Source of the DNA: Hyphomicrobium denitrificans ATCC 51888
GTDB lineage: Bacteria > Pseudomonadota > Alphaproteobacteria > Rhizobiales > Hyphomicrobiaceae
Length of the DNA: 64,000 nucleotides
NCBI RefSeq assembly: GCF_000143145.1
Contig: NC_014313.1
Span: forward strand, 3,038,001 to 3,102,000
Direction of reading: 5' to 3'
Of this stretch, positions 1 through 64,000 are shown in pieces. Each line of letters begins with the position of its first letter. The stretch's first letter is position 1. Below the pieces are notes generated by a model. It did no database searches. It was not told where the DNA came from and was given only the letters and a program-made list of their open reading frames with translations. The translations under genes were made by a program, and so were the position numbers.

Positions 1-2
1 TC

Positions 3-1616
3 CTTGTCCTTTGGGGTGACGACATAGGTGTTGCAAATGTCAGCGCGTATTCGAACGGATTGATGGGGTATGAGACCCCGAATATTGATCGCATCGCGAA
101 AGAGGGGCTCAAGCTCCAGCACTATTACGGCGAACAGTCGTGCACTGCGGGTCGCTCGGCGTTCCTGACCGGCCAGCACATCATGCGCAGCGGCCTGAGC
201 AAAGTTGGCTTCCCCGGCGCTCCGATGGGAATGAGCCAACTGGACCCCTCCATCGGCGGACTCCTCAAGAATCTCGGCTACACGACGGGCCAGTTTGGCA
301 AGAACCATGTTGGCGACCGCAATGAATCTCTTCCCACCGTCAATGGTTTCGACGAATTCTTCGGCAACCTCTATCATCTTAACGCCGAAGAAGAGCCGGA
401 GCTCCCGGATTACCCGAAAGACCCGGCTTATCGAGCCAAATTTGGCCCCCGAGGCGTTTTGAAATGCAAAGCAACGGATACTGACGATCCGACCGTCGAT
501 CCTCGCTTCGGCAAAATCGGCAAACAGATTATCGAGGATACCGGCCCTCTGACGAAGAAGCGAATGGAGACGGTCGACGACGAGACATCGAGTGCCGCCA
601 TCGACTTCATCAAGCGGCAGAACGCGGCCGGAAAGCCGTTCTTCTGCTGGTTCAATTCGACACGTATGCACTTGCGAACACATGTCCGGGCTGGCCATCG
701 GGGCCGCTATACGCACGGAGACAGCGAGTACATCGATGGAATGATCGAGCATGACGACACGATTGGCTCATTGCTCAAAGTGCTGGATGACCTGGGCATC
801 GCCGACAACACCATCGTCGTCTATTCGACCGACAACGGTCCACACATGAACACATGGCCTGACGGTGCCATGACGTGGTTCCGCTCCGAGAAGAATACGA
901 ACTGGGACGGCGCATTTCGTGTCCCGTGTCTTGTCCGCTGGCCTGGCCACATCAAGCCCGGAACAATCAGCAACGAGCTTATGAGTCACAACGATTGGCT
1001 TCCGACGCTTTGTTCAATCGCGGGCGAGCCTGACATCGTCAACAAGCTCAAAGCCGGCTATACCGCCAATGGCATCGCCTACAAAGTACATCTCGACGGC
1101 TACGACCAGTCGGCGTTTTTACAAACCGTCAGTGGCAGTGCTGCCAACAACAACGGCATCAAGAGCGCGCGCAACAGTTTCTTCTATTCGAACGATGATG
1201 GACTGCTCGTGGCTTTCCGGCAGGGAGACTACAAGTACGTTTTTTCCGAGCAACGATCGCCTGGCACGATGGAAGTATGGGCGGAGCCATTCACGACACT
1301 CCGTTTGCAGAAGATCTTCAACATCTTCCAGGACCCATTCGAGCGCGCCGATATCACATCCAATACCTTCTGGGATTGGCAGCTCGACCACGTCGGATCC
1401 ATGTATGGCGTGATGGACGATGTCTTCCAATTTGCGTCGACATTCAAGGATTTCCCGCCCCGCTCGTTCCCGCCTAGCTTCAATCCGGCAAACATCATGG
1501 AGGATGAGATGGATGGCATAAAGCGGAGGGAAGCCTTCAAGAAAAACTTAGACCTCGATCGCATACGCGGCGGCTTAAACAAGATGATCGACGAGCGTTT
1601 GCAAGGCGTGCAGTAG
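3..1616 (+). CDS. Arylsulfatase (sulfatase family), 5' end cut by window edge
   Basis: Hydrolyses sulfate esters; family members are usually periplasmic. The frame is open from base 3 with no start, so the gene begins left of the window. The visible start reads L-V-L-W-G-D-D, the paired metal-binding aspartates of the sulfatase N-terminus. C-T-A-G-R at visible residues 47-51 is the formylglycine signature (C-x-A/P-x-R), so a maturase is needed. S-T-D-N-G, near base 830, is a further family motif. About 537 residues are visible, near the usual arylsulfatase length. The HAD gene follows 21 bp downstream on the same strand. The substrate cannot be told from sequence. Confidence 0.93.
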   Translation, partial: LVLWGDDIGVANVSAYSNGLMGYETPNIDRIAKEGLKLQHYYGEQSCTAGRSAFLTGQHIMRSGLSKVGFPGAPMGMSQLDPSIGGLLKNLGYTTGQFGKNHVGDRNESLPTVNGFDEFFGNLYHLNAEEEPELPDYPKDPAYRAKFGPRGVLKCKATDTDDPTVDPRFGKIGKQIIEDTGPLTKKRMETVDDETSSAAIDFIKRQNAAGKPFFCWFNSTRMHLRTHVRAGHRGRYTHGDSEYIDGMIEHDDTIGSLLKVLDDLGIADNTIVVYSTDNGPHMNTWPDGAMTWFRSEKNTNWDGAFRVPCLVRWPGHIKPGTISNELMSHNDWLPTLCSIAGEPDIVNKLKAGYTANGIAYKVHLDGYDQSAFLQTVSGSAANNNGIKSARNSFFYSNDDGLLVAFRQGDYKYVFSEQRSPGTMEVWAEPFTTLRLQKIFNIFQDPFERADITSNTFWDWQLDHVGSMYGVMDDVFQFASTFKDFPPRSFPPSFNPANIMEDEMDGIKRREAFKKNLDLDRIRGGLNKMIDERLQGVQ

Positions 1617-1637
1617 GCGGCAAGCGGAGAACGGCCA

Positions 1638-2651
1638 ATGGCCGTGATCGCCTTACGAAAATACGGGACATGGATGCTGGGCATTCTGGCATCCTTATTC
1701 ATGTGCATGGCGGTTGCGGCCGCTTCGGAGCCGCTTCCGTCGTGGAACGACGGTGCAACCAAACAGGCCATCATCGACTTCGTCGTCAGGGTGACGAAGG
1801 ACGGCAGCGCGGATTTCGTGCCCGAGGCACAACGCGTTGCCGCTTTCGACAACGACGGGACGCTGTGGGCCGAGCAACCGATGTACGTTCAGGCGCTGTT
1901 CGTCGCTGACCGCGTGAAAACGCTCGCTTCACAACATCCCGAATGGACGAGCAAAGAGCCTTTCGCATCGCTGCTCAAGGGTGACGCAACGGGAGTTGCG
2001 GCGTCAGGCGAGTCCGGTATCGCCGAGCTGATGGCTATTACGCATGCGGGAATGAGCACGGACGAGTTTGCGGTGATTGTCAGCGACTGGATCGCGACGG
2101 CCCGGCATCCGAAAACCGGGCGGCTCTACACCGAGATGATCTACCAGCCGATGATCGAGCTGCTGGCGTACCTGCGTGAAAACGGATTCAAGACGTTCAT
2201 TGTTTCCGGCGGCGGTATCGAGTTCATGCGGCCCTGGGCCGAGCGCGTCTACGGCATCCCCCCAGAGCAGGTCATCGGCAGCACGGGCGGTCTCAAGTTC
2301 GAGATGCGCGATGGAACTCCCATAATCATGAAGACGCCGGACCTCGTACTCAACGACGATAAGGACGGCAAGCCTGTCGGCATCCAGCGTCATATCGGCC
2401 GACGGCCGACCGCTGCTTTCGGCAATTCCGACGGCGACCTTCAGATGCTCGAATGGACCTGCAGTCCACCCGGCGCGCGACTTTGTCTTCTCGTGCATCA
2501 CACCGATGCCGAACGCGAGTGGGCCTACGACCGGACGTCTCGTGTTGGCCGTCTCGACAAGGCGCTCGATGAAGCGACCGCCAAAGGATGGACGATCGTC
2601 GACATGAAGCAGGACTGGAAGACGGTATTTCCCAAGGAGGACGCGCGATGA
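1638..2651 (+). CDS. Exported HAD-superfamily phosphatase
   Basis: A 337-residue protein with a signal peptide or N-terminal membrane anchor over residues 1-30, ending near A-A-A-S. HAD motif I is D71-N-D-G-T, with the nucleophile and acid/base aspartates. Motif II is the I-V-S-G-G-G segment, and motif IV is G-N-S-D-G-D. It resembles the phosphoserine-phosphatase-like HAD hydrolases often found beside DUF1254 genes. The stop overlaps the next start in ATGA, so translation is probably coupled. A periplasmic phosphatase is inferred; the substrate is unknown. Confidence 0.88.
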   Translation: MAVIALRKYGTWMLGILASLFMCMAVAAASEPLPSWNDGATKQAIIDFVVRVTKDGSADFVPEAQRVAAFDNDGTLWAEQPMYVQALFVADRVKTLASQHPEWTSKEPFASLLKGDATGVAASGESGIAELMAITHAGMSTDEFAVIVSDWIATARHPKTGRLYTEMIYQPMIELLAYLRENGFKTFIVSGGGIEFMRPWAERVYGIPPEQVIGSTGGLKFEMRDGTPIIMKTPDLVLNDDKDGKPVGIQRHIGRRPTAAFGNSDGDLQMLEWTCSPPGARLCLLVHHTDAEREWAYDRTSRVGRLDKALDEATAKGWTIVDMKQDWKTVFPKEDAR

Positions 2652-4090
2652 AGAAGCTGCTGCTTGCTGCGTTGGTATTGCTTCTTCCGCTTTCTGCCAG
2701 CCAAGGACAGACGCTCACTGCCGAAGACGTGAAAGCGCGCCTGCTTCAGAGCCGTGCGGTGGAGGCGGTCATCTGGGGCATGCCTGCGGTCAACTACGAC
2801 CTCATGCTGCAAGAGATGCTGAGCAAGACGTCGGGCAAAGTGAACCAGTTCATCTATTGGGGGCGCCCGCTCGATTGGAAAAACCAGACGCTAACGCCCA
2901 ATCCTGACACGCTCTATTTCATGTCCTTCTTCGACACTCGAGACGTCGGGCCGATCGTAGTGGAGATTCCGCCGGCGGACGAAAACGGTTCGCTCAACGC
3001 CAACTTTGTCAATGTTTGGCAATTGCCCCTGGAGGACGCCGGACGGCTTGGGATCGACAAAGGCAAGGGGATGAAGTTCCTCATTTTGCAGCCTGGGTAC
3101 GCGGGAGAAATTCCTGACGGCTATGCTCCGCTAAAGCCGGATTCTTTCGGCAGCTACGTGCTGCTCCGCTCGAATCTCACCAGTCACGGCGACGCGGATG
3201 TCGCGAGATCGGCGGCCTATGCCAAGCAAGCCAAAGTCTATCCGCTTTCGCAGGCGTCAAATCCGCCGCCGACCGTGTTCACTGACGTCAAGGACGTCAC
3301 GTTCGATTCGACGATCCGCTATGACGAAAGCTTTTTCGAGCATTTGAACCGCGTCGTGCAGAGTGAGCCGTGGCTCGATCGCGACCGCGCCTTGATCGAT
3401 CAGCTGCGCACCATCGGTATCGAGAAGGGGAAAGCATTCGCTCCGGACGACGCAACAAAGAAGGCGCTCGCGACAGGCGTGCGCGAAGCACAGCTGCTGC
3501 TCGCGGCGAAATACGATGCCGGCATGCCGCCGTTCTACGAAGGCACGCATTGGACCTACCCGGGCCATCCCGAATTTATCAAAGCAGTTGGCGAGGGCTT
3601 GAGCGATCCCAACGACTATCCTGTTGATCGGCGTGGGCTCACATATACTTACGCCTATATCGGCATCAAGCGCATGGGCGCCGGCCAGTTCTACCTCATC
3701 AATATCAAGGACAAGAACGGCGAGAGCTACGATGGGGCGAAGACGTTCCGCCTGCATGTTCCGCCGAATGTGCCGGTCGATCAGTATTGGTCCGTGACCG
3801 CGTACGACCGTGAAACTCACGCGCTCATTAAAAATGTCGATCGCGCCAGCCGCGCGTCGAATGCTGCTGAGTTGAGGAAGAACGAGGACGGCTCGGTTGA
3901 CATCTATATCGGCGCCAAGGCGCCTCCTGGCCAGCAGGCAAACTGGATTCCGACGGACCCAGCCAGAAAGTTCGAGCTGATGTTCCGCGTCTATGGGCCG
4001 AAGCCGGAATTCTTTCAGAAGACGTGGAGGCTGCCCGACCTCGAAAGCGTGGACTCGGCAGCGGAGGGTTCGGGCGACAGAAGAAACTGA
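2648..4090 (+). CDS. Exported DUF1254/DUF1214 protein (first copy)
   Basis: ATG 2648 is chosen because it overlaps the HAD stop (ATGA), has AAGGAGG about 7 bp upstream, and gives a clear signal peptide (M-K-K-L-L-L-A-A-L). The 480-residue product has an N-terminal DUF1254 part (W-G-M-P-A-V-N-Y; N-P-D-T-L-Y) and a C-terminal DUF1214 part (Y-W-S-V-T-A-Y-D; N-W-I-P-T). The family is widespread and exported, with no firmly established biochemical role. It is followed 24 bp later by a second, shorter member, so this looks like an exported pair. Confidence 0.9.
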   Translation: MKKLLLAALVLLLPLSASQGQTLTAEDVKARLLQSRAVEAVIWGMPAVNYDLMLQEMLSKTSGKVNQFIYWGRPLDWKNQTLTPNPDTLYFMSFFDTRDVGPIVVEIPPADENGSLNANFVNVWQLPLEDAGRLGIDKGKGMKFLILQPGYAGEIPDGYAPLKPDSFGSYVLLRSNLTSHGDADVARSAAYAKQAKVYPLSQASNPPPTVFTDVKDVTFDSTIRYDESFFEHLNRVVQSEPWLDRDRALIDQLRTIGIEKGKAFAPDDATKKALATGVREAQLLLAAKYDAGMPPFYEGTHWTYPGHPEFIKAVGEGLSDPNDYPVDRRGLTYTYAYIGIKRMGAGQFYLINIKDKNGESYDGAKTFRLHVPPNVPVDQYWSVTAYDRETHALIKNVDRASRASNAAELRKNEDGSVDIYIGAKAPPGQQANWIPTDPARKFELMFRVYGPKPEFFQKTWRLPDLESVDSAAEGSGDRRN

Positions 4091-4114
4091 GCAATCTCGC
4101 GAGGAGACAACGTC

Positions 4115-5224
4115 ATGGCAAGCAATTCGCAGAATTGGACGATCGCTGCAACGGCCGTTTGCGCAGCGCTCGCCGTCACCGGCGCGGTGCGTCAGGTGTC
4201 GGCAGAAGAGGGATTATCGACTTCGTCGAAAGAAGTTCCAGTTACGGTCGACAATTTCCCCCGCGCTGAGTCCGACGTCTACATGGCAAATGCCATCAAG
4301 GACGGCGACTTCGGGAAGTTGAAACACAATCGCGAGCCGACTCCGATCGATAAGCAGACCGTCATCCGAATGAACCGCGATACGCTTTATTCCTTCGGCG
4401 TATTCGACCTCGACGCAGGTCCGGTGACAATCGCGATGCCCGACGCGGGCAAACGCTTCATGACGCTGCAAGTCATCAACGAGGATCATTACGTTCCCGC
4501 CGTCTATTACGGCCCGGGCGCGCACACGCTGACGCGCGAGAACGTTGGAACACGCTATATGACGGTTGGTATTCGAACGCTGATCGATCCCAATGATGCC
4601 GAAGACGTGAAAGAAGTTCACGCCCTGCAGGATGCGATCAAGGTCGAACAGAAATCCGCCGGCACATTCGACGTGCCGAACTGGGATCAAGCCTCGCAAA
4701 AGAAGATCCGGGACGCCCTTCTGGTCCTGTCGCAATTCACTGGCGGCTTCAAGAATGCTTTCGGCACCAAGAGCGAAGTTGATCCAGTACGGCACCTGAT
4801 AGCCACCGCCGCCGGATGGGGTGGAAATCCCGACAAAGACGCAACGTATCTGAGCTTTGTGCCCGCAAAGAACGACGGCACGATGGTCTATAAGCTCGAC
4901 GTCAAAGATGTCCCTGTCGACGGCTTCTGGTCGGTCACGGTCTATAACGCCGAGGGCTATCTGCAAAAGAACGAATACAACGCCTATTCGCTCAACAATA
5001 TCACGGCGAGCAAGGCGGCCGACGGATCGATCGAGATCCAGTTTGGCGGCTGCGATGGCAAGACCATCAATTGCCTGCCGATCATGCCCGGCTGGAACTA
5101 CACCGTGCGGCTCTATCGTCCTCAGACGTCGATACTCGACGGCTCGTGGAAGTTCCCCGAAGCGCAACTCGCTGGGACAGCAAGCTCGGCAACCGGAGCA
5201 AGCAGCGGCGAGGGAAAGAACTAG
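4115..5224 (+). CDS. Exported DUF1254/DUF1214 protein (second, shorter copy)
   Basis: A 369-residue paralogue of the preceding gene with an N-terminal signal sequence (about residues 8-31, cut near V-S-A-E). It keeps the R-D-T-L-Y motif, equivalent to N-P-D-T-L-Y, and F-W-S-V-T-V-Y-N in the DUF1214 half. It lacks much of the first copy's DUF1254 region. C-D-G-K-T-I-N-C near the end could form a periplasmic disulfide. GAGGAGA lies 9 bp upstream of the start. Probably the same transcript as its neighbours; function unknown. Confidence 0.88.
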   Translation: MASNSQNWTIAATAVCAALAVTGAVRQVSAEEGLSTSSKEVPVTVDNFPRAESDVYMANAIKDGDFGKLKHNREPTPIDKQTVIRMNRDTLYSFGVFDLDAGPVTIAMPDAGKRFMTLQVINEDHYVPAVYYGPGAHTLTRENVGTRYMTVGIRTLIDPNDAEDVKEVHALQDAIKVEQKSAGTFDVPNWDQASQKKIRDALLVLSQFTGGFKNAFGTKSEVDPVRHLIATAAGWGGNPDKDATYLSFVPAKNDGTMVYKLDVKDVPVDGFWSVTVYNAEGYLQKNEYNAYSLNNITASKAADGSIEIQFGGCDGKTINCLPIMPGWNYTVRLYRPQTSILDGSWKFPEAQLAGTASSATGASSGEGKN

Positions 5225-5253
5225 CGCAAAACGAATAGACCGCGGAGAAAGCC

Positions 5254-5490
5254 GTGTCTTTCATCGATTATTTTGCTTGGTTCGTTCTAATCTTCCTTCT
5301 TCTCACGGCTGTGGCGGCATTCGTCGCGATGGCCATGGCGCCCGGCTACATTGCAAAATCTCGGAACCATCCCTGGACGCAAGCTGTCACGGTTGCGGGG
5401 TGGGTCACGCTGATTTGCGGCTTTGTGCTTTGGCCCGTCGCGTTGATCTGGGCCTATATCGATACGCCGAAGAAGGAGGAGGGCCGATGA
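5254..5490 (+). CDS. DUF3302 (YiaW-type) small membrane protein
   Basis: A 78-residue protein starting at GTG. It has two predicted membrane segments (about residues 7-31 and 46-68) separated by a short polar stretch containing K-S-R-N-H-P-W. This is the layout of DUF3302/YiaW proteins, which typically sit immediately before an HlyD-type gene (YiaV), as here. The stop overlaps the next start (ATGA). It is probably an inner-membrane partner of the following periplasmic protein; no transport activity can be claimed from sequence. Confidence 0.82.
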   Translation: MSFIDYFAWFVLIFLLLTAVAAFVAMAMAPGYIAKSRNHPWTQAVTVAGWVTLICGFVLWPVALIWAYIDTPKKEEGR

Positions 5491-6428
5491 TCGCCTTCCT
5501 ATTCAACGGCTATCTGTTTCTGCTTTTTCTGCTCGTCTGGTTCAAGGTCGTTCCCTTCAATCTCTTTTGGAAGATCTCGCCAGTCCTCGTCATGCTCGCA
5601 TTGCTCGTCGGGCTTTTCATTCCCATGGGCTGGGGCGCGCCTTCGGGGCAACTCGTGGTCGGACGACATTCCGTTGCGATAACGCCCGACGTCGCCGGCG
5701 AGGTCGTCGATGTTCCAGTGCAGCCGAATGCGCAGCTGAAGCAGGGAGACATACTATTCCGCATCGATCCCGTTCCGTTCGAAGCGCAAGTGAAGGCTCT
5801 TGAAGCGCAGCTCAAACTTTCAACCCAACGGTTGGGACAGATGACCGAGCTCGTCGAAAAGGCCGCGGGCAGACAATTCGACGTCGAGCAAAGGCGGGCG
5901 GAGGTCGATCAGCTCAACGCGCAAATAGAGGGCGCAAAATGGAATCTTGAGAAGACGATCGTACGTGCTCCGGCGGACGGTTACGTAACCAATCTCGCCC
6001 TCCGCAAGGGCGCACGAGTCGCTTCGCTGCCGCTAGCACCTGTGATGGCCTTCATTGATACATCGGATACCATTGTCGCGGCTGAGATACCGCAGATCTA
6101 CGCTCGATACGTTATGCCGGGACAAAGCGCGGAGGTGACGTTCAAATTTCTCCCAGGTCAGGTCTTCACGGGCAAAGTGGAAACGGTCCTGCAAGCTGTA
6201 TCGACAGGCCAGACTCAGGTTTCCGGCCTCGCCGTCACACCAAAGCAAGTCGCGTCAGCGCCGTTCGTCGTTCGAATTGCGCTCGATGATCCGTCACTCG
6301 CCGCAAGCCTTCCCGCCGGCAGCACCGGAGATGCCGCGATCTTCACCGATCACGCCAAGGCCACACACGTGATCCGCCGCGTGATGCTGCGCATGAGCGC
6401 AATCATGAATTATGTGAATCCCTATTGA
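5487..6428 (+). CDS. HlyD/membrane-fusion family protein (YiaV-like)
   Basis: ATG 5487 overlaps the DUF3302 stop and gives a 313-residue protein with two hydrophobic N-terminal segments (about 1-20 and 28-48). After these comes a biotinyl-lipoyl-like half (D-V-A-G-E-V-V-D-V-P-V), a helical hairpin rich in Q/K/E (about residues 95-150), the second lipoyl half (I-V-R-A-P-A-D-G-Y-V) and a beta-barrel domain. This is the membrane-fusion-protein fold of HlyD/EmrA. No ABC or MFS pump gene lies beside it; DUF3302 and the downstream barrel are the only candidate partners. Confidence 0.88.
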   Translation: MIAFLFNGYLFLLFLLVWFKVVPFNLFWKISPVLVMLALLVGLFIPMGWGAPSGQLVVGRHSVAITPDVAGEVVDVPVQPNAQLKQGDILFRIDPVPFEAQVKALEAQLKLSTQRLGQMTELVEKAAGRQFDVEQRRAEVDQLNAQIEGAKWNLEKTIVRAPADGYVTNLALRKGARVASLPLAPVMAFIDTSDTIVAAEIPQIYARYVMPGQSAEVTFKFLPGQVFTGKVETVLQAVSTGQTQVSGLAVTPKQVASAPFVVRIALDDPSLAASLPAGSTGDAAIFTDHAKATHVIRRVMLRMSAIMNYVNPY

Positions 6429-6618
6429 ATTCAGCATTTCCGAGTGAGCAATCCGTGTAGGCTCCCGTGCCAGTCCGGGCGCGACTTGATGAATCCGAAC
6501 GCTCAATCGACGCTTAAAATCAGCCGGCCGTGACCGTACCGCAACAGATTGAACGACTATTAGAAGATAAGCGTACTGTATAAGCGGTTTGCGTTTTCGA
6601 CGGGATGGGGGTCTCGGA

Positions 6619-7551
6619 ATGCGCACACGATCTGCTTTCGCGGTCATTGCGGTTTTTGCTCTGTCCGGCGTCTCGTCCGCACGCGCAGATGAAGCGGGCT
6701 TCTCTTCTTACGGGCTTGGCGGATCGGCGTTTGGCGCGGGCGTAACGCCCCCGCCCGGCACCTATTTAACCGTCGGAAGCGGCTTCTATTCAGGAAAGAT
6801 CGGCCGCGCGGTGACGTTGGGAAACGTGACTCTCAACGCAGGCGCTCGCGTTGATTTCTTCCAGGCTTTTATCAACGGCCTCTACGTGCCGGATCGAAAA
6901 ATCCTTGGCGGTAATTTCGGTCTTGCGGTCACTATTCCCACCGGCCACATCAGCATGAGAGCCAACGTGAGTGCTCCCCCTCTTCCGCCGGTCGAGCGCG
7001 AAACCGCGGGCTGGGGATTGGGCGACATCACCACGAGAGCACAACTCGGATGGCAGAGCGGAGAATTTGCTCATACTGCCTATGTGCAGGTCGTTGCGCC
7101 AAGCGGCCGCTACGAGGTGGGGTTCAAACCGGACATCGGCCTCAACCGGCCAGGCATCGATACGGGCTGGAGCTTCACGTGGACGGAGAAGACCTCAAAA
7201 CTCCAATTTAACGGCACAGTTGGGGTGACCTTCAATTTCGAGAACACGGCAACGGACTATCAAAGCGGCACGGATTTCCACTTCGAGTGGGCAATCGGGC
7301 GAGAAGTCTGCACTGGATTGGTCATTGGCGTCGCCGGCTATGACTATCGCCAGTTGACTGGTGACTCCGGCACTGGCGCCGTGCTCGGGCCGTTTGAAGG
7401 AAGCGTTGACGCTATAGGTCCGGCGCTCACGTACACGACGCTTGTCGATAAGACACCGGTCATCCTCAGCGCGCGCTTTTATCAGGAATTCAACGCAGAC
7501 AAGCGTTGGGAGGGCAATTCGACAATGGTCTCCGGAACGGTGAAGTTCTAG
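6619..7551 (+). CDS. SphA/MetA-type outer-membrane beta-barrel
   Basis: ATG 6619 gives a 310-residue protein with a signal peptide (M-R-T-R-S-A-F-A-V to A-R-A-D). The mature part alternates short amphipathic strands and turns and ends in V-K-F, a C-terminal aromatic typical of outer-membrane barrels. It resembles the 'phenol MetA degradation'/SphA transporter family, linked to uptake of hydrophobic substrates. It follows the HlyD gene after 190 bp without a coding gene, so it may have its own promoter. The role in this cluster is inferred from position. Confidence 0.75.
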   Translation: MRTRSAFAVIAVFALSGVSSARADEAGFSSYGLGGSAFGAGVTPPPGTYLTVGSGFYSGKIGRAVTLGNVTLNAGARVDFFQAFINGLYVPDRKILGGNFGLAVTIPTGHISMRANVSAPPLPPVERETAGWGLGDITTRAQLGWQSGEFAHTAYVQVVAPSGRYEVGFKPDIGLNRPGIDTGWSFTWTEKTSKLQFNGTVGVTFNFENTATDYQSGTDFHFEWAIGREVCTGLVIGVAGYDYRQLTGDSGTGAVLGPFEGSVDAIGPALTYTTLVDKTPVILSARFYQEFNADKRWEGNSTMVSGTVKF

Positions 7552-7707
7552 GCTGTCCTTCAACAATTTACAGCGACGGGCGGCCGTCGATATTTCTGCC
7601 GCTAGATGCGCAAGCTGGCATCGCTCGCTCTCCTTCGGTATTCATTTGGGCAGTTGACCGACCGCATAAATCGTGTAGGCGACACAGTCTTCCTTGTGGA
7701 CACGAGC

Positions 7708-8319
7708 ATGCAGCCGCCGCCGAATCCTCTTTCTGTCCTCGTCATCGACGAAAACCGGCTGCGCGCGTCGGTGATCGAGGCCGGGCTGCGAGATGCGGGT
7801 TATGTCAACCTGACGATCGTCCATGACGTCGTCGGTATCGCGCGCCGCATCACCGAGATCGAGCCTGATGTCATCGTCATCGACCTCGAGAATCCCAATC
7901 GCGATATGCTCGAAAACATGTTTCAGCTTTCGCGCGCGGTGAAGCGGCCGATCGCAATGTTCGTCGACCACTCGGATAGTGCATCGATCGAGGCAGCGGT
8001 CGATGCCGGTGTCTCCGCCTATGTCGTCGATGGCTTAAAGAAAGAACGCGTCAAGCCACTCTTGGACATGGCGATCTGTCGTTTCAACGCCTTTTCGCGC
8101 ATGGTCCGCGAACTCGAAGAAGCGCGATCCGAACTCGAAAACCGCAAGCTTGTTGACCGTGCCAAGGGCATCCTCATGGCGACACGGGGCCTTTCGGAGT
8201 CGGAAGCCTACGCACTTCTGCGCAAAACCGCGATGAACCAGAACCGAAAGATTGGGGAGATTGCCGAAGGTTTGATAACGGCGGCCGGGCTTCTGTCGCC
8301 GCGTGAGGGGGAGCGATAA
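7708..8319 (+). CDS. nasT: NasT-type ANTAR response regulator (nitrate antiterminator)
   Basis: A 203-residue protein from ATG 7708 (GTG 7696 is in frame 12 bp upstream). An N-terminal receiver-like domain (L-S-V-L-V-I-D-E onward) is joined by a coiled helix (about 130-145) to a C-terminal ANTAR domain (D-R-A-K-G-I-L-M; S-E-S-E-A-Y-A-L-L-R-K-T-A-M). ANTAR proteins bind paired RNA hairpins and stop transcription terminators from forming. In NasT systems, NasS holds NasT inactive until nitrate binds NasS. Here nasS follows immediately and a leader with a terminator precedes narK, which fits this model. Confidence 0.93.
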   Translation: MQPPPNPLSVLVIDENRLRASVIEAGLRDAGYVNLTIVHDVVGIARRITEIEPDVIVIDLENPNRDMLENMFQLSRAVKRPIAMFVDHSDSASIEAAVDAGVSAYVVDGLKKERVKPLLDMAICRFNAFSRMVRELEEARSELENRKLVDRAKGILMATRGLSESEAYALLRKTAMNQNRKIGEIAEGLITAAGLLSPREGER

Positions 8320-8321
8320 TC

Positions 8322-9548
8322 GTGGGCGGCGCAAACCAAATAACGGCGGGCTTCTTGCCGCTTCTAGACAGTGCGGTTCTCGTCGTTGCGAAGGAGCTGA
8401 ACTTTGCGGCGGCTGAGGGTATCGATCTCGCCCTGGCGCGTGAAACCTCGTGGGCGAACATTCGTGATCGATTGGCCGTGGGGCATTTTCAGGTCGCTCA
8501 TGTTCTTGCGCCGATGCCAATCGCCTGCAATCTCGGGCTGACGCCCCTCGTCGTGCCGACGATTGTCCCGATGGCGCTCGGTCTTGGTGGAAATGCGGTT
8601 ACGGTCTCGAATGCCTTGTGGGCCGACATGGTGGACAAGGGAGCAAGGGCCGACTTCGACCCGGCAGCGACTGGCCGGGCGTTGAAAGCTGTCGTCACAG
8701 ACCGCGGCGCTTCCACATCGAAGCCGATGCTGCGCTTCGCCGTGGTCCATCCTTACTCAGGGCACAACTACGAATTTCGCTATTGGCTGGCAGCCTGCGG
8801 AATTGATTCATCACGCGATGTCGAGATCGTCATTGTTCCGCCTCCGCTGATGTTGGACGCATTGGCGAGTGGCACAATCGATGGCTATTGCGTGGGCGAG
8901 CCATGGAATACTGCGGCCGCTCTTGCCGGCAAGGGACACATCGCAACGGTCAAAGCCGCGATTTGGCGGTCCAGTCCGGAAAAGGTCCTGGGCGTGAGCG
9001 CGCGTTGGGCGGAAGATAATCTCGATGTGCTTTCCGCGCTTCTGCGGGCGCTTTGCAAGGCTGCGGAATGGTGCGGCAATGCGCGAAATCGCGGTGATCT
9101 CGCGCGCATCCTGGCCGAAAAAAGCTATGTCGGCCGGCCTCGCGAGTGGCTGCTCCCGGCGCTCGAAGGAGAATTACCGGACGGAAGCGGAGACACGAAA
9201 GCGGTCGCAGATTTCTTTGTTCCGTTCGCGAAGGCCGCGACGTTTCCGTGGAAGAGCCACGCACTCTGGTTCTATTCGCAGATGGTCCGCTGGGGACAAA
9301 TCCAACACAGCGCGGAACATGCGCGGATTGCGCGAGAGACGTACCGGCCCGACCTCTATCGAGCGGCATTGAAACCGCTGGGTATCGCGCTTCCGGTCGC
9401 GAATGCCAAAGTGGAGGGCGCGCTCACCGCCGCTACCCCAGTCGGGTCATCCGGCGCCAGCTTGGTGCTTGGGCCGGACGGCTTTTTCGACGGCGGTTTG
9501 TTCGATCCCGACAAGCTCGATTCCTATATAGCGAGTCAGAAGCTCTGA
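8322..9548 (+). CDS. nasS: NasS-type nitrate/nitrite sensor (NrtA/CmpA-like)
   Basis: A 408-residue protein starting at GTG 8322, two bases after the nasT stop. It has the NrtA/CmpA solute-binding fold: an early G-F-L-P-L-L-D-S-A motif, H-P-Y-S-G-H-N-Y-E-F-R-Y-W-L in the middle, and G-Y-C-V-G-E-P-W-N ligand-pocket residues. There is no signal peptide, which separates cytoplasmic NasS sensors from periplasmic nitrate-binding proteins. Adjacency to nasT supports the role: it sequesters NasT without nitrate and releases it when nitrate or nitrite binds. Confidence 0.92.
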   Translation: MGGANQITAGFLPLLDSAVLVVAKELNFAAAEGIDLALARETSWANIRDRLAVGHFQVAHVLAPMPIACNLGLTPLVVPTIVPMALGLGGNAVTVSNALWADMVDKGARADFDPAATGRALKAVVTDRGASTSKPMLRFAVVHPYSGHNYEFRYWLAACGIDSSRDVEIVIVPPPLMLDALASGTIDGYCVGEPWNTAAALAGKGHIATVKAAIWRSSPEKVLGVSARWAEDNLDVLSALLRALCKAAEWCGNARNRGDLARILAEKSYVGRPREWLLPALEGELPDGSGDTKAVADFFVPFAKAATFPWKSHALWFYSQMVRWGQIQHSAEHARIARETYRPDLYRAALKPLGIALPVANAKVEGALTAATPVGSSGASLVLGPDGFFDGGLFDPDKLDSYIASQKL

Positions 9549-9638
9549 GCTTGCACTGCACAAATTTTGCGCCGAAGCGGCGTTAAACTGCTGAATGTTT
9601 GGACTTGCGATGCCTTCGCAGGTGCCGCATCGTCGAAA

Positions 9639-9699
9639 AAGACTCGAGTTGAAGGTCTTGTACCCAGCTCACCTAAGCTGCGCGAGTTGCGCGCTTAGG
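9639..9699 (+). promoter_or_regulatory. Twin hairpins with the same loop in the narK leader (candidate NasT target)
   Basis: Hairpin A (9639-9659) pairs AAGAC+TC with GA+GTCTT and leaves loop GAGTT. Hairpin B (9672-9699) pairs CCTAAGC+GCGC with GCGC+GCTTAGG, with one bulged T, and also leaves GAGTT. Both loops are closed by C-G and the hairpins are 12 nt apart. Tandem hairpins upstream of a terminator are the known layout of ANTAR targets. The published ANTAR loops are six-base with A1 and G4, which these do not obviously match, so the assignment is inference. Confidence 0.45.
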
Positions 9700-9735
9700 A
9701 TTTCATCCGCGTCCAATGGCGGGCGCTCCATAGGC

Positions 9736-9800
9736 AAAGCTGCCGATCAAGCCTTCACACCCTCGTCGAGGGGTGCGAGCGCTTGGCCGGCAGCTTTTTT
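9736..9800 (+). terminator. Intrinsic terminator/attenuator just before narK
   Basis: The arms AAAGCTGCCG (9736-9745) and CGGCAGCTTT (9788-9797) are perfectly complementary over 10 bp and end in TTTTTT. The interior holds further pairing (CAAGC/GCTTG and CCCTC/GAGGG). It lies in the untranslated leader 28 nt before the narK start, not after a gene, so it should stop nas transcription unless prevented. This fits NasT-mediated antitermination. Confidence 0.8.
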
Positions 9801-9827
9801 GTTTTGCGCAATGACCGGGAGCATCTG

Positions 9828-11153
9828 ATGCGCACACAAGAAAGTTCCGTTCTCACGGTATCGACGCCCGAGGGCCGCGCCCTGTGGGTTTCCACGTTTG
9901 CGTTCACGGCCTGCTTTGCAGTCTGGACGATTTTCGCCATCATTGGACTCCACATCAAAGATCAACTCGGTCTGACTGAAGCGGAGTTCGGATTGCTCGC
10001 GGGAACACCGATTTTGACGGGTTCTCTGGCGCGCATTTTCCTCGGAATCTGGACAGATCGCTATGGTGGGCGCCTCGTTTTCACGGTGACCATGCTCGCG
10101 GCGAGCGTTGCGACGGCGCTTCTCATCTTCGCCCAAACGTACCCTCAAATGCTTTTGGCGGCACTCGGAATAGGCCTTGCGGGAGGCTCGTTCGCTGTCG
10201 GCATTGCTTACGTCTCGAGGTTTTTCCAGCAGGGACAACAAGGGACGGTGCTCGGAATCTTCGGCGCCGGAAATGTGGGCGCCGCGGTCACGAAATTTCT
10301 CGCTCCCTTTGCGCTCGTGGCATGGGGCTGGCACACGGTCGCGCTGATCTGGGCTGCCGCGCTCGCGGTCATTGCGGTCATATTCTGGCTTACGACGACC
10401 GATGATCCGATAACGGTCGAACGCCGCAGGACCGGCGAAGCGCCAAAAGCCTACGCGATGGAACTCGCGCCGCTGAAAGACATCCGCGTGTGGCGCTTTG
10501 CGATGTACTATTTTTTCGCCTTTGGCGCCTTCGTCGCGCTCGCGCTCTGGCTGCCCCGTTACCTCATTGGCGTCTACGGCTTCGACATCGAGACCGCGGG
10601 CATGGTTGCGGCCGCGTATTCCATCCCGGCAAGTATCTTTCGCGCCTACGGCGGTGTTCTGTCGGACCGCATTGGCGCGCGGACAGTGATGTATTGGTGC
10701 TTTGGCGTCGCTGCCATCGCAACATTCGTGCTGTCACTGCCGCCGACCGACTATGTCATGCATGGAACACACGGTCCGGTCTCGGCGCATTTCGAAATCA
10801 GTCCGCTCGTCTTCATCGGCATGACTTTTGTGCTCGGTTTTTTCATGAGCATCGGAAAGGCCGCCGTCTACAAGCACATCGCGACCTACTACCCGGACAA
10901 CGTCGGCTCGGTCGGCGGACTTGTGGGCATGATCGGCGGGCTCGGCGGTTTCATCCTGCCTATCGCATTCGGCTTTCTCGCTCAGGTGACGGAGCTTTGG
11001 ACAAGCTGCTTCATGCTTCTCTTCGTCATCGTCGTCTCCCTCTTCGTCTGGATGCACATTTCGGTGCGGCGCATAGGCCGAAGCGCAAACGCTTCCACTT
11101 CCCAGTCTGACGTCGCCGACACGCGTCTCGCACACGCCGGAGGCCGGGCATGA
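9828..11153 (+). CDS. narK: NarK-type nitrate/nitrite MFS transporter
   Basis: ATG 9828, preceded by GGGAG, gives a 441-residue, 12-segment major-facilitator protein. The nitrate signatures are visible: G-A-G-N-V-G-A-A-V-T-K in the N-terminal half and G-G-L-V-G-M-I-G-G-L-G-G-F in the C-terminal half, plus G-G-S-F-A-V-G. It imports nitrate and/or exchanges nitrite at the inner membrane. Upstream in-frame codons fall inside the leader terminator and are rejected as starts. The stop overlaps the next ORF (ATGA). Expression is probably controlled by the leader attenuator. Confidence 0.93.
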   Translation: MRTQESSVLTVSTPEGRALWVSTFAFTACFAVWTIFAIIGLHIKDQLGLTEAEFGLLAGTPILTGSLARIFLGIWTDRYGGRLVFTVTMLAASVATALLIFAQTYPQMLLAALGIGLAGGSFAVGIAYVSRFFQQGQQGTVLGIFGAGNVGAAVTKFLAPFALVAWGWHTVALIWAAALAVIAVIFWLTTTDDPITVERRRTGEAPKAYAMELAPLKDIRVWRFAMYYFFAFGAFVALALWLPRYLIGVYGFDIETAGMVAAAYSIPASIFRAYGGVLSDRIGARTVMYWCFGVAAIATFVLSLPPTDYVMHGTHGPVSAHFEISPLVFIGMTFVLGFFMSIGKAAVYKHIATYYPDNVGSVGGLVGMIGGLGGFILPIAFGFLAQVTELWTSCFMLLFVIVVSLFVWMHISVRRIGRSANASTSQSDVADTRLAHAGGRA

Positions 11154-11263
11154 GCCATCTTCGACTTGAGCGAATTCTCGAACCGTTCGCCCACGCAACG
11201 AAAGCCGCAGCCGAAGTGAAGCCGCCTTTTGAGGGCGACACCATGGGGACTTCACAGCCATGA
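11150..11263 (+). CDS. 37-residue ORF coupled between narK and nirB
   Basis: ATG 11150 overlaps the narK stop in ATGA, and its own TGA overlaps the nirB ATG in the same way. The product starts M-S-H-L-R-L-E-R-I-L-E-P-F and ends G-T-S-Q-P, with no membrane segment or known motif. Overlaps at both ends suggest it is translated, either as a small protein or as a relay passing ribosomes from narK to nirB. It may instead be a remnant of a longer gene. I do not recognise it. Confidence 0.45.
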   Translation: MSHLRLERILEPFAHATKAAAEVKPPFEGDTMGTSQP

Positions 11264-13713
11264 CCGAAAAACTCGTCATCATCGGAAACGGCATGGCGCC
11301 GGGCCGCATGCTCGAGCATCTGCTCGAGAGTTCGCCGGGGCGCTACACCGTCACGATCTTCAACGCCGAGCCGCGCGTCAATTACGATCGCATCATGCTC
11401 TCGCCCGTTCTGTCGGGCGAAAAAAGCTACGAGCAGATCATCATCCACGGTGACGGCTGGTACATCAAGAATGGCATCACCCTTTACAAGGGGCACAAGA
11501 TTGTCGCGATTGATCGTACCGCCAAGACTGTGACGTCTGACCACGGCGTCGTCGAACACTACGACAAACTCGTCATCGCGACGGGCTCGGTCCCGTTCAT
11601 CCTTCCGGTGCCGGGCAACAATCTGCCGGGCGTTTTGAGCTATCGCGATCTTGACGATGTCAACGCCATGCTTCTCGCGGCGCAATCGCGTTCGAAGGCC
11701 GTCGTCATCGGTGGTGGCCTCCTCGGTCTTGAGGCTGCCGCGGGCCTCGAAGCTCAGGGCACGGACGTCACGGTCCTGCATCTGATGCCGACACTGATGG
11801 AGCGTCAGCTCGATCCAGCGGCCGGGTACCTTTTACAGCAGGCTATAGAAGATCGAGGCATCAAGGTCATCTGTAAGGCGAATACGAAAGCCATCCTGGG
11901 CGACAAGAAAGTGGAAGGCGTCGAGCTTGCGGACGGTCGCGTCATTCCTGCGACGCTGGTTGTGATGGCAGCGGGCATCAAGCCGAATATAGCGCTTGCT
12001 AGGGACGCGGGACTCTCCACCAATCGCGGAATCGTCGTCGACGCGGGAATGCACACATCGGATCCGGATATCCTGGCTGTCGGTGAATGCGTCGAAGTTG
12101 GCGGCCATGTCTACGGACTTGTCGCGCCGCTCTACGAAATGGCACGCATCGCTGCCGCCCATCTCGCCGACAAAACAAGCACGGCCGCGTTCGTCCATAA
12201 CGACACGCCGACAAAACTTAAAGTCACCGGGATCGAGCTCTTTTCGCTCGGTGATTTCGCGGACGGTGAAGACCGGCACGAAATTGTCCTGCGTGATGCG
12301 TCGGCCGGCGTCTACAAGCGGCTTGTTCTGAAAGACAACCGCATCATCGGCACGGTTCTGTACGGCGAGACGGCCGATGGCGCTTGGTTCAACGACCTGA
12401 AAAAGAAGCAGGTCGATATCACCGACATGCGCGATACGCTGATTTTCGGGCAAGCCTATCAGGGAGGGTCCCCCCTCGACCCTATGGCGGCCGTTGCAGC
12501 CTTGCCAGATGACGCGGAAATCTGTGGCTGCAACGGCGTATGCAAGGGCAAGATCGTCGGTGCTATTCAGGAAAAAGGGTTGACGTCGCTCGATGGTGTA
12601 CGTGCCCACACCAAGGCGTCGGCCTCGTGCGGCTCATGCACCGGCCTCGTCGAGCAACTGATGTCTTTGACGCTCGGCGACTCCTACAATCCAGCAGCTG
12701 TGCAACCAATGTGCGGATGCACGGCGTTCGGGCACGACGATGTCCGCCGACTGATCAAAGCCAAGAACCTCAAAAATATCTACGCCGTCATGCAGGAGCT
12801 GGAATGGGCGACGTCCTGCGGATGCGCCAAATGCCGTCCGGCATTGAACTACTATCTGGTCTGCGATTGGCCGGGTGAGTATGCCGACGATTATCAGTCG
12901 CGCTTCATCAACGAGCGGGTGCACGCCAATATTCAGAAGGACGGAACGTATTCGGTCGTGCCGCGCATGTGGGGCGGCGTGACGAGTTCAAAAGAGCTGC
13001 GTGCCATCGCCGATGTCGTCGATAAATTCGACATTCCAACCGTGAAGGTCACCGGCGGTCAGCGTATCGACATGCTCGGCATCAAGAAGGAAGACCTACC
13101 GGCTGTGTGGGCCGATCTCGGTAAGGCTGGCTTCGTCTCCGGCCACGCCTACGCCAAGGGCCTGCGCACGGTTAAGACGTGCGTCGGCACCGACTGGTGC
13201 CGCTTCGGAACGCAGGATTCGACCGGGTTCGGCATCCGCATCGAGAAATTCATGTGGGGCTCGTGGACGCCCGCAAAGGTCAAGATGGCGGTTTCTGGCT
13301 GTCCGCGAAACTGTGCCGAGGCGACGTGCAAGGACGTCGGCGTCATTTGTGTCGATTCCGGCTACGAGATTCATTTCGCGGGAGCTGCGGGCCTCGATAT
13401 CAAGGGCACGGAGGTCCTTGGCGTCGTCAAGACAGAGGACGAAGCGCTCGAAGTCATCGTCGCGCTTGTTCAAATGTACCGCGAACAGGCCCGCTATCTC
13501 GAGCGCATCTACAAATGGGCGAAGCGCGTCACGATTGCCGAGGTGCGCCGTCAGGTGCTCGACGACGTCGAGAAACGCAAGTCTTACTTCAACCACTTCG
13601 TCTATTCGCAGCAGTTCGCCCAGGTCGATCCGTGGTCGGAGCGTGTCTCAGGCCTTCACAAGCATGAGTTCAAGCCGATGGCGACAATCGGAATAGCACT
13701 AGCGGCGGAGTGA
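11260..13713 (+). CDS. nirB: Assimilatory NAD(P)H nitrite reductase, large subunit
   Basis: An 817-residue protein reducing nitrite to ammonium with six electrons from NAD(P)H. The order is: FAD-binding Rossmann start (V-I-I-G-N-G-M-A-P-G), an NAD(P)H-binding G-G-G-L-L-G-L-E, a BFD-like [2Fe-2S] module (C-G-C-N-G-V-C near residue 422 to C-G-S-C), then the sulfite/nitrite reductase repeats. Siroheme/[4Fe-4S] ligand cysteines lie at about 640-647 (C-V-G-T-D-W-C) and about 680-685 (C-P-R-N-C). Length and domain order are normal for NirB. Siroheme synthesis genes are not in the window. Confidence 0.96.
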   Translation: MTEKLVIIGNGMAPGRMLEHLLESSPGRYTVTIFNAEPRVNYDRIMLSPVLSGEKSYEQIIIHGDGWYIKNGITLYKGHKIVAIDRTAKTVTSDHGVVEHYDKLVIATGSVPFILPVPGNNLPGVLSYRDLDDVNAMLLAAQSRSKAVVIGGGLLGLEAAAGLEAQGTDVTVLHLMPTLMERQLDPAAGYLLQQAIEDRGIKVICKANTKAILGDKKVEGVELADGRVIPATLVVMAAGIKPNIALARDAGLSTNRGIVVDAGMHTSDPDILAVGECVEVGGHVYGLVAPLYEMARIAAAHLADKTSTAAFVHNDTPTKLKVTGIELFSLGDFADGEDRHEIVLRDASAGVYKRLVLKDNRIIGTVLYGETADGAWFNDLKKKQVDITDMRDTLIFGQAYQGGSPLDPMAAVAALPDDAEICGCNGVCKGKIVGAIQEKGLTSLDGVRAHTKASASCGSCTGLVEQLMSLTLGDSYNPAAVQPMCGCTAFGHDDVRRLIKAKNLKNIYAVMQELEWATSCGCAKCRPALNYYLVCDWPGEYADDYQSRFINERVHANIQKDGTYSVVPRMWGGVTSSKELRAIADVVDKFDIPTVKVTGGQRIDMLGIKKEDLPAVWADLGKAGFVSGHAYAKGLRTVKTCVGTDWCRFGTQDSTGFGIRIEKFMWGSWTPAKVKMAVSGCPRNCAEATCKDVGVICVDSGYEIHFAGAAGLDIKGTEVLGVVKTEDEALEVIVALVQMYREQARYLERIYKWAKRVTIAEVRRQVLDDVEKRKSYFNHFVYSQQFAQVDPWSERVSGLHKHEFKPMATIGIALAAE

Positions 13714-13717
13714 CAAA

Positions 13718-14047
13718 ATGAGCTGGTTTGCGATCGGCAGCATCACCGATATTCCGCAGCGCGGCGCGCGCTGCATCGAAACTCCGCAAGGTAAGATCGG
13801 CGTGTTTCGAACGATGGATGATCGTATCTTCGCGATCAAAGATCATTGCCCACATCGGGGTGGCCCGTTGAGCCAAGGCATCGTGCACGGGACGGCGGTG
13901 ACCTGCCCGTTACACAATTGGGCCATTTCCCTCGAGACGGGCAAGGCATTGGGGGCCGACGAAGGTTCCGTGCGCACGATCCCGGTCAAGGTCGAGGATC
14001 AGCAGATTTTCATCGCGCTCATCGTCAAAGCCGATCGCGCAGCTTGA
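13718..14047 (+). CDS. nirD: Nitrite reductase small subunit (Rieske-type)
   Basis: A 109-residue protein four bases after nirB. It carries the Rieske pattern C-P-H-R-G-G-P (about residues 45-51) and C-P-L-H-N-W (about 65-70), which bind a [2Fe-2S] cluster, unlike some NirD proteins that have lost these ligands. It is the usual partner of NirB in cytoplasmic nitrite reduction. nasA follows after 11 bp. Confidence 0.95.
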   Translation: MSWFAIGSITDIPQRGARCIETPQGKIGVFRTMDDRIFAIKDHCPHRGGPLSQGIVHGTAVTCPLHNWAISLETGKALGADEGSVRTIPVKVEDQQIFIALIVKADRAA

Positions 14048-14058
14048 GGGCGGAGCCG

Positions 14059-16719
14059 ATGACCGCCCCGCAACCCACAAAGACAACCTGCCCTTATTGC
14101 GGTGTTGGCTGCGGTATTCTCGCGGATGTGTCCTTGGACGGCAAAGTTGGAATTCGCGGTGACACGACGCACCCGGCCAATTTCGGCAGACTTTGCTCGA
14201 AGGGTTCGGCGCTCGGCGAAACGGTCGATCTCGACGATCGCCTTCTCTATCCGGAAGTCGACGGACAAAGAGTGAGCTGGGATGCGGCGCTGCGGCTGGT
14301 CGGGTCGCGATTCTCCGAGACGATCGCGGAGTATGGTCCGGATTCAGTGGCGTTTTACGTCTCGGGTCAGCTGCTGACGGAAGATTACTATGTCGCCAAC
14401 AAGCTGATGAAGGGCTTCATCGGCTCCGCGAACATCGATACCAATTCGCGCCTCTGCATGGCTTCATCCGTTGCCGGGCACAAGCGCGCGTTTGGATCGG
14501 ACACCGTTCCGGGCTGCTATGAAGATCTCGAGATTGCCGACCTCATCGTTCTTGTCGGTTCGAATCTCGCCTGGTGCCATCCCGTCCTCTATCAGCGCAT
14601 CGTCGCTGCTAAAGACAAGCGACCCGAAATGAAGATCGTCCTCATCGATCCGAGACGGACGATGACTTCTGACATTGTCGACTTGCACCTTCCGATCAAA
14701 CCTGATGGTGACGTTGCGCTGTTTTCCGCGTTGCTCTCGCACTTGTTTGAAACCGACGCGATCGACCAAGATTTCATCGCCGCCCACACGTCGGGCTTTA
14801 CCGACGCGTTGCGTGCCGCGGATGCGATGGACATCTTGGCGATCATCGAACAAACAGGGCTTGATCACAGACTATTGCGGAGCTTCTTCGAGCTTTTCGC
14901 GCGGACCGACCGAACGGTCACCGTCTTCAGCCAGGGCGTCAATCAGTCTGCGCGCGGCACCGACAAGGTCAACGCCATCATCAATTGCCATTTGGCGACG
15001 GGCCGCGTCGGGAAACCCGGCGCGTCGCCGTTCTCGGTGACGGGCCAACCGAACGCGATGGGCGGGCGCGAGGTCGGCGGCATGTCGAATACGCTCGCGG
15101 CACACATGGACATCGAGAACGCCGAGGATCGCGATCGCGTTCGCCGGTTCTGGCAGGCCCCGCTCGTCGCCGCGAAGTCCGGCCTCAAGGCCGTCGATAT
15201 GTTTCGCGCGCTTGCCGACGGCCGGATCAAAGCTCTCTGGATCATGGCGACCAATCCAGTCGTGTCGATGCCGGACGCAGGCAAAATCGAGGACGCAATC
15301 CGAAACTGCCCGTTTGTCGTCGTATCGGATGTGATTGCCAAAACGGACACGGTGCGTCACGCACGTGTGCGGCTTCCGGCGGCGGCTTGGGGAGAGAAGA
15401 GCGGAACCGTTACCAATTCCGAAAGGCGCATCTCCCGACAGCGCTCGTTTTTGCCGCTCCCAGGCGAGGCGCGTCCCGATTGGTGGATCGTTTGTGAAGT
15501 GGCGAAGCACATGGGATTCGGCGCGGCCTTCGATTACAAATCGACGTCCGAGATTTTCGCCGAACACGCCGCGCTTTCCGGCTTCGAGAACAACGGCACG
15601 CGCGACTTCGATATTGGCCAATTTGCGAATATTTCCGAAACTGAGTTCGATCGCCTTGAACCCTTCCAATGGCCGCGACACGTAGGCAAAGAGCCAAGCA
15701 TCCGTCTGTTCACGGACGGAACGTTTTTCACGCGCGACGGCAAGGCCCGTTTCACGTCGCTCGATCTGGAACCGCGGCGAACAACGCCGGCAGCATATCC
15801 GATGACGCTCAACACCGGGCGCGTTCGCGATCACTGGCACACGATGACACGCACAGCGAAAAGCCAGCGTCTCTCGCAACACTACGGCGAGCCTTTCGCG
15901 GAAATTCATCCCAGCGATGCCGCAAGCTACAATATCGGCGACGCGGACATCATCCGCATTTCGACGGGAAATGGAGCAATTCTGGTCCGGGCGCTGATAT
16001 CGGCGCGTCAGCGTCCGGGATCGATCTTCGTTCCGATGCACTGGACCGACCAGTACGCATCGAAGGCCCGCGTCGACACGCTCGTGCCTGCTGTGGTCGA
16101 TGCGATTTCCGGACAACCAGCATCGAAGAATATCTCAGTTCGCATCGAGCGATTTGCAGTCTCGACTTACGGCTTTGCCGTTCTCGACCGTAAGCCCGAG
16201 AACATTGACGCCGCCTATTGGGCACTCGCAAAATGCAGCGCGGGTTGGCGGCTCGAGCTGGGTTTCGCCGACGGCCGGGAGGATTGGTCGTCTTTCGCGA
16301 ATGAGCTGTTGGGCGCATCCGAAGACACCGAAACCATCGCTTTTCACGACCGTCAGAGTTCCTCCTACCGCTTCGCTTGCTATCGGGGCGAAAGTTTGCG
16401 GGGCGCATTGTTTCTGGCATCGGAGCCAGTGGCCGTTTCGCGCGATTGGGCAGTTGCACAGCTTACCGCGCCGCATCCGAGGACCGCTTCGCGGTTCAAG
16501 TTCATTGCCGGGCGACCGGGTGCCGGCGCGACCGACAATGGCGCGACCGTCTGTTCCTGTTTTGGTGTCGGTGCCAACCAAATTGCCGCCGCCGTTCGGC
16601 GCGGATGCCACTCCGTCGCCGCCATCGGCGAAGCCCTTCAAGCCGGCACGAACTGCGGCTCCTGCCGTGCGGAAATCAGAACGATCATCGAAGCGCAGAA
16701 CCTTCAAGCAGCGGAGTGA
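14059..16719 (+). CDS. nasA: Assimilatory nitrate reductase, catalytic subunit
   Basis: ATG 14059 gives 886 residues. It reduces nitrate to nitrite in the cytoplasm with a molybdenum bis-MGD cofactor. The N-terminus has the [4Fe-4S] motif C-P-Y-C-G-V-G-C followed by R-L-C-S-K-G. The body is the molybdopterin oxidoreductase domain (S-R-L-C-M-A-S region; Q-P-N-A-M-G-G-R-E-V-G-G). A C-terminal BFD-like [2Fe-2S] module starts near residue 831 (C-S-C-F-G-V; C-G-S-C-R). That extra module is typical of NasA proteins coupled to an NAD(P)H-linked donor. It is the last host gene before the prophage and looks intact. Confidence 0.95.
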   Translation: MTAPQPTKTTCPYCGVGCGILADVSLDGKVGIRGDTTHPANFGRLCSKGSALGETVDLDDRLLYPEVDGQRVSWDAALRLVGSRFSETIAEYGPDSVAFYVSGQLLTEDYYVANKLMKGFIGSANIDTNSRLCMASSVAGHKRAFGSDTVPGCYEDLEIADLIVLVGSNLAWCHPVLYQRIVAAKDKRPEMKIVLIDPRRTMTSDIVDLHLPIKPDGDVALFSALLSHLFETDAIDQDFIAAHTSGFTDALRAADAMDILAIIEQTGLDHRLLRSFFELFARTDRTVTVFSQGVNQSARGTDKVNAIINCHLATGRVGKPGASPFSVTGQPNAMGGREVGGMSNTLAAHMDIENAEDRDRVRRFWQAPLVAAKSGLKAVDMFRALADGRIKALWIMATNPVVSMPDAGKIEDAIRNCPFVVVSDVIAKTDTVRHARVRLPAAAWGEKSGTVTNSERRISRQRSFLPLPGEARPDWWIVCEVAKHMGFGAAFDYKSTSEIFAEHAALSGFENNGTRDFDIGQFANISETEFDRLEPFQWPRHVGKEPSIRLFTDGTFFTRDGKARFTSLDLEPRRTTPAAYPMTLNTGRVRDHWHTMTRTAKSQRLSQHYGEPFAEIHPSDAASYNIGDADIIRISTGNGAILVRALISARQRPGSIFVPMHWTDQYASKARVDTLVPAVVDAISGQPASKNISVRIERFAVSTYGFAVLDRKPENIDAAYWALAKCSAGWRLELGFADGREDWSSFANELLGASEDTETIAFHDRQSSSYRFACYRGESLRGALFLASEPVAVSRDWAVAQLTAPHPRTASRFKFIAGRPGAGATDNGATVCSCFGVGANQIAAAVRRGCHSVAAIGEALQAGTNCGSCRAEIRTIIEAQNLQAAE

Positions 16720-17071
16720 GTCCTGTTGTCCGGACTTGTCCGATGCGGCGCTTATGGCGCGTCCGGCGTTGCTCATGGAGCCGAGCGCGAACCGTGTCGT
16801 GAAAGCGATGGTTGCCGTGGACCGACCTGGTCAAATCCACTGACCGGCAAAATCAGTGGTAAAGTTGGTTGCGGGGGCCCGCAACGGGCAGTGCCGGACT
16901 TCGGGTCGCGCCGTCCATCTCGCGATTTTTCGCCTTGTAGCCTAGACCAAACGCACAAAAAAGCCCCGCCGCTCCGGCGTTGGCCAGGAGCGGCGGGGCT
17001 GAGACGCGCCGATCGCATCGGCGGTCTAGACGGCGTACGCGAGGGCGGGCTGACCCCTCAATCGCCGGATA
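16720..17071. other. Non-coding junction between nasA and the prophage
   Basis: No convincing gene is seen in these 352 bases. Two inverted repeats follow nasA: CCACTGA (16837-16843) with TCAGTGG (16853-16859), and GTTGCGGG (16868-16875) with CCCGCAAC (16878-16885). Neither has a U-run, so they are weak terminator candidates for the nas operon. The prophage left attachment site should lie between here and the late terminator at 16957, but its core cannot be set without the right end. An open 29-codon frame from ATG 16755 is noted without support. Confidence 0.6.
16957..17000 (-). terminator. Strong terminator of the prophage late operon
   Basis: A perfect 14-bp stem, AGCCCCGCCGCTCC (16962-16975) with GGAGCGGCGGGGCT (16987-17000), encloses an 11-base loop. 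Read on the minus strand, six U residues follow. It lies just beyond the last leftward lysis-region ORF and so closes the late transcript. Confidence 0.92.
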
Positions 17072-17128
17072 TCAAAAGCGGTAGGAAAGGATGAGGACGA
17101 GCGCCACGCAAACGGCGCCCCACCGCAT
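17072..17128 (-). CDS. 18-residue hydrophobic peptide ORF in the lysis region
   Basis: ATG 17128 shares its A with the preceding TGA (TGATG). The product, M-R-W-G-A-V-C-V-A-L-V-L-I-L-S-Y-R-F, is a single short hydrophobic stretch with charged ends, as in tiny membrane peptides. It is the last ORF before the late terminator. It could be a small lysis-accessory peptide or chance coding; only the coupling and hydrophobicity support it. Confidence 0.4.
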   Translation of the reverse strand: MRWGAVCVALVLILSYRF

Positions 17129-17526
17129 CAGCTTCCCCCGAACAGCGCCAGATGTGTCGAGAGCCACTGGTAGAATTTGCCCGCTACCGCCGCCGCCAGC
17201 AGGAGGTACTGCCACCCCTCCCGAACTAGCTTGAGGAACTCCTTCACGTCCTCGATTTTCGGGGCTTTGGGGTGGCGACGCTTTAGCTGGCGGACGTCCT
17301 GCTGCGTTTTGCGGTGCGCTTCGTCGATCCGCTGTATGGCCTGGCCGTGGCGCTTCTGCTCCGTAATGAGGTCCTGGTGCAGCGCATGCCCTTGCTTCAG
17401 CTGCTGCTCCATCCCGCCGAGAGAATGGATGATCCAGTCCGTCTTGACGGACTGCTGCAGCAGCATCGCCATGAGCGGATCGGCCACTGGCGCACCGTTC
17501 GGCGGGTCGGAGCCGTTGAATCGCAT
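17128..17526 (-). CDS. Small membrane protein with coiled coil, XhlA/holin-like candidate
   Basis: 132 residues: a polar, Q/H/K-rich helical N-terminal part (about residues 20-85, likely coiled coil), then one hydrophobic segment near the C-terminus (W-Q-Y-L-L-L-A-A-A-V-A-G). A cytoplasmic helical part followed by one C-terminal anchor recalls XhlA-type lysis proteins. It sits downstream of the spanins and lysozyme in the late operon. A holin or holin-accessory role is inferred from topology and position. Confidence 0.6.
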   Translation of the reverse strand: MRFNGSDPPNGAPVADPLMAMLLQQSVKTDWIIHSLGGMEQQLKQGHALHQDLITEQKRHGQAIQRIDEAHRKTQQDVRQLKRRHPKAPKIEDVKEFLKLVREGWQYLLLAAAVAGKFYQWLSTHLALFGGS

Positions 17527-17581
17527 CGTTGATCAGCCTATCGCGATCGAATTCTAGAGTTCTCATCGGACGGCCTCCGGG

Positions 17582-18187
17582 TTAGGGCAAAACCGCCTTC
17601 ATCTGGTCCCAAACACTCGGCGTGCTGGCCGCTTTTGGCTTAGCGGGAGCGGCCTGCTTGCGCGGGACCGAGACTGTCGTGACCTTCGCCACTGGTTTCG
17701 CAGCCGCCGCCTCTAGCAGAGCGCCGGTTTCGATCTGCAGCTGTCGAATGCTATCGGACAGCCCGTCGAACTTCTCGCTCAGTGCGTCGACCCTCTGCTT
17801 CAGAGCGTCGAGGCTGTCTTTCTGCGCAGTTGCGGCGCGGCCAAGTTCGCTTTGGGTCTTCGCAACGTCGGCCTTGCTGACAACGTCACCATTGGCATAG
17901 GCCACGGCGGCGCTGACATTGCCGCCGAGCAGCCGAGCCGCTCCTGAACCCCAATAATAGGTCCCGTAGCTGAAGACACCGACAACCATGAGGAACGCCG
18001 CGCGCTTCGTCCACGTCCAGACCCGCCACTCGACGACGAATTGCTTCCATTTCGGATTCGCGAACCCGAGAAACGAAGATATCGCGCTCGTGATCGTTGC
18101 GAACAATGATTTCGCATCGTTTTCGATCTCGGCGCCGATGTCATTGGCGGCGTCCGCGATCTGCTTTTCCACCGTTTTGATATCCAT
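17582..18187 (-). CDS. Phage membrane protein with coiled coil (lysis region)
   Basis: 201 residues. After a helical N-terminus (about 1-45) comes W-R-V-W-T-W-T-K-R and one transmembrane segment (about 60-82), a coiled-coil stretch (about 105-155), and an A/P/K-rich tail ending D-Q-M-K-A-V-L-P. No known domain is recognised. Its place between the o-spanin and the XhlA-like protein suggests a lysis or holin role, but a structural role cannot be excluded. Confidence 0.65.
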   Translation of the reverse strand: MDIKTVEKQIADAANDIGAEIENDAKSLFATITSAISSFLGFANPKWKQFVVEWRVWTWTKRAAFLMVVGVFSYGTYYWGSGAARLLGGNVSAAVAYANGDVVSKADVAKTQSELGRAATAQKDSLDALKQRVDALSEKFDGLSDSIRQLQIETGALLEAAAAKPVAKVTTVSVPRKQAAPAKPKAASTPSVWDQMKAVLP

Positions 18188-18193
18188 CTTCCC

Positions 18194-18493
18194 TTACCCC
18201 TTGAAATCTTGCGTTGGCGGCGACGCCTTGAGCCCGGCCCGGCACACGGAACGCTCGGCGCGCATCGCGTTGAACGCGCGCTTATTCTCTTGCTCACGCC
18301 GCGACGTCGCCTTGCTGCGCTCGCCGTCGACCGGCGGGCTCTTCCAAGCAGGGTCAGGCGTCAGACATTCGTTTGGCGGCGACACCTCGACGTTGCGGAC
18401 GACGATCGTCGGCTCCGGCGGCTCGGACGAGCAACCGCCACCGTTGCCCATCAGGAAGGGGACGAGAAAAACGACGGCGAGAGGCCATTTCAT
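18194..18493 (-). CDS. Outer-membrane spanin candidate (Rz1-like lipoprotein)
   Basis: A 99-residue ORF whose ATG overlaps the i-spanin stop in ATGA. It has a lipoprotein-like signal (M-K-W-P-L-A-V-V-F-L-V-P-F-L) leading to N-G-G-G-C-S-S, then a proline-rich segment (S-S-E-P-P-E-P). This is the build of o-spanins, which join the i-spanin to fuse inner and outer membranes in lysis. The lipobox is unusual: glycine at -3 instead of an aliphatic residue. At 99 residues it is long for an Rz1. Confidence 0.68.
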   Translation of the reverse strand: MKWPLAVVFLVPFLMGNGGGCSSEPPEPTIVVRNVEVSPPNECLTPDPAWKSPPVDGERSKATSRREQENKRAFNAMRAERSVCRAGLKASPPTQDFKG

Positions 18494-18885
18494 TTGCGCA
18501 GGATCCTTGTGATTTCCGGCGTGTAGCAAACCGGGTTGTCTTTCAGCGCGGCGAGTTCCTGTTCCAACTCGCGCACCTGGTCGACGGCGGCCTCGGCTTC
18601 GGCCCGCGCCTTGTCGCGCTCGGCGTTCGCTGCGCGCTCGCGCTGCGCGCGCGCAGCGGCTTCCTCGTTCCGCGCTTTGTCGGTCGCGGCAGTGAGCGTT
18701 TTCGTCCAAGCGAGATCTCGGCCCGCGATCGCGCCGTCGACGATCACGCCCTTCAGCCACACGATGCTGCCGACGACGAGCACGATGGCGAGGACGATCA
18801 GGGCGGCGACGCCGATCGCGCCGCCACCGATCTGTTTGGCTCGGGTCTTGAGCCGCGCGAAGAGGAGGGCGAGTGCGGTCCACAT
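18490..18885 (-). CDS. Inner-membrane spanin candidate (Rz-like)
   Basis: ATG 18885 shares a base with the lysozyme stop (TGATG). The 131-residue product has one transmembrane segment (about 25-50, A-L-I-V-L-A-I-V-L-V-V) followed by a long alanine-, glutamate- and arginine-rich coiled coil and C-Y-T-P-E-I near the end. Type-II membrane topology with a periplasmic coiled coil next to a small lipoprotein gene is the usual Rz/Rz1 pair layout. Role inferred from topology and position. Confidence 0.75.
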   Translation of the reverse strand: MWTALALLFARLKTRAKQIGGGAIGVAALIVLAIVLVVGSIVWLKGVIVDGAIAGRDLAWTKTLTAATDKARNEEAAARAQRERAANAERDKARAEAEAAVDQVRELEQELAALKDNPVCYTPEITRILRK

Positions 18886-19766
18886 CACACCGCCTCCTGC
18901 CTGATGAGACGCCCGCGCCCGAACCAGCCGACGAGCCCACCCGTCAGCGCACACACTCCGACGATGAACGCCTGATTGCTCGCCAGCGTGAGCAGGAACA
19001 GCACGAGGTCAAAATGCCCATTGCTGTAGGCGGTGCTGGCTGACTGCGTAACGGCCAGAAGCGTGCTCGCACTGCCGGCGCCGGTCGTGACGATCGCCGC
19101 CTTTCCCTCGCTCGTGTCGAACGTCCTCTCCGGCCGCTCGTCGTAAGCTTTGCCTTGGCAGGCGGCCTGCTCGTCGCCGGCGAACTCCGGCTCGACAGCG
19201 AAGAAGCCCCCGAAAGCCACGGCGCTGCCGGTCCCGGCCCATGCGAGACCTTGCTGCTCGATGCCGTCACAGCGGCGCATCCAACCCTTGCCGAAGCGCC
19301 AGAATGTTTTGATCTGTCGCAGGAACGAGCGGCGCTGCGCCATGATCCCCTCGACGAGTTCATCCGGATCGGCGGCGTCGATCGCGGCAAGCGTGATCTG
19401 CCCGATGCGGCCGTCGGCGGCGACACCCAGCGCGCGCTGCATGGCCTTCACGGCGCGCGGCGGCCCGGAGTTGACGCCGAAGTCGAACACCGCGAGATCG
19501 ACACCCTTCGGCAGCTCGTCAGCGCGGACCTCGTCCCAGTAGCTGTGCCGGTAAATTTCCTGCTCTTCGGCCTGGGCGATCAATCTGACGTCGCGTTTCG
19601 ACAAGCCTTTGCGCGCCCGGTAGGCATCGTATTCGCGCTGGATGATGCCGTGCATCGTCGCGCCGCCAGGATCGTATTTGTCGTTCGAGTAGCCGCCCTC
19701 CCATTTGAGCGTCTGTGCCAGGCACGCGCGAAATCGCGCCTCGGCATCTGCCGGTGCGTTGGTCAT
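18885..19766 (-). CDS. Endolysin, glycoside hydrolase family 108 type
   Basis: 293 residues. The N-terminal GH108 lysozyme domain shows L-K-W-E-G-G-Y-S, with the catalytic Glu in the E-G-G-Y motif, and D-P-G-G-A-T-M-H-G-I. The second part (about 110-180) fits the companion peptidoglycan-binding region (G-V-A-A-D-G-R-I-G-Q). A C-terminal extension of about 100 residues holds two hydrophobic segments (about 240-285) ending G-W-F-G-R-G-R-L, so the enzyme may be membrane-tethered. There is no N-terminal signal; release would need a holin. It cuts peptidoglycan at lysis. Confidence 0.88.
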   Translation of the reverse strand: MTNAPADAEARFRACLAQTLKWEGGYSNDKYDPGGATMHGIIQREYDAYRARKGLSKRDVRLIAQAEEQEIYRHSYWDEVRADELPKGVDLAVFDFGVNSGPPRAVKAMQRALGVAADGRIGQITLAAIDAADPDELVEGIMAQRRSFLRQIKTFWRFGKGWMRRCDGIEQQGLAWAGTGSAVAFGGFFAVEPEFAGDEQAACQGKAYDERPERTFDTSEGKAAIVTTGAGSASTLLAVTQSASTAYSNGHFDLVLFLLTLASNQAFIVGVCALTGGLVGWFGRGRLIRQEAV

Positions 19767-19906
19767 GGGTTCCCCCGATTTTGGATGTGGTGAAAGACTA
19801 CGGCGTGAGAGGCAACAGCGATGCTGGAAGCATCGCGAGCAGTTCAGGGATCGTGAGCGTCACATTTTGAACGCTTCGGCTTGTGCCGGTGCGTTGGTCA
19901 GGGGTT
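19749..19906. repeat. Imperfect direct repeat upstream of the lysozyme gene
   Basis: Bases 19749-19771, covering the lysozyme start region, recur at 19884-19906 with 22 of 23 matches. On the minus strand the upstream copy reads L-T-N-A-P-A-Q-A-E-A, almost the lysozyme start M-T-N-A-P-A-D-A-E-A, but with CTG for ATG and an early stop. It looks like a remnant of a duplicated or replaced gene start. The 169-base gap it lies in otherwise holds a 21-codon GTG frame and no recognised gene. Confidence 0.75.
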
Positions 19907-19935
19907 GCTCTTGTCGCTGAGTATGAAACGAGAAT

Positions 19936-22218
19936 TTACGGCGTCGCCTCGTACGTATCCCACCATTTGACTGGGTAGCTGACTCCGCTCAGCACAGGAC
20001 TTGCCGCGGGCAACGATCTGACGATCAGCCCGCCATCGGTCCCGAACTCAATCTGGCCAACACCGCTGGCAGTTCCGACCGGTGCGCGCACGGTCGTATC
20101 GATGGGGCGTTCACAGGCCGGCAACTGGCCAGCTGCAAGAATGACGGTATCTGCCGATGTCGTTCCGCCGCTCAGCGCGCCTTCCCAATGAAGGATGCCG
20201 TGCTCGTCGACCATGCGTCGCAGATTGCTCTGCGCCCAACTGTTCGAGTACGTCAGTCCGGAAGCGCTGCGCCAAATGCCTTTGTCTTTGTTGATACCTG
20301 GGCTTACGTCAAGGATCATGCGGCGGCTGGCGTCAGTCTGATCGCTCCGGATCGAGCGCGCGCCGCGGAACGTGTTACGCGCTCCAATCGTGTTGTATCT
20401 TGGTGCATACCCGTCACCGCCATCGACCAGACCAACGTCCGCGATAGCGCAGAGCTGCATTTGATTTTCATCGATCAAACCTGCGATAGAATTCATCAGC
20501 CAAATTGAATAGTTTACGTCACTGCCGCCGCCGAAATTGTTGGCGACGATCCGCCAATGCTTCGCCGGGTAAGCGAGACCCTGGACCTGAATGTGCTGAC
20601 CTAGCAAATTCGTGCCGCCGTGCTGCTCGACCTGGTTGTTCTCGAAGCTCCAGTTCGACCCGTTCGTGACCAGCAGCGCACCGTCGCGCGTCACGATGCA
20701 GTTGCCGGAGATCAGCGTCTTATACGCCCCGAGCACGAGGTTGAGGCGAACGCCAGTCCCGGGTCCGAACATCAGGTTGTTCAGAATGCGGTGCCCGTCG
20801 GCGCAGCCGTCTAGGTTGATGGCAAGGCCGCCCGAACTTTGAATGGAGATATTGCAGCCTTCGATCGTGTTGAAATTGGTGTCGCCTGCCGGTGTTGCGC
20901 CGCCGATGCGAATGCCACAGAGGCCGCCAGTGATCATCCCATTGCGAATATGCGTTTCGAAATGCGGGTTCTGGCCCGGCGTGGAGTTGGCCGGGTTGAC
21001 GTTGATCGCGCAGTTGGCGCGGGCGTCCGCAATCCAAGTGCCGCCCTCGATGATCATGTTGCGCACGTCGCTGGACGCGGGATTTGTTACCGCGATGCGC
21101 AAGAGATCATCGGAGGAAACGGCGCTGCTCAACGTCAATACGGCGTTCGGGTCGAGCTTCAGCGATTTGTGCTTCGACATGACGAGCGGCACCGTGCCGA
21201 CATAGCTGTCGGCCGGAAAATAGAGAATGTCGCCTTTCGGCTCAGCATCAAGTGCCGCCTGGATTTTCGCCCAGTCCCCGGCATCGTTACCGCCCTTAAC
21301 GCCGAAATGATCCTTTACGTTGACGTAGGTATCACTGACCTTGATGACGGCACGAAATTCAGCAGCTTTGCTGGAATCGAGGCTTGCAGGAGCGACCTTC
21401 CCGTCTGCGATTGTGTCCTCGGGCTGAACAGCGGTATCAGCCTTGGCACCTTGTGCCGCCGTCGCAAATGCTTCTACGTTCTCGGCTGCCGCAGTCCCAA
21501 GAACTGGTTTATTGGTGAGCTGATTGTAATCCGATGTTCCGAATGGCGTCGGAGGGCCCCAATCGCCGGACGCATCGGACATTTTGATGAACAGAACCGC
21601 AGTCGTGATCTCGTCGCCGTCGCCATCCGTCGAGAAATAAGCAAATCCGCCAAGTGCATCGTCATATACCGAACGCCCCGAGAACGGGCCGCGCGCATCG
21701 GGCATAAAACTTGTGCCATCGGCACCGCGCTCCGCAAGAAGCCGCCAATATGCGTTCTCCGTCGACGGAAGGAACGGCGGCGCATGTCCGCTGGCTGGCG
21801 TGGAATTGATATAGATCCATGACGACCCGTCACGCGTAACGACATCGCGCGCAGAATATTCCGTGGCGCCAGAATATTCTCCGCGAGCAGACACAGACCG
21901 CCCCGGTTCGGCCAAGAGCGTCCAATAGGAATTAGATACTGCCGGGAGTGTCGGCGGCGCGTGCCCCGTCGATGACGGCGCGATCAAGCTCCATGTCGCT
22001 CCGCCATAGCTGACTGTGTCGCCGAAAGTGTAAGTCTCAGCGCCGCTATAGGCGCCGCGCGGATTGGGTCCTGCATTATACGCTGTCGGCGATCCTCCGT
22101 TGTCCGTCACGACGATGCGGCACGTCCCGCTGCCCGTCTGCACGAAATAGATCATGTCCTTTTCTAGAACTTCCGGCAGCGCCTGGACGCGCGCGAGGCG
22201 AACTTGATTCATACCCAT
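19936..22218 (-). CDS. Tailspike/tail fibre with pectate-lyase-like beta-helix
   Basis: 760 residues. Residues about 50-190 contain two clear and one degenerate copy of a roughly 50-residue module (R-G-x-Y-S-G-A-x-x-Y...G-H-A-P-P-x-L-P...Y-W-x-L-L-A-E), resembling carbohydrate-binding repeats of phage tails. Around residue 300 the segment D-A-G-D-W-A-K-I-Q-A-A-L-D opens a right-handed beta-helix of pectate-lyase superfamily type, with many short N/G/I-rich turns. The C-terminus is a compact cap. Likely recognises and perhaps degrades a surface polysaccharide of the host. Confidence 0.85.
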   Translation of the reverse strand: MGMNQVRLARVQALPEVLEKDMIYFVQTGSGTCRIVVTDNGGSPTAYNAGPNPRGAYSGAETYTFGDTVSYGGATWSLIAPSSTGHAPPTLPAVSNSYWTLLAEPGRSVSARGEYSGATEYSARDVVTRDGSSWIYINSTPASGHAPPFLPSTENAYWRLLAERGADGTSFMPDARGPFSGRSVYDDALGGFAYFSTDGDGDEITTAVLFIKMSDASGDWGPPTPFGTSDYNQLTNKPVLGTAAAENVEAFATAAQGAKADTAVQPEDTIADGKVAPASLDSSKAAEFRAVIKVSDTYVNVKDHFGVKGGNDAGDWAKIQAALDAEPKGDILYFPADSYVGTVPLVMSKHKSLKLDPNAVLTLSSAVSSDDLLRIAVTNPASSDVRNMIIEGGTWIADARANCAINVNPANSTPGQNPHFETHIRNGMITGGLCGIRIGGATPAGDTNFNTIEGCNISIQSSGGLAINLDGCADGHRILNNLMFGPGTGVRLNLVLGAYKTLISGNCIVTRDGALLVTNGSNWSFENNQVEQHGGTNLLGQHIQVQGLAYPAKHWRIVANNFGGGSDVNYSIWLMNSIAGLIDENQMQLCAIADVGLVDGGDGYAPRYNTIGARNTFRGARSIRSDQTDASRRMILDVSPGINKDKGIWRSASGLTYSNSWAQSNLRRMVDEHGILHWEGALSGGTTSADTVILAAGQLPACERPIDTTVRAPVGTASGVGQIEFGTDGGLIVRSLPAASPVLSGVSYPVKWWDTYEATP

Positions 22219-22220
22219 CG

Positions 22221-22430
22221 TTAGGATCCCCAGTCGTCTTGCACCAAAGTGAGCCCGAGAGATCGCGGTGCCGTTTCGGAATCGGTTGAGAATCTGGTGG
22301 CGACAAAACCCATGGCCGTCTGCATCGGACAGCTCGGCGTGTCAGTCGAGAACCCAGTCTTGGCCCACGGCGATCCGATCGGCGGCGTGTAGCCAGCGAT
22401 CAGAATTTTCGGATCGTAAGTTTCCGACAT
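22221..22430 (-). CDS. Small tail-region protein of unknown function
   Basis: 69 residues (M-S-E-T-Y-D-P-K-I-L-I-A-G-Y-T-P-P), ending D-D-W-G-S. Its ATG shares a base with the stop of the preceding glycine-rich fibre gene (TGATG), so translation is coupled. No domain is recognised. It lies between two receptor-binding-type genes and may be a fibre chaperone or a small virion protein. Confidence 0.65.
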   Translation of the reverse strand: MSETYDPKILIAGYTPPIGSPWAKTGFSTDTPSCPMQTAMGFVATRFSTDSETAPRSLGLTLVQDDWGS

Positions 22431-23404
22431 CAGGAGATCGCCGTCGTGTATTCGATGACGGCCATGCCGGCGGTGCCAGCGTTGCTATCGCCAGAGGGTG
22501 CACCTGCCGATGAGACGGCATTGACCATGCCGGATGAGAAAGGCCCGATCCGGGAGATATTGCTCGTAAATTTGAGCGCAAGGCCGTTACTGCCTGAGGG
22601 AGAACTACTCGTGCGAGTCTGCCCAGCGTAGTTGAGATCACCCCCCGTTGCGACCCCGCCAACTCCGTTGGTGGCATTTCCGCCCTTACCACCGCCCGCG
22701 CTCATATTCAGACCATTAGGACCAGTGCAAGTACTGTCTCCACCGTTGTTGCCGTCGCGAGTAGGGCTGACACCTGCGCCACCCAGTCCGATCGTCAGCG
22801 ACAGCTGTTGGCCTGCGGTCATGAAGTAGCGATCCTTGATGCAGACCGCAGCGCCTCCTCCGCCTCTCGAATTCGTAGCGCCACCCGCGCGGCCGGACGC
22901 ACCGCCTCCGAACAGCCAAATCCTGACGAAGCAATCGAACGGCGCAGTCCACGTCCCGGATGCTGTGATCTCGTCGTAAATCGAATACGGCGGCACGTCG
23001 GACTGGTTTGCGACGACCTTCTGGCTCGGGACCTCGATAAGGACGCGCCAGGCAGAGCTGGTGCCGTGGTATTGGATCGGGATCGCTCGGCCGGCTTTCA
23101 GATCGCCGTTCTCAAGAGCAGCGCCATCGCTGGTCTTCACAGCGATCGGGGAGCCGCTCTCGACCGCGAGCGTAACGGCGCCAGTGTTGTTTGCTGCTGG
23201 CACTAAAACCGCTAGAGCACCGTCCGTCAGCGCGGAAAATCCGGTATTCTCCGCAACGCCGGCCGTGATGGCATTCGTTCCGGACACGCCGGTTAGATGC
23301 CCGAGCCATAGAGATACGCTATAATTCAGCGTGGCGGCGATATCGTCGGCCAGGGCGGTGCCGGTATCGTAGCTTTCCGGATCAATATTGCGATTGATAC
23401 CCAT
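22430..23404 (-). CDS. Glycine-rich tail fibre protein
   Basis: 324 residues. The N-terminal part has alternating small and hydrophobic residues (S-G-T-N-A-I-T-A-G-V). From about 165 to 300 the sequence is glycine-rich with G-G-G-x-G motifs (F-G-G-G-A-S-G-R-A-G-G; G-G-G-K-G-G-N-A), as in phage receptor-binding tip domains built from glycine-rich loops. It sits between the tail hub and the tailspike, in the usual fibre position. Likely contributes to host adsorption. Confidence 0.75.
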   Translation of the reverse strand: MGINRNIDPESYDTGTALADDIAATLNYSVSLWLGHLTGVSGTNAITAGVAENTGFSALTDGALAVLVPAANNTGAVTLAVESGSPIAVKTSDGAALENGDLKAGRAIPIQYHGTSSAWRVLIEVPSQKVVANQSDVPPYSIYDEITASGTWTAPFDCFVRIWLFGGGASGRAGGATNSRGGGGAAVCIKDRYFMTAGQQLSLTIGLGGAGVSPTRDGNNGGDSTCTGPNGLNMSAGGGKGGNATNGVGGVATGGDLNYAGQTRTSSSPSGSNGLALKFTSNISRIGPFSSGMVNAVSSAGAPSGDSNAGTAGMAVIEYTTAIS

Positions 23405-23407
23405 GCT

Positions 23408-26029
23408 TCACCCAAATTTTGCGCGCATGATCTGATTTATTTCCGGCATCTCATCCACAAGCGTCAGCTTGGCGCGCTCGTCCTGAGACCGATCGATATC
23501 GACAACGAAGCAACGATGCCGCGCATTCGACAAGGTCGTAATGTTGATGTGCGCTCCGACAACGTCGGCCTCCGGCAGCGCTTCGTCGATCTCGATGACA
23601 GATTCGAGAATGTTGACGATTTCGCGCTGCACGATCCCGCTCGGCGTGTGGATAAAGGCGACAGAGCGATCGCCCGCAGTCGTGAAGATCTGCTCGACCG
23701 TCGGGTCGTCGCCGATATCGGGGCCAGGATCGACGCCTGGAATGACTTGGTCGATGGCAAGATGCGTTGCATCGATAACCTGGCGAATGCGGGCGCCATG
23801 AGACTTGTCATCGAACAGATCTGTCACAACGGAGACCAGGTCACCGCGCTCGCAGACGATACCCTCGACCGACGTTTGAACGATCCACTGTCGGCGCCGG
23901 AGATCAGTCTGCAAAAGATCGAAATACGCGCGGCGGCGAACGAGTGATGTTTTCGCAATTGCCTTGTACTGGACTGATTCCAGGCTCTGGATATCGGAGG
24001 CGTTGTCGAGCGAAACTTCGACCTCGTCATCGCGCCACTGGTTGTCCTGGTTCTGATAGGAGACGCGGTAGCCAGACGGCCGCTCCGGCAGAACAATGCT
24101 GAAGCTGATCTCCTCCCCGTTGCGGTGAGAGAACGTCTGCACGGGAACGTCATTCGTCCGGTCGCGAAAATAATCTATTCCGAAACCGTCCGACAGCCGC
24201 GGGCGCGCGAAACCGGCCGTTGCGATGGCGTCGAGCGTATTGCCGACCGTGTCGCCAGCGAAAACAGCAGAGCATTCGTAGCCCTGGTCGATGCATTCTT
24301 GCCGCCAGGCGACGAACGCCGCATCGTCGATCAATGACGTATCGACGCCATAAAACGTCAAGAAATCATGTAGCAGCTGGCGATAGTGCGTCGCGGGGTT
24401 GGCGCAATCGGGCGTCGGCGCGGCCCATGCGCTGCCGTCCCAATCGAGGACGTAGCGCGATGCGAGAACTGTGACATTGCGGACGGAATTGCCCTTGCTT
24501 TTGAGTGCAACGATTGCTGTTTCCGGCCATTCAGTCGGGTGGCGTGTTGCGATCGACGTCGCTTGCAACGGCGTCACTCGGGCCAGGAACCCGCCCTGAT
24601 CGACAGGAATCGTCCAGACATTGGCGGCATCGTAGGAAACGAACAGCGAATATACGGTGCCTGAGATTTTGTATGCGGTATCAAGAGCATCGTTGTTGAG
24701 CGCCAGTCCCCGCATCACCTGGAACTCGAACTCCCCTTTAGGGAAGACGGATTCATCAAGGAACGCGCGAATACCAAAGCGCTGCGCGGTGATGTGATTG
24801 ACGGATGTCAGAGGCACGCCGCCGTCGAACCAAGGGTGTCCTTCCCACTGCTTGCCGCTGTTCCCGTCCGAAAGGTCTTTGCCGGAGGCAGGAACCTCCT
24901 GCCAGAACTGCCATTCGAGTTCGCCATCGATATCAGGTGCGCCGAAGTCCTCGTCCCAGCGCAGCCGGACATCGCGGACGATCGTCGACGTCGAGCGTCC
25001 GATGACATGCATCTCCGGCAAATTGTTCCATTCCTCGGTGCCCTTGATGCGAAAGCGAATGCGGATCGGGATGCGAAGCTTTTGCGTTGCGCTGGCTGAT
25101 GTCGCAAATCCGTCGACCCGAATGCGGATTGCGATCTCCTCGAGCTTTTCGTGCGCAGGCGTCGAAAAGGCGTGCCATCGCGGCTCGGAATTCGATGGCG
25201 TTTCCGCGTCCTCCAGCTTCGTGGCGTTGGCCTTGAAGGTCGAGAGTTCTTCGCTGATCGCGATTGGTGCCGAAATTTCATCAATAAACGTATAGACGCC
25301 GGCGGCTTCCGAGCCGTCCTTGATCTCGATTGTGAGAGATTGAACGCCGTCGGCCGGCGTGCCGTCCACCCAGACGTCGGTCAGCGCGTGACGCCCGTAG
25401 AACGCGAGGCACCGATCGATTGTCTCGATTCCGTCCTCAATGTAAGAGCGCGGTCTCATGATATCGGGCGGAGAAATTCGGCGGCGCCCGACTACGAGTG
25501 GCAGATACGCGCTTTTGGCGAGGACGTTCCCATCGGAAGAGACGCTTTGATACGCGTTCGATTCCTTGACGGACTGCCGGCCGAAGTTCGCCGAATCCGG
25601 CGGAAACAGCTTCGTCAGCGCAATCGACCCGCCGATCGCGACACCGGCTCCGATGGCGCCGGAGGCAATGGTGAGTGTCGTTCCCGTCAATCCGAGCAGC
25701 GTGCCGGCGATATAGCCACCGATGTATGGCGCGACGATTGCTAGAGCGATCGCTGCGATAACGCCGAAAATATTGCCACCCTTCCCGCCGGACGGCCGAT
25801 ATGTGAACCGGACACATCCGGAGCGACGGGGCCGCACTTGGGACCAGAGTTCGGCTGGGACACGCCGCCATGAGCCATCGGGCTCTTGCACCCAGGCGGC
25901 GATACCGTCCACGGTGCCATAGCAATCTTCGACGATGTCAGCGAGGCTCGCACCGCACGGCACAGGAAGCGGCTGCCAAGGGACGGGCAAGCCGGCGGGC
26001 CTGTGAGCGATCTCAATCCTATCGCTCAT
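23408..26029 (-). CDS. Tail tip/central hub protein (lambda J-like)
   Basis: ATG 26029 is chosen because it overlaps the stop of the NlpC gene (ATGA); the frame is open further upstream. The 873-residue product starts with a short domain on the tail-hub theme, then a glycine/alanine hydrophobic patch (about 95-150), then the large putative-phage-tail-protein region (Y-N-A-Y-Q-S-V-S; P-x-V-V-G-R-R-R). Size and position after the NlpC/P60 and DUF1833 genes match the J/TipJ/GTA-hub family that forms the baseplate hub and may contact the host receptor. Confidence 0.85.
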   Translation of the reverse strand: MSDRIEIAHRPAGLPVPWQPLPVPCGASLADIVEDCYGTVDGIAAWVQEPDGSWRRVPAELWSQVRPRRSGCVRFTYRPSGGKGGNIFGVIAAIALAIVAPYIGGYIAGTLLGLTGTTLTIASGAIGAGVAIGGSIALTKLFPPDSANFGRQSVKESNAYQSVSSDGNVLAKSAYLPLVVGRRRISPPDIMRPRSYIEDGIETIDRCLAFYGRHALTDVWVDGTPADGVQSLTIEIKDGSEAAGVYTFIDEISAPIAISEELSTFKANATKLEDAETPSNSEPRWHAFSTPAHEKLEEIAIRIRVDGFATSASATQKLRIPIRIRFRIKGTEEWNNLPEMHVIGRSTSTIVRDVRLRWDEDFGAPDIDGELEWQFWQEVPASGKDLSDGNSGKQWEGHPWFDGGVPLTSVNHITAQRFGIRAFLDESVFPKGEFEFQVMRGLALNNDALDTAYKISGTVYSLFVSYDAANVWTIPVDQGGFLARVTPLQATSIATRHPTEWPETAIVALKSKGNSVRNVTVLASRYVLDWDGSAWAAPTPDCANPATHYRQLLHDFLTFYGVDTSLIDDAAFVAWRQECIDQGYECSAVFAGDTVGNTLDAIATAGFARPRLSDGFGIDYFRDRTNDVPVQTFSHRNGEEISFSIVLPERPSGYRVSYQNQDNQWRDDEVEVSLDNASDIQSLESVQYKAIAKTSLVRRRAYFDLLQTDLRRRQWIVQTSVEGIVCERGDLVSVVTDLFDDKSHGARIRQVIDATHLAIDQVIPGVDPGPDIGDDPTVEQIFTTAGDRSVAFIHTPSGIVQREIVNILESVIEIDEALPEADVVGAHINITTLSNARHRCFVVDIDRSQDERAKLTLVDEMPEINQIMRAKFG

Positions 26030-26433
26030 GAGCGGCTCCGATGCCGGAAAAAACCGGTAACGCGATGTCGGATTTGCCGGGAGGCCAGAGGAACGGCGAC
26101 GCACCCCGTGTCTTCGCTCGAATGAATAACAAGCCCGTTCCAATGCACGCCGACGTGGCCGGCAGCGAGCACCTGGCGGCCTTTAGCGGCCCGCATGACG
26201 ACAACGTCATCGCTGCCTGCGATGCTGACCGGAGTCCAGTCGGTGCGAGCGTCGAAACCCTGTTGCAATCCACCGACGCCGTAAGAGATATCGCCGCGAT
26301 CATCGAGCCGGATGCCGAACCGCTCGCGATACCAAAGGCACACGATGCCCCAGCAATCGGCACCGCGCCAGTCGTTCCCATTGGGCACGTGCGGCACGAG
26401 CTGCAGGCGTTCGATCAATGTGATTGGTAGCAT
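26026..26433 (-). CDS. NlpC/P60-family tail peptidase
   Basis: 135 residues. The catalytic cysteine is C27 in A-D-C-W-G-I; candidate histidines are H93 (A-G-H-V-G-V-H-W) and H104 (V-I-H-S-S-E), giving the Cys-His-polar arrangement of NlpC/P60 endopeptidases. Phage tail-tip copies trim peptidoglycan locally during DNA injection. The gene sits between a DUF1833 protein and the tail hub, the standard order in these tails and in gene transfer agents. Confidence 0.88.
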   Translation of the reverse strand: MLPITLIERLQLVPHVPNGNDWRGADCWGIVCLWYRERFGIRLDDRGDISYGVGGLQQGFDARTDWTPVSIAGSDDVVVMRAAKGRQVLAAGHVGVHWNGLVIHSSEDTGCVAVPLASRQIRHRVTGFFRHRSRS

Positions 26434-26435
26434 CG

Positions 26436-26915
26436 TCAGGCGGTGAAAAAGACGCCGGGGAAGAACGCGCGCGATGTTCGACGGAAAGGAACTGGTTCAT
26501 GCAACGTTGCGCGTGGTCCGAGGTCGGCGGAGATGCGCACGCTGTTTCCGCTGACCGTTCCGAGAATGAAGAGATTTTTGGTATCGATGAGCGCGACGTC
26601 CGGATCAGAGATGTCGATCATCTTGATGCGGCATCCGACCCGATTCCTGGCGCGATTCACCGCCGCGCCCACGACGCGGGAAATGTTGCTCATGTCTAGG
26701 CGGACGGCGGCATCGCGGTCGCCAGACGCTGGCAACCGGATCGCGATGTCTGTGCCGATATAGACATTCCCTTGATGGACCACGTCCTCATTGTTGATGG
26801 CGGCGCGATGAACCGTGGCGCGACTGTCTTCCTGAAATTCGAGCAGGATGATGTGAGCATCGCTGATCGGGTCACGGTTGAGTTTGGCGCGCTGTGCTGT
26901 GGTGACGGAAGGCAT
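26436..26915 (-). CDS. DUF1833-type minor tail protein
   Basis: 159 residues with the features of DUF1833 tail proteins: an early S-D-A-H-I-I-L-L-E-F and a middle I-A-I-R-L-P-A-S-G-D. It has mainly beta-strand character. It lies immediately before the NlpC/P60 gene and shares a TGATG overlap with the preceding 116-residue tail protein. It probably forms part of the tail tip adaptor between tube and hub. Confidence 0.8.
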   Translation of the reverse strand: MPSVTTAQRAKLNRDPISDAHIILLEFQEDSRATVHRAAINNEDVVHQGNVYIGTDIAIRLPASGDRDAAVRLDMSNISRVVGAAVNRARNRVGCRIKMIDISDPDVALIDTKNLFILGTVSGNSVRISADLGPRATLHEPVPFRRTSRAFFPGVFFTA

Positions 26916-27265
26916 CAGATTTCATCCAGAGAGACAGAAGCCGTCCAGGTTCCGACGGCAACGTGCTTGGTCCCCGGCGGTTCAGAGAACCGCACTTCGT
27001 AGATGCTGCCGGTGGAAGGATGGACCCAGTTGAACGTCAGCACGGCGCCATCCGTCACGGCGTCCCTAAAACCGACGAGCAGAGCTTTCTGGGTCGCGTT
27101 GAGCACGAGGTCGAAGGAGAACTTTGCGAGGGTCCGCGTGAACCGTTTTCTCCGTCGTCCAGCGCCAACCTCCGCCTTATCGTCGGCGTAAGCTGAGACG
27201 CACGACTCGGCAAACGTTCCAACGCGCGGCTCAGGCAATCCCGCCGGCCAGTCGATATTGGCCAT
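26915..27265 (-). CDS. Minor tail protein, tail tip region
   Basis: 116 residues. The middle part (F-D-L-V-L-N-A-T-Q-K-A-L-L-V-G-F-R-D) and the beta-rich C-terminal part (Y-E-V-R-F-S-E-P-P) look like the distal tail proteins found between tape measure and DUF1833 genes. Position is the main evidence; I cannot name the family with certainty. Confidence 0.7.
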   Translation of the reverse strand: MANIDWPAGLPEPRVGTFAESCVSAYADDKAEVGAGRRRKRFTRTLAKFSFDLVLNATQKALLVGFRDAVTDGAVLTFNWVHPSTGSIYEVRFSEPPGTKHVAVGTWTASVSLDEI

Positions 27266-27270
27266 TGGTG

Positions 27271-29382
27271 TTACCTCTCCCGCGGCGTGACATTGGCGCC
27301 GAAGCGTCCGCCGAGCGCGCTATCGAGCTTGCCCCCAGCGATCCCGTCCTTGACGGCGCCGATGACAATGTCGACGACATCGAGACCGCCAGACTGGCGA
27401 CGTTCCTGAGAGACTTGAGCGCCGCTGTTGTTGATGACGTTGACCTCGACGTTAGGCGAAGGCGTCGCTTGCTGCACAGCATTTGGCAGCGCGTTGTTTG
27501 GGATGACGGTGCCGGGGAACTTCGGCCAGATAAGTTCCGGTCCGCGCTCACCGACGATCATCGGCCCGCCGGAGAAGTCGCCACCGTCTGCGAAGGCAGG
27601 AATGATGGTCGTGGCCCATCCGGACGACGATGATCCGCTCGACCCGAACAGGCTGAGCAGCGAGCCCAGCGCCCCGCCGCCACCGCTCGTGCCGCCAGTC
27701 ATGAGATTCGTCAGCGGCGTGATCACAGCCGCCTTGATGGCGATCTGCTCCAGGTCCTGGATGATCGCCATGGTCATGTCGTGGAACGAGAACTTGCCGG
27801 TGCGCGTGAAATTACGGAAGGCGCTATCGAGGTTACTGGTAACGGCATTGCCGACGTCGCCGGTCAGCTTCGTCATCCGTTGTGCGTCTTCCTGGGCGAT
27901 CGTGGCCTCGACTTGTGCCTGGGCCTGATCGCGGATGGCGGCGATGCGCTGCGGCGAAATCTCGATATGACGAGCCTGCAGGTTGACCAGCTGCTGATCG
28001 ACGATAGCCTGCACGCGGCCGGCCTCCGTACCGTCGTACATCGCCGCCGTCCGTGCCATGATTTGCGCCGTCTGGCGCTGGAGTCCCGCAATAATCTGCT
28101 CGAAATTATTGCCCTCTCGCTCGGACAGTTGTTGCCGCTTGCGTTGATCCTCGGCAGTTGTCAGTTGCTGATTGAGTTTGCGCTGCTCTGCGAGCTGCGC
28201 GTTGATCTTCTCCATCGTCTGAGGGTCAAGATCGCCAAGAGCCGCAATGGCTCTCTGGTTTCTGGCCTGCTGCGTATAAGCCGCCGCTGCTGCGGTCGCC
28301 ATACCGAGGACAGCGACACGGTCGCGGAGAGCGTCGGTCTCCTGATTTAGGCGATCGAGATACTGTTTCGCATCCTCGTCGTGCTTTTTCGAAGCGTTGA
28401 ACTTTTCAACTGCGTCGGCGGCATCGCTATAACGATCCGAAAGCTTGTCGATGGCACGATCGATCGCGTCCTCGTCTAGTCCTTCCTCCTCGAGCTTTTG
28501 CCGGGCCTTAAGCTCCGCACGATAAATGGCGCTCTCGACCGTCGACATGCGCATGGTCTCGACATTGAGTTCCATCGCCTCCGTCTCGGCGCGCAGGCCC
28601 TCGATGCCCTTGCTGCTCTCAACCGCGCGGTCGGCCTTCGCCGCGGCCAGAATGCGCTCGCCGCCGGCCATCTGATTGAGAACGAATATCTGCGTCTGCA
28701 GTCCGGCGATCTCCTGCTTCAGCAGGTCCAGAGACGCCGGGTCGACGCCGATATCCATCGTTTGCAACGCCGCGAACTGGTCCTGCAGTCCCTGCAGCTT
28801 TTCCTTCGCGGTGTCGATGTCCTCTTCCAGCGTCGACAGCGAGCGCTTGCTGGCGGGAAGATAGTCCTCGATGCTTTGGCGGATGTATTTGAACGCATCG
28901 CCAAGTTTGCGGAGTCCATCTTCCGCGACGTTGGATGCCGTATAATTTGTATCCTGAACGCTCGAACCGAACCCGAGGATGTTGCCGACCGTCTGGAATG
29001 CGGATTCCTTGACGTCGTCGAAAGCGGTTTTCAAGCCTGTCAAAACTGCGCCCTGCAGTTCGACGGCGGCCGTCTTCACGTCCTCGAGCTGATCCTCTGT
29101 TCCTGTCTGAGCGGCGAATGCGTCCGCCGACGCACCGATCATATCGATCACGGATTTGACGGCGGCCAGCCCCGAAAGAACCAGATTTGCCTTGGATGCA
29201 ATGCCCTCAATTCCGCCGGCTGTTGCCGACACGGCTTTATCGAACAAAGACAAGTCCCGGCCGCCGTCTTCCGCGAAGCGCGAGACGAGGTTCTTCGCGA
29301 CCGTCAGGCCTGCCTCGAGCTTGTCCGTCGCCGAATCGATCACGACCCGCATGTCGGCGATGGACGAAAAAGCTTCAGGCAC
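27271..29382 (-). CDS. Tail tape measure protein
   Basis: 703 residues with long alanine-, glutamine- and glutamate-rich helical stretches (about 170-500). The C-terminal region has the common tape-measure ending G-P-M-I-V-G-E-R-G-P-E-L, preceded by a glycine/serine-rich linker. It sets tail length and is packed inside the tail tube; its size would match a tail of roughly 100 nm by the usual rule of thumb. The start overlaps the end of the second chaperone frame by 8 bp, as is typical. Confidence 0.92.
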   Translation of the reverse strand: MPEAFSSIADMRVVIDSATDKLEAGLTVAKNLVSRFAEDGGRDLSLFDKAVSATAGGIEGIASKANLVLSGLAAVKSVIDMIGASADAFAAQTGTEDQLEDVKTAAVELQGAVLTGLKTAFDDVKESAFQTVGNILGFGSSVQDTNYTASNVAEDGLRKLGDAFKYIRQSIEDYLPASKRSLSTLEEDIDTAKEKLQGLQDQFAALQTMDIGVDPASLDLLKQEIAGLQTQIFVLNQMAGGERILAAAKADRAVESSKGIEGLRAETEAMELNVETMRMSTVESAIYRAELKARQKLEEEGLDEDAIDRAIDKLSDRYSDAADAVEKFNASKKHDEDAKQYLDRLNQETDALRDRVAVLGMATAAAAAYTQQARNQRAIAALGDLDPQTMEKINAQLAEQRKLNQQLTTAEDQRKRQQLSEREGNNFEQIIAGLQRQTAQIMARTAAMYDGTEAGRVQAIVDQQLVNLQARHIEISPQRIAAIRDQAQAQVEATIAQEDAQRMTKLTGDVGNAVTSNLDSAFRNFTRTGKFSFHDMTMAIIQDLEQIAIKAAVITPLTNLMTGGTSGGGGALGSLLSLFGSSGSSSSGWATTIIPAFADGGDFSGGPMIVGERGPELIWPKFPGTVIPNNALPNAVQQATPSPNVEVNVINNSGAQVSQERRQSGGLDVVDIVIGAVKDGIAGGKLDSALGGRFGANVTPRER

Positions 29383-29608
29383 AGTGCTTGAACCCTTGCG
29401 TTTCGAGGAAAGCGTTGCGAGTGGCGAAGTAGTGATCGAGCTGATCGTCAGGGATCGGCGGCTTGCGGCGAGCTTCGTCCGCTTCCCGGCCTCGGCGCAT
29501 GCGCGCCGCCAGTACCGCCGTCAGTTCGAAGAATGAGACGCGGTATAGATCGGCTGGATACCAGCCGATCAAGTCGGCGAGACCGATGAGGTATTCCCAG
29601 TCGATCAA
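29375..29608 (-). CDS. Tail assembly chaperone, second frame (reached by -1 frameshift)
   Basis: A 77-codon frame (from L-I-D-W-E-Y-L-I-G-L-A-D-L) that overlaps the preceding gene's stop and lacks an ATG or GTG; only a TTG is present. A slippery CCCTTTC at 29620-29626 lies in the correct phase to move ribosomes from the first frame into this one. The fused product would be about 203 residues. It is equivalent to the T part of lambda G-T, which recruits the tube protein to the tape measure. Confidence 0.82.
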   Translation of the reverse strand: MIDWEYLIGLADLIGWYPADLYRVSFFELTAVLAARMRRGREADEARRKPPIPDDQLDHYFATRNAFLETQGFKHCA

Positions 29609-29985
29609 GCCGTCGGGACGAAAGGGCCGCGGCGATCACCGCCCTTCCCGTTATCTGCCAGCCGTTGTGCCTCGCGCGCCAGGTTATCGCTGCCGGCGAC
29701 GAGCTGCGTCAGGAACGCCGCGAGACGGCGATGGCTGAACGTGCCGCAACGAAAAATCCAGTCATCGATCTCGCCAGGACCTGGCGCATCGGGATCGGTG
29801 CGCAGCAGGGCATTGTAGACCCTGGCAAGCTCTGAGGTCGTGACATGGCCGCGATCGAGCCTTTCGGCGAACGGATAGAGGGCGCCGGTGACGCTCTCGA
29901 CGCGGCGCGCGAGTTCGAGCGTACGCTCAAAGAACAACTGCCTCCCGGCAATCTCGATCTCGAACGGATGAACAAAGTCGGTCAT
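29605..29985 (-). CDS. Tail assembly chaperone, first frame (G-type)
   Basis: 126 residues: M-T-D-F-V-H-P-F-E-I-E-I-A-G onward, helical, ending G-P-F-V-P-T-A. It lies directly between the major tail protein and the tape measure, where siphovirus and GTA tail chaperones sit. The G-P-F codons contain the slippery CCCTTTC. Most ribosomes should make this short form; a minority should make the -1 fusion. The ratio normally controls tail assembly. Confidence 0.82.
   Translation of the reverse strand: MTDFVHPFEIEIAGRQLFFERTLELARRVESVTGALYPFAERLDRGHVTTSELARVYNALLRTDPDAPGPGEIDDWIFRCGTFSHRRLAAFLTQLVAGSDNLAREAQRLADNGKGGDRRGPFVPTA
29620..29626 (-). promoter_or_regulatory. -1 ribosomal frameshift site CCCTTTC
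   Basis: On the minus strand the zero frame reads GGC CCT TTC GTC, so the heptamer is in the canonical X XXY YYZ phase. A -1 slip gives CCC TTT CGT and continues into the second chaperone frame without a stop. The zero-frame stop comes five codons later. Position at the end of the first tail chaperone gene matches known phage frameshift sites. Confidence 0.8.
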
Positions 29986-30003
29986 CTGCTATCGCTCGCC
30001 GGA

Positions 30004-30474
30004 TCAACCGCCGGGCGCCGGGAACGGTGTCGCGAGCGATTGCTGCATCAGGCTTGACGTGAAATCCTCGGTATTCGTGTTCTGGCCGAACGTGCGCAAG
30101 AAGGTCATGACGCGCACCTTCATGTAGTAGCCGGAGCCATTCAGGCGCACGATCTTGATGTTGTAGATGTTGTCGTCGCTGCGATCGAGCGAGGCGGCTT
30201 CCAGTGCCGCCTGCCCGGCAGCCAGCTCACCGGTTGCCTGATCAGTCTTGACCATGCCGCCGACTTGCAGCGAGCCGGCATCGCCAAGTCCTTTCTCCGT
30301 CTGCTTCCAGAGGTCCGAAAGCGCAGTCACGTCAAGGCTGGCAAAGCTAACGCCGAAGGCGTTGCTCAGCGCCTTTGCGCCTTCGATTTCTTTGTATGTA
30401 TCGGTCGACGCCGTGGCGGCGGTCGTGCCGATATAGATCTTCGTTCCCATCGTTGCGTGATGCTGGGCAGTCAT
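30004..30474 (-). CDS. Major tail (tube) protein
   Basis: 156 residues: M-G-T-K-I-Y-I-G-T-T-A (in-frame start at 30450 is an alternative), V-T-A-L-S-D-L-W-K-Q-T-E-K-G, and V-G-G-M-V-K-T-D. These are typical of siphovirus tail-tube subunits with a beta-sandwich fold. It precedes the tail chaperones and follows the tail terminator, the expected order. Confidence 0.85.
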   Translation of the reverse strand: MTAQHHATMGTKIYIGTTAATASTDTYKEIEGAKALSNAFGVSFASLDVTALSDLWKQTEKGLGDAGSLQVGGMVKTDQATGELAAGQAALEAASLDRSDDNIYNIKIVRLNGSGYYMKVRVMTFLRTFGQNTNTEDFTSSLMQQSLATPFPAPGG

Positions 30475-30486
30475 GGCGTAAGGCTC

Positions 30487-30882
30487 CTAATGAACGACGG
30501 TGATGCGGAAGTTGGCGGTGCCGGTGTAGGTGACGCCGTCCTGGTCGCGCGCCGTGTCGGAGCGTTCCAGGACGCACAAAAGCGGATAGCCGAGGTCGAG
30601 ATCGAGCACGGCGCGATGCATCGCGGCTTCGATGGCGCCGAGGATGAAAAGGACTTCTTCCTGGCCGCGAAACGTCGAGTAGACGCCGAGCGACAGCTGA
30701 ATGTCGTCGATCAGCTCGGAGAGGTTGTCGACGGGCGTCTTGATGGCGCGCGCGAACTGGACGTAGGGATAGACCGCGGCGTCGGGGACGTGATCGTAGA
30801 GCGGAACGCCGGCCGTCGCCTTCGAGGGCGGCACGAGCGCGGCAAGCACCGGCAGCAGAAGCGCGTCGAACGCCTTCTGCAC
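30487..30882 (-). CDS. Tail terminator/completion protein (DUF3168)
   Basis: 131 residues from GTG 30882. The V-Y-P-Y-V-Q-F and L-S-L-G-V-Y-S motifs fit DUF3168 tail completion proteins, which cap the tube at the head side. Upstream codons in the same frame read I-S-S-I-A-F-S-V-Q, like the N-terminus of many relatives, with GGAG 8 nt before an ATT. The natural start may therefore be that ATT at about 30903 instead of the GTG. Confidence 0.82.
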   Translation of the reverse strand: MQKAFDALLLPVLAALVPPSKATAGVPLYDHVPDAAVYPYVQFARAIKTPVDNLSELIDDIQLSLGVYSTFRGQEEVLFILGAIEAAMHRAVLDLDLGYPLLCVLERSDTARDQDGVTYTGTANFRITVVH

Positions 30883-30968
30883 CGAAAATGCGATGGATGA
30901 AATTTTGAAATCTCCGAGGCTTTACGCGGCCGGCGGCCGGCTCGCGGAACGCGAGTCGCCGGGCGCCA

Positions 30969-31484
30969 TCAGGAAGAGTTCCGCTTGTCCGCAAATCCCG
31001 CAGCGGCCTTCACCGCGTCGACGACCGTCTTGAAATCGCGCTCGCGCTTGAGGCGCACCATCATGTTGGCGATGGCCGGGCGGAAGAACGGCTGCGCAGC
31101 GCGCGCCGGAACATGGCGTTTCATCTTGCGGAAACGCTTGCGCCCTTTCTTGTCGACGCCCGAGCTTCTCTGGTCGCCGACCTGATAGCCCTTCGTTCCG
31201 AATTCGACCCAGAAAAGATAGAACGCGGCATCGCGCATCGCCTTGGTGATGAAGCCGAACGTCACGCGCTTGCCACCAGTGTCACGGCTGCGGTCGACTT
31301 TGATCGCTTCCGGCATCAGAAGCGCGTCGCGGCCGCGTCCGGTGTGCACCGGGACGAGGCTGGCCGCCTCTTTCTGCGCCGCCTTGGCTTCATCCTCGAG
31401 CTTGTCGTCGATACGCTGTTTCATCAGCATGCCGAACGTATCGAACTTGCGATGCAGATCTTCGGTGCCGAGAATGCCGCTCAT
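30969..31484 (-). CDS. HK97 gp10-like head-tail joining protein
   Basis: 171 residues. V-P-V-H-T-G-R-G-R-D-A-L and F-W-V-E-F-G-T-K-G-Y match the HK97-gp10 family core, and the C-terminal P-A-R-A-A-Q-P-F-F-R-P-A is a common ending in this family. Its ATG overlaps the stop of the preceding head closure gene (ATGA). Acts at the neck between head and tail. Confidence 0.87.
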   Translation of the reverse strand: MSGILGTEDLHRKFDTFGMLMKQRIDDKLEDEAKAAQKEAASLVPVHTGRGRDALLMPEAIKVDRSRDTGGKRVTFGFITKAMRDAAFYLFWVEFGTKGYQVGDQRSSGVDKKGRKRFRKMKRHVPARAAQPFFRPAIANMMVRLKRERDFKTVVDAVKAAAGFADKRNSS

Positions 31485-31816
31485 AATGTCACTCCCGTTT
31501 CGGCGACGATTTCCGTCTCCGGCTTGTTCGGCAGCCGGCGCGGCCGCTCGCGAATGTTGTAGGTGTCGCCGTTCCAGACGATGCGGTCGCTGGTGGTAAT
31601 CCCCATCTCGTCGATCGCCGCTGACAGGCAGGTGAAGCGGTATTTCGATGTGGGCTTGACCCCGCCATCACGCACCTGCTCGCCGCCGCCGATCCAGTCC
31701 GCCTTCGCCCAGGCCTGGCCGAGCGGCGCGAGTGTCGGCGTCATGCCGCCGCCTGGGCGGCGAGCGTCGGTCTCACGCTGAAACGTGATCAGCTCCGTCC
31801 GGTCGCCGGCGTCCAT
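31481..31816 (-). CDS. Head closure (head-tail adaptor) protein
   Basis: 111 residues: M-D-A-G-D-R-T-E-L-I-T-F-Q-R-E-T, A-W-A-K-A-D-W-I-G-G, R-I-V-W-N-G-D-T-Y-N-I-R. These are hallmarks of the SPP1 gp16/HK97 head-tail adaptor family that closes the connector after DNA packaging. It overlaps genes on both sides. Confidence 0.88.
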   Translation of the reverse strand: MDAGDRTELITFQRETDARRPGGGMTPTLAPLGQAWAKADWIGGGEQVRDGGVKPTSKYRFTCLSAAIDEMGITTSDRIVWNGDTYNIRERPRRLPNKPETEIVAETGVTL

Positions 31817-32391
31817 CAGATCCAGCCCGTCGTCTTGTGGGGCTCGATCAGCGCGTCGACGGCCATCGGAGTCACGACGGCAGGACCTTCCATCACGGCC
31901 GAGCGATGCGCATAGAAATGCTGAACCAGCAGCAGCACGGCATGGCGCAGGTCTTCCGGCACGTCCGAATCCATCGCGCCATAGCCGCTCTCATAGACGA
32001 TCGTAACACTGGGAATTCCGCGCGCCGCCAGCGGCCATGCCGTTTTCGGAAGAACCCAATATTCGATGAGGCTGGCCGCCAGAAAGTAGTCATTCGGGCT
32101 CAAGGTGATCGTGTCGCCCTTGGGATCGACGAACGTGATCGACGTGATCGAGATCACGGGCGGGCGCGGCAAGACGACAGGAACGCCGCCGCGCGGAAAC
32201 CCTTCCCGCTTGTAAGTCACCGTGCGCTTGACGAGATTTCGACCGATGCGGTTTTCGACGTGCCGCGATGCCGCCGAGATGATCCGTTCAATCAGCGCAT
32301 CCTCATTCGAATGCAGGACGCGCATCTGCGCCTTTGCCTCGGCGAGTGTGACGGGATCGCTGCCGCCGGAAACCGTGAAACTGTAATCCAC
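31816..32391 (-). CDS. Head-tail connector (gp6-like)
   Basis: 191 residues: L-A-E-A-K-A-Q-M-R-V, A-S-R-H-V-E-N-R-I-G-R, then beta strands with P-R-P-P-V-I-S-I-T-S-I, and P-E-D-L-R-H-A-V-L-L-L-V-Q-H-F-Y near the end. This is the signature of gp6/DNA-packaging head-tail connectors, which form a ring beneath the portal. The stop overlaps the head closure start (TGATG). Confidence 0.88.
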   Translation of the reverse strand: MDYSFTVSGGSDPVTLAEAKAQMRVLHSNEDALIERIISAASRHVENRIGRNLVKRTVTYKREGFPRGGVPVVLPRPPVISITSITFVDPKGDTITLSPNDYFLAASLIEYWVLPKTAWPLAARGIPSVTIVYESGYGAMDSDVPEDLRHAVLLLVQHFYAHRSAVMEGPAVVTPMAVDALIEPHKTTGWI

Positions 32392-32394
32392 AGA

Positions 32395-32772
32395 TCAGCC
32401 TGTGAGGTTTTCGAGCGCTTCGGCGAGGTCGTCGAGGTCGCTGTCGTAGTCGCCGCTATTTGCTTCGTTGTAGAGATCGGCGAGTTGTTGCGGCGCGTCG
32501 TCCTCGTAGTAATCGGACTCGACCTGCTCATAGAGTTGCGCCTGCGCAGCCGCCGACGAACGCACTGTCTGAATAGCCTGCAGCAGCTGCGCGGACTGCG
32601 CCTTCGTCTGCTCGACAAACGATTTCACATCTTGCTCGAGCTGGTCGAATGCGGCCTCGAGCTGCGCCCCACTTGAAACAGCCGTTTGCGCACGAGCAAT
32701 GGCGATGTTCCAATCGGTAGCGTCGTCGCGCCGAGCCGGAGCACGCGGCGCCCTGAGATCGAGTCGAAACAT
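32395..32772 (-). CDS. Acidic coiled-coil head-region protein with M-F-x-L-x-L start
   Basis: 125 residues. The N-terminus M-F-R-L-D-L-R-A-P-R-A-P is followed by a Q/A-rich helical stretch (about 25-80) and a very acidic C-terminus (Y-Y-E-D-D; Y-D-S-D-L-D-D-L). The start resembles those of the genes at 37464 and 36608 (M-Y-A-L-x-L). Position between connector and decoration genes suggests a minor head or scaffold-like protein. Function unknown. Confidence 0.65.
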   Translation of the reverse strand: MFRLDLRAPRAPARRDDATDWNIAIARAQTAVSSGAQLEAAFDQLEQDVKSFVEQTKAQSAQLLQAIQTVRSSAAAQAQLYEQVESDYYEDDAPQQLADLYNEANSGDYDSDLDDLAEALENLTG

Positions 32773-32803
32773 TGGGTTTCCTTTTGCAGACCTGGAGCGA
32801 CCG

Positions 32804-33217
32804 CTACGCTTTGACGACGCCGGTATTCCAGATGTTCAGCGCGATCTTGGTGGTCGAGATTGCGATACCGAGAAGCCCAACGGAATCGCCGCTGTTGAGA
32901 TCGGCGGCCGGACGGATTCCGCCGGGCGTGTCGGAGCCGAAATAAAGCGTCCCGACGGCGACCGTCGCGCCAATAGTGAGAACCCCGTCCCACATCACAT
33001 TTATGGCTTGACCAGCATTGGCCGAGTTGAGCGCTACGCCATTGAGGATGAGCGCTTCGCCTGAGCCATCCGCATCATAGAGACCGACTTTTTTGCTGTC
33101 GGTCGATGACAGAGCGACGCTCTGTCCTGCCGTAATATTTACGGCCGCAATATTCTGAGAAATCTTGGCGCCAGGATCTGGAACGACACTCGTCGCCGTA
33201 ATAGTGAGGTCTGCCAT
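32804..33217 (-). CDS. Capsid decoration-like protein
   Basis: 137 residues, almost all beta strand, rich in G, T, A and V (I-T-A-G-Q-S-V-A-L-S; G-T-L-Y-F-G-S-D-T-P-G-G-I), with few charged residues. This composition and the location downstream of the capsid gene fit small capsid decoration proteins (DUF2190-like). No firm family can be named. Confidence 0.65.
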   Translation of the reverse strand: MADLTITATSVVPDPGAKISQNIAAVNITAGQSVALSSTDSKKVGLYDADGSGEALILNGVALNSANAGQAINVMWDGVLTIGATVAVGTLYFGSDTPGGIRPAADLNSGDSVGLLGIAISTTKIALNIWNTGVVKA

Positions 33218-33258
33218 GATGCACCTTTTCTTGAGCTGAAGATGGCGGCGAACCGCCG

Positions 33259-33735
33259 TCAGGCGGGTTTCGTTTCGAGAACGACGGCCAGTCCTTCGTC
33301 GACAAGCTTCTGCGCCAGCGGCGCCGAGACGACGCCGCCCTTGACGATCTTGATCGCCTTGCCCTTGTCGTCGGGGCCTTCGTATTTGTCCTTCAGGCGA
33401 GCGCGGACGATGATGGTCTTCGGCGCTTCCGGCTTCTTCACACCAGCCGGAGGATCGGCGTCGCCACCTGCCGTCTGCGCCTCGCCATCGGTTTCGTCGT
33501 CTTCGTCTTCGTCTTCATCTTCGTCTTCGTTCGTAGTGCTGTTTGCCGCTGGCGCGGTCTCGCCCGTCTTGTGCGTCCGCTCTTTGGACACAGAACCAGC
33601 GATCTTCTCGCCGCTCTTCAGCTCGAGCGCGATCTCGGCAATGCGCCCATCGACGATTTCGTCGACGAGGAACTCTTTCGGATAGACGGCGCCGGCCGGG
33701 ACGGCCCGGAATTCGCGCGTGACCTTGACTTGCAT
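33259..33735 (-). CDS. Head-region protein with acidic repeat
   Basis: 158 residues. A basic N-terminal domain (M-Q-V-K-V-T-R-E-F-R-A-V) and a lysine-rich C-terminal domain are separated by a low-complexity acidic run of alternating E and D (about residues 70-85) encoded by GAAGAC-type hexamers. The C-terminal part (P-L-A-Q-K-L-V-D-E-G-L-A-V-V-L-E) is a conserved-looking small domain. Unknown function; its site between decoration-type genes suggests a minor capsid component. Confidence 0.6.
   Translation of the reverse strand: MQVKVTREFRAVPAGAVYPKEFLVDEIVDGRIAEIALELKSGEKIAGSVSKERTHKTGETAPAANSTTNEDEDEDEDEDDETDGEAQTAGGDADPPAGVKKPEAPKTIIVRARLKDKYEGPDDKGKAIKIVKGGVVSAPLAQKLVDEGLAVVLETKPA
33501..33530. 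repeat. Hexanucleotide microsatellite inside a phage gene
   Basis: About five near-perfect CTTCGT units (one with CTTCAT) on the plus strand code for alternating Glu-Asp on the minus strand. Each unit is two codons, so slippage would change the acidic spacer length without a frameshift. Confidence 0.8.
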
Positions 33736-33821
33736 GGATGCCCCCTTTGGTGAACAATCGTGGTTGGCATGGTGAGGCGAGTTAGGGCACGGTGCGAATG
33801 GCTTGGCCCGACGTCGCTTGG

Positions 33822-33845
33822 AGGGCCGCCTTTGAAGGCGGCCCT
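33822..33845 (-). terminator. Perfect hairpin without U-run, downstream of a capsid-region gene
   Basis: AGGGCCGCCTT (33822-33832) pairs fully with AAGGCGGCCCT (33835-33845). It follows the stop of the 33853-34305 gene by 7 bases in the direction of transcription. No U-run follows, so it may be a weak terminator or an RNA-stabilising 3' hairpin that sets dosage after the capsid genes. Confidence 0.6.
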
Positions 33846-33852
33846 ATTCATT

Positions 33853-34305
33853 CTATTGAGGCGGGTTCGGCGTCGGAGCGATCGTGGGCTCGCCCAGAAC
33901 GGCGACTCCTGCGACGAAGATATTTCCGGAATCGTTGCTTGCTGGCGTGATCGTCACGCGCACGAAGCGCTTCGGACCGACGTAGCCGATCTTGCGGCAC
34001 TTGTTGTCGTCGTCGTACTTGAAGCCCGCGAGCGCCTCGGTGCCGTTGAGATACTTGTCGTCAACGGCCGCATGATCAGTCAGCGTCGTCGGGTTTGCTT
34101 CACTGTCGACGACGTTGCCGTCTTCCACCAGCACCGTGAACGTCGCGTCCGCATCGGTGAGCGCGCCGGTGACGATCGCGAGCATGCAGGCGTTGTAACC
34201 CTTCGTGTCGATGATTTTCGACACCATAGCGGTGTTGTCGGTTCCGGCCGCCTTCGGAAGGAACAGGGGAACAGGGTGTAGAAGGCTCGTAATATCGCGT
34301 CTCAT
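33853..34305 (-). CDS. Head-region structural protein downstream of the major capsid gene
   Basis: ATG 34305 (AGAGGT 9 nt upstream) gives 150 residues starting M-R-R-D-I-T-S-L-L-H-P-V; the longer open frame has no good start. The body (D-T-K-G-Y-N-A; G-T-E-A-L-A-G-F-K-Y-D-D-D; K-R-F-V-R-V-T-I-T-P-A) is beta-rich, and the end is proline-rich. Similar small proteins commonly sit next to capsid genes in phages of this group. A capsid-decoration role is inferred. Confidence 0.68.
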   Translation of the reverse strand: MRRDITSLLHPVPLFLPKAAGTDNTAMVSKIIDTKGYNACMLAIVTGALTDADATFTVLVEDGNVVDSEANPTTLTDHAAVDDKYLNGTEALAGFKYDDDNKCRKIGYVGPKRFVRVTITPASNDSGNIFVAGVAVLGEPTIAPTPNPPQ

Positions 34306-34368
34306 AGCGATGACCTCTCTAAAACGGATTGCTGCGGGCGCCGACCGGCGGCCGATTGGTGGGTATGC

Positions 34369-34392
34369 GGCGGCGCCCATTTCAGCGCCGCC
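34369..34392 (-). terminator. Hairpin just after the major capsid gene
   Basis: GGCGGCGC (34369-34376) pairs perfectly with GCGCCGCC (34385-34392) around an 8-base loop, 16 bases after the capsid stop. There is no U-run. Together with the hairpin at 33822 it brackets the 150-residue gene and may tune expression stepwise. Confidence 0.55.
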
Positions 34393-34408
34393 GATGTCTC
34401 GATGAGAG

Positions 34409-35911
34409 TTAGGTGCTGAACTTCAGAAGCTTGATGGCTTCGAAGTTCTTGATGCCGCCGCCGACGCGCTTGCGGGTGCGGAACATCACGTTCGGGTACT
34501 GGGTGAACTGATCGCGAACGACCGACATGCCGCTCCGATCGACGATGACGTAGGCCTTTTCCCAGTCCGCCAGTGCGATGCCGAAGCTGTCGGGCGCGAT
34601 ATCCGGCATCTGCTCGGCCTCGATGACCTCACGGCCGTCGAGTGTCGCCGGCTGGCCCTCAACGAGATTGGCATTGATCCAGATGTACCGGCCTTCGGCA
34701 TCCTTCAGTGTCCGGCACGCACCAATCGACATCCGGTTCAGCATCCACTTCGCATTCTGGCGGTAGGCCGCCTTCATCGTGTAGGGAAGCTGCATGACCG
34801 GATCTCCAGACCCTGTCTGACCGGTTGGAACCGGGAAGCCGCCGGACACACCCGTCTTGGCGTAGCCAACCTTACCGAAGACCCAGTTGGCATTCGGCAC
34901 ATACTTGTCGGCGCCGTACCCGAGGAAACCGAAAGGCTTCATATTTCCGTCACCGCCGATGAAGCTTTCGCCTTCCGTCAGTGAGAAGTCCTCAACGCAC
35001 GCGTCGGAGATTTCCTGCTCGATCGGATACTCGCTGTCCTCCAGCATGTCCTGGCTGACGATCGGATCGGCGTAGAGATCGTGCGCCGGCCAGTCGAGAA
35101 GGGCAAACTTCGGCGTGCCGTTGTTGTCGGCGGGAGCGGTGAGTTGGTCGCCCCATTTGGCACCAGGCGTCGACGTGCGGATCGGCTTCCGGTACGTGTA
35201 GCCGTTGATCGAGATCACCTGCGCGTACTGGCGCATCGGGACGACTTCTGCCAGCAGCTTCTCGATGGGGCCCTTGTCCTGTTCCGGCAGAACGAGGAAA
35301 CCGCCGTCCGGATTCGAGCCGCCCCAAGCCTGCCTGGCGTTCGGCGCACTCTGACGTTCCAGGTCGCGCAGCGAATGCCCACGGAACTGGGTTTCGCCGG
35401 TGAGCAGATAGTGGCGCGTCGCCGCCTGATGCAGGCGCTGAAGCTGCGACAGCCGCGATGCGCTATTCGCCCCGCGAACGTCGAGCCGGGGGCGCGCGGT
35501 GATCCGCGTCAGGCGCGCATTTTCCTGACGCAGCTGCTGCAGCTCGCGGCGCTCGACGTCGTCGATGCCGCGATTGATCCGCGTGATCTTGATGTCGTTC
35601 AGGACGTCGCGCTTGCCTCTGCGAGCATCGCGGGCGCGGCGGTCCGCCGTCTCCCGCAGCATCTCGATTCCGCGCTGCTTCAGCTCATGCAGACGCCGAT
35701 TGGCCTCGTTGCGCGTGAGCGTCCGGGCGACGCGGTTGATCTGCCGACCCTGCCGCTCGACCTGGTGTGCGATCTGCGACGGATCCACAGCACGGCGCGT
35801 GACGACGGCGGGCGCGGCAGGCGTCGGCCGGCCGGGCTGACCGGCGCGGGTTTCGAGCTGCGGCTCGTCAAGGCGCGCGGAAGCCGGCGCCAACTCTACG
35901 TTGGTGTCCAT
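34409..35911 (-). CDS. Major capsid protein, HK97 fold, with scaffold-like N-terminal domain
   Basis: 500 residues. The first 190 or so are charged and helical (arginine-rich coiled coil, R-E-L-Q-Q-L-R-Q-E-N-A-R-L), the usual delta/scaffolding domain cut off by the prohead protease. The HK97-fold part follows (G-G-S-N-P-D-G-G-F-L-V-L-P-E; P-M-R-Q-Y-A-Q-V-I; R-F/V-G-G-G-I-K-N-F-E-A-I-K at the end). The protease gene lies directly upstream in the transcript. No separate scaffold gene is needed. Confidence 0.94.
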   Translation of the reverse strand: MDTNVELAPASARLDEPQLETRAGQPGRPTPAAPAVVTRRAVDPSQIAHQVERQGRQINRVARTLTRNEANRRLHELKQRGIEMLRETADRRARDARRGKRDVLNDIKITRINRGIDDVERRELQQLRQENARLTRITARPRLDVRGANSASRLSQLQRLHQAATRHYLLTGETQFRGHSLRDLERQSAPNARQAWGGSNPDGGFLVLPEQDKGPIEKLLAEVVPMRQYAQVISINGYTYRKPIRTSTPGAKWGDQLTAPADNNGTPKFALLDWPAHDLYADPIVSQDMLEDSEYPIEQEISDACVEDFSLTEGESFIGGDGNMKPFGFLGYGADKYVPNANWVFGKVGYAKTGVSGGFPVPTGQTGSGDPVMQLPYTMKAAYRQNAKWMLNRMSIGACRTLKDAEGRYIWINANLVEGQPATLDGREVIEAEQMPDIAPDSFGIALADWEKAYVIVDRSGMSVVRDQFTQYPNVMFRTRKRVGGGIKNFEAIKLLKFST

Positions 35912-35957
35912 GATTACCTCTTCGGTTTGGAGTTGGCCGGCTATGCCGGGGTTGCTT

Positions 35958-36572
35958 TTACGCGAAACGGAGTTTCTTCAGGGCGCGCTCGCGGCGATCG
36001 AGCGCCGCGGCGAGGCCTGAGAAATCGGGAACGGGTGTCACCTTGCGTACTGTGTCGACAAGGGCACCGGGAACCGAATTGAACGTGACGGGAGATACCT
36101 CCCAAAGGTCGACGCGGGAAAACAGACCGACCGTCCCATCATCCCGAACAAGGGCCGGATCGATATCGAGTCCGAATTCGGATGCTGCCTGCTCCGGTGT
36201 CACATCGTCGATCTGGATCGTCTCGAAGCCGGTCGACAAGCCATCGATCTCGCCGGCCTTCATCAGCGTGTAGCATTCTCGGCCTTTCTCAAGGTCGAGA
36301 AGCAATTGGCCTTTGCAGCGCAGGCCGTAATCGTCTTCCTCGAACTCCTGCCAGGTCAGGATCGGCCATTCGGCCATGTGCTGCCAAAGGCCTTTCGGCC
36401 GCGTGCCGGCGGCGCGATGCGCTTCGAGCGAAGCGGAGAAACAGCCGGGAAGCCAAACCGTTCCGTAGCTGTCGACGACGTTCCACACTGACGCATACCC
36501 GGTGAAGACACCCTCTTCGGTGAGGGTGTCCGTCTGAAGCCGGACACCGGCACGGCGCGTCTGGATTGTCAT
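35958..36572 (-). CDS. Prohead protease, HK97 family (U35)
   Basis: 204 residues. Likely catalytic residues are H65 in L-W-Q-H-M and S113 in G-L-S-T-G-F, matching the H and S motifs of HK97 prohead proteases. The N-terminal G-Y-A-S-V-W-N-V-V-D-S-Y-G is characteristic. It processes the capsid delta domain during maturation. The usual L-W-Q-H-D-x-x-x-P-I-G is changed to L-W-Q-H-M-A-E-W-P-I-L here. Confidence 0.92.
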   Translation of the reverse strand: MTIQTRRAGVRLQTDTLTEEGVFTGYASVWNVVDSYGTVWLPGCFSASLEAHRAAGTRPKGLWQHMAEWPILTWQEFEEDDYGLRCKGQLLLDLEKGRECYTLMKAGEIDGLSTGFETIQIDDVTPEQAASEFGLDIDPALVRDDGTVGLFSRVDLWEVSPVTFNSVPGALVDTVRKVTPVPDFSGLAAALDRRERALKKLRFA

Positions 36573-36607
36573 GGAAGATCCCTATCGGCAGCGAATGTGC
36601 GAACTGC

Positions 36608-37441
36608 TCAGGCGGCTGCGGCCGCCGCCTCATCCTCGGCGGCGAACACGTCCGCCTGCGCCTCTTCGATCATCTGGGAGATTTGCTGCGCGACATCGTT
36701 CAGGAACTGCACCGCCGAAACCTGTGCTTCGATGTCGGCATCTGCGCCGGACGCGTCACCATCGGCGTTCGCCTGCAGGTCCTGGACCTGCTGCAGCAGC
36801 TGGGACAGGGTGTCCACGATCGCCTGCGGATCGCTGCTCTCCGTTCCCAACGTCGAAGCGGCTGCGCTCGCCTGGTCGAGGATATCTTGCGCCTGCGCGA
36901 TGAGCTCGTCGGGCATCGCCCGCACGGCACGCGCCCGCCGTCCGCGCCGATTGCGGCCAGCGGTGAGCAGTGCGTCCTGCTCGTCGTCTTCGTCCGCAGC
37001 CGGATCGGTTTCGAGGGTATCGTCGTCCGCCGTGTCGATTTCGGATGTTGCGGCGGATGCCGGACCGAGGTCCTCGAGCTTGTCGATATAGCACCAGCTG
37101 TTTTCCGCATCGGTCGTCCAGGATTCGGCCGGAACCTGCGCGGCGAGGTCCTCGGCGACCGAGTATTGACCCTGCGTTTCCAGCGCCTCGTATTCGACGA
37201 TGGCCGATTGCGTCACCGTGCGCGTGATCGTGGCGCGATACTTTTTGACCTGCGGATCAACCGGCGTGACGGCCTGAACGACGGGCTCCTCTGTGGCGGG
37301 CGCCGGTTCGTCCTCGAAACCAATCGCCGGATCGATGGCATCCGGAAGTTCAAGATCGTCGCGGATATGCCGTGCGCGCCCGCGCACGGGCTCGGCTTGG
37401 CGAACGGGGGATTTCACACTCGGCAGTTTCAGAGCGTACAT
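36608..37441 (-). CDS. Large acidic head-region protein with M-Y-A-L-K-L start
   Basis: ATG 37441 gives 277 residues beginning M-Y-A-L-K-L-P-S-V-K-S-P; the upstream extension of the frame is basic and unlike the rest. The middle (about 75-125) is a beta-rich domain (Y-R-A-T-I-T-R-T-V-T-Q-S-A-I-V-E-Y). After an acidic linker comes an A/Q/D-rich helical C-terminal half ending in a run of alanines. It lies between portal and protease genes. It may be an internal head or scaffold-like protein; no known family was recognised. Confidence 0.65.
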   Translation of the reverse strand: MYALKLPSVKSPVRQAEPVRGRARHIRDDLELPDAIDPAIGFEDEPAPATEEPVVQAVTPVDPQVKKYRATITRTVTQSAIVEYEALETQGQYSVAEDLAAQVPAESWTTDAENSWCYIDKLEDLGPASAATSEIDTADDDTLETDPAADEDDEQDALLTAGRNRRGRRARAVRAMPDELIAQAQDILDQASAAASTLGTESSDPQAIVDTLSQLLQQVQDLQANADGDASGADADIEAQVSAVQFLNDVAQQISQMIEEAQADVFAAEDEAAAAAA

Positions 37442-37463
37442 GGTTGGCCTCCAGCGATGATTG

Positions 37464-37742
37464 TTAGAATGAACTGAAAAAAGCGAGGATGTTGTCTGCG
37501 TAGTTGCGAAGCTCCTCCATCTCGGAGATCGCCGGGTTCGACGGATCGGCAGCATTCATCGCGCCGATGTCTTCTTCGAGATATTGCCGTACCTGCTGCG
37601 CCCGCTGCTTCAATTCGGAGATATTATCGATGAGTTCTCTGGCCTCCGCCGCCATGTCGTCGAGCCCGGTGCGGTAAGTTTCGACGCTGACGCCGGACGA
37701 GCGTTGTTGCCTACGCGAAGGTCTCAAGTTGAGGGCGTACAT
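37464..37742 (-). CDS. Small helical head-region protein with M-Y-A-L-N-L start
   Basis: 92 residues beginning M-Y-A-L-N-L-R-P-S-R-R-Q, then an acidic helical segment (D-D-M-A-A-E-A-R-E-L-I-D-N-I-S-E-L) and a terminal F-F-S-S-F. The N-terminal six residues are nearly identical to those of the next gene downstream. Its start lies 19 bp inside the previous gene. Probably a minor head protein or assembly factor; function unknown. Confidence 0.62.
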   Translation of the reverse strand: MYALNLRPSRRQQRSSGVSVETYRTGLDDMAAEARELIDNISELKQRAQQVRQYLEEDIGAMNAADPSNPAISEMEELRNYADNILAFFSSF

Positions 37743-37996
37743 ATCGGCTCTCTGTCGGCTAGGGTTTCGCTGACGCGGTCCTGGAAATACGAAATCGAAC
37801 TCAGCAGATCGTCGAAATGCACACCGTCGATATCTTCGCCGTCCGCTTCCGACGCCGCGATGAAATCGTCCGCAAAGCCGGTCAGAAGATCACGCATCTC
37901 GACGCAGCCTTCGTGCGTGAAGGGCGTCGCGTGCCTCGCCAGTAGATCATCGATGGCCGCACACATGCGCGACTGAACGCCGGCGCGTTCACTCAT
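37724..37996 (-). CDS. Small acidic head-region protein
   Basis: 90 residues, overlapping the portal stop in ATGA (M-S-E-R-A-G-V-Q-S-R). It is helical and acidic (D-G-E-D-I-D-G-V-H-F-D-D-L-L). No domain recognised. Placement directly after the portal gene suggests a head assembly role. Confidence 0.6.
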   Translation of the reverse strand: MSERAGVQSRMCAAIDDLLARHATPFTHEGCVEMRDLLTGFADDFIAASEADGEDIDGVHFDDLLSSISYFQDRVSETLADREPICTPST

Positions 37997-39357
37997 TGCG
38001 GCGGCACCGGGCTTTCGACGGGCGCCGTGCTTTTCGGAGCCGCAAGCTGCGCCGGAGTGGTCCCGGTGTTGTTGCGCTGGAGCTGGACGCGATCCATGTC
38101 CGGATCGCCTTCGATGGGCTCCATGCCCTCTCGAATGCGCGCCTCGTTCGGAGTCATGAAGACCTTGGTCGCATCGCTATAGCTCTTGTAACGATCGGTG
38201 GGCGTTCCGCGCGCGTCAGAGTCCATGTCGATTTTGATCTTCAGTCCCTGTTTACGCTCTTCCCCCGTCAACAGCCCAATGGTTGCTGCCTGCTCTAAGC
38301 GCACCACCCACGGCTGGTCGGTGTATTTCGCCTTGGCCGTGAAAAAAGCTTCTACCGAGGCGAAGTTCTGACTTCCGTCATTATGGCCGATCGTGACCGG
38401 AAAGACGCGAAAGAAGCGGCAGACATCAGAAACCTGCAGCTTCCGGTTTTCGAGTAGCTCGGATTTTACGCCCTCAGCAGTGATGGACTCGAACTTGAAT
38501 TTGTTGTCGAGAACCGCAACACCGCCCTGACCTCCGGAGCCGTAGGCCGCACGCCATGCTTCGCGGATCGCATCGCGTTGCTCCTTTGTGATCCCTGACT
38601 CGGTCGTCAATATGCCGGACGGGCGCATATCGTTGGCGTAGAACCGGGCCTGCGATGATTCCATCGCTGCGGCCAGGCCGATTGCTTCCTTTGCCAAATT
38701 AACAGTCGCATGCCCCTGCCAGGGATCGGCCATCGGGCCGTTGAGACGAAAGATCTGATGCGGTTGCCAACGCATCGTCTCACCGTAACCCTGAACCATC
38801 CACGTGAGCTGCCACATCGTATCAACGTCCGGTGCGCAGCATCCTGGAAGAAGCGGCAGAAGTTCCGTCGCCCGACCCTCTTCGTCCCGCTGGACGATCG
38901 TGTATGCGCCTTTGTGAAACGTCGCGAGGCCGACCATGTATTCGATGAATTCGAACGGCGTCATCCAGTCGTTCGGCGCATCGGTGAGAAGGCGGCGAAC
39001 GGGATGGTCGAATTGATTGGTCGTTCGAATACGTCCGGCCTTTGGATCGTACTCTTCTTTGACGACGCTAATCGGTAGTTTCGCGATATCCTCGGATATG
39101 ACACGACGGCAAGCGTACGCAACGCCGATCCTGAGTGCCATTTCTGGTCCAACGACAAGCCCCGCCTTCGTCGGGCCGCCCGCGAGCGCTTCGCCGAAGG
39201 CCTCCTCCATCGACATCGGCTCGAAACCGCGGTGCTCGACGAAGCCGAGCGCACGGTCGCCGTAGTGCGACGGCACATAGCCGACGGTCGACGCCAACGC
39301 GTTGGCGTCGCTCTCGGACCATTCAAGGCTTTGGTTCATCGGGTGCGTTCGTTCCAA
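37993..39357 (-). CDS. Portal protein, HK97 family
   Basis: 454 residues (ATG 39339, giving M-N-Q-S-L-E-W, is an alternative start). It has the HK97 portal core: a conserved V-A-Y-A-C-R-R-V-I-S-E-D-I-A-K-L-P, W-M-T-P-F-E-F-I-E-Y-M-V-G, and N-F-A-S-V-E-A-F-F-T near the clip/wing. The C-terminus is a proline/threonine-rich tail. Forms the dodecameric DNA gate at the capsid vertex and docks the terminase. Confidence 0.94.
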   Translation of the reverse strand: MERTHPMNQSLEWSESDANALASTVGYVPSHYGDRALGFVEHRGFEPMSMEEAFGEALAGGPTKAGLVVGPEMALRIGVAYACRRVISEDIAKLPISVVKEEYDPKAGRIRTTNQFDHPVRRLLTDAPNDWMTPFEFIEYMVGLATFHKGAYTIVQRDEEGRATELLPLLPGCCAPDVDTMWQLTWMVQGYGETMRWQPHQIFRLNGPMADPWQGHATVNLAKEAIGLAAAMESSQARFYANDMRPSGILTTESGITKEQRDAIREAWRAAYGSGGQGGVAVLDNKFKFESITAEGVKSELLENRKLQVSDVCRFFRVFPVTIGHNDGSQNFASVEAFFTAKAKYTDQPWVVRLEQAATIGLLTGEERKQGLKIKIDMDSDARGTPTDRYKSYSDATKVFMTPNEARIREGMEPIEGDPDMDRVQLQRNNTGTTPAQLAAPKSTAPVESPVPPQ

Positions 39358-39361
39358 TCCA

Positions 39362-41074
39362 TCAGTTCAATGGCAGCACGAGCAATTCGCCGCTCGCGAG
39401 ATAGCTTTCTGGCGCGGCTTCCTTGCCGGCCATCGCCAACGCCATCACGTTCGCCGCGATACCGTCGATCTTGTTTGCCGAAGACTTTTTGCACGGCATG
39501 TAGTTCTCGTTGCCATCGCGGCGGATGGCGGTGTTGGACGCCATCCAGCGCAGAACCGGATGGCCGCCGTGGTCGAGCTGCTCCTCGAGCACGAGCCGTT
39601 CGAGCGTCTTCGACGGACCTGACATCGAGAGCATCGCGAAGCGGACCAATTCGACCGGAACCCCCTTTTCGCTCAGGTTCGTCGCGACCGAATGCGCGTT
39701 GAAGAGGTCGATGCCGAGACCTTCGACTTTGAACAATTCGCAGTCCGCCAAAACCTGTTCTTCGATCGCCGCATGATCAGCCGCGTTTCCCGGCGTCGTA
39801 ACGAGGGCGCCGATCTTCTCCCAGCTCTCGAATGGCACGCGGCTTTTCTTGGCCGCGATCTTCATCGAGACCTTCGGCCACCAGAAGCGCGGCAGGATCG
39901 TCCAGAACGTCTCGTTGTTCTCTGGCGGAAAAATCCAGACGAGTGCGCAGAAGTCCTTGGTCGAAGCGAGATCGAGCCCGCCAAAACAGCGGCGCCCGTA
40001 CATCTGCTCCGCGATATGCTGCCAGTGCTCAGGCCCGCCGATGTTACAGGCGTTCCACGATGGCATAGGAAGCCATCGTTCGTTTTGACCCACCCAGATA
40101 TTGAGGTGGTAGCGCTTGAAATCGTTCTCCTTCGCGGTCGACTGCACGGCCTCGCGCGCACCGCGAACCATGTAATCGTATTTGACCGAGACGTTGAGGT
40201 TCGGATTCGCCTCCGCCCATACGAGCGGATCCTCAATGTCAATTTCGATCTTCGCGTCTTGCGGCGCGCAGTAGATGACGACGAGCGTTTCCGGATCGTC
40301 GAAGGAGCCTTCGCAGATCCCGACGCTCTCGTTCCAGATCTCGATGCCGAAACCCTCTTCGATGCCGGCCGTCGAGATGATCCATTCCATCGGTTCCGAC
40401 GCCGACGCCATGCCGTTGCGGACATAGGTGTAAAGTTTGTCGTCAGCCCACTCGTGCGCCTCGTCGCCGATCAGGTAGACCGGACCGAGACCGTGCTTGC
40501 CGCGCGCCTTTCCGGTGAGCGCCTTGAAGAGCGCCCGCGTGTCGCGGAGGTACAGCGACTCCTCAAAAACCTCATAGTGCTCGGCCAGCTCGTCCGAGTA
40601 GTCGACCATGTCCTTGGCCGCATTGAACACGATCGAGGACTGATCGCCGGACGACGCGATCGCGTAACACTCGGCGCCGATCACACCGTCGCCCAATAGG
40701 CAGAGGTGCGAAACCCCGGCGATCAGTTCCGTCTTGCCGTTCTTGCGCGGCACCCAGATGATGATGCGCCGATAGAGCCGCGTGCCGTCGGCCCGCATCC
40801 ATCCGAAGGCTTGCCGGACAATCCAGTCGCGCTGCCACGGCTCGAGGTGGAACGGACGCCCGGCCCACTCCTTTTTGGTGAGCCTGCAATACCGCGGAAA
40901 GAACTGCACCGCGTTGTGCGCGGCGATAGGATTGAACCAGGCACCCTCCGGCTTTTGCCGCCAATGCGAATAGTATCGCGGTTCGCCGGGGGCGAGCGGC
41001 CTTAGCGGATCGGGCTGCTTCCCGATTTCAACGCCAGGCGGCAGCGCATCGGCGCAGCTCTCCTGAGCGCGCAA
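39362..41074 (-). CDS. Terminase large subunit
   Basis: 570 residues. The ATPase domain has Walker A V-P-R-K-N-G-K-T-E at 108-116 and Walker B V-Y-L-I-G-D-E-A-H-E at 199-208; the nuclease domain has acidic motifs (G-L-D-L-A-S-T-K-D around residue 370). It packages DNA into proheads and cuts it. The start is unusual: only TTG 41074 (or an ATT at 41089, four codons after an in-frame stop boundary) is available, without a clear Shine-Dalgarno sequence, so expression probably depends on coupling to the small subunit gene. Confidence 0.94.
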   Translation of the reverse strand: MRAQESCADALPPGVEIGKQPDPLRPLAPGEPRYYSHWRQKPEGAWFNPIAAHNAVQFFPRYCRLTKKEWAGRPFHLEPWQRDWIVRQAFGWMRADGTRLYRRIIIWVPRKNGKTELIAGVSHLCLLGDGVIGAECYAIASSGDQSSIVFNAAKDMVDYSDELAEHYEVFEESLYLRDTRALFKALTGKARGKHGLGPVYLIGDEAHEWADDKLYTYVRNGMASASEPMEWIISTAGIEEGFGIEIWNESVGICEGSFDDPETLVVIYCAPQDAKIEIDIEDPLVWAEANPNLNVSVKYDYMVRGAREAVQSTAKENDFKRYHLNIWVGQNERWLPMPSWNACNIGGPEHWQHIAEQMYGRRCFGGLDLASTKDFCALVWIFPPENNETFWTILPRFWWPKVSMKIAAKKSRVPFESWEKIGALVTTPGNAADHAAIEEQVLADCELFKVEGLGIDLFNAHSVATNLSEKGVPVELVRFAMLSMSGPSKTLERLVLEEQLDHGGHPVLRWMASNTAIRRDGNENYMPCKKSSANKIDGIAANVMALAMAGKEAAPESYLASGELLVLPLN

Positions 41075-41084
41075 CGCGGGTCCG

Positions 41085-41678
41085 TCAATTCATCTTGTGC
41101 GATGCCTTCAAGACGCCGAGCGGTCCGGTCGGCTTGCCGGGCTTTGATGGCTCATCGGGCTTGTCTCCGTTCGGCGTTTTCTCGCCCGGCTTCAGGCCCT
41201 TCTTTTCCAAATTCAACCGCGAATCTGGATTGCCCGCGATCAACTGCTCGATCGCGCGCATTTCCCGCGACAGCGCCAGCATTTGATCAAACGCCGGGTT
41301 GCGCTTGATTATGTCGCCGCCGGCGGTTCCCTTCGTTTTGTACGTCGGCTTCGGCAGCGACTTCGTCAGCCGCCGATAGACGGCGCTGAGTTGACAGTAC
41401 CGCGCGATGACAGCGTGATCCGAAAACTTGAACCAGGCCCGCGCATTTGGCCCGCCCATGATCTCCGACCAGACGATCCGCTCCGCCTTCGAAATAAGAT
41501 ACGGAGGAGGCTGGACAAAGCGTGAATCCGGCACATCGTCTTGTATGTCCGTTTCGTCCGCAATTTCCGGCTCGGATTGGCGGGCCAATACGGCTTTCGT
41601 TTTGCCTTTACGCCGACCAGGAAACCCTTGAGCGGACTCAAGTTCTGGCGATTTACCTCTCGGACCTCGCTTACCCAT
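41085..41678 (-). CDS. Terminase small subunit, P27 family
   Basis: 197 residues with G-K-R-G-P-R-G-K-S at the N-terminus, W-S-E-I (A-E-R-I-V-W-S-E) and a helical core with A-V-I-A-R-Y-C-Q-L-S, typical of P27/Terminase_4 proteins. The C-terminal tail is lysine/proline-rich. Recognises the packaging site and loads the large subunit. The adjacent HNH gene suggests a cos-type packaging system. Confidence 0.88.
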   Translation of the reverse strand: MGKRGPRGKSPELESAQGFPGRRKGKTKAVLARQSEPEIADETDIQDDVPDSRFVQPPPYLISKAERIVWSEIMGGPNARAWFKFSDHAVIARYCQLSAVYRRLTKSLPKPTYKTKGTAGGDIIKRNPAFDQMLALSREMRAIEQLIAGNPDSRLNLEKKGLKPGEKTPNGDKPDEPSKPGKPTGPLGVLKASHKMN

Positions 41679-41818
41679 TTATTGCTGCGAATTCCGCGTC
41701 ACAATTCGCGGCAATTACCCCCGATATGTGCATCAAAAAAAATAATATGCTCCAAAAACTTGCGCCCAATTTTTTTTCTCGAACCGCGCGGTCTTTGCCC
41801 CTGACATCGGTAAGATTT

Positions 41819-42208
41819 TCACTCCCCCCTGGGGGGTCGGTTTTTCAACCTAGTTAGGTCCTCGAAGACTTCTGACACCAATGCGGGATTGGAAGTCCCG
41901 AACGAACCCTTCATGACGGCCGCAACGACCTTCGACTTATCCTGCGTAAGCTGCATCGCGACATTTACGAGCATCGTCGTCACTTGGCGCCGGTCATCAG
42001 ACGGTGCATCAAACGCAACGAGCGCAATCTGCAAATCTGCTATCAGCGCGGATGCATTCTCGGCTGTGAGCACCGCGACTCTTTTGCCGTATTGAATATC
42101 GTGGAAGGCCAAGCCGATCTTGCGGCCGTTCGGGTCGCGATCGCCGACTTCATTGCACCGGTCGACGATAAACGCTCTTTTTTCTGAAAACTCTAAGCCT
42201 TGCGCCAC
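41819..42208 (-). CDS. Hypothetical phage protein between HNH and terminase genes
   Basis: 129 residues from GTG 42208. N-terminal A-F-H-D-I-Q-Y-G-K-R-V-A-V-L-T and a helical C-terminal half (M-L-V-N-V-A-M-Q-L-T-Q-D-K-S-K). No known domain recognised. The next 140 bases before the small terminase start hold no gene; a cos site could lie there. Confidence 0.55.
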   Translation of the reverse strand: MAQGLEFSEKRAFIVDRCNEVGDRDPNGRKIGLAFHDIQYGKRVAVLTAENASALIADLQIALVAFDAPSDDRRQVTTMLVNVAMQLTQDKSKVVAAVMKGSFGTSNPALVSEVFEDLTRLKNRPPRGE

Positions 42209-42211
42209 CGA

Positions 42212-42604
42212 TCAGCCTCCACAATCAAAATACTCAGGCATCTTGCGGTCGAGACGTAGCGCCGCGACGCCGACCCTGCCGGCATCCCAAAGCGCCTCGA
42301 TGACCTTCTTGATCTTGTTGTGGCACTCGCCGCAGAGCGACTGCCAGTTTGCTGGATCGCGAAACAGAACCTTGTCGCCGCGATGTGGGACGATGTGGTC
42401 GACCAGCGATGCGGGCCGGATGAAGCCGTTGGCCTCACAGCACACACACAACGGGGACCGCCTCAGATGCGCGCGCCGGTCCCGGTCCCACTGCCGGTCA
42501 TAGCCTCGCGAATATGCGGTCCCGCGCCGATCATCATGCTGCTGTGCAGGCTTCGCGGGCCGGAGTGCGGCGAGCGCCTTATGCGGCTGATACCGCGGCG
42601 GCAT
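42212..42604 (-). CDS. HNH endonuclease
   Basis: ATG 42604 gives 130 residues. The HNH core is intact: C-V-C-C, V-D-H-I-V-P-H-R-G-D, N-W-Q-S-L-C-G-E-C-H-N-K-I-K, with zinc cysteines in two C-x-x-C pairs and the metal-binding His. HNH proteins beside the terminase stimulate cos cleavage during packaging in HK97-like phages. The open frame extends upstream but with little sign of coding. Confidence 0.88.
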   Translation of the reverse strand: MPPRYQPHKALAALRPAKPAQQHDDRRGTAYSRGYDRQWDRDRRAHLRRSPLCVCCEANGFIRPASLVDHIVPHRGDKVLFRDPANWQSLCGECHNKIKKVIEALWDAGRVGVAALRLDRKMPEYFDCGG

Positions 42605-42902
42605 GCTCGGCAAATTCGACAGATCTCCGGTTATCAGCGCACAGACGAGCGTAAAATGGGTGCAAGTGCACGCGTCAGAATGAAAGGAGGGGCGATGAAG
42701 AAGCAGAAACGATTGTCTATCTACTTCCGCTTCACAATTCTCTGGTGGAGATAAGCCCCAAAACAAAAGCGCCGGGAGCGTTCAGCTTCCGGCGCGCATC
42801 CTTCGCAACCATATCGATTCCCTACCTTGTCCCACGCGATTCTGCTATCGCTTTTTTGCAACACAATTCAAGGAACGGTAGAAAAGCGGAATTGGCGGCA
42901 AA
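42605..42902. other. Intergenic region with likely late promoter zone
   Basis: No supported gene. It holds the terminator at 42760-42795 and then about 150 bases before the HNH start where the rightmost structural transcript should begin. I could not pick out a convincing -35/-10 pair. Confidence 0.5.
42760..42795 (-). terminator. Intrinsic terminator after the TM2 gene pair
   Basis: GCGCCGG (42769-42775) pairs with CCGGCGC (42789-42795), extended by AGC/GCT across one mismatch, with T4-G-T4 following on the minus strand. It closes the transcript of the 43678-42903 genes and separates it from the HNH-terminase transcript. Confidence 0.8.
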
Positions 42903-43349
42903 TCAGAGAGCTTCGATAGAAACCTCTTCAAGCTTTCGCCGACGCAGCGCACGCTTTTGCATAGTCAGAAAATCTCCTAGCGAACCACACACAGCTACTT
43001 TCGCTGGATTTTCCATGACATCATTCACATCCGAGACAATTTTCACAATAGAACCTCGCTCAGTCCGATAAATTGGGCGTAGCCTTGAGACCATTTTCCA
43101 TCCCAGTTTAGCCACCATCAATGCTGGCGCTTGAAGGTCAGTAACGAGGTATGCATTTGGCTCCGGATCGTCTCCGACCGACGTTATGCGCAAGACATCG
43201 TCAAACTCACCCGTCTTTTGCAGGTGAAGCCAAATCTCCTTCAGTATGCGCGCCATCACGGCTCTTTCAACCGGAGGGGTGTCCTGCGCCGCGCTCTCGA
43301 TAAGCGAAACAATTTCAGCTATCGCTTTGATGCGCTCTTGCGATGCCAT
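42903..43349 (-). CDS. Hypothetical protein coupled to TM2 gene
   Basis: 148 residues, helical at both ends, with a central beta-rich part (R-P-I-Y-R-T-E-R-G-S-I-V-K-I-V). Its ATG overlaps the TM2 stop (TAATG). No domain recognised. As a pair with the TM2 protein and between two terminators, it may be a lysogenic-conversion gene; this is inference. Confidence 0.55.
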   Translation of the reverse strand: MASQERIKAIAEIVSLIESAAQDTPPVERAVMARILKEIWLHLQKTGEFDDVLRITSVGDDPEPNAYLVTDLQAPALMVAKLGWKMVSRLRPIYRTERGSIVKIVSDVNDVMENPAKVAVCGSLGDFLTMQKRALRRRKLEEVSIEAL

Positions 43350-43678
43350 TATGCTGCAGCCGTATGTGTGCCGGTCAACTTCGACACCAGATCCATATTG
43401 TAGGCCCTAATCCAGCCAGGAATTAGAAACGCATCAACAAGAACCCAAATCCCGTCTGCCAAGATGAAGAAGCCAGCTATCGGCGTGGCGGCCGTCGCCA
43501 AACCTCCCAAGAAAAGACACAGCATTCCAAATGCTGACCCGCTGCGGTTCGCATAGAACCGATGGCCCCCAACGAGCCCGAGAAACAACCAAAGCGCGTA
43601 GGCGACGCCATTCGACTTCTTGTTTGCCTCGAAGAGCATGAGCGAATGCGCGTCGCTCGTCACTGTCGGCTGAACCAT
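43349..43678 (-). CDS. TM2-domain membrane protein
   Basis: 109 residues with two hydrophobic segments and the TM2 signature between them: W-L-F-L-G-L-V-G-G-H-R-F-Y-A-N-R. The second segment ends F-I-L-A-D-G-I-W-V-L-V-D. TM2 proteins are common in bacteria but their function is not settled. A cargo gene of the prophage; could alter the host envelope. Confidence 0.85.
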   Translation of the reverse strand: MVQPTVTSDAHSLMLFEANKKSNGVAYALWLFLGLVGGHRFYANRSGSAFGMLCLFLGGLATAATPIAGFFILADGIWVLVDAFLIPGWIRAYNMDLVSKLTGTHTAAA

Positions 43679-43706
43679 TTTATCTCTCCCCGATATATTC
43701 CCCGTT

Positions 43707-43925
43707 TCATTTCCTTCTAGCCGCCTTTGCCCGAGCTTCCAATGCCTCGGCTATCAACTCTCGAACCACTTGACCTTTGTCGGGTTGCTCCATCGGTCTC
43801 GATGCTTGGATTGCCTCGATCTCGGCATTCATCGGTTCGGGGAAACGGACCGTCAGCGAAACCATCATGGCTCTATCCCCGGTCTTTGGCGGCCGCCCAG
43901 GGCCTCGTGACTTGCTCTTGCTCAT
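43707..43925 (-). CDS. Ribbon-helix-helix regulator with AT-hook-like start
   Basis: ATG 43925 gives 72 residues. The N-terminus S-R-G-P-G-R-P-P-K is AT-hook-like. The rest, M-M-V-S-L-T-V-R-F-P-E-P-M followed by two helices, has the ribbon-helix-helix layout. It lies next to paired GTAACCG operators, so it is probably an autorepressor that also controls the divergent plus-strand genes. Confidence 0.72.
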   Translation of the reverse strand: MSKSKSRGPGRPPKTGDRAMMVSLTVRFPEPMNAEIEAIQASRPMEQPDKGQVVRELIAEALEARAKAARRK

Positions 43926-43940
43926 ATGCAAACTAATACC

Positions 43941-44062
43941 GTAACCGCTCCGATTGCATAAAATCACGAAAATGTGACGAGAAAACCAGGGACGCGGCTT
44001 GACGTTCCTTCCTCGTGCCGCCCCGCCGCATTGAATTTTGTAACCGCTTCGGTTACTATACT
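43941..44062. promoter_or_regulatory. Divergent control region with two matching operator palindromes
   Basis: GTAACCGCTTCGGTTAC (44040-44056) is a perfect 7+3+7 palindrome. A second copy, GTAACCGCTCCGATTGC (43941-43957), matches 14 of 17 bases and lies 15 bp from the ribbon-helix-helix start. TATACT at 44057-44062, right after the perfect copy, is a good -10 for rightward transcription, though the nearest -35-like TTGAAT (44031) is 20 bp away. Binding would block both directions. Confidence 0.6.
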
Positions 44063-44211
44063 ACCAGACGGCCATGCAGGCCCCTACCCGAACCGAGACG
44101 CCACGCAAGAGATGCCAGAACGGGCACCGCGAAGTGGAACGGGGATACTCAGGGACGACCGGCAGCCCGAACCCAGCGCCGCAAGGCGATGGCGAAGCTA
44201 TGGAGAAACAC

Positions 44212-44442
44212 ATGACGACACTCAAGCACGACACCGCAATCGAATGGCCGAACGGTGCGGGGTTCACGCCTTGCACTCGCGAGTACGCTGAGGTGACCGA
44301 CAAGATAAATGACCTCAACGACTTCGGACGCATTGGAATGGGGGACATGAGTTCCGAGGACTACGAAACTTACAACCGTCTGCTCGTGCGCCGCGACGAG
44401 CTGCAGCTTTCCGGCCATCTCGGAGAGTCCGTCCGGTACTGA
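44212..44442 (+). CDS. Small hypothetical protein, plus-strand accessory island
   Basis: ATG 44212 with GGAG 6 nt upstream gives 76 residues (M-T-T-L-K-H-D-T-A-I-E-W-P-N-G). It is acidic and mostly helical, with S-S-E-D-Y-E-T-Y-N-R-L-L-V-R-R. No domain recognised. It runs against the surrounding phage genes and follows the divergent operator region, so it is probably expressed from the lysogen. Confidence 0.6.
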   Translation: MTTLKHDTAIEWPNGAGFTPCTREYAEVTDKINDLNDFGRIGMGDMSSEDYETYNRLLVRRDELQLSGHLGESVRY

Positions 44443-44475
44443 TCCGCACTTCAAGAACAACGGCTTGCGGGACGC

Positions 44476-44655
44476 ATGGTCCCGGCCGCACGACCCGGCG
44501 GGATTGCGGAAAATTTCCACAATCATCTGCCCACTAAACCCATCAACGCACCGAACCTTGGACCCACACCCGAACTCAAAATCGGGCCTGCACCGCCGCC
44601 CCGAAAGAGCGTGTGCACGGGCGCGCATCGAAAGCGCGTGAGACGGCGACACTAG
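44476..44655 (+). CDS. 59-residue proline-rich ORF in the accessory island
   Basis: ATG 44476 to TAG 44655 reads M-V-P-A-A-R-P-G-G-I, a neutral proline-rich middle (L-G-P-T-P-E-L-K-I-G-P) and a basic end (R-K-R-V-R-R-R-H). No strong ribosome binding site. It fills most of an otherwise empty 305-base gap. Coding status is uncertain. Two further tiny frames (6 and 13 codons) connect it to the next gene by ATGA/GTGA junctions. Confidence 0.35.
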   Translation: MVPAARPGGIAENFHNHLPTKPINAPNLGPTPELKIGPAPPPRKSVCTGAHRKRVRRRH

Positions 44656-44747
44656 AAACCCACTCATGCAAACGGCCCACCGATGACCCTGATGGTTGCA
44701 CATCAGGCGGCAGGCCGCGCGTGAGTATCCGCGAAGGAAAACTTCAC

Positions 44748-45959
44748 ATGACGACACCTATCACAACCTGGCGCATTCCGCGAGCCGCATGGATCATGGT
44801 CGGGCTGGCGGTTTCGGCCGAAGCGACATCGAACGCGCTTCGCGCCTATGACCTCGGCTCTCACCTCGAGAAACTGACGGTCAGCGTCTACGGCGTTTCG
44901 CTCAGCCTCGCCGGCATCGTGCTGGTGCTGGCGGCGATCGCCGTCTCGCTCTCACAGACCAGGGCGGCTTGGGTTGCCCTGACACCCGGCGACACGCGCC
45001 AGCGCATCGTTGCCGGGATTGCGGCCTGCCTTCTGCTCTCGATCTCGATCACAGCGATGGCGTCTCATATCCTGAGCGCCCAGCGCGCCAAGGTCGGCGA
45101 CGAGACGAAGGACCGGAACGGCTACCACGATGCCAAGCAGCTCTATGACGCTGCCGACGCGGAGTGGAAGAAGGTCCGCAACGCCGGAACCGTTGCCGAG
45201 GCCCAGGCGGCGATCACCGCGGCAAGAGCGAAGGTCGACGACAACATCTGGCGACGGACCGACGGCTGCACCGACGCGACGGCGAAAGCTTCAAAGGCGG
45301 AGTGCAAGACGTTCCGTGACCAGAAACCGGAACTCGACGCGGATTTGGCGAAGGCAAGCCGAAAAGCTGAACTCGAAGCGAAGCTGCCCGGGCTCAAGGC
45401 TGATCTCGATCGTCAGCACCTGACGTCGGAAGCATCCGCATCGGAAGCGACCGTATCCTGGGGCTGGGCCTGGATCATGGGCATCGGCGTCGTGATGATC
45501 GCGACGTTCGGGCCTGCGATCTTCGCGAAGGTCGAGACGGTTGCCGCTCCGGCTCCGGTCGAAGCTCCGGCAGCTCCGGCGGTCGACGTCTCCGGACAAT
45601 CCGACTTCCCGGACCTTCCGAAGCAATCGTTTGACGATCTCAAGTCGGCGCTGACCGGCCAGCAGCCGAACGGTCCGGGGGCCGAAATCCTGGCATTCCC
45701 GGGGCCGAACGGTTCGCCGAACAATCCGCCGAACGGTCCGAAGCCGGGAAAGCGGATGAAGAGCCGGAAAGTGGAAGTGCTGGCGGACATTCGCGGGCGC
45801 ATCGATGCCGGCGAACAATTCGCGAGCCAAGAAGACCTTCGGGCCGAGCTGGTCAAACAGTTCGGACCTATCGGACGGTCGACGCTGTCGGACTGGCTGA
45901 AAGAGCTTGCCGCCGAAGTCGAACGGACGACGGTCGGCCGCCGCAAGGTGGTCGGCTAG
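44748..45959 (+). CDS. Membrane protein with C-terminal helix-turn-helix (accessory cargo gene)
   Basis: ATG 44748 (GAAGGAAAA upstream; GTG 44721 is an in-frame alternative) gives 403 residues. Three hydrophobic segments (about 14-34, 45-66, 86-105) are followed by a coiled coil (about 115-215), a fourth segment (about 228-250, W-G-W-A-W-I-M-G-I-G-V-V-M-I), an A/P- then N/P/G-rich linker (about 255-335) and a basic winged-helix-like end (S-R-K-V-E-V-L-A-D-I-R; R-S-T-L-S-D-W-L-K-E-L). The layout recalls DUF2637 proteins of actinobacteria. A membrane-tethered DNA-binding protein is inferred. It has its own terminator. Confidence 0.75.
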   Translation: MTTPITTWRIPRAAWIMVGLAVSAEATSNALRAYDLGSHLEKLTVSVYGVSLSLAGIVLVLAAIAVSLSQTRAAWVALTPGDTRQRIVAGIAACLLLSISITAMASHILSAQRAKVGDETKDRNGYHDAKQLYDAADAEWKKVRNAGTVAEAQAAITAARAKVDDNIWRRTDGCTDATAKASKAECKTFRDQKPELDADLAKASRKAELEAKLPGLKADLDRQHLTSEASASEATVSWGWAWIMGIGVVMIATFGPAIFAKVETVAAPAPVEAPAAPAVDVSGQSDFPDLPKQSFDDLKSALTGQQPNGPGAEILAFPGPNGSPNNPPNGPKPGKRMKSRKVEVLADIRGRIDAGEQFASQEDLRAELVKQFGPIGRSTLSDWLKELAAEVERTTVGRRKVVG

Positions 45960-45991
45960 GCCGCACGGGCGTTACGATTTGTTACGACCTC

Positions 45992-46026
45992 AGCCCTCGG
46001 TGCACCCCAGCGCCGGGGGCTTTTTG
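45992..46026 (+). terminator. Terminator of the plus-strand accessory island
   Basis: AGCCCTCGG (45992-46000) pairs with CCGGGGGCT (46013-46021, one G-U pair) and is followed by TTTTT. It lies 33 bases after the membrane-HTH stop. Confidence 0.88.
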
Positions 46027-46059
46027 TTGCCGTCGTCGGCTCGGCACACAAATCGTGCG

Positions 46060-46296
46060 CTAACCGCCGTTCATAAATTGGCGAAGAACGGCCGCTTTAA
46101 AGTCCGTTCGATCTTCGCCACGCGATGCAAGCGCAACGATGATGATTGCAATTCGCTCTCGCTGTGCAGATTCATCCTGGTATTTTGAAAGCCCGTTGCT
46201 CTGCACGTCCTTCCAAACATCCTCCAGAACGCTTGTTAAATAAGCGACATCTTCGGGGCTAAAGCCGCCCCGGGCAATTTCTTGCCGGGCTTTCAT
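46060..46296 (-). CDS. Small hypothetical phage protein
   Basis: ATG 46296 gives 78 residues (M-K-A-R-Q-E-I-A-R-G-G-F), helical and slightly acidic, with F-S-P-E-D-V-A-Y-L. No domain recognised. It converges on the accessory-island terminator from the other side. Confidence 0.5.
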   Translation of the reverse strand: MKARQEIARGGFSPEDVAYLTSVLEDVWKDVQSNGLSKYQDESAQRERIAIIIVALASRGEDRTDFKAAVLRQFMNGG

Positions 46297-46379
46297 CGGA
46301 CCCACTCCCACACCTTTCCCTAGTTTAGAATAGACGCGAGAAGGAACGTTTGATGATCCTCTCGAAAGCGCAATAGCTC

Positions 46380-46404
46380 AAAACCGAGATATCGCAAATC
46401 TCGG
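46380..46404 (-). terminator. Weak terminator after the 190-residue gene
   Basis: CCGAGAT (46384-46390) pairs perfectly with ATCTCGG (46398-46404) around a 7-base loop; four U residues follow on the minus strand. It lies 12 bases after the stop at 46416. Confidence 0.6.
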
Positions 46405-46415
46405 TAGGGGCCAAG

Positions 46416-46988
46416 TCACAGCATGATGTCCTTTGCCAAGCGTTCGAGCGCCGCGCGCGCTGCTGCAATTTCGGTGTCGAAGCGCCGGGTCGCGCCGCAC
46501 GTCACCACGGGCCGCCCGTCGATGCACGCCGTCCAGAAGTCGGGCCGCTCCTCGAGTTCGATCCGGCCGTCGTCAGATATCAGCGGCGCCCTGTTCCATG
46601 TCGCGCGATAATACTGAAATCGCACACCATCGACTTCCAGCCAGCGGTGCAACGGACGGAGAGACGGCCATTTCTCCATAACGGCATCCGCGCCGCGAGC
46701 GCGCTTGATCGCACGCATCCGGAACGGCTTCGAGAAACCCCGCCGGACCTCGTCAACACGCGCGGCAGTCAGGGCCTGCGCAATGCGGCGCGCGGAACTG
46801 TATCCCTCGATCAGAAACGTGCCGCGCGACATCACATCGTTGCGCATGATCTCAGTGACGATGCGGACTGCGGTCTCGCGATCGGCCGGGTTCGGCGCAT
46901 CGTCGTCGTCGAGAAAAATCTTCAAGGTCCGGCCCCTCGTTCCCTGGGTTAAGGGCGGAACATAACGAGAACGATACCTTTTCGGCAA
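46416..46988 (-). CDS. Hypothetical phage protein
   Basis: 190 residues. It is arginine-rich, with acidic D-D-D-D-A near residue 27, a middle R-R-I-A-Q-A-L-T-A-A-R, and W-L-E-V-D-G-V-R-F-Q-Y-Y-R later. The end (E-I-A-A-A-R-A-A-L-E-R-L-A-K-D) is helical. I do not recognise a family. It is the most downstream gene of the early block before the accessory island. Confidence 0.55.
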   Translation of the reverse strand: MPKRYRSRYVPPLTQGTRGRTLKIFLDDDDAPNPADRETAVRIVTEIMRNDVMSRGTFLIEGYSSARRIAQALTAARVDEVRRGFSKPFRMRAIKRARGADAVMEKWPSLRPLHRWLEVDGVRFQYYRATWNRAPLISDDGRIELEERPDFWTACIDGRPVVTCGATRRFDTEIAAARAALERLAKDIML

Positions 46989-47025
46989 GAGGGCCAGAGG
47001 CTACATCTGGGCGCATGTGCAATCT

Positions 47026-48128
47026 CTATTCGATGACACGATCGCGGGCCTTCCCGCGCGGCAACGGCTCGAACGGTCCCAGCGCATCGAGCCCGCCCGC
47101 CGTGATGACGAGGATGTCATATCCCTCGATGAACCCGTTAGACCGCAGCGCGCCGAGCGCGTTCTTGAAGCCCCCGCCGCCGACAGCGTAGCCAGTCAGA
47201 AGCGCCACCTGCACTTTCGTTCGTCCGTCGGGATATTGAGCCAGCGCCGTCAGGACGAGCCGCTCCGCCTTGCCAAGCGAACAGCTGGTCGATGAAGCCG
47301 GGCCCGACGCAGGCGCGCGCTCTTCTTGCACCGTCGCAATGCGCGAGGCCGGCTCAGGCGCCGCGTCGACCGGCCCTACATCGTTCGGCCTGAGTGACTT
47401 CAACGCCGAGACGGCATCATGGATGGCGCGTCCGTAGCCTTCCGACTGCCCAACGCGCCGGAATTCTTCACCGGCTGCAGCTCGGCCGCGCTCTTCCGCC
47501 TCGCGCAGCGCGCGCGGGTCTGGCGCCGCCGCCTTCCCGGCGTTTGCGAGTTCCTTTTCAAGCTCGGCGACCTTCGCCTTGAGCCGCTTCGGATCGTTCT
47601 CCTCAGCGTCCTCCAGCGCCTCGCCGATGATCGCGCGCAATTCCTCCTGATCTACGGCCGCCGTCTGGACGTCGATGATCTCCTCATCGTCCGTCGGCGT
47701 CGCGGCGTTGTCGAACGTCGAGAATTTGGGGAACGCTCAGCCATGTCGAGGATCGACAGCGGCAGTTTGCCGGAGCCGACGATTTGGCCGATGGCCGAAC
47801 CGGCGGACGAATGCAGCGGCACGTGCCCGCGCGGCCCGCCGAGGATCTTGAATGGAAGGCCGGGCTGGCTGCCGTCGGCGCTGGACGTGATCCCCCACCA
47901 GTCCGACTTGATCGTATCGAGGATGCAGACCCGGAAGCCGCCGGCGACAACCTGCTCGACGGCGAGTTTCGATGTCGACGTCTTGCCGCTGCCGGTCTTG
48001 CCGATGATGGCGGCGTGCTGCGACAGCGCCGCGCTCGGTATGCATTCCGCCACGATCGTCTCCCTCTCACTTGCTGGCACCCCGGCCCCGAACAAATCGC
48101 CTTTCATCATCGTCATTCCATCGGTCAC
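47026..48128 (-). pseudogene. HerA/DUF87-type ATPase gene broken by an internal deletion
   Basis: The first 131 codons from 48128 encode a HerA-type N-terminal ATPase start with Walker A G-K-T-G-S-G-K-T (residues 43-50) and S-I-L-D-M-A-E. At about 47736 the reading frame is lost. In another frame the sequence resumes at once as A-F-P-K-F-S-T-F-D-N-A-A-T-P and runs into the helical and winged C-terminal part (E-L-R-A-I-I-G-E-A-L) ending at 47026. The Walker B, arginine finger and core between them, probably 150-200 codons in intact relatives, are missing. The N-terminal frame continues 27 arginine-rich codons to a stop at 47652. The C-terminal part has no good start (TTG 47640 only). Confidence 0.8.
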
Positions 48129-48580
48129 GGTTTGCTCTCCGAAAGAAGGGCGTGGATTAATTTGACGGCGCGGTTTTTTGTGACATTCCCGGCCGCCTCG
48201 GCGATGAGTTCCGGCGGCGACGACAGCATAATCTTTTGCGTTTCGTCGTGCGGTTCGCCAACGATAACTGGCATTTCGAGAATGGCGGTGATGACATCCT
48301 CTATCGCCTTACGCCTCGCCTCATCGGCGGCACGTTTGATTTCATCGTCCTTTTCGTTGAGTTGCCGCGACGCATCGAGAATGAGCTTGCCACCTAACTT
48401 TCTCGCCTCATCGAGTTGAGCGCGAAGGGACGTGATCTCGGCGAGCGCCAATTCATGGGTTTCGATGTCCAGTGCGAACGATTGTGCTAGTTCACCAGCC
48501 GTCGCGCTGCCTTTGAGTATCTGTAGCTGCTTGATGCTCGATTGCAGTCGCAGGACCGCTTTGCTAGGTGTCTCGCTCAC
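48125..48580 (-). CDS. Coiled-coil hypothetical phage protein
   Basis: 151 residues with a predicted coiled coil at about 40-95 (E-L-A-L-A-E-I-T-S-L-R-A-Q-L-D-E-A-R; E-K-D-D-E-I-K-R-A-A-D-E). Overlaps the neighbouring starts by ATGA on both sides. No domain recognised. It sits directly before the broken ATPase gene and may once have worked with it. Confidence 0.55.
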   Translation of the reverse strand: MSETPSKAVLRLQSSIKQLQILKGSATAGELAQSFALDIETHELALAEITSLRAQLDEARKLGGKLILDASRQLNEKDDEIKRAADEARRKAIEDVITAILEMPVIVGEPHDETQKIMLSSPPELIAEAAGNVTKNRAVKLIHALLSESKP

Positions 48581-48960
48581 TTCACCGCTCCATTAGTAGA
48601 GGGGCGCACGACCGCCGGTTTGAACGTCGCGTTCCGCAATAGCTCCGCAGCACGAGCCTCGCCGAATGTTTCGTATGCGGTGCCGTCCAGCACGAACGCC
48701 CGTTCCTGCACCCAATTCCCACGATGCTTGTGGCTGTCGATTTGTAACGTGACCTTGGTTTCGCCAGCAGGGTCCACGTATTGCGCGATCGCTATTCCAT
48801 TTCCGCTCATGTGCATGATTGCCTGCCAATTCGGCTCAACGTGCAATGCTTCGGCGGCCGAGCGGTATTCGGCGACGGCGCGCTCAATCTGATCCGGTCG
48901 CAATCCCGTGGCACTTGCGGCAGCAGCGGCGGCATCGGAGTTTATGGGCGCTTTGCTCAT
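48577..48960 (-). CDS. Hypothetical phage protein ending in a P-S-T-N tail
   Basis: 127 residues. An alanine-rich start is followed by D-Q-I-E-R-A-V-A-E-Y-R-S-A-A-E and a beta-rich middle (T-K-V-T-L-Q-I-D-S-H-K-H). It ends V-R-P-S-T-N-G-A-V-K, a divergent form of the shared C-terminal tag seen in the next five upstream genes. Function unknown. Confidence 0.58.
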   Translation of the reverse strand: MSKAPINSDAAAAAASATGLRPDQIERAVAEYRSAAEALHVEPNWQAIMHMSGNGIAIAQYVDPAGETKVTLQIDSHKHRGNWVQERAFVLDGTAYETFGEARAAELLRNATFKPAVVRPSTNGAVK

Positions 48961-49121
48961 CCCCGCACCTTTTCTGTAGAGGGGGCTTCAACCGTGCCAC
49001 TGCCTCCGCAATCGGGACACTCGGCTACGGCTTCATCACCTTTGTCGCCGGTCCGAGGGTTCAAATACCGATCCCAATCGGTGACAATCTCGCCGTTCCC
49101 TTGGCAGCGTTCGCACGTCAT
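48957..49121 (-). CDS. 54-residue zinc-finger protein (DnaJ-like cysteine pairs)
   Basis: ATG 49121 and the stop at 48957 overlap neighbouring genes (ATGA both sides). The product has M-T-C-E-R-C-Q-G-N-G and C-P-D-C-G-G-S-G-T-V, two C-x-x-C-x-G-x-G-like knuckles as in the DnaJ zinc domain. It ends E-A-P-S-T-E-K-V-R-G, the shared tag. It probably binds one zinc ion; role unknown. Confidence 0.7.
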   Translation of the reverse strand: MTCERCQGNGEIVTDWDRYLNPRTGDKGDEAVAECPDCGGSGTVEAPSTEKVRG

Positions 49122-49393
49122 CCCCGCACCTTTGCATCTGTAGAGGGGGCGCTGTCGGACAAATGCACAATCTGATCGACGGCGTGCCCTTCGGCGTGCG
49201 TGTTGGATCGCAGGAGTAACTTCACCAAGCCATCGACCTGAAACGCAGAGAGCTTCATGTAGAAATCAGCGCTTTCTGGCAACGCACATTGCACGTGCCG
49301 CAATGCTTGCACGAGCGCGAAGGCGTCATCTCCGCGAATGAATATCCCGGGCCAGTCATCGCCGCACTGGACCACTCCGGTTTCAAGCCTCAT
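49118..49393 (-). CDS. Hypothetical phage protein ending in A-P-S-T-D-A-K-V-R-G
   Basis: ATG 49393 (overlapping the previous stop as ATGA) gives 91 residues: M-R-L-E-T-G-V-V-Q-C-G-D-D-W-P-G, then helical segments. No domain recognised. The C-terminal tag is nearly identical to those of its neighbours. Confidence 0.58.
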   Translation of the reverse strand: MRLETGVVQCGDDWPGIFIRGDDAFALVQALRHVQCALPESADFYMKLSAFQVDGLVKLLLRSNTHAEGHAVDQIVHLSDSAPSTDAKVRG

Positions 49394-49659
49394 GGCTGAT
49401 CCTTTGCATCTGTAGAGGGGGCGCTGAGAGCTTCCCACATCAATACTGGCCCACCTTGCCGCCCGCTAAAGCTGTATGTATCTGGCCGTGACCTGACCAA
49501 TCCGTCGCGCTGTAGCTGCTTCATGTGCTTTCGCGCGGCGTCGGTGGACATCGCGAAGCGGGCTGCGATATCCACTGTGTCGGCACCGCCGCAAGCGCGC
49601 ACCCAATCAAGGATTGAAACCGCTCCGCGTTTGTCACGAATTGATGCGATAACGGCCAT
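49390..49659 (-). CDS. Winged helix-turn-helix protein ending in A-P-S-T-D-A-K-D-Q-P
   Basis: ATG 49659 (TGATG overlap; GTG 49662 is also possible) gives 89 residues. The middle, A-D-T-V-D-I-A-A-R-F-A-M-S-T-D-A-A-R-K-H, with L-Q-R-D-G-L-V, is a winged-helix DNA-binding motif. It is a candidate transcription factor for the early region. Its C-terminus carries the shared tag. Confidence 0.68.
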   Translation of the reverse strand: MAVIASIRDKRGAVSILDWVRACGGADTVDIAARFAMSTDAARKHMKQLQRDGLVRSRPDTYSFSGRQGGPVLMWEALSAPSTDAKDQP

Positions 49660-50006
49660 CACAGCACCTCATCAGTGCTGAGAGCAGCGCGACCTGCTTC
49701 GGGCAAATAGGGCACCCATTCTTCGCGGCGCACTTTCCCGGAATAACCGCACTCGTCACACCCGATGCCGACACGGCATTGTGCGCTGTCGTCCCAGTCA
49801 TAATTGTGCGCGAGGCCACCGTATTCGCCGCCTTCGAAGCAGCCAGAGCATGAGTCAGTCCACCGTACAATCTGGAGGACGCAGGGCATTCCGTAGGCTG
49901 GCTTCGGATCGAAAGCGTATTTGCGCCGCCGATCAACGCGATGCCCAAGGATGCGTTCTGCCTCTCGTGCGCTGATGTCTCGGATTTTATTGCGCCGATC
50001 GCTCAC
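49659..50006 (-). CDS. Cysteine-containing hypothetical protein ending in A-L-S-T-D-E-V-L
   Basis: 115 residues from GTG 50006, which overlaps the previous stop. C-S-G-C (about residues 53-56) and C-D-E-C-G-Y (about 84-88) could bind zinc. W-V-P-Y-L-P-E-A-G precedes the tag. Its family is unknown. Confidence 0.58.
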   Translation of the reverse strand: MSDRRNKIRDISAREAERILGHRVDRRRKYAFDPKPAYGMPCVLQIVRWTDSCSGCFEGGEYGGLAHNYDWDDSAQCRVGIGCDECGYSGKVRREEWVPYLPEAGRAALSTDEVL

Positions 50007-50881
50007 GACGTCACCTCGTCAGTGCTGAGCTTCCCCGCTTCGCTTGCAGGCTGAGAGAGACGGGCCAAGGCATTTTTGGTCAAATGCTCGATCTCGCGGA
50101 GCGCGTTGGAGATACCGAAAACATTCGCGTTGGACTTCGCACTGTCAGTCTCAGCTTCTTCTCGCTCGCGCCACGCCTCAAGCAGCGCATCGCGCAACGC
50201 TTCGGCCGTCGCCTCGAGAATATTCTCCGCGTCGTCGCATTCGCCGCTTTCAACGGGATGGTTTTCCGAGAATTCCGTTCCGGTATCGGGATTTAAATAC
50301 AGGTAGCCAATTGGCCAGTTTGCAGGCTGAGGCGCGCCTTTAAGAGCGGCACGGGCTCGCAAGAACTCGCTTTCGGCAAAGTGATCGGTAACGCGTTCTC
50401 GAATTGCCGCATCGAGAATGTCTGTACCGTCTTCCGCCGAGAACCCAAAATGGGCGAACGGCTCAAGAGCCTCCCTCAATATCCCGACATCATCTGATGT
50501 CTGCCGGTCACTTTCCGAGTTGCGCGGAAATCCCGCCGAACTGACGTAAGGCTCGACGGTCCACGCATCCTCATCAGCAGCGTGGACGGCTTCAGCATCC
50601 TCGCGGCGGGCGTATCGCGTTGCCTTTTCGCGATCAGGTGTCCATGCCGGTCCGAAGTCGGTCCAGTAACGCCATTCGGTGCCTCTGCCATTGCCAACGA
50701 TCCACGCGGAATGATGCCGATCGTTTACAGGGAGGGTGGAGAGAGCGGCGTCGATTTTTGCGAGCGCAGATCTCACTGCGTTGCCATCGCCAAACTGGCG
50801 GCCGTGGGTTTCCTCATCGCCTTCAATGTAAAGGCGTGCTTGCTCGAGCGCATCGCGAGAAATCTTCATTACGTCCGTCAT
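50003..50881 (-). CDS. Hypothetical phage protein ending in K-L-S-T-D-E-V-T-S
   Basis: ATG 50881 gives 292 residues; the open frame extends upstream but is out of character (arginine-rich). Segments include W-I-V-G-N-G-R-G-T-E-W-R-Y-W-T-D-F and a helical acidic C-terminal half. I recognise no domain. It is the first gene of the tagged run. Confidence 0.55.
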   Translation of the reverse strand: MTDVMKISRDALEQARLYIEGDEETHGRQFGDGNAVRSALAKIDAALSTLPVNDRHHSAWIVGNGRGTEWRYWTDFGPAWTPDREKATRYARREDAEAVHAADEDAWTVEPYVSSAGFPRNSESDRQTSDDVGILREALEPFAHFGFSAEDGTDILDAAIRERVTDHFAESEFLRARAALKGAPQPANWPIGYLYLNPDTGTEFSENHPVESGECDDAENILEATAEALRDALLEAWREREEAETDSAKSNANVFGISNALREIEHLTKNALARLSQPASEAGKLSTDEVTS

Positions 50882-50886
50882 CGCCC

Positions 50887-51399
50887 TCACCCCTCCACCT
50901 TCGTCGCCATTGCGATCAGCCAGTCCATCCGGCGCAGCAGTTCCGCGTCCGTCCAGATTTCGACGTTGCAGCGTTTGGCGTGCGCGCGGATCGCGGTCTC
51001 GACCAGGCCGGGCGCTGCTTCCTCCGTCGTGAAGCTCATCCACTCGCCCTTGCCGTCGTCGAAGCAGTCGCGCAGGCTGCCGTAGGTGTCCTGCCAGAGC
51101 CGGTCGGCACTGTTCCAATCGTCAGCCCAGAAGCGCAGGATCAGCGCGCGGTCCTGGTAGGGCTCGTTCGCAGACAGGACCGGGCTTTTGCGGTCCTCCC
51201 AGGACTGCGTCAGTCCCATGAGGATCGGCCAGCCGCCTTGATTGTCGCCCCAGTAGCGCTGTTGCGGACCGGAGAGATTGGCCGCCACCCAGAGCGCCGT
51301 CGGGCCGATTTCCTCAAACGCGAACCGGCGCGCGGGCGAAAGCTTCGGAACAGCGATGCGCTTCCAGCGCGGCGCCGTCGTGTCGTTGGCTGCGATCAT
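50887..51399 (-). CDS. Hypothetical phage protein
   Basis: 170 residues. W-K-R-I-A-V-P-K-L-S-P, then G-G-W-P-I-L-M-G-L-T-Q-S-W-E-D-R and F-W-A-D-D-W-N-S-A-D-R, a tryptophan-rich central region. No known family. Overlaps the following membrane-protein stop (ATGA). Confidence 0.55.
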   Translation of the reverse strand: MIAANDTTAPRWKRIAVPKLSPARRFAFEEIGPTALWVAANLSGPQQRYWGDNQGGWPILMGLTQSWEDRKSPVLSANEPYQDRALILRFWADDWNSADRLWQDTYGSLRDCFDDGKGEWMSFTTEEAAPGLVETAIRAHAKRCNVEIWTDAELLRRMDWLIAMATKVEG

Positions 51400-51641
51400 G
51401 GCGCGTTCTCCGAGGGAGCGGCGTCACGCCGAGGAAATATCGTGTGCCCGTTCGCGATCTGGCGCCACGCCACCGCGAAGACGGCAACGTAAGTGGCCAT
51501 CCCGAAGTAGAATGCGCCTTCGGAGTAGGTTGCTGCGCTAAGCGCGTGGAAGAGCGCCCAGGCTTCGATGACGAAGCCCATCGCGAACGACGCCTGTTCG
51601 AAAAACCGAACGAACGTGGATTCGGCCTCTTGCCTTTTCAT
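51396..51641 (-). CDS. Small membrane protein
   Basis: ATG 51641 gives 81 residues: M-K-R-Q-E-A-E-S-T-F-V, then two hydrophobic segments (about 15-35 and 42-60) separated by Y-S-E-G. No domain recognised. Start overlaps the preceding stop (TGATG). Confidence 0.55.
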   Translation of the reverse strand: MKRQEAESTFVRFFEQASFAMGFVIEAWALFHALSAATYSEGAFYFGMATYVAVFAVAWRQIANGHTIFPRRDAAPSENAP

Positions 51642-52021
51642 CACCGTCTCCCGGCTTCGTTGTCGAGTTTGTGCTGCGCCATCGCGAGGCGCGCGGCCGG
51701 CGTCAGCAGCCGCACGTGAAGGATATCCGCCGCTTCCGTCAGCGCAGCCTCGAGCTTTTCCGCCGTGCACCCGACCCAACGCCCGTCGCGGCGCGTTCCG
51801 GTGCGCTCCAGCGTAGCGAGCGCGCTGGCGATAAGACGTTCGGTGAAGATCTCGTTGTTGGCGTAGAGCGTCAGCGCGATGCCCTCGACGCGCGGGTTGG
51901 CGCTGCGGTGCTTGCGGAGTTCGCGCTCCGGATCGTTCGTCGAAATCACTTTCATGAAGGTGTCGCTCTCGGCGATGGCCGCGATCGCATGCAGGCCCAG
52001 CGCTGAAAGCGCCGCCTTCAT
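51641..52021 (-). CDS. Hypothetical phage protein
   Basis: ATG 52021 (AGAG upstream) gives 126 residues, mostly helical (L-G-L-H-A-I-A-A-I-A-E-S; A-A-L-T-E-A-A-D-I-L-H-V-R-L-L). No domain recognised. Confidence 0.5.
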   Translation of the reverse strand: MKAALSALGLHAIAAIAESDTFMKVISTNDPERELRKHRSANPRVEGIALTLYANNEIFTERLIASALATLERTGTRRDGRWVGCTAEKLEAALTEAADILHVRLLTPAARLAMAQHKLDNEAGRR

Positions 52022-52040
52022 CTCTCTGCTGAGCGTGGTC

Positions 52041-52724
52041 TCACCGCTGGAGTGAGAGCCGATAGCAGTCGATGACGGCCCGGTTGTAGAGAGTGCGGAC
52101 TTTGGCGGCATAGTGCTTCCCCTTTTTGTACGGCGGCATTTCAGAGATGGCGCGGAGCGAAAAACCTTTGGCGCGGAGCCAGCAGAGGTCCTGCTGCTCG
52201 GGCGCTAGACGGGCGAACCAGACGAGCACGCGCTCGCTGTCTTCCTGCTGCGCCCGCGATGGGCGAAACCGGGTGTCGATGCCGGGCGCGTAATCCCCAG
52301 CTCCGGCGCAGGTCACGAGCCCGTAGACGCGGATGCGGGTCATGGCGCGCAATTCGTCCGGCAGCGCGAGGTGCACCTGCAGCGCCATGATCAGGCGATC
52401 GTTGAAGGCTTCGAGTGTCGCGGCGACGTCGGGCGGCGGCGCGTCGGCGGTCCGCAGCGGCTGCGGTGACGGCGTGCGCGCGATAGGCTTCAGCGGCGTC
52501 CACGCTTCCGGCCAGTCGATCTCCGGCACCTTCACCGGCACGCCGAAGCGGTTGAAGCGGAAGAACGTCTTGTAGTTCCGCCGGCGGCCGGTTTCCCAGC
52601 GCCAGTAGCCGTGCCCATCCCACGTGCGGGCATAGAGATGCGCGCGCGTGTTCACTGGCAGGGACTCGATGATGAATTCCCCGACGGCCGGCCGCTGGCG
52701 CGTGATGGTCGATGGCTCGCTCAC
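52041..52724 (-). CDS. DUF6362-like protein with C-terminal helix-turn-helix
   Basis: GTG 52724 overlaps the preceding stop and gives 227 residues. The second half (about 125-225) contains V-L-V-W-F-A-R-L-A-P-E-Q-Q-D-L-C-W-L-R-A-K-G-F-S-L-R-A-I, a sigma region 4-like HTH as in DUF6362 proteins. The first half has W-R-W-E-T-G-R-R-R-N-Y-K. Probably a DNA-binding regulator of the phage. Confidence 0.6.
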   Translation of the reverse strand: MSEPSTITRQRPAVGEFIIESLPVNTRAHLYARTWDGHGYWRWETGRRRNYKTFFRFNRFGVPVKVPEIDWPEAWTPLKPIARTPSPQPLRTADAPPPDVAATLEAFNDRLIMALQVHLALPDELRAMTRIRVYGLVTCAGAGDYAPGIDTRFRPSRAQQEDSERVLVWFARLAPEQQDLCWLRAKGFSLRAISEMPPYKKGKHYAAKVRTLYNRAVIDCYRLSLQR

Positions 52725-52984
52725 GCCTTCGGCCTCCATCCGCGAGGCTCGACGCAACGGCAGGTCAATCCGAACCAAACCCAGAACGTCAGTCGCCCGC
52801 TCAGAAATCGGCGATGCGCAAATCCATCGGCCTTGGCGTATCCAAACTGGAGTTCGATTTCGACGTTGTGCGGCGGCTCGACGGTGATCGGCATCCACGG
52901 CCGACTGTCGAGAAAGCCCTCGAACACGTCGGCAGGAGCCCTACTCGCTACGGCTTCCGTGGTGAGAAGGATCGGCGACATCAT
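52721..52984 (-). CDS. Hypothetical phage protein
   Basis: 87 residues starting M-M-S-P-I-L-L-T-T-E-A, with a tryptophan-rich end (F-W-V-W-F-G-L-T-C-R-C). ATGA overlap with the gene upstream. No domain recognised. Confidence 0.5.
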   Translation of the reverse strand: MMSPILLTTEAVASRAPADVFEGFLDSRPWMPITVEPPHNVEIELQFGYAKADGFAHRRFLSGRLTFWVWFGLTCRCVEPRGWRPKA

Positions 52985-53247
52985 GGCAGCCGTTCTCCTT
53001 CAAAGAGGACGTCGCCATCATCGCCCCGGCCGGGGTCGATTCCTCCGATACACGTCCACGTGTCAGCGACGGCGTGCGGAATCCAGTACGTCATCGGCCC
53101 ATCAGCCAGCTGCAGCTTGCCTTCGAGTTCATCGGCACCGACGTCGATCAGCCAATGCTCGCGGCCGTAATCGTCGACGAGCAATACGAGCGTCGCACCG
53201 GGCGCAACGCCGCGATCGTCCCGCGCGAGATCAGAGAGGCGTCCCAT
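52981..53247 (-). CDS. Hypothetical phage protein
   Basis: 88 residues from ATG 53247. Beta-rich (G-A-T-L-V-L-L-V-D-D-Y-G-R-E-H; T-W-T-C-I-G-G-I-D-P). Start coupled by TGATG to a 16-codon ORF. Confidence 0.52.
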   Translation of the reverse strand: MGRLSDLARDDRGVAPGATLVLLVDDYGREHWLIDVGADELEGKLQLADGPMTYWIPHAVADTWTCIGGIDPGRGDDGDVLFEGERLP

Positions 53248-53297
53248 CACTTCGCCTCCCCGACAAACAAAAAGGCGAATTCTGGAAGCTGATCCAT
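53247..53297 (-). CDS. 16-residue ORF coupled on both sides
   Basis: M-D-Q-L-P-E-F-A-F-L-F-V-G-E-A-K. Its ATG shares a base with the DUF2312 stop and its stop shares a base with the next ATG (TGATG twice). It fills the gap between these genes exactly. It probably acts to hand on ribosomes, not as a stable protein. GGGGAGG inside it can be the Shine-Dalgarno of the next gene. Confidence 0.4.
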   Translation of the reverse strand: MDQLPEFAFLFVGEAK

Positions 53298-53689
53298 CAG
53301 TTCAGATCCTTGTTGCCCTTGAACGGGACGACGTCGCCGCCCCGCTTCGCTTTCTTCTCTTTCTTCGGTTCAGGGAGTTCGCCCGCGTCCTCGGCGGCGC
53401 GCTTCTGCGCGTCTTCGAGCGTGACGGGCAGGCCGAGCGCCGAGCGATAGGTGTCGAGCACCAGCTCCATCTCGAGCTGGCTGCATTGGAATGAAGCACC
53501 GCGGCGCTTCTCTTTGACGACCTGGTTGAAGACCTTCATGTCGTAGCCTTCGGCCTTCGCGTCGGATTTGATCTCCTTGGCGCGGTCCTGCAGCTCGGCG
53601 ATGTCGTCGAGCACGCCCGCAAGTTCCTCGGCGCGGCCTTTGAGATCCGCGTTGGCGTTCGCGCCGAGGGTGAGGGTTTCGTCGGACAT
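53297..53689 (-). CDS. DUF2312/GapR-like DNA-binding protein
   Basis: 130 residues. The core (R-A-K-E-I-K-S-D-A-K-A-E-G-Y-D-M-K-V-F-N-Q-V-V-K) matches DUF2312, the family of the Caulobacter nucleoid protein GapR, which clamps overtwisted DNA ahead of replication forks. The N-terminal helix (A-E-E-L-A-G-V-L-D-D-I-A-E-L) provides the coiled coil. A lysine-rich C-terminal tail (about 105-130) is an extension beyond the short form. In this phage it sits among replication genes and may aid phage DNA synthesis. Confidence 0.87.
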   Translation of the reverse strand: MSDETLTLGANANADLKGRAEELAGVLDDIAELQDRAKEIKSDAKAEGYDMKVFNQVVKEKRRGASFQCSQLEMELVLDTYRSALGLPVTLEDAQKRAAEDAGELPEPKKEKKAKRGGDVVPFKGNKDLN

Positions 53690-54144
53690 CAGGCGACGGC
53701 CTCGGCGCTGGCGGCCATCGCATCGGCTTCATCTGACGGAGAGATGAATTCACCGGTCACGGCATATAGCGGTAGACCGAGGGCCGTCTTGAGTATCTGC
53801 TCTCCCGTCGATCTATCGACGAGCACGCCGTCATCTTCATGGATAAGAAATCCAGTCAGAACGCAGCGGGTCGGCGCGTCGAGTTCGTCAGTCACGACCG
53901 GGCCATACTCTTCACAATCCTCCCATTTCGCATGAGCTTTGTCGTAGGCGTCGTTGAGGGCAACGATCGCCGGATCGCCATGATTTTCGATCACATCACC
54001 ATCGACATCGATATGTGCGCTACCGCAAGCCTCGCGAAGTTTGTCCCATGCGTCTTCTGCAGCTTGGAAAAGCCGCTCCGCTTCGCGCCGCGCCTCCGCG
54101 TCCGGGACGTTGGCAATGAACTGTGTGCGCTGTTCTGGTGTCAT
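53689..54144 (-). CDS. Hypothetical acidic phage protein
   Basis: 151 residues (M-T-P-E-Q-R-T-Q-F-I-A-N-V), strongly acidic, helical at start, with C-V-L-T-G-F-L-I-H-E-D-D-G-V-L-V. TGATG coupling to DUF2312 downstream. Acidic composition could suggest DNA mimicry; not supported further. Confidence 0.52.
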   Translation of the reverse strand: MTPEQRTQFIANVPDAEARREAERLFQAAEDAWDKLREACGSAHIDVDGDVIENHGDPAIVALNDAYDKAHAKWEDCEEYGPVVTDELDAPTRCVLTGFLIHEDDGVLVDRSTGEQILKTALGLPLYAVTGEFISPSDEADAMAASAEAVA

Positions 54145-54159
54145 GATCGTTCCCCTGTT

Positions 54160-55911
54160 TCAAAACATGCTGGCTTGCTGGTCTTCGGGTACGCATACGG
54201 GTTCGGGTTTCGCTGGCGGTGCCGCGAGATGGCTCTTGCCTTGCAGGTAAAGCTCCGCAAGCTGACGGATGCGCGTGCCGTCAGAGTTCTGCTCTTTCGG
54301 TTCCGAAAGCGGATCGACGATGCCGGCGGCCTGCGAATTCTTCAGGCCGATGACGCCCATGACGGCGGGATCACTGCCGCCGTCGGCAACGAGGTAGATC
54401 GCGTCGACCTGATGCTCTTGTCCCGGCCGATCGAGGCGCGCAACGCACTGCTCGTGCACCTTGCCCGACCAATCGAGTTCGCCGAAGACGATCGTGCGGC
54501 AGCGCTGTTGCAGTCCATCAAGCCCAGCGCCCGAACGTAGCGACATGATCAGCAGGTTCGATGCGCCATCCATGAACATTTGGACGGCTTTGGCCTTCTG
54601 GCGCGGGCTTTCCGAGCCGGTGTAGAGCACCGGATTGAACTCGCTAAGCTCGTCCATCCAAATGTCGTAGACGTCGCGATGCCAGCCACAGAGCAGCACC
54701 GGCTGCTTCGCTTCGAGCAGGAAGCGGACGAACGCGGCGACGTGCTTCGCCTTCGCGACGCCGGTGTCGTGCCGCATCATCATGTCGAATTCGCGCGCCG
54801 CTTGCCCGCGCTCAGTGAACGAACCGGAGATCACCTGCCGGGCAAGCTGCGCCATCTGCGCCGCGCGGTCCTCGAGCGGCTTCTCGTCATACGAAATCGT
54901 GTGAATGATCGTGTTGGCGAACTTGCGCTCGTGTCCGACGTCGGTGCGCGTCCGGCGAAGCGCCAGGTGCGACTCGCGGAGGAATGTTCCCAGCGCCTCG
55001 GTATCTTTGACGAGCCACTTGCCGCCCGGACCGGGCTTGCACCACTCGCGAATGAAGTCCCACCAATCGCCGAGGCAGCCTTCCTCGAGAAAATCGCAGA
55101 TGCGCCAGATTTCCTCGCCGTAATTGTAGATCGGCGTGCCCGAGAGACCGAGCACGAGTTGAGCCAGGCGCGCGAAGGCCTGCGCGGCCGCACCTTTCGC
55201 CGTCGTCGATCCGGAGCGTAGCTCTTGAATTTCGTCGAACACGACGGACTTGAAGCCGGCGGTCTCGGCGTAGTCGATCCAACCCGCCAGCTTCGAATAT
55301 GGGCAGATGACGACGTCGACGGGCGGCAGCTGATACGGCGTCGTCCGCTTGACGATGTGCGTGCGAAGCTCGGTGAACTCGCCGATCTTCTCAGCCCACT
55401 GCCCAGGCAGGTGCGTTTGCGGAACGACGAGCGCGGGCAGATAGTCCGGCGCGACAATCGCGGCGATCGCCGACACCGTCTTGCCCAGGCCCATCTCGTC
55501 CATCAGCAGCAGGCGGCCGGTGCGGCGCACGAGTTCGGCCGCCTGCACCTGATAGCTGTATGGCCGCATGTTGCCGCGGAAGCCGACCGACGCCGGCGGC
55601 ATCCAGTTCGGAGCGAGGATGGCGCCAAGCTCAGTCTGCTGCGTTTCGAACAGCATCTTTCGCCCGCCCATGCGTTCGGCATCGTCTGCGGAGATCCGCA
55701 GCGGATAGCGATCCATGAACCATTTCAGGTCGGCGTCGAGTTGCGGACCGCCGGTCAGCACGAACGGCGGTTTCGCCGTCTTGTTGATGCGCGCGAAGAC
55801 CTGTTTCAGACGGATCGCGACGTGCGGCTCGATCGACGTGATGGCCCAGCCTTTGCCGTTCCACTCGATGGCGCCGTAGGTACGGTTGTGCGCGAGCAGG
55901 GGGGCGGTCAT
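54160..55911 (-). CDS. SNF2-type DNA helicase/translocase
   Basis: 583 residues. Helicase motif I is D-E-M-G-L-G-K-T (138-145), motif II is D-E-I-Q (in V-V-F-D-E-I-Q), motif III region G-L-S-G-T-P, and motif VI D-R-P-G-Q. This is superfamily 2, SNF2/HARP-like. The protein ends Q-Q-A-S-M-F, which fits the bacterial sliding-clamp binding consensus (Q-x-[S/D]-[L/M]-F) at the very C-terminus. It probably works at phage forks or in repair. Stop-start overlap with the DUF2786 gene. Confidence 0.9.
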   Translation of the reverse strand: MTAPLLAHNRTYGAIEWNGKGWAITSIEPHVAIRLKQVFARINKTAKPPFVLTGGPQLDADLKWFMDRYPLRISADDAERMGGRKMLFETQQTELGAILAPNWMPPASVGFRGNMRPYSYQVQAAELVRRTGRLLLMDEMGLGKTVSAIAAIVAPDYLPALVVPQTHLPGQWAEKIGEFTELRTHIVKRTTPYQLPPVDVVICPYSKLAGWIDYAETAGFKSVVFDEIQELRSGSTTAKGAAAQAFARLAQLVLGLSGTPIYNYGEEIWRICDFLEEGCLGDWWDFIREWCKPGPGGKWLVKDTEALGTFLRESHLALRRTRTDVGHERKFANTIIHTISYDEKPLEDRAAQMAQLARQVISGSFTERGQAAREFDMMMRHDTGVAKAKHVAAFVRFLLEAKQPVLLCGWHRDVYDIWMDELSEFNPVLYTGSESPRQKAKAVQMFMDGASNLLIMSLRSGAGLDGLQQRCRTIVFGELDWSGKVHEQCVARLDRPGQEHQVDAIYLVADGGSDPAVMGVIGLKNSQAAGIVDPLSEPKEQNSDGTRIRQLAELYLQGKSHLAAPPAKPEPVCVPEDQQASMF

Positions 55912-56708
55912 GCCTTTCCCCCAATCATGCGTGTGCCTGCAGTCGACGCGGCAATACCGAGATGAATGTTAGCTTTCGATCCGGCCTCTCCTCCGCGCGC
56001 AAGCTCGTCCCCAATCACCAGAATGGGTTTCGCTTTTCGCGGGTCCTTCGCGTCCGGGCAAAGTTGACGCAACGCAATTGCGAGCGCGGTCGACGTTGAA
56101 CGAGCAACGTCCTTACCTGTGGCAGCACTAACGTCACGATGCCTCGCGCTGGCCATGTCTGCGAGGCGTTCGCCCAGGCGTATTGCCATTCCAATCTTGA
56201 AGCTTTTCGCCGATTTGGAGATGCGCTTCTCGTAGACGGATCGAGCAACTATGGTTGCCCGACGGCCTTCGCGAGCCTCTGAAGCCAACGTCTCGTAGCG
56301 AGCGCGCATTGCAGCGCGTCTGGCCTTCCAAGCCGTGTCGATCAACGACACCAGCATTTCCCAGAGATATTCCGCGATTTCTATATTGTGCGCGGCGCCG
56401 ACCACGATCAGGCGTTGCCAGCCGAACGCAATTTCGGTGTCCGTATAGGCCGCGATTCCACAAGCCGCGAACCGCGTCGGATGCGTTCGCGACAACGTCG
56501 GCGCAACACCGCGCATAGGCTTATCCTTGCGCTCAAAAGCACCGGCTTCTGGCGTAGCCGCTTCGGTCTCCGATATCTGATGTTTGGCCATCAGCTTCGA
56601 GATCATCCGAAGCGCGGTTTCGGCTTCTGCTTCAGTCGCACCTTTATCGACGGTCATCCGTCGAAGCGCCCTGATCTTGTCGATAATTTCTCGCTTTGCG
56701 GCCGTCAT
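55908..56708 (-). CDS. DUF2786-domain protein
   Basis: 266 residues. The N-terminal 50 residues (I-I-D-K-I-R-A-L-R-R-M-T-V-D-K-G-A-T-E-A-E-A) are the DUF2786 domain; the rest resembles the DUF7168-type extension often attached to it. Common in phages and plasmids, function unknown. Translation coupled to neighbouring nuclease and helicase genes. Confidence 0.8.
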   Translation of the reverse strand: MTAAKREIIDKIRALRRMTVDKGATEAEAETALRMISKLMAKHQISETEAATPEAGAFERKDKPMRGVAPTLSRTHPTRFAACGIAAYTDTEIAFGWQRLIVVGAAHNIEIAEYLWEMLVSLIDTAWKARRAAMRARYETLASEAREGRRATIVARSVYEKRISKSAKSFKIGMAIRLGERLADMASARHRDVSAATGKDVARSTSTALAIALRQLCPDAKDPRKAKPILVIGDELARGGEAGSKANIHLGIAASTAGTRMIGGKA

Positions 56709-57061
56709 AACCAGGCCCTCGCCATGTCGACGACGACGATCGGTTTCTCGCGGATCATTGTCGGGCAGAGAGGGACCGGCTTCGACGTGATGAGGATGAT
56801 TCCGGAAATCGAAGGCTCGGCCGTATAGCCTTTGATCTGCCGGACGATTGCCGAGGGCTGGCCCTTGATCTTGACCTCGATGCCGATGCTGTCATCGACT
56901 AGGAAATCGATGATGCCGCCGACGATCCGCTGCTCACGGCAGCAGCCGAAGCCGTGAGACCGCAGTCGTTGCTCGATTGCCGATTGCGTCGTTTTCTCGT
57001 CCTCGAGCGGAAAACGTCCGGCGCGCAGGCAAACGACGAGGCTGTGCATCAGAGGCGTCAT
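56705..57061 (-). CDS. PD-(D/E)xK-type nuclease candidate
   Basis: 118 residues. I-I-D-F-L-V-D followed by I-G-I-E-V-K-I-K is the D...E-x-K core of the PD-(D/E)xK fold, and R-Q-I-K-G-Y downstream supplies a Q/Y helix. Small stand-alone nucleases of this kind occur in phage replication and recombination modules. It overlaps the DUF2786 and MT-A70 genes. Confidence 0.7.
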   Translation of the reverse strand: MTPLMHSLVVCLRAGRFPLEDEKTTQSAIEQRLRSHGFGCCREQRIVGGIIDFLVDDSIGIEVKIKGQPSAIVRQIKGYTAEPSISGIILITSKPVPLCPTMIREKPIVVVDMARAWL

Positions 57062-57672
57062 GCCGACACCTCGCCGAGCTTTCCTGTTTCATCCCCCCAC
57101 ACGTCCCAGCCCTTTCGGTTCGTGCGGGAAAACAATTCGACGCGACGCGCGCCGGGCATCATCTGCTCAGCAGCGCGATAGGCTTCTTCCGGCTTTTGCG
57201 AATGTTCACGAACGCGCCCCATGACGACGGAACGCACGTTGCGCGCCGTCTCCGGATTGCCGCGCGTGCCGATCAGGAAAGGCTCGTGCGCGTTGCGAAG
57301 CACGTAGCCGGTCCCGAATGCGATCTTGTCGTTGACGGTCGTCTTGACCCAGACGCCGGACGTTTTGAATTCAAAGCCCCAGGCTTTCAGAACCCCGATC
57401 TGCTCGTCGAGCATCGGGGCCGTCGCCCACATCCAGAGCAGACAATCGTCCGCCGCGAGACCGGCGACCGGCAACGCGCGGATGTCGCCGATCGTCATCG
57501 TGCGATAATGCGCCTGCGCCGACTTCTCCTCGCCCTTCTCGGAGTAGAGTTCGAACCGCCACGGCGGATCGGCCATGATGAAGTCGTAGGCTCCGGCCGT
57601 CAGATGCGGCCAAGGCCAGTACCCGCGCATCTCGGCTTCGGAGAACAGCAGGGGTTCGACGTGGAGGGTCAC
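57058..57672 (-). CDS. MT-A70-family adenine methyltransferase
   Basis: 204 residues from GTG 57672. The catalytic D-P-P-W is in I-M-A-D-P-P-W-R-F near residue 36. W-A-T-A-P-M-L and K-P-E-E-A-Y are further MT-A70 motifs. In phages this family usually methylates adenines in DNA (N6). Likely protects phage DNA from host restriction or marks it for regulation. Confidence 0.92.
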   Translation of the reverse strand: MTLHVEPLLFSEAEMRGYWPWPHLTAGAYDFIMADPPWRFELYSEKGEEKSAQAHYRTMTIGDIRALPVAGLAADDCLLWMWATAPMLDEQIGVLKAWGFEFKTSGVWVKTTVNDKIAFGTGYVLRNAHEPFLIGTRGNPETARNVRSVVMGRVREHSQKPEEAYRAAEQMMPGARRVELFSRTNRKGWDVWGDETGKLGEVSA

Positions 57673-57794
57673 TGAGCCACCTCCGCAATCGTACTGAGGA
57701 AGGGAAGGGCCGAGCGTTCGACGAACTGCGGTAAACCCGATAAGATGTATTTGCGCTCAGCTAGCGCGCTACCGAAATGCGAGGCGTCTAACCA

Positions 57795-58031
57795 ATGGAA
57801 TTCGAAACAGCGATCAAACTGAAATCTCTTGACGGCTTTCCTTCCGAGTTGCGAACGGTCGGCGACGCGCGGACTTTCTTCGAGGCCCACGTGAAGACGC
57901 TGCCCGCCACCCAAGATAGCCTCGCTTGGCGCACGGCCGGCTCTGCGATCGAAAATTCTCGCGACCCATGGCATATCCGCAGAGCGGTTGCGCATGCGTT
58001 GGCCGACGCTGGTTGGATTGAAGGCGAGTAA
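57795..58031 (+). CDS. DUF982-like small protein, on the opposite strand
   Basis: 78 residues: M-E-F-E-T-A-I-K-L-K-S-L, then V-G-D-A-R-T-F-F-E-A-H-V-K, A-W-R-T-A-G-S-A-I and A-V-A-H-A-L-A-D-A-G-W-I. This is the layout of DUF982 proteins, common in Rhizobiales. Ribosome binding site weak. A minus-strand frame (57669-58037) covers the same bases with 4-bp overlaps to both flanking genes, so which strand is coding is not certain; the plus-strand protein looks more natural. Confidence 0.55.
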   Translation: MEFETAIKLKSLDGFPSELRTVGDARTFFEAHVKTLPATQDSLAWRTAGSAIENSRDPWHIRRAVAHALADAGWIEGE

Positions 58032-58033
58032 CA

Positions 58034-59680
58034 TCATGCTGCGACCCTCCCGCCTTCACGCACGACCTGGTTCCCGAAGTTCGCAGCAATGATTGCGCGC
58101 GCGAGCGGCGGGCAGACGGAGTTGCCGCAAAGCCGGATCTGGTCCGTCTTCGAAATCGGCGTGCCGTCCGGCAGCCGATCTATGACGTAGCTGTCGGGGA
58201 AGCCCTGAGCGCGGAACAACTCGCGCGGCGACAGCATCCGCATGCCGATGTCGACGATCTGGTAGTCGACGCCGGCGACGGTCACGAGGCCGAGACGGGC
58301 CTTTGCCGTTGCGGTGTGCATCGGCTCATCGCAGCCCTGATGCTGCCCGCCAGTGCCGTAATATTTCATCAGGAAGGCGCGCACCTCGGCAAGGTGCTGG
58401 CCCTGCGCCGTGACGGTCCCGAACGGCTGGCGCATGTCCTGGCCGTCTTTGCAGCTGCCGTACATCTTCGTAAGAAACGTCGAGACGAGCTGCTGATGGC
58501 TGCATTTTGCGGTGAGCGTCGAGACTGGCTCTTCGAGCGAATGACCGACCATGCCGCCGTTGTGCTGCGCCATGAACGCGGCGACGAGCCCGGCGCCGTT
58601 TGCCGTGGCGGTGACCGTCGGCATCGGCTGCTCGACGTCGCGGCAGCGCGGCTCCTGCGTCGCATGCTCGCCGTGGCGCGGCACGAAGAACGGCGCCACC
58701 AAGCCGATTGGTGGCGCCCCGCCCGGCCGCTTGATGAAGCTGTTTGCCGTGACTGAGCACATCGGATCATCGAGCGACTGTCCGGTGCTGTTCGCGCGGA
58801 ATTTCGTAAGGAACGGCGCGACGAGCGCCTTCTCGCCGCGATGCGCGCCGGTCAGCGTCTTGAACGGTTCGTCGATGTCCTCGACGCGGCCGCCATGCGT
58901 CAGGTTGATGATGAACGGCCGCTCCGCATCGATGACATACCGCTGCACGCCGCGTGCGATACGCGCCATCGTCTTCTCGGCGAGCGGACGCCCACGTCCG
59001 AAGATCGAGGGGCAGGGCAACGACCAGTCGATGCATTCGGCGGCCGTCCGCCACGGCTTTCTCAGTCCGGCCCCGACCTCGAGCGAACCCGGCTTCGCGT
59101 GCGTCGGCTCCGGCCAGACGATCGGCAGTCCATCCCGGCGCGCGATCAGAAACAGGCGCTTGCGGATTGTCGGCGCGCCGTAGTCGCAGGCCTTGAGTTC
59201 GCGCCAGTCGACCTCGTACCCGGCCTGGCGCAAGCGTTCGACGAAAAGCCGGAAAGTCCGGCCTTTTCTTTCCGGACATGGCAGATTGTCCGGACCCAGA
59301 GGTCCCCAGTCCTGGAACTCTTCAACATTCTCAAGGATGATGAGCTGAGGCTTCACCGCGACGGCCCAGCGGATCACGACCCAAGCCAGTCCGCGAATTT
59401 TCTTCTCGACGGGCTTGCCGCCTTTGGCCTTCGAGAAATGCTTGCAGTCCGGTGAAAACCACGCCAGCGACACCGGCCGGCCCTTCGTCACCGCGCGCGG
59501 ATCGACGGCCCAGACGTCCTCGACGTGGTGCTCGGTATGCGGATGATTGGTGGCGTGCAGGCCCAGCGCGATCGCGTCGTGATTGATCGCGATATCCGGC
59601 CCCTTCCAGCACGCCATTTCAACACCGAGCGACGCCCCGCCGCCGCCCGCGAAGTTATCGATGATCAGACCCGGTTTCAT
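58034..59680 (-). CDS. C5-cytosine DNA methyltransferase with repeated recognition region
   Basis: 548 residues. Motif I is F-A-G-G-G-G-A-S-L-G (10-19); motif IV has S-P-D-C with catalytic C79; motif VI is E-N-V (117-119); motif X region is Q-I-R-L-C-G-N-S-V (514-522). Between about 257 and 459 there are six related units of 22-28 residues ending P-x-x-T-[V/L/A]-T-A-like (for example 290-312, 369-391, 402-425). Relatives in phages share this. It methylates cytosine in a target that cannot be told here. Confidence 0.93.
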   Translation of the reverse strand: MKPGLIIDNFAGGGGASLGVEMACWKGPDIAINHDAIALGLHATNHPHTEHHVEDVWAVDPRAVTKGRPVSLAWFSPDCKHFSKAKGGKPVEKKIRGLAWVVIRWAVAVKPQLIILENVEEFQDWGPLGPDNLPCPERKGRTFRLFVERLRQAGYEVDWRELKACDYGAPTIRKRLFLIARRDGLPIVWPEPTHAKPGSLEVGAGLRKPWRTAAECIDWSLPCPSIFGRGRPLAEKTMARIARGVQRYVIDAERPFIINLTHGGRVEDIDEPFKTLTGAHRGEKALVAPFLTKFRANSTGQSLDDPMCSVTANSFIKRPGGAPPIGLVAPFFVPRHGEHATQEPRCRDVEQPMPTVTATANGAGLVAAFMAQHNGGMVGHSLEEPVSTLTAKCSHQQLVSTFLTKMYGSCKDGQDMRQPFGTVTAQGQHLAEVRAFLMKYYGTGGQHQGCDEPMHTATAKARLGLVTVAGVDYQIVDIGMRMLSPRELFRAQGFPDSYVIDRLPDGTPISKTDQIRLCGNSVCPPLARAIIAANFGNQVVREGGRVAA

Positions 59681-59883
59681 GCCTTCACGATCTCCACGAC
59701 TGGGATGCGGTAGTTGCCGTCCGGGCCGTACGTCGGGATGTTGAGCGCGGCGCGGATGGCATCGAGCGGCACGTTCAGGTGCCGGGCGATCGAACGGTCC
59801 GACCAGCCGCGCGCCCGCAAGGCGCGGATCTGTTCGCCGATCGGCGGCTCGGTGCGGGGCGGCGCGAACCGTTCGCTGCTCAT
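59677..59883 (-). CDS. Small helix-turn-helix protein
   Basis: ATG 59883 gives 68 residues. I-R-A-L-R-A-R-G-W-S-D-R-S-I-A-R-H-L-N-V-P is a clear HTH of resolvase/GcrA-like type. Overlaps its neighbours by ATGA. A candidate regulator of the methyltransferase operon. Confidence 0.66.
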   Translation of the reverse strand: MSSERFAPPRTEPPIGEQIRALRARGWSDRSIARHLNVPLDAIRAALNIPTYGPDGNYRIPVVEIVKA

Positions 59884-60101
59884 GCGCTCACCCGATGCGG
59901 AATGGGCAGATCGAGAACGACGGCGGTCGGCGCCGGCGCAGGTTCGAACGCCGAACCGTTCGGACCGCACGGACCGTCCGGCTGGCGCAGCGGCTGCGCG
60001 AGACGCGGACGATGCGTCAGCGGATCATGAAACCGTCCGCACGTTGCCGGACTGAAGGCTGCGAGATGCGCGCACGCGGCGCAGGAATTGCGGTCGGTCA
60101 T
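59880..60101 (-). CDS. Cysteine- and proline-rich small protein
   Basis: 73 residues: C-A-A-C at residues 7-10 and a later C, then a proline-rich stretch (E-P-A-P-A-P). Could bind zinc. Nothing else recognised. Confidence 0.52.
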   Translation of the reverse strand: MTDRNSCAACAHLAAFSPATCGRFHDPLTHRPRLAQPLRQPDGPCGPNGSAFEPAPAPTAVVLDLPIPHRVSA

Positions 60102-60104
60102 CCG

Positions 60105-60383
60105 TCAGTCCTCCCGGTACGTCAGGAGCAGCGGCGCTGGACCGACCGGGATTTCCCGACGGCGCGATGCACCCCGCTTCGGTTTCGCTTCCGATGAAGG
60201 GCGCGCCGCTGCCACCTGCGCGCGGCGGATTTCCTCGAGGTCCTGCAGCATCGATCCGAGACGGAAGGGATCACGCACCTCGATTTCGATTTTGATGACC
60301 GAGCACGACCCGGATTTTGATGTCGCCGAAAAACTCTTGAGACGGGCTTGGTCGCCGTCCCAATAGATCGAACGGAATGTCAT
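60105..60383 (-). CDS. Hypothetical phage protein
   Basis: 92 residues: M-T-F-R-S-I-Y-W-D-G-D-Q; beta-rich start (C-S-V-I-K-I-E-I-E-V-R), helix with M-L-Q-D-L-E-E-I-R-R, basic end. No domain recognised. Confidence 0.52.
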   Translation of the reverse strand: MTFRSIYWDGDQARLKSFSATSKSGSCSVIKIEIEVRDPFRLGSMLQDLEEIRRAQVAAARPSSEAKPKRGASRRREIPVGPAPLLLTYRED

Positions 60384-60544
60384 CGCGAAGCCCTCCCGAT
60401 GCGATCGGTGAGCATGGCGACGACGAGGCAGAACACCGCGAAGGCAAGCCGCGTCACGGCAAGATCACGATCGGTGTCGATGACGGCGCGAAGCGCGGTC
60501 AATGCCGCCAGCGCGCAAAGGATCACGACGCGAGTCTGGATCAT
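60380..60544 (-). CDS. 54-residue two-segment membrane protein
   Basis: ATG 60544 to stop 60380, with ATGA overlaps on both sides. The product M-I-Q-T-R-V-V-I-L-C-A-L-A-A-L has a hydrophobic segment (about 5-19), a polar turn with D-T-D-R-D, and a second segment (about 33-46). Likely an inner-membrane peptide of unknown role. Confidence 0.6.
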   Translation of the reverse strand: MIQTRVVILCALAALTALRAVIDTDRDLAVTRLAFAVFCLVVAMLTDRIGRASR

Positions 60545-60798
60545 TTCCAGTCCTCCGCCGGATATTGTTTTTCCCAGCCTCGCGTCACAAGATCGCCGAT
60601 CGCCGTCGGAACGACCTGGTTTGCGATCCCGAGATCCAGAGCGAGGTCCGCGAGCATGCCGCCAAAGTTCAGGGCAAGGAGAGCGAGCGCCGTGTGTGGA
60701 TCGGCGTCGATCTCTCTAATTTTGGACAGCCATGCCGGTCTCGCCTGGGCGAGCACATCGTCCGTCGCATCCTGAATGGCATCGGTTGCGGTTATCAT
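60541..60798 (-). CDS. Tandem paralogue B, small helical protein
   Basis: ATG 60798 gives 85 residues. The central segment (D-P-H-T-A-L-A-L-L-A-L-N-F-G-G-M-L-A-D-L-A) is similar to that in the adjacent upstream gene, indicating tandem duplication. Helical, no domain name known. Confidence 0.6.
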   Translation of the reverse strand: MITATDAIQDATDDVLAQARPAWLSKIREIDADPHTALALLALNFGGMLADLALDLGIANQVVPTAIGDLVTRGWEKQYPAEDWK

Positions 60799-61082
60799 TG
60801 CAGCGTCACCCCTTCGTCTTCGGGGCAACGCATCAAGGCGATCTGCTCGGCCATCGTATCACCGATGACGCCCCCGACCTGCTCGGCATCGATCACAGCG
60901 GCGACGCCCAGCTCGAGAGCGAGACCAGCCATCATGTGGCCGACGAACATCGCCAGCGCTGCCATCGCCAGCTTCGGGTCCTTACCGCTCACGTTGTCGC
61001 GCCACTCGTCGATGGGTTTCAGAAAGGCCGCTGCCGTTGCGAGGCGCAGTGCATTCCAGTCCTTGTCGCTGACGTCGGTCAC
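60795..61082 (-). CDS. Tandem paralogue A, small helical protein
   Basis: 95 residues. D-P-K-L-A-M-A-A-L-A-M-F-V-G-H-M-M-A-G-L-A parallels the downstream paralogue. Overlaps on both sides by ATGA. Unknown function; amphipathic helices suggest a membrane-associated or oligomeric protein. Confidence 0.6.
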   Translation of the reverse strand: MTDVSDKDWNALRLATAAAFLKPIDEWRDNVSGKDPKLAMAALAMFVGHMMAGLALELGVAAVIDAEQVGGVIGDTMAEQIALMRCPEDEGVTLQ

Positions 61083-61477
61083 GCCTTGGCCCTCCCTTGT
61101 TTGGCGGCGTCGAGTTGCTGCTCGGCCCAGCCGCGTACGCGTTTGGCCGCGTCGTGCGCGTGCTCGGTCATTTTCAGCTTCGCGATGCGCTTCAGATCGC
61201 CGACGAGGATCTGCAGCTTCAGCTCGTCGTCGGGTGTGAGCGCCGCGCCTTCCGGAGTTTTCGTTGCGCCTTCCGACTCGCGTTCCGCGAGCCGGCCGGA
61301 AGGCGCGGCGACGGGCTCAGGCAGCAACCGCGCCATGCGCACGCGGAGCGGTGCTTCGAGGTCGAGGTCCAGCGCCGAGCGCACGGCGTTTTCGACCAGG
61401 TCGAGGACGGTGTTGAGCGGATCGTCCGCTTCGGTGGGCAACGCCCGGTTCTGCGATGTGGCGGCGGGGCTGCTCAT
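61079..61477 (-). CDS. Hypothetical phage protein
   Basis: 132 residues. Acidic helical start (P-L-N-T-V-L-D-L-V-E-N-A-V-R) and basic helical end (A-A-K-R-V-R-G-W-A-E-Q-Q-L). ATGA coupled to the replication initiator gene. No domain recognised. Confidence 0.55.
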   Translation of the reverse strand: MSSPAATSQNRALPTEADDPLNTVLDLVENAVRSALDLDLEAPLRVRMARLLPEPVAAPSGRLAERESEGATKTPEGAALTPDDELKLQILVGDLKRIAKLKMTEHAHDAAKRVRGWAEQQLDAAKQGRAKA

Positions 61478-62268
61478 GCCGCGATGCCTTTCCTGCTGAG
61501 CCAGACGAACTCGACGCGGGCGATGTCGGCGCCGTACTCAGCGCGGCAGGCGTCGAGGATCACGCGCTCGTAGTGCGAGCGCAGCCAGTCGCGTTTGAAT
61601 TTGAGATTGGTTTCGGCAACGGCCGTCGCGGCGTCGAACTGCCGGAAGATCACATCGGCGAACCAGGATCGGAAAACCTCTGCGCCAAGCTTGGCGAGCA
61701 GCCGATCGCGAACGCCCTTCCCTTCCAAATCAAATTTAAAATCTTCACTTGGCGCGCCCGCGCGCGCCTCTTCACTACCTACGGTTAAAGTACGGTTATA
61801 TGTAACGGACACCTTATTGTCCGCTGACACCGGACATGCAGGGAGTCCGGAAGGGCTACCGGACATTTTGTCCGGAAGGGGTGCGCGAGATTTCGCGCTC
61901 GGAGCGCCGTTGGATTTCGCCTTGTGCGCACGTTTCGAGACGCCGTAATTTGCGAAATACCAGCGCTTGAAACCGACGAGACGCAACGCGTCCGGAAGAC
62001 GGCCGCCAGCTTCCGGATACCGCTTCTTGCGCAAAATGATTGGCGGGCACCGTGTCCCGTCGGCGGTCTCACGGCTGGCCAAATTCTCGAGCTGGCGGCG
62101 AACGGTTTTCTCGTTGACGCGCGTTTCGTACGCCAGCTGCTCAATGCCGATCCGACAGGTGTAGTCGTCGTTCAGCGTGTTTTCGCCGATGACATAGATC
62201 AGCAGGCGCGCCTTTTCGAACTCGCCAAGATCGAGCGATTTCACATAGGCGATGGCCTCGACAGACAC
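61474..62268 (-). CDS. Replication protein with winged HTH and DnaA-N-like C-terminus
   Basis: GTG 62268, preceded by GGGGG, gives 264 residues. The N-terminal 85 residues are a winged HTH (C-R-I-G-I-E-Q-L-A-Y-E-T-R-V-N-E-K-T-V-R). After a linker, residues about 190-255 (L-G-A-E-V-F-R-S-W-F; F-K-R-D-W-L-R-S-H-Y) look like the DnaA N-terminal domain, which binds helicase or partner proteins. This build is known from phage replication initiators. It is the first gene of the early block after the hairpin region. Confidence 0.7.
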   Translation of the reverse strand: MSVEAIAYVKSLDLGEFEKARLLIYVIGENTLNDDYTCRIGIEQLAYETRVNEKTVRRQLENLASRETADGTRCPPIILRKKRYPEAGGRLPDALRLVGFKRWYFANYGVSKRAHKAKSNGAPSAKSRAPLPDKMSGSPSGLPACPVSADNKVSVTYNRTLTVGSEEARAGAPSEDFKFDLEGKGVRDRLLAKLGAEVFRSWFADVIFRQFDAATAVAETNLKFKRDWLRSHYERVILDACRAEYGADIARVEFVWLSRKGIAA

Positions 62269-62460
62269 GTGCAGGAACCCCCGTTTTCGACACAAGTGAT
62301 CTCGTGCGGAAAAGCGCATGCTTTTCCGCCGTCAGTTTCAAACGCTGCTGGAACTCAACCCCCGAGAAACACGCTCACCGGCGATACGCGCGCGGTGAAG
62401 ACGGCGGCAGCGGCCCCCACGGCGCTGCCGCCGCTACGCAAAACATACGCACCCTCACAC
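62269..62460. promoter_or_regulatory. Intergenic gap with perfect hairpin before the replication gene
   Basis: GCGGAAAAGC (62306-62315) and GCTTTTCCGC (62320-62329) form a perfect 10-bp stem with a GCAT loop, 38 bases upstream of the GTG start. There is no U-run. It may be a protein-binding site, an RNA attenuator or part of an origin. No gene is supported in the gap. Confidence 0.5.
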
Positions 62461-63255
62461 TCACGCGGCTTTCGGCAGTGACGCCGGGCCGAAACCCTGA
62501 TCAGGACGGTCGTGGACTCGACCGTCCGCGTTGGAAAGACTCCGCTTTTTGCCACTGACCGCAGCCGTCCGCCCGCGAGGCGCGACGCTCCCGGACTCGG
62601 GGCGACCCTCGCCCGGCCAATCCCGGACTCGTGCGGCCGGAACCAGTTCTGCGGGCAAAATTCGGACGACGACCGGCCGCTGTGGCGGATCTAGCCCGCG
62701 GTCCGCGTACCAATAGCCCATGCGACGACGAAAGCGTTCCCATTGCGCGCCGCCGATGCGCGGGCGATCGTGATAGACCCCGGGCAGCAGGTAGAGGAAT
62801 TCGCGCAGCCCCTTGAGTTCGACAGGGAAGAGGTTCTCTTCCTTGCAGAAGTAGAGATAGTTCAGGTCCAGCTCGCCGACCCACAAGTAGTCCGTGCCGC
62901 CGTTGGCGCGCATCCATGCCGCAAATCTTTCGGCGGCCACGGCAGGGTGCAGCACCTTCGCGCCGCTGGTGTCGAACTGAGGTGCGCGCGTCGCGACCGA
63001 CACGGCCACTGGCGGCGCCTCCTGTTGAGGAGGCGGCAAGGATGTGCGGGCCACGGGCTGAACCCCTACGGCGGCTTTGGACACCGGTCCGTCATCAATG
63101 AGTGCTGGAGGCCTTGCGAGCCGTGCCAGATGGCCCTCTCTGAGTAATCGAATGCGACGTGCGATACGGGGCGAGGCCCACGTTCCAACAACGCCCAGGA
63201 ACCACGCCGCGGCTGCGGCGAGGATCACGGGCGTCGATGTCAGCGCGTCGTACAT
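62461..63255 (-). CDS. Membrane-anchored hypothetical phage protein
   Basis: ATG 63255 (AAGGAAA upstream) gives 264 residues. One N-terminal membrane segment (about 9-27), a proline-rich linker (about 50-90), then a compact domain (about 100-200) with Y-L-W-V-G-E-L-D-L-N-Y-L-Y-F-C-K and W-E-R-F-R-R-R-M-G-Y-W-Y. The domain looks conserved but is not recognised. First gene after the Cro-like gene in the leftward early transcript. Confidence 0.6.
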   Translation of the reverse strand: MYDALTSTPVILAAAAAWFLGVVGTWASPRIARRIRLLREGHLARLARPPALIDDGPVSKAAVGVQPVARTSLPPPQQEAPPVAVSVATRAPQFDTSGAKVLHPAVAAERFAAWMRANGGTDYLWVGELDLNYLYFCKEENLFPVELKGLREFLYLLPGVYHDRPRIGGAQWERFRRRMGYWYADRGLDPPQRPVVVRILPAELVPAARVRDWPGEGRPESGSVAPRGRTAAVSGKKRSLSNADGRVHDRPDQGFGPASLPKAA

Positions 63256-63345
63256 CAGGTTTCCTTTTGCCTCCCAGCGCCGCCGCCCGGGAGATAGCAG
63301 ACGGCGGCAACTGGCAGACGGACGATGAAAGCTACGCAACAAACA

Positions 63346-63612
63346 CTACGAACCGGCGGCTGATCGCCGGATGTCTGATGCGGCTTGCGAAGGGCGGCGC
63401 CCGGCATGGGCAACACCGGCTTCGAAGCCATCCATGAATTTTTCGACCTTCTCGAGGGTGCTGCGGCGGAACTCCCGCTCGGTGCCACGCAAGTCCGCGA
63501 TGAACGCTCGATCATTCGCCGCCATCTCGCCAAATCGTGACGCCGCGATGCCGGTTCGGGTGAGAAAGGTTTCCACCCTGTGGAGAAATTGTTCGTCAGC
63601 GGTTCGGTTCAT
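63346..63612 (-). CDS. Cro-like HTH regulator
   Basis: 88 residues. F-L-T-R-T-G-I-A-A-S-R-F-G-E-M-A-A-N-D and S-T-L-E-K-V-E-K-F-M are the HTH pattern of small alphaproteobacterial Cro/CI-family proteins. It is divergent from the CI-like gene across a 101-bp operator region. The first gene of the leftward early transcript; probably represses the repressor promoter. Confidence 0.75.
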   Translation of the reverse strand: MNRTADEQFLHRVETFLTRTGIAASRFGEMAANDRAFIADLRGTEREFRRSTLEKVEKFMDGFEAGVAHAGRRPSQAASDIRRSAAGS

Positions 63613-63713
63613 GGGGACAACACATCATAGGATTCTTCCTGCGTGTCAATACATAGAATCATAGGATATCTTAGTATCGCAATCTAAGACCGCTATCGGC
63701 ATGGTCCGCAGTT
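63613..63713. promoter_or_regulatory. Phage switch region with three CATAG[G/A]AT boxes
   Basis: CATAGGAT occurs at 63626-63633 and 63660-63667, and CATAGAAT at 63652-63659. On the minus strand TTGACA (63649-63644) and TATGAT (63629-63624) look like a promoter toward the Cro-like gene, although spacing is only 14 bp; TATGAT overlaps the first box. The start of transcription would leave almost no leader. A repressor operator is inferred. Confidence 0.65.
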
Positions 63714-64000
63714 ATGGACCGGATTCGCAAGAACTTAGCCGATGGGCTGAAGCAGAAAGACATGTCGATGGCGGAGCTTTCCCGTCGCCTGGGACGCAAC
63801 GATGCCTATGTTCAACAGTTCATCAGCGGGAAGCAGCAATCGATCCCTTATGAGGAGCGAATTTTGGCCGCAGAGATCCTAGATATGAGCCCGGACCTGC
63901 TCGATGCAGCACATCAAATGGCGGCACGGGCACAGCCGACCGAGTTCCGAGAAGATGCGACGCTGTATGTCCCGAAGCCGGGCCACTTCCTGTCGACAAT
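63714..64000 (+). CDS. CI-like phage repressor, 3' end cut by window edge
   Basis: ATG 63714; 95 residues visible. N-terminal XRE-type HTH: M-S-M-A-E-L-S-R-R-L-G-R-N-D-A-Y-V-Q-Q-F-I-S-G-K (about 17-40). After residue 75 a linker (P-T-E-F-R-E-D-A-T-L-Y-V-P) suggests a C-terminal LexA/S24-type domain outside the window. Divergent from the Cro-like gene, it should hold the prophage silent. Confidence 0.82.
   Translation, partial: MDRIRKNLADGLKQKDMSMAELSRRLGRNDAYVQQFISGKQQSIPYEERILAAEILDMSPDLLDAAHQMAARAQPTEFREDATLYVPKPGHFLST

Follow-up and report, generated by a model that had tools for sequence, protein, structure and literature searches.

How phage mosaicism arises has long been debated, with exchange at short conserved boundary sequences set against illegitimate joining. 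The boundary (linker) sequences of lambdoid phages, reportedly described by Susskind and Botstein in 1978 and by Clark et al. in 2001, are said to be short conserved DNA bordering non-homologous modules, for which homologous exchange has been proposed. The adjacent genes 67 and 68 of mycobacteriophage Island3 agree in their 18 C-terminal residues and over about 50 bp of DNA, which was read as recombination between boundary sequences; this is a single case, called the first in mycobacteriophages (PMC3029335). The start-associated sequences (SAS) of cluster K are repeats with a Shine-Dalgarno (SD) core; within the genome half that holds the non-structural genes, they lie just before the starts of genes from different families. 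They have one 13-bp consensus, and about half come with a 17-bp inverted repeat (PMC3203893). PeSL cassettes of T4-type phages, each a promoter plus stem-loop, are conserved regulatory elements through which genes are reportedly shuffled (Arbiol 2010 and Comeau 2014, as summarized in PMC4503421). Finally, the lambda exo-xis region is a variable early region beside a recombination gene, in which ea22 encodes a mosaic coiled-coil protein with swapped parts; no separator set is described in the portion of that source at hand (PMC10834534).

The locus analysed here lies in a window, that is, a whole stretch of 64,000 nucleotides, from Hyphomicrobium denitrificans ATCC 51888 (NC_014313.1, positions 3,038,001 to 3,102,000). 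Gene ends in this region carry short conserved DNA blocks (separators), and similar blocks (linkers) lie inside genes. The separators are an extreme, ordered, ribosome binding site (RBS)-carrying variant of known phage boundary sequences. Like the lambdoid ones, they are short conserved DNA between non-homologous modules of different phages and they lie at gene boundaries (an in-frame stop accompanies 65/68 separator cores). Unlike the lambdoid ones, they are found at most gene ends of the stretch, and linkers at intragenic sites; together there are 18 in nearly fixed order, and most gene-end ones have an RBS and an in-frame tail. Boundary sequences are present here at most gene borders and inside genes, even between phages otherwise sharing little DNA. 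Where Island3 offers one pair of genes, an ordered set across ten arrays is found here; a literature search, with most subscription journals outside it, returned no description of such an ordered separator arrangement.

A loose parallel with SAS, drawn in an earlier note on this DNA, stands as far as the SD core a few bases before starts is concerned (44/53 gene ends) and fails for the consensus: with up to two mismatches, GGGATAGGAGCCC is absent from the window array and from all separators read, with one match each in arrays V2, V3 and L084. Unlike SAS, there are ten different separators here, with shared blocks of up to 57 bp that reach into the upstream gene. Neither component of a PeSL exceeds chance here: there are no sigma-70-like promoters (0.8 expected; other promoter types would escape the search) and three terminator-like sites (3.1 expected), none inside a separator. 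The palindromic fold of integron attC sites was not seen in the six separators folded (z from -1.64 to 0.94). Unlike ea22, gene 1 of the window has no Pfam match at E 0.1, and it has no PHROG match at 0.01.

All features of the window array are on the minus strand. Gene 1 (slot A, 50003..50890) encodes a 295-aa mosaic protein ending in ..SQPASEAGKLSTDEVTS and contains the linkers i1 (AALSTLPVN, 50721..50749), i2 (DRQTSDDVGIL, 50477..50509) and i3 (RAALKGxPQPA, 50321..50353), present in 6/7, 5/7 and 5/7 defining arrays, respectively. In V2 and V5 i2 is fused directly to i1, so that the window's 211-nt i1-i2 segment is missing there. The first copy of separator A (50001..50057, core 50012-50029) closes gene 1, with GAGGT preceding the GTG of gene 2 (49659..50006, 115 aa, C-terminal ..RAALSTDEVL), and the motif A search places the second copy at 49657..49682. 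Gene 3 (49390..49659, 89 aa counted from ATG, ..SAPSTDAKDQP), with weak winged-helix similarity below Pfam cut-offs, carries the first copy of separator B (49401..49431), where AAGGA precedes the ATG of gene 4 (49118..49393, 91 aa, ..SAPSTDAKVRG). In the second copy of B (49118..49154) AAGG precedes the start (ATG) of gene 5 (48957..49121, 54 aa), which is CxxCxGxG zinc-ribbon-like, below the Pfam cut-off, and ends in separator B2 (APSTEKVRG, 48957..48986). Gene 6 (48577..48960, 127 aa, ..RPSTNGAVK) ends in separator C (48564..48606), where GGAG precedes the GTG of gene 7 (slot D, 48125..48580). The 151-aa product of gene 7 is coiled-coil-like by eye, and the gene contains the linker d1 (AEI.SLRAQLDEAR, 48404..48448).

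The earlier note had described [P/L]-S-T-[D/E/N] tails on six adjacent genes, and reading them directly bears this out in all six: in order, genes 1 to 6 end in ..LSTDEVTS, ..LSTDEVL, ..APSTDAKDQP, ..APSTDAKVRG, ..APSTEKVRG and ..PSTNGAVK, and at each of the six junctions the start codon overlaps the stop at an offset of -4. At the DNA level the repeats are far above chance. Motif A, CTCAGCACTGATGAGGTG, allowing up to three mismatches, has two window matches against 0.05 in shuffles, and the 22-nt motif B has two exact ones against 0.00 by chance; all four are at junctions the note had named. Its derivation of the tails from two repeated sequences is too simple: we find A and B in two copies each, B2, which is B minus one codon, and C, which has only the first ~11 nt in common with B. 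Gene 7 likewise ends in a separator, a different one (D, ALLSESKP, 48122..48157; tail LLSESKP), and genes 1 and 7 contain five more conserved islands. The tail phenomenon in the window is real, and larger than claimed.

This genome's two near-identical sister prophages and seven viral contigs also contain the window tails, in many cases on genes with no relation to each other. The whole set consists of ten gene-end separators, with shared blocks of ~25-57 bp, and eight intragenic linkers (i0-i6 and d1), whose positions inside open frames are presumably domain boundaries. Order is near constant, with 103/106 separator or linker matches in order across ten arrays; these arrays are not independent, V1, V2 and V3 coming from one sample and L086 resembling V3. 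The defining arrays hold 85 matches forward, none reversed and none reverse-complement. Three contigs outside the defining set added 21 matches, three of them by construction as the contigs had been found via D or F2, while controls gave none. The three matches out of order are F1 in V5 and i4 and i5 in L084.

The bodies of genes that end in the same separator are mostly unrelated: this holds for 95/131 pairs by blastp at 1e-3, which may miss remote homology (two remnants without a testable body enter into 8 of the 95; a regex match at V3 5807 was dropped from the pair set as spurious, and the slot B gene of V1 was entered manually). An exact run of at least 23 nt is common to 60 of these 95 pairs and one of at least 31 nt to 31; the remaining 35 fall below 23 nt, and slot A alone gives 18/26. 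Among unrelated pairs whose separators differ, none of 1242 reaches 23 nt, the maximum being 19. For comparison, published minimal pairing lengths are 23-27 for Red beta and 31-34 for RecA (PMC3945230). Within gene 1, the segments between linkers are unrelated in 14/16 pairs at E 0.01. Conversely, the 45-aa body of gene 5 is 100% identical in protein to that of a gene in a sister prophage (P2), with tail B2 here and C there, and the V2 carrier of F2 has a body ~50% identical to the F1 carriers of V3 and V5. Homologues elsewhere mostly lack the tails: all 11 of gene 4 lack its tail, all 71 of gene 5 lack A, B, B2 and C, and gene 6 homologues have it in 3/7 (those 94-96% identical) and lack it in four. 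The idea of gene-end plus RBS cassettes on unrelated genes thus withstood the test set for it: the tails are on non-homologues as well, not only on homologues of the six genes. Occurring on unrelated genes and in nearly the same order, the separators look like fixed joints where phages swap genes.

Variation among the copies points the same way. By codon position 1:2:3 the separator copies differ at 31:34:27, whereas gene bodies of the same phages differ at 85:63:237, a comparison that takes in two extra pairs and omits the divergent YqaJ P2/V2 pair (56:48:121). Since the copy differences ignore codon position, it is the DNA and not the peptide that is conserved, and the suggestion that the tail is simply how a repeated cassette reads in frame fits this pattern.

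To judge from these sequences, the separators probably act as fixed homology anchors and translational couplers at which homologous recombination exchanges the contents in between. The region would be part of a phage's non-structural region in which gene slots follow one another in a set order, divided by short DNA separators. Each separator would combine the upstream gene's last codons, mostly the next gene's RBS and overlapping start, and homology that is in many cases of sufficient length for homologous recombination. Crossovers in neighbouring separators would swap unrelated genes between phages, and crossovers at linkers would swap unrelated in-frame segments within gene 1. Separators, reading frame and translational coupling would stay intact, so that a gene fitting a slot would be expressed at once, and the peptide tails would be by-products. 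An Erf/YqaJ recombination pair, a candidate agent, lies upstream in P2, V1 and V2 (3/7 arrays), in V2 at ~3 kb and not adjacent. Erf was not found in the window's own prophage record (G108) or in G105-G107, among which are two short records, G105 (10.6 kb) and G106 (13.7 kb); host RecA or another recombinase would therefore have to serve in the window prophage. Codon-neutral variation and lengths near recombinase thresholds make the homologous route directly testable, and a simple rule is suggested: anything between two separators is an accessory early gene. More tentatively, and with considerable doubt, the separators might form an address system of distinct, ordered, expression-ready joints, maintained because the capacity for exchange is itself selected, and not solely as a residue of homology. 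Phages would then trade one accessory early gene, or one protein segment, per slot, with the operon unbroken.

Could the separators be kept for translation alone, as a tuned RBS or coupling element needed by each slot gene, with sequence identity reflecting mRNA function? An in-frame stop follows within seven codons of the 65 cores mentioned above (of 68 in ten arrays), against 19% of random places, in a DNA search not requiring a stop (the first collection had used tail-plus-stop patterns); one L084 copy of A lies away from any gene end. Among 53 separator gene ends in seven arrays, 52 have a start opening an ORF at -8..+15; random places do so in 42% under this loose rule, so this count is less telling than the exact offset of -4 (36/53) and the SD of at least 4 nt (44/53, against 14% of random 13-nt stretches). 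The cassettes do, then, mostly carry the next gene's SD, as had been claimed, the nine junctions without one being at E, H and F1. Both counts suit a purely translational role, and codon-neutral variation is compatible with an RNA constraint as with a DNA one. However, identity extends well beyond the SD into the upstream gene (B is mismatch-free over 48 nt across V2, V3 and V5), eight similar linkers lie inside genes, and a single role would be shared out among ten distinct sequences. The six separators folded as DNA showed nothing unusual, and there is no Rfam match within the window stretch. We consider this explanation unlikely, though the best of the alternatives.

Three further readings, namely mobile elements, peptide tags with a function and descent, are each disfavoured by the evidence that bears on them. 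The cassettes had been called mobile-looking, and self-spreading elements or integron-like sites for site-specific recombination would agree with the duplicated separators (A and B in the window, A in V3, B2 and F1 in V5) and with the linkers i4-i5 sitting behind D in L084. But the many distinct sequences hold a nearly fixed order in ten arrays while only the contents between them change, the six separators folded have no significant hairpins, and the patterns tried found none outside the phage group. Motif B had no match in 99 of 102 other family genomes, and the two-mismatch matches in the other three (L062-L064) were off-target, judged from the letters. Exact motifs B and D each had 0 matches in the genome collection, and blastn of the region against annotated phages and plasmids gave four matches, none at a separator. 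With these patterns, the search that the earlier note proposed yields tails at stop/start junctions of unrelated genes within the phage group only. Motif A occurs in 25 viral stretches. In seven of them (L037-L042 and L058) it is the genuine LSTDEV tail, ending at a stop; two of the seven, L038 and L058, belong to the record of this genome itself. Among the 18 others, 17 read on in frame and the stop in L052 was judged chance from the letters. In 14 other viral loci with gene 5 relatives (L019-L032), setting aside shifted readings of one same site, a single pair of junction repeats is above threshold (13 nt, L024), so separators are not general among gene 5 carriers. We regard it as very improbable that the cassettes spread on their own.

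Hardly any weight falls to the C-terminal peptides as functional tags, for degradation or docking, under protein-level selection on many early proteins. Gene-end copies keep the reading frame and the tails are alike in style; yet only 20/92 separator differences are synonymous, close to the 0.247 expected if all changes are equally likely, against 208/385 in gene bodies, each slot has its own tail, and most homologues elsewhere have none. Common C-terminal tails need not mean common function.

Equally hard to credit is descent of slot genes as orthologues or paralogues with bodies diverging faster than tails: related pairs (slots A 10/36, D 10/15, E 7/10, H 3/3) and the relatedness of several arrays outside the region speak for it, but bodies are unrelated in slots B (26/28 pairs), C (10/10), F2 (6/6) and G (3/3), an HNH endonuclease in slot B2 of L084 also speaks against it, and the gene 5 body with two tails contradicts it. 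Most bodies are related in slots D, E and H, which therefore say little on swapping. Longer DNA outside the separators is common to P2 and V1 (3.1 kb), V1 and V3 (3.0 kb), and P2 and V3 as well as V2 and V4 (1.5 kb), so that common ancestry with later gene replacement belongs in the picture alongside exchange at the separators.

On the minus strand of the window, six consecutive small genes each end in a related tail, the C-terminal peptide, and on direct reading every stop overlaps the next start. Two repeated motifs occur there far beyond chance in shuffle tests. The coordinates that the earlier note gives for this row of tailed genes (48577-50033) are right. Matches to portal, terminase and tail-fibre proteins further along place the window (3038001-3102000 in a single-contig genome of 3,638,969 bases) in a prophage. 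This prophage also carries a GapR-like protein, an SNF2-type helicase, an MT-A70 methyltransferase and a C5 cytosine methyltransferase (window 53297-59680). Adjoining the array on the minus strand is a HerA/DUF87-like gene (47026-48128) whose coding sequence is divided between two frames, as if interrupted.

Querying with the region led us to two further places in the same genome, phage-like stretches at about 128000-142000 and 1578000-1592000 (G000:C1; L008 and L009). These sister prophages are 99.97% identical to each other across 12.7 kb, and we refer to their array as P2. Both contain gene 5 of the window (179 bp at 98.9%), its 45-aa body, that is, the gene minus its tail, being 100% identical. 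The context differs: a 41-aa gene with tail B stands upstream in the sister prophages, where the tail of gene 5 is C and not, as in the window, B2. The same body with another tail and other surroundings counts against tails belonging to genes by descent. By blastn, the window and P2 share this 179-bp piece and six short matches. Relatives of gene 5 (window 48957-49121; TCERCQGNGEIVTDWDRY..GDEAVAECPDCGG) number 71 (P0020-P0090); their cores are similar, and no role is assigned to any. The start of gene 5 has further matches in the Rhizobium phages RHph_N2 and RHEph18.

Motif scans of IMG/VR returned five contigs besides the genome's own record; the stretches used here are V1-V5 (L073-L077), of which V4 stops shortly past separator B. 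Translation of the seven defining arrays (window, P2 and V1-V5) reveals ten gene-end separators, short conserved DNA encoding the tails, in the order A, B, B2, C, D, E, F1, F2, G, H, with an additional F1 behind F2 in V5 as the sole exception. Eight further linkers of the same kind (i0-i6 and d1) lie inside the genes of slots A and D, a slot being named after the separator that closes it. Linker spacing in slot A varies and the frame stays open: i1 and i2 are 211 nt apart in the window and V1, 187 in V3, and directly joined in V2 and V5. Segments between linkers are unrelated at E 0.01 in 14 of 16 pairs, both related pairs coming from V1 and V3. The 18 separator and linker sequences match 85 times in the seven arrays and never in reversed or reverse-complement controls. 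Three viral contigs outside the defining set, L084, L085 and L086, carry 11, 4 and 6 of the 18 (controls 0), one match each being there by construction because they were found via D and F2. An HNH endonuclease fills slot B2 of L084, and L086 has only D to H. Over all arrays, 3 of 106 matches are out of order: the V5 F1, and linkers i4 and i5 of L084, which follow separator D within a gene that separator G closes (7994-8413).

Among the very different genes that carry separators are one for a pentapeptide-repeat protein in V4 (A), one for a DUF4326 protein in V5 (B2), the zinc-ribbon gene 5 (B2 or C) and genes for short, unnamed proteins. Among 131 gene pairs with the same separator, the bodies lack blastp similarity at 1e-3 in 95, eight of which involve two remnants whose length is insufficient for the test. 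The proportion of unrelated pairs is greatest in slots B (26/28), C (10/10), B2 (9/10, four with a remnant), F2 (6/6) and G (3/3), and low in D (5/15), E (3/10) and H (0/3). An exact common run of at least 23 nt occurs in 60 of these 95 pairs, and of at least 31 nt in 31; not one of 1242 unrelated pairs with different separators reaches 23 nt, the longest run being 19. The common runs straddle the minimal pairing segments that passages of PMC3945230 give for Red beta (23-27) and RecA (31-34). The 64-kb window has only 11, 12, 14, 3 and 12 blastn matches to the V1, V2, V3, V4 and V5 stretches, none above 57 bp and all inside the array except three short inverted ones (29-42 bp, 91-93%; window 18225-19900 vs 14459-16163 of V2, L074). 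The remaining arrays have more in common with one another: about 3 kb in longer pieces for P2-V1 and for V1-V3, and about 1.5 kb for P2-V3 and for V2-V4.

When copies of each of the 18 sequences are compared, their differences are distributed 31:34:27 over codon positions 1:2:3. Of these 92 differences 20 are synonymous, where a fraction of 0.247 would be expected with all changes equally likely. For eight pairs of homologous genes that we selected from these phages, the corresponding figures are 85:63:237 and 208 of 385 (Fisher p = 2.6e-8 for third positions and 1.5e-8 for synonymous changes, both indicative only as the copies are kin). Among homologues retrieved from 5.8 billion database proteins, one of the tails A, B, B2 and C is present in 0 of 11 for gene 4 (self excluded), 0 of 71 for gene 5 and 3 of 7 for gene 6, the three being close relatives of gene 6. 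Judged from these comparisons, what is conserved is the DNA, not the peptide; codon-neutral differences and mostly tailless homologues fit the earlier suggestion that the peptide tail is incidental.

An in-frame stop follows within 7 codons of 65 of the 68 gene-end cores in ten arrays, compared with 19% of random places, in a core search that did not demand a stop; the exceptions are the fused frame in V1, a copy of A in L084 and a copy of E where a contig ends. Of the 53 separator gene ends in the seven arrays, 44 have at least four Shine-Dalgarno bases ahead of the next start (14% of random stretches), and a start lies exactly at -4 in 36 and within -8 to +15 in 52, a loose rule also passed by 42% of random places. 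In the window region there is neither a sigma-70-like promoter nor an Rfam match, and terminator-like sites are not in excess. On these findings together, the separators look like couplers within an operon.

Our best explanation, which we consider probable as a whole, is that separators act as translational couplers and as fixed homology anchors between which homologous recombination swaps the contents. The 42% start background and the DNA common to some arrays lowered our confidence by a very small step, and raised that in translation alone and in descent by as little each. On the simplest reading, crossovers would fall where homology remains, so that separators are kept and intervening DNA is replaced, and selection would keep reading frame and ribosome binding site. 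The DNA upstream of the P2 array encodes an Erf annealing protein (E = 1.4e-11) and a YqaJ exonuclease (6.7e-27); V1 has close relatives, and V2 has distant ones that lie about 3 kb or more upstream. Passages of PMC3945230 describe efficient recombination of diverged repeats in lambda by an Erf/exonuclease pair from phage D3. A search for Erf gave nothing in the window's own prophage record or in three other records (G105-G107), and for some, reliance on a trans-acting or host enzyme must therefore be assumed. In the cell that carries the window prophage, Erf is encoded by the sister prophages.

The principle of phage boundary sequences is old. Passages of PMC3029335 describe one gene pair with a shared tail in mycobacteriophage Island3, whereas here we have an ordered set with ribosome binding sites, codon neutrality and intragenic linkers, an unusually clear variant that is undescribed in the literature we searched.

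Separators are duplicated in the window (A and B), V3 (A) and V5 (B2 and F1), and such duplication would allow slots to be gained or lost. In V5, two very short ORFs, roughly 16 and 12 aa long and ending in B2 and F1 (L077 9630-9680 and 12262-12300), look like emptied slots. Separator B of V1 contains seven consecutive Gs, and as a result the slot B gene reads on in frame into the gene that follows (L073 7036-7578), through either natural fusion or sequencing error; the fused frame suggests a route by which intragenic linkers could arise.
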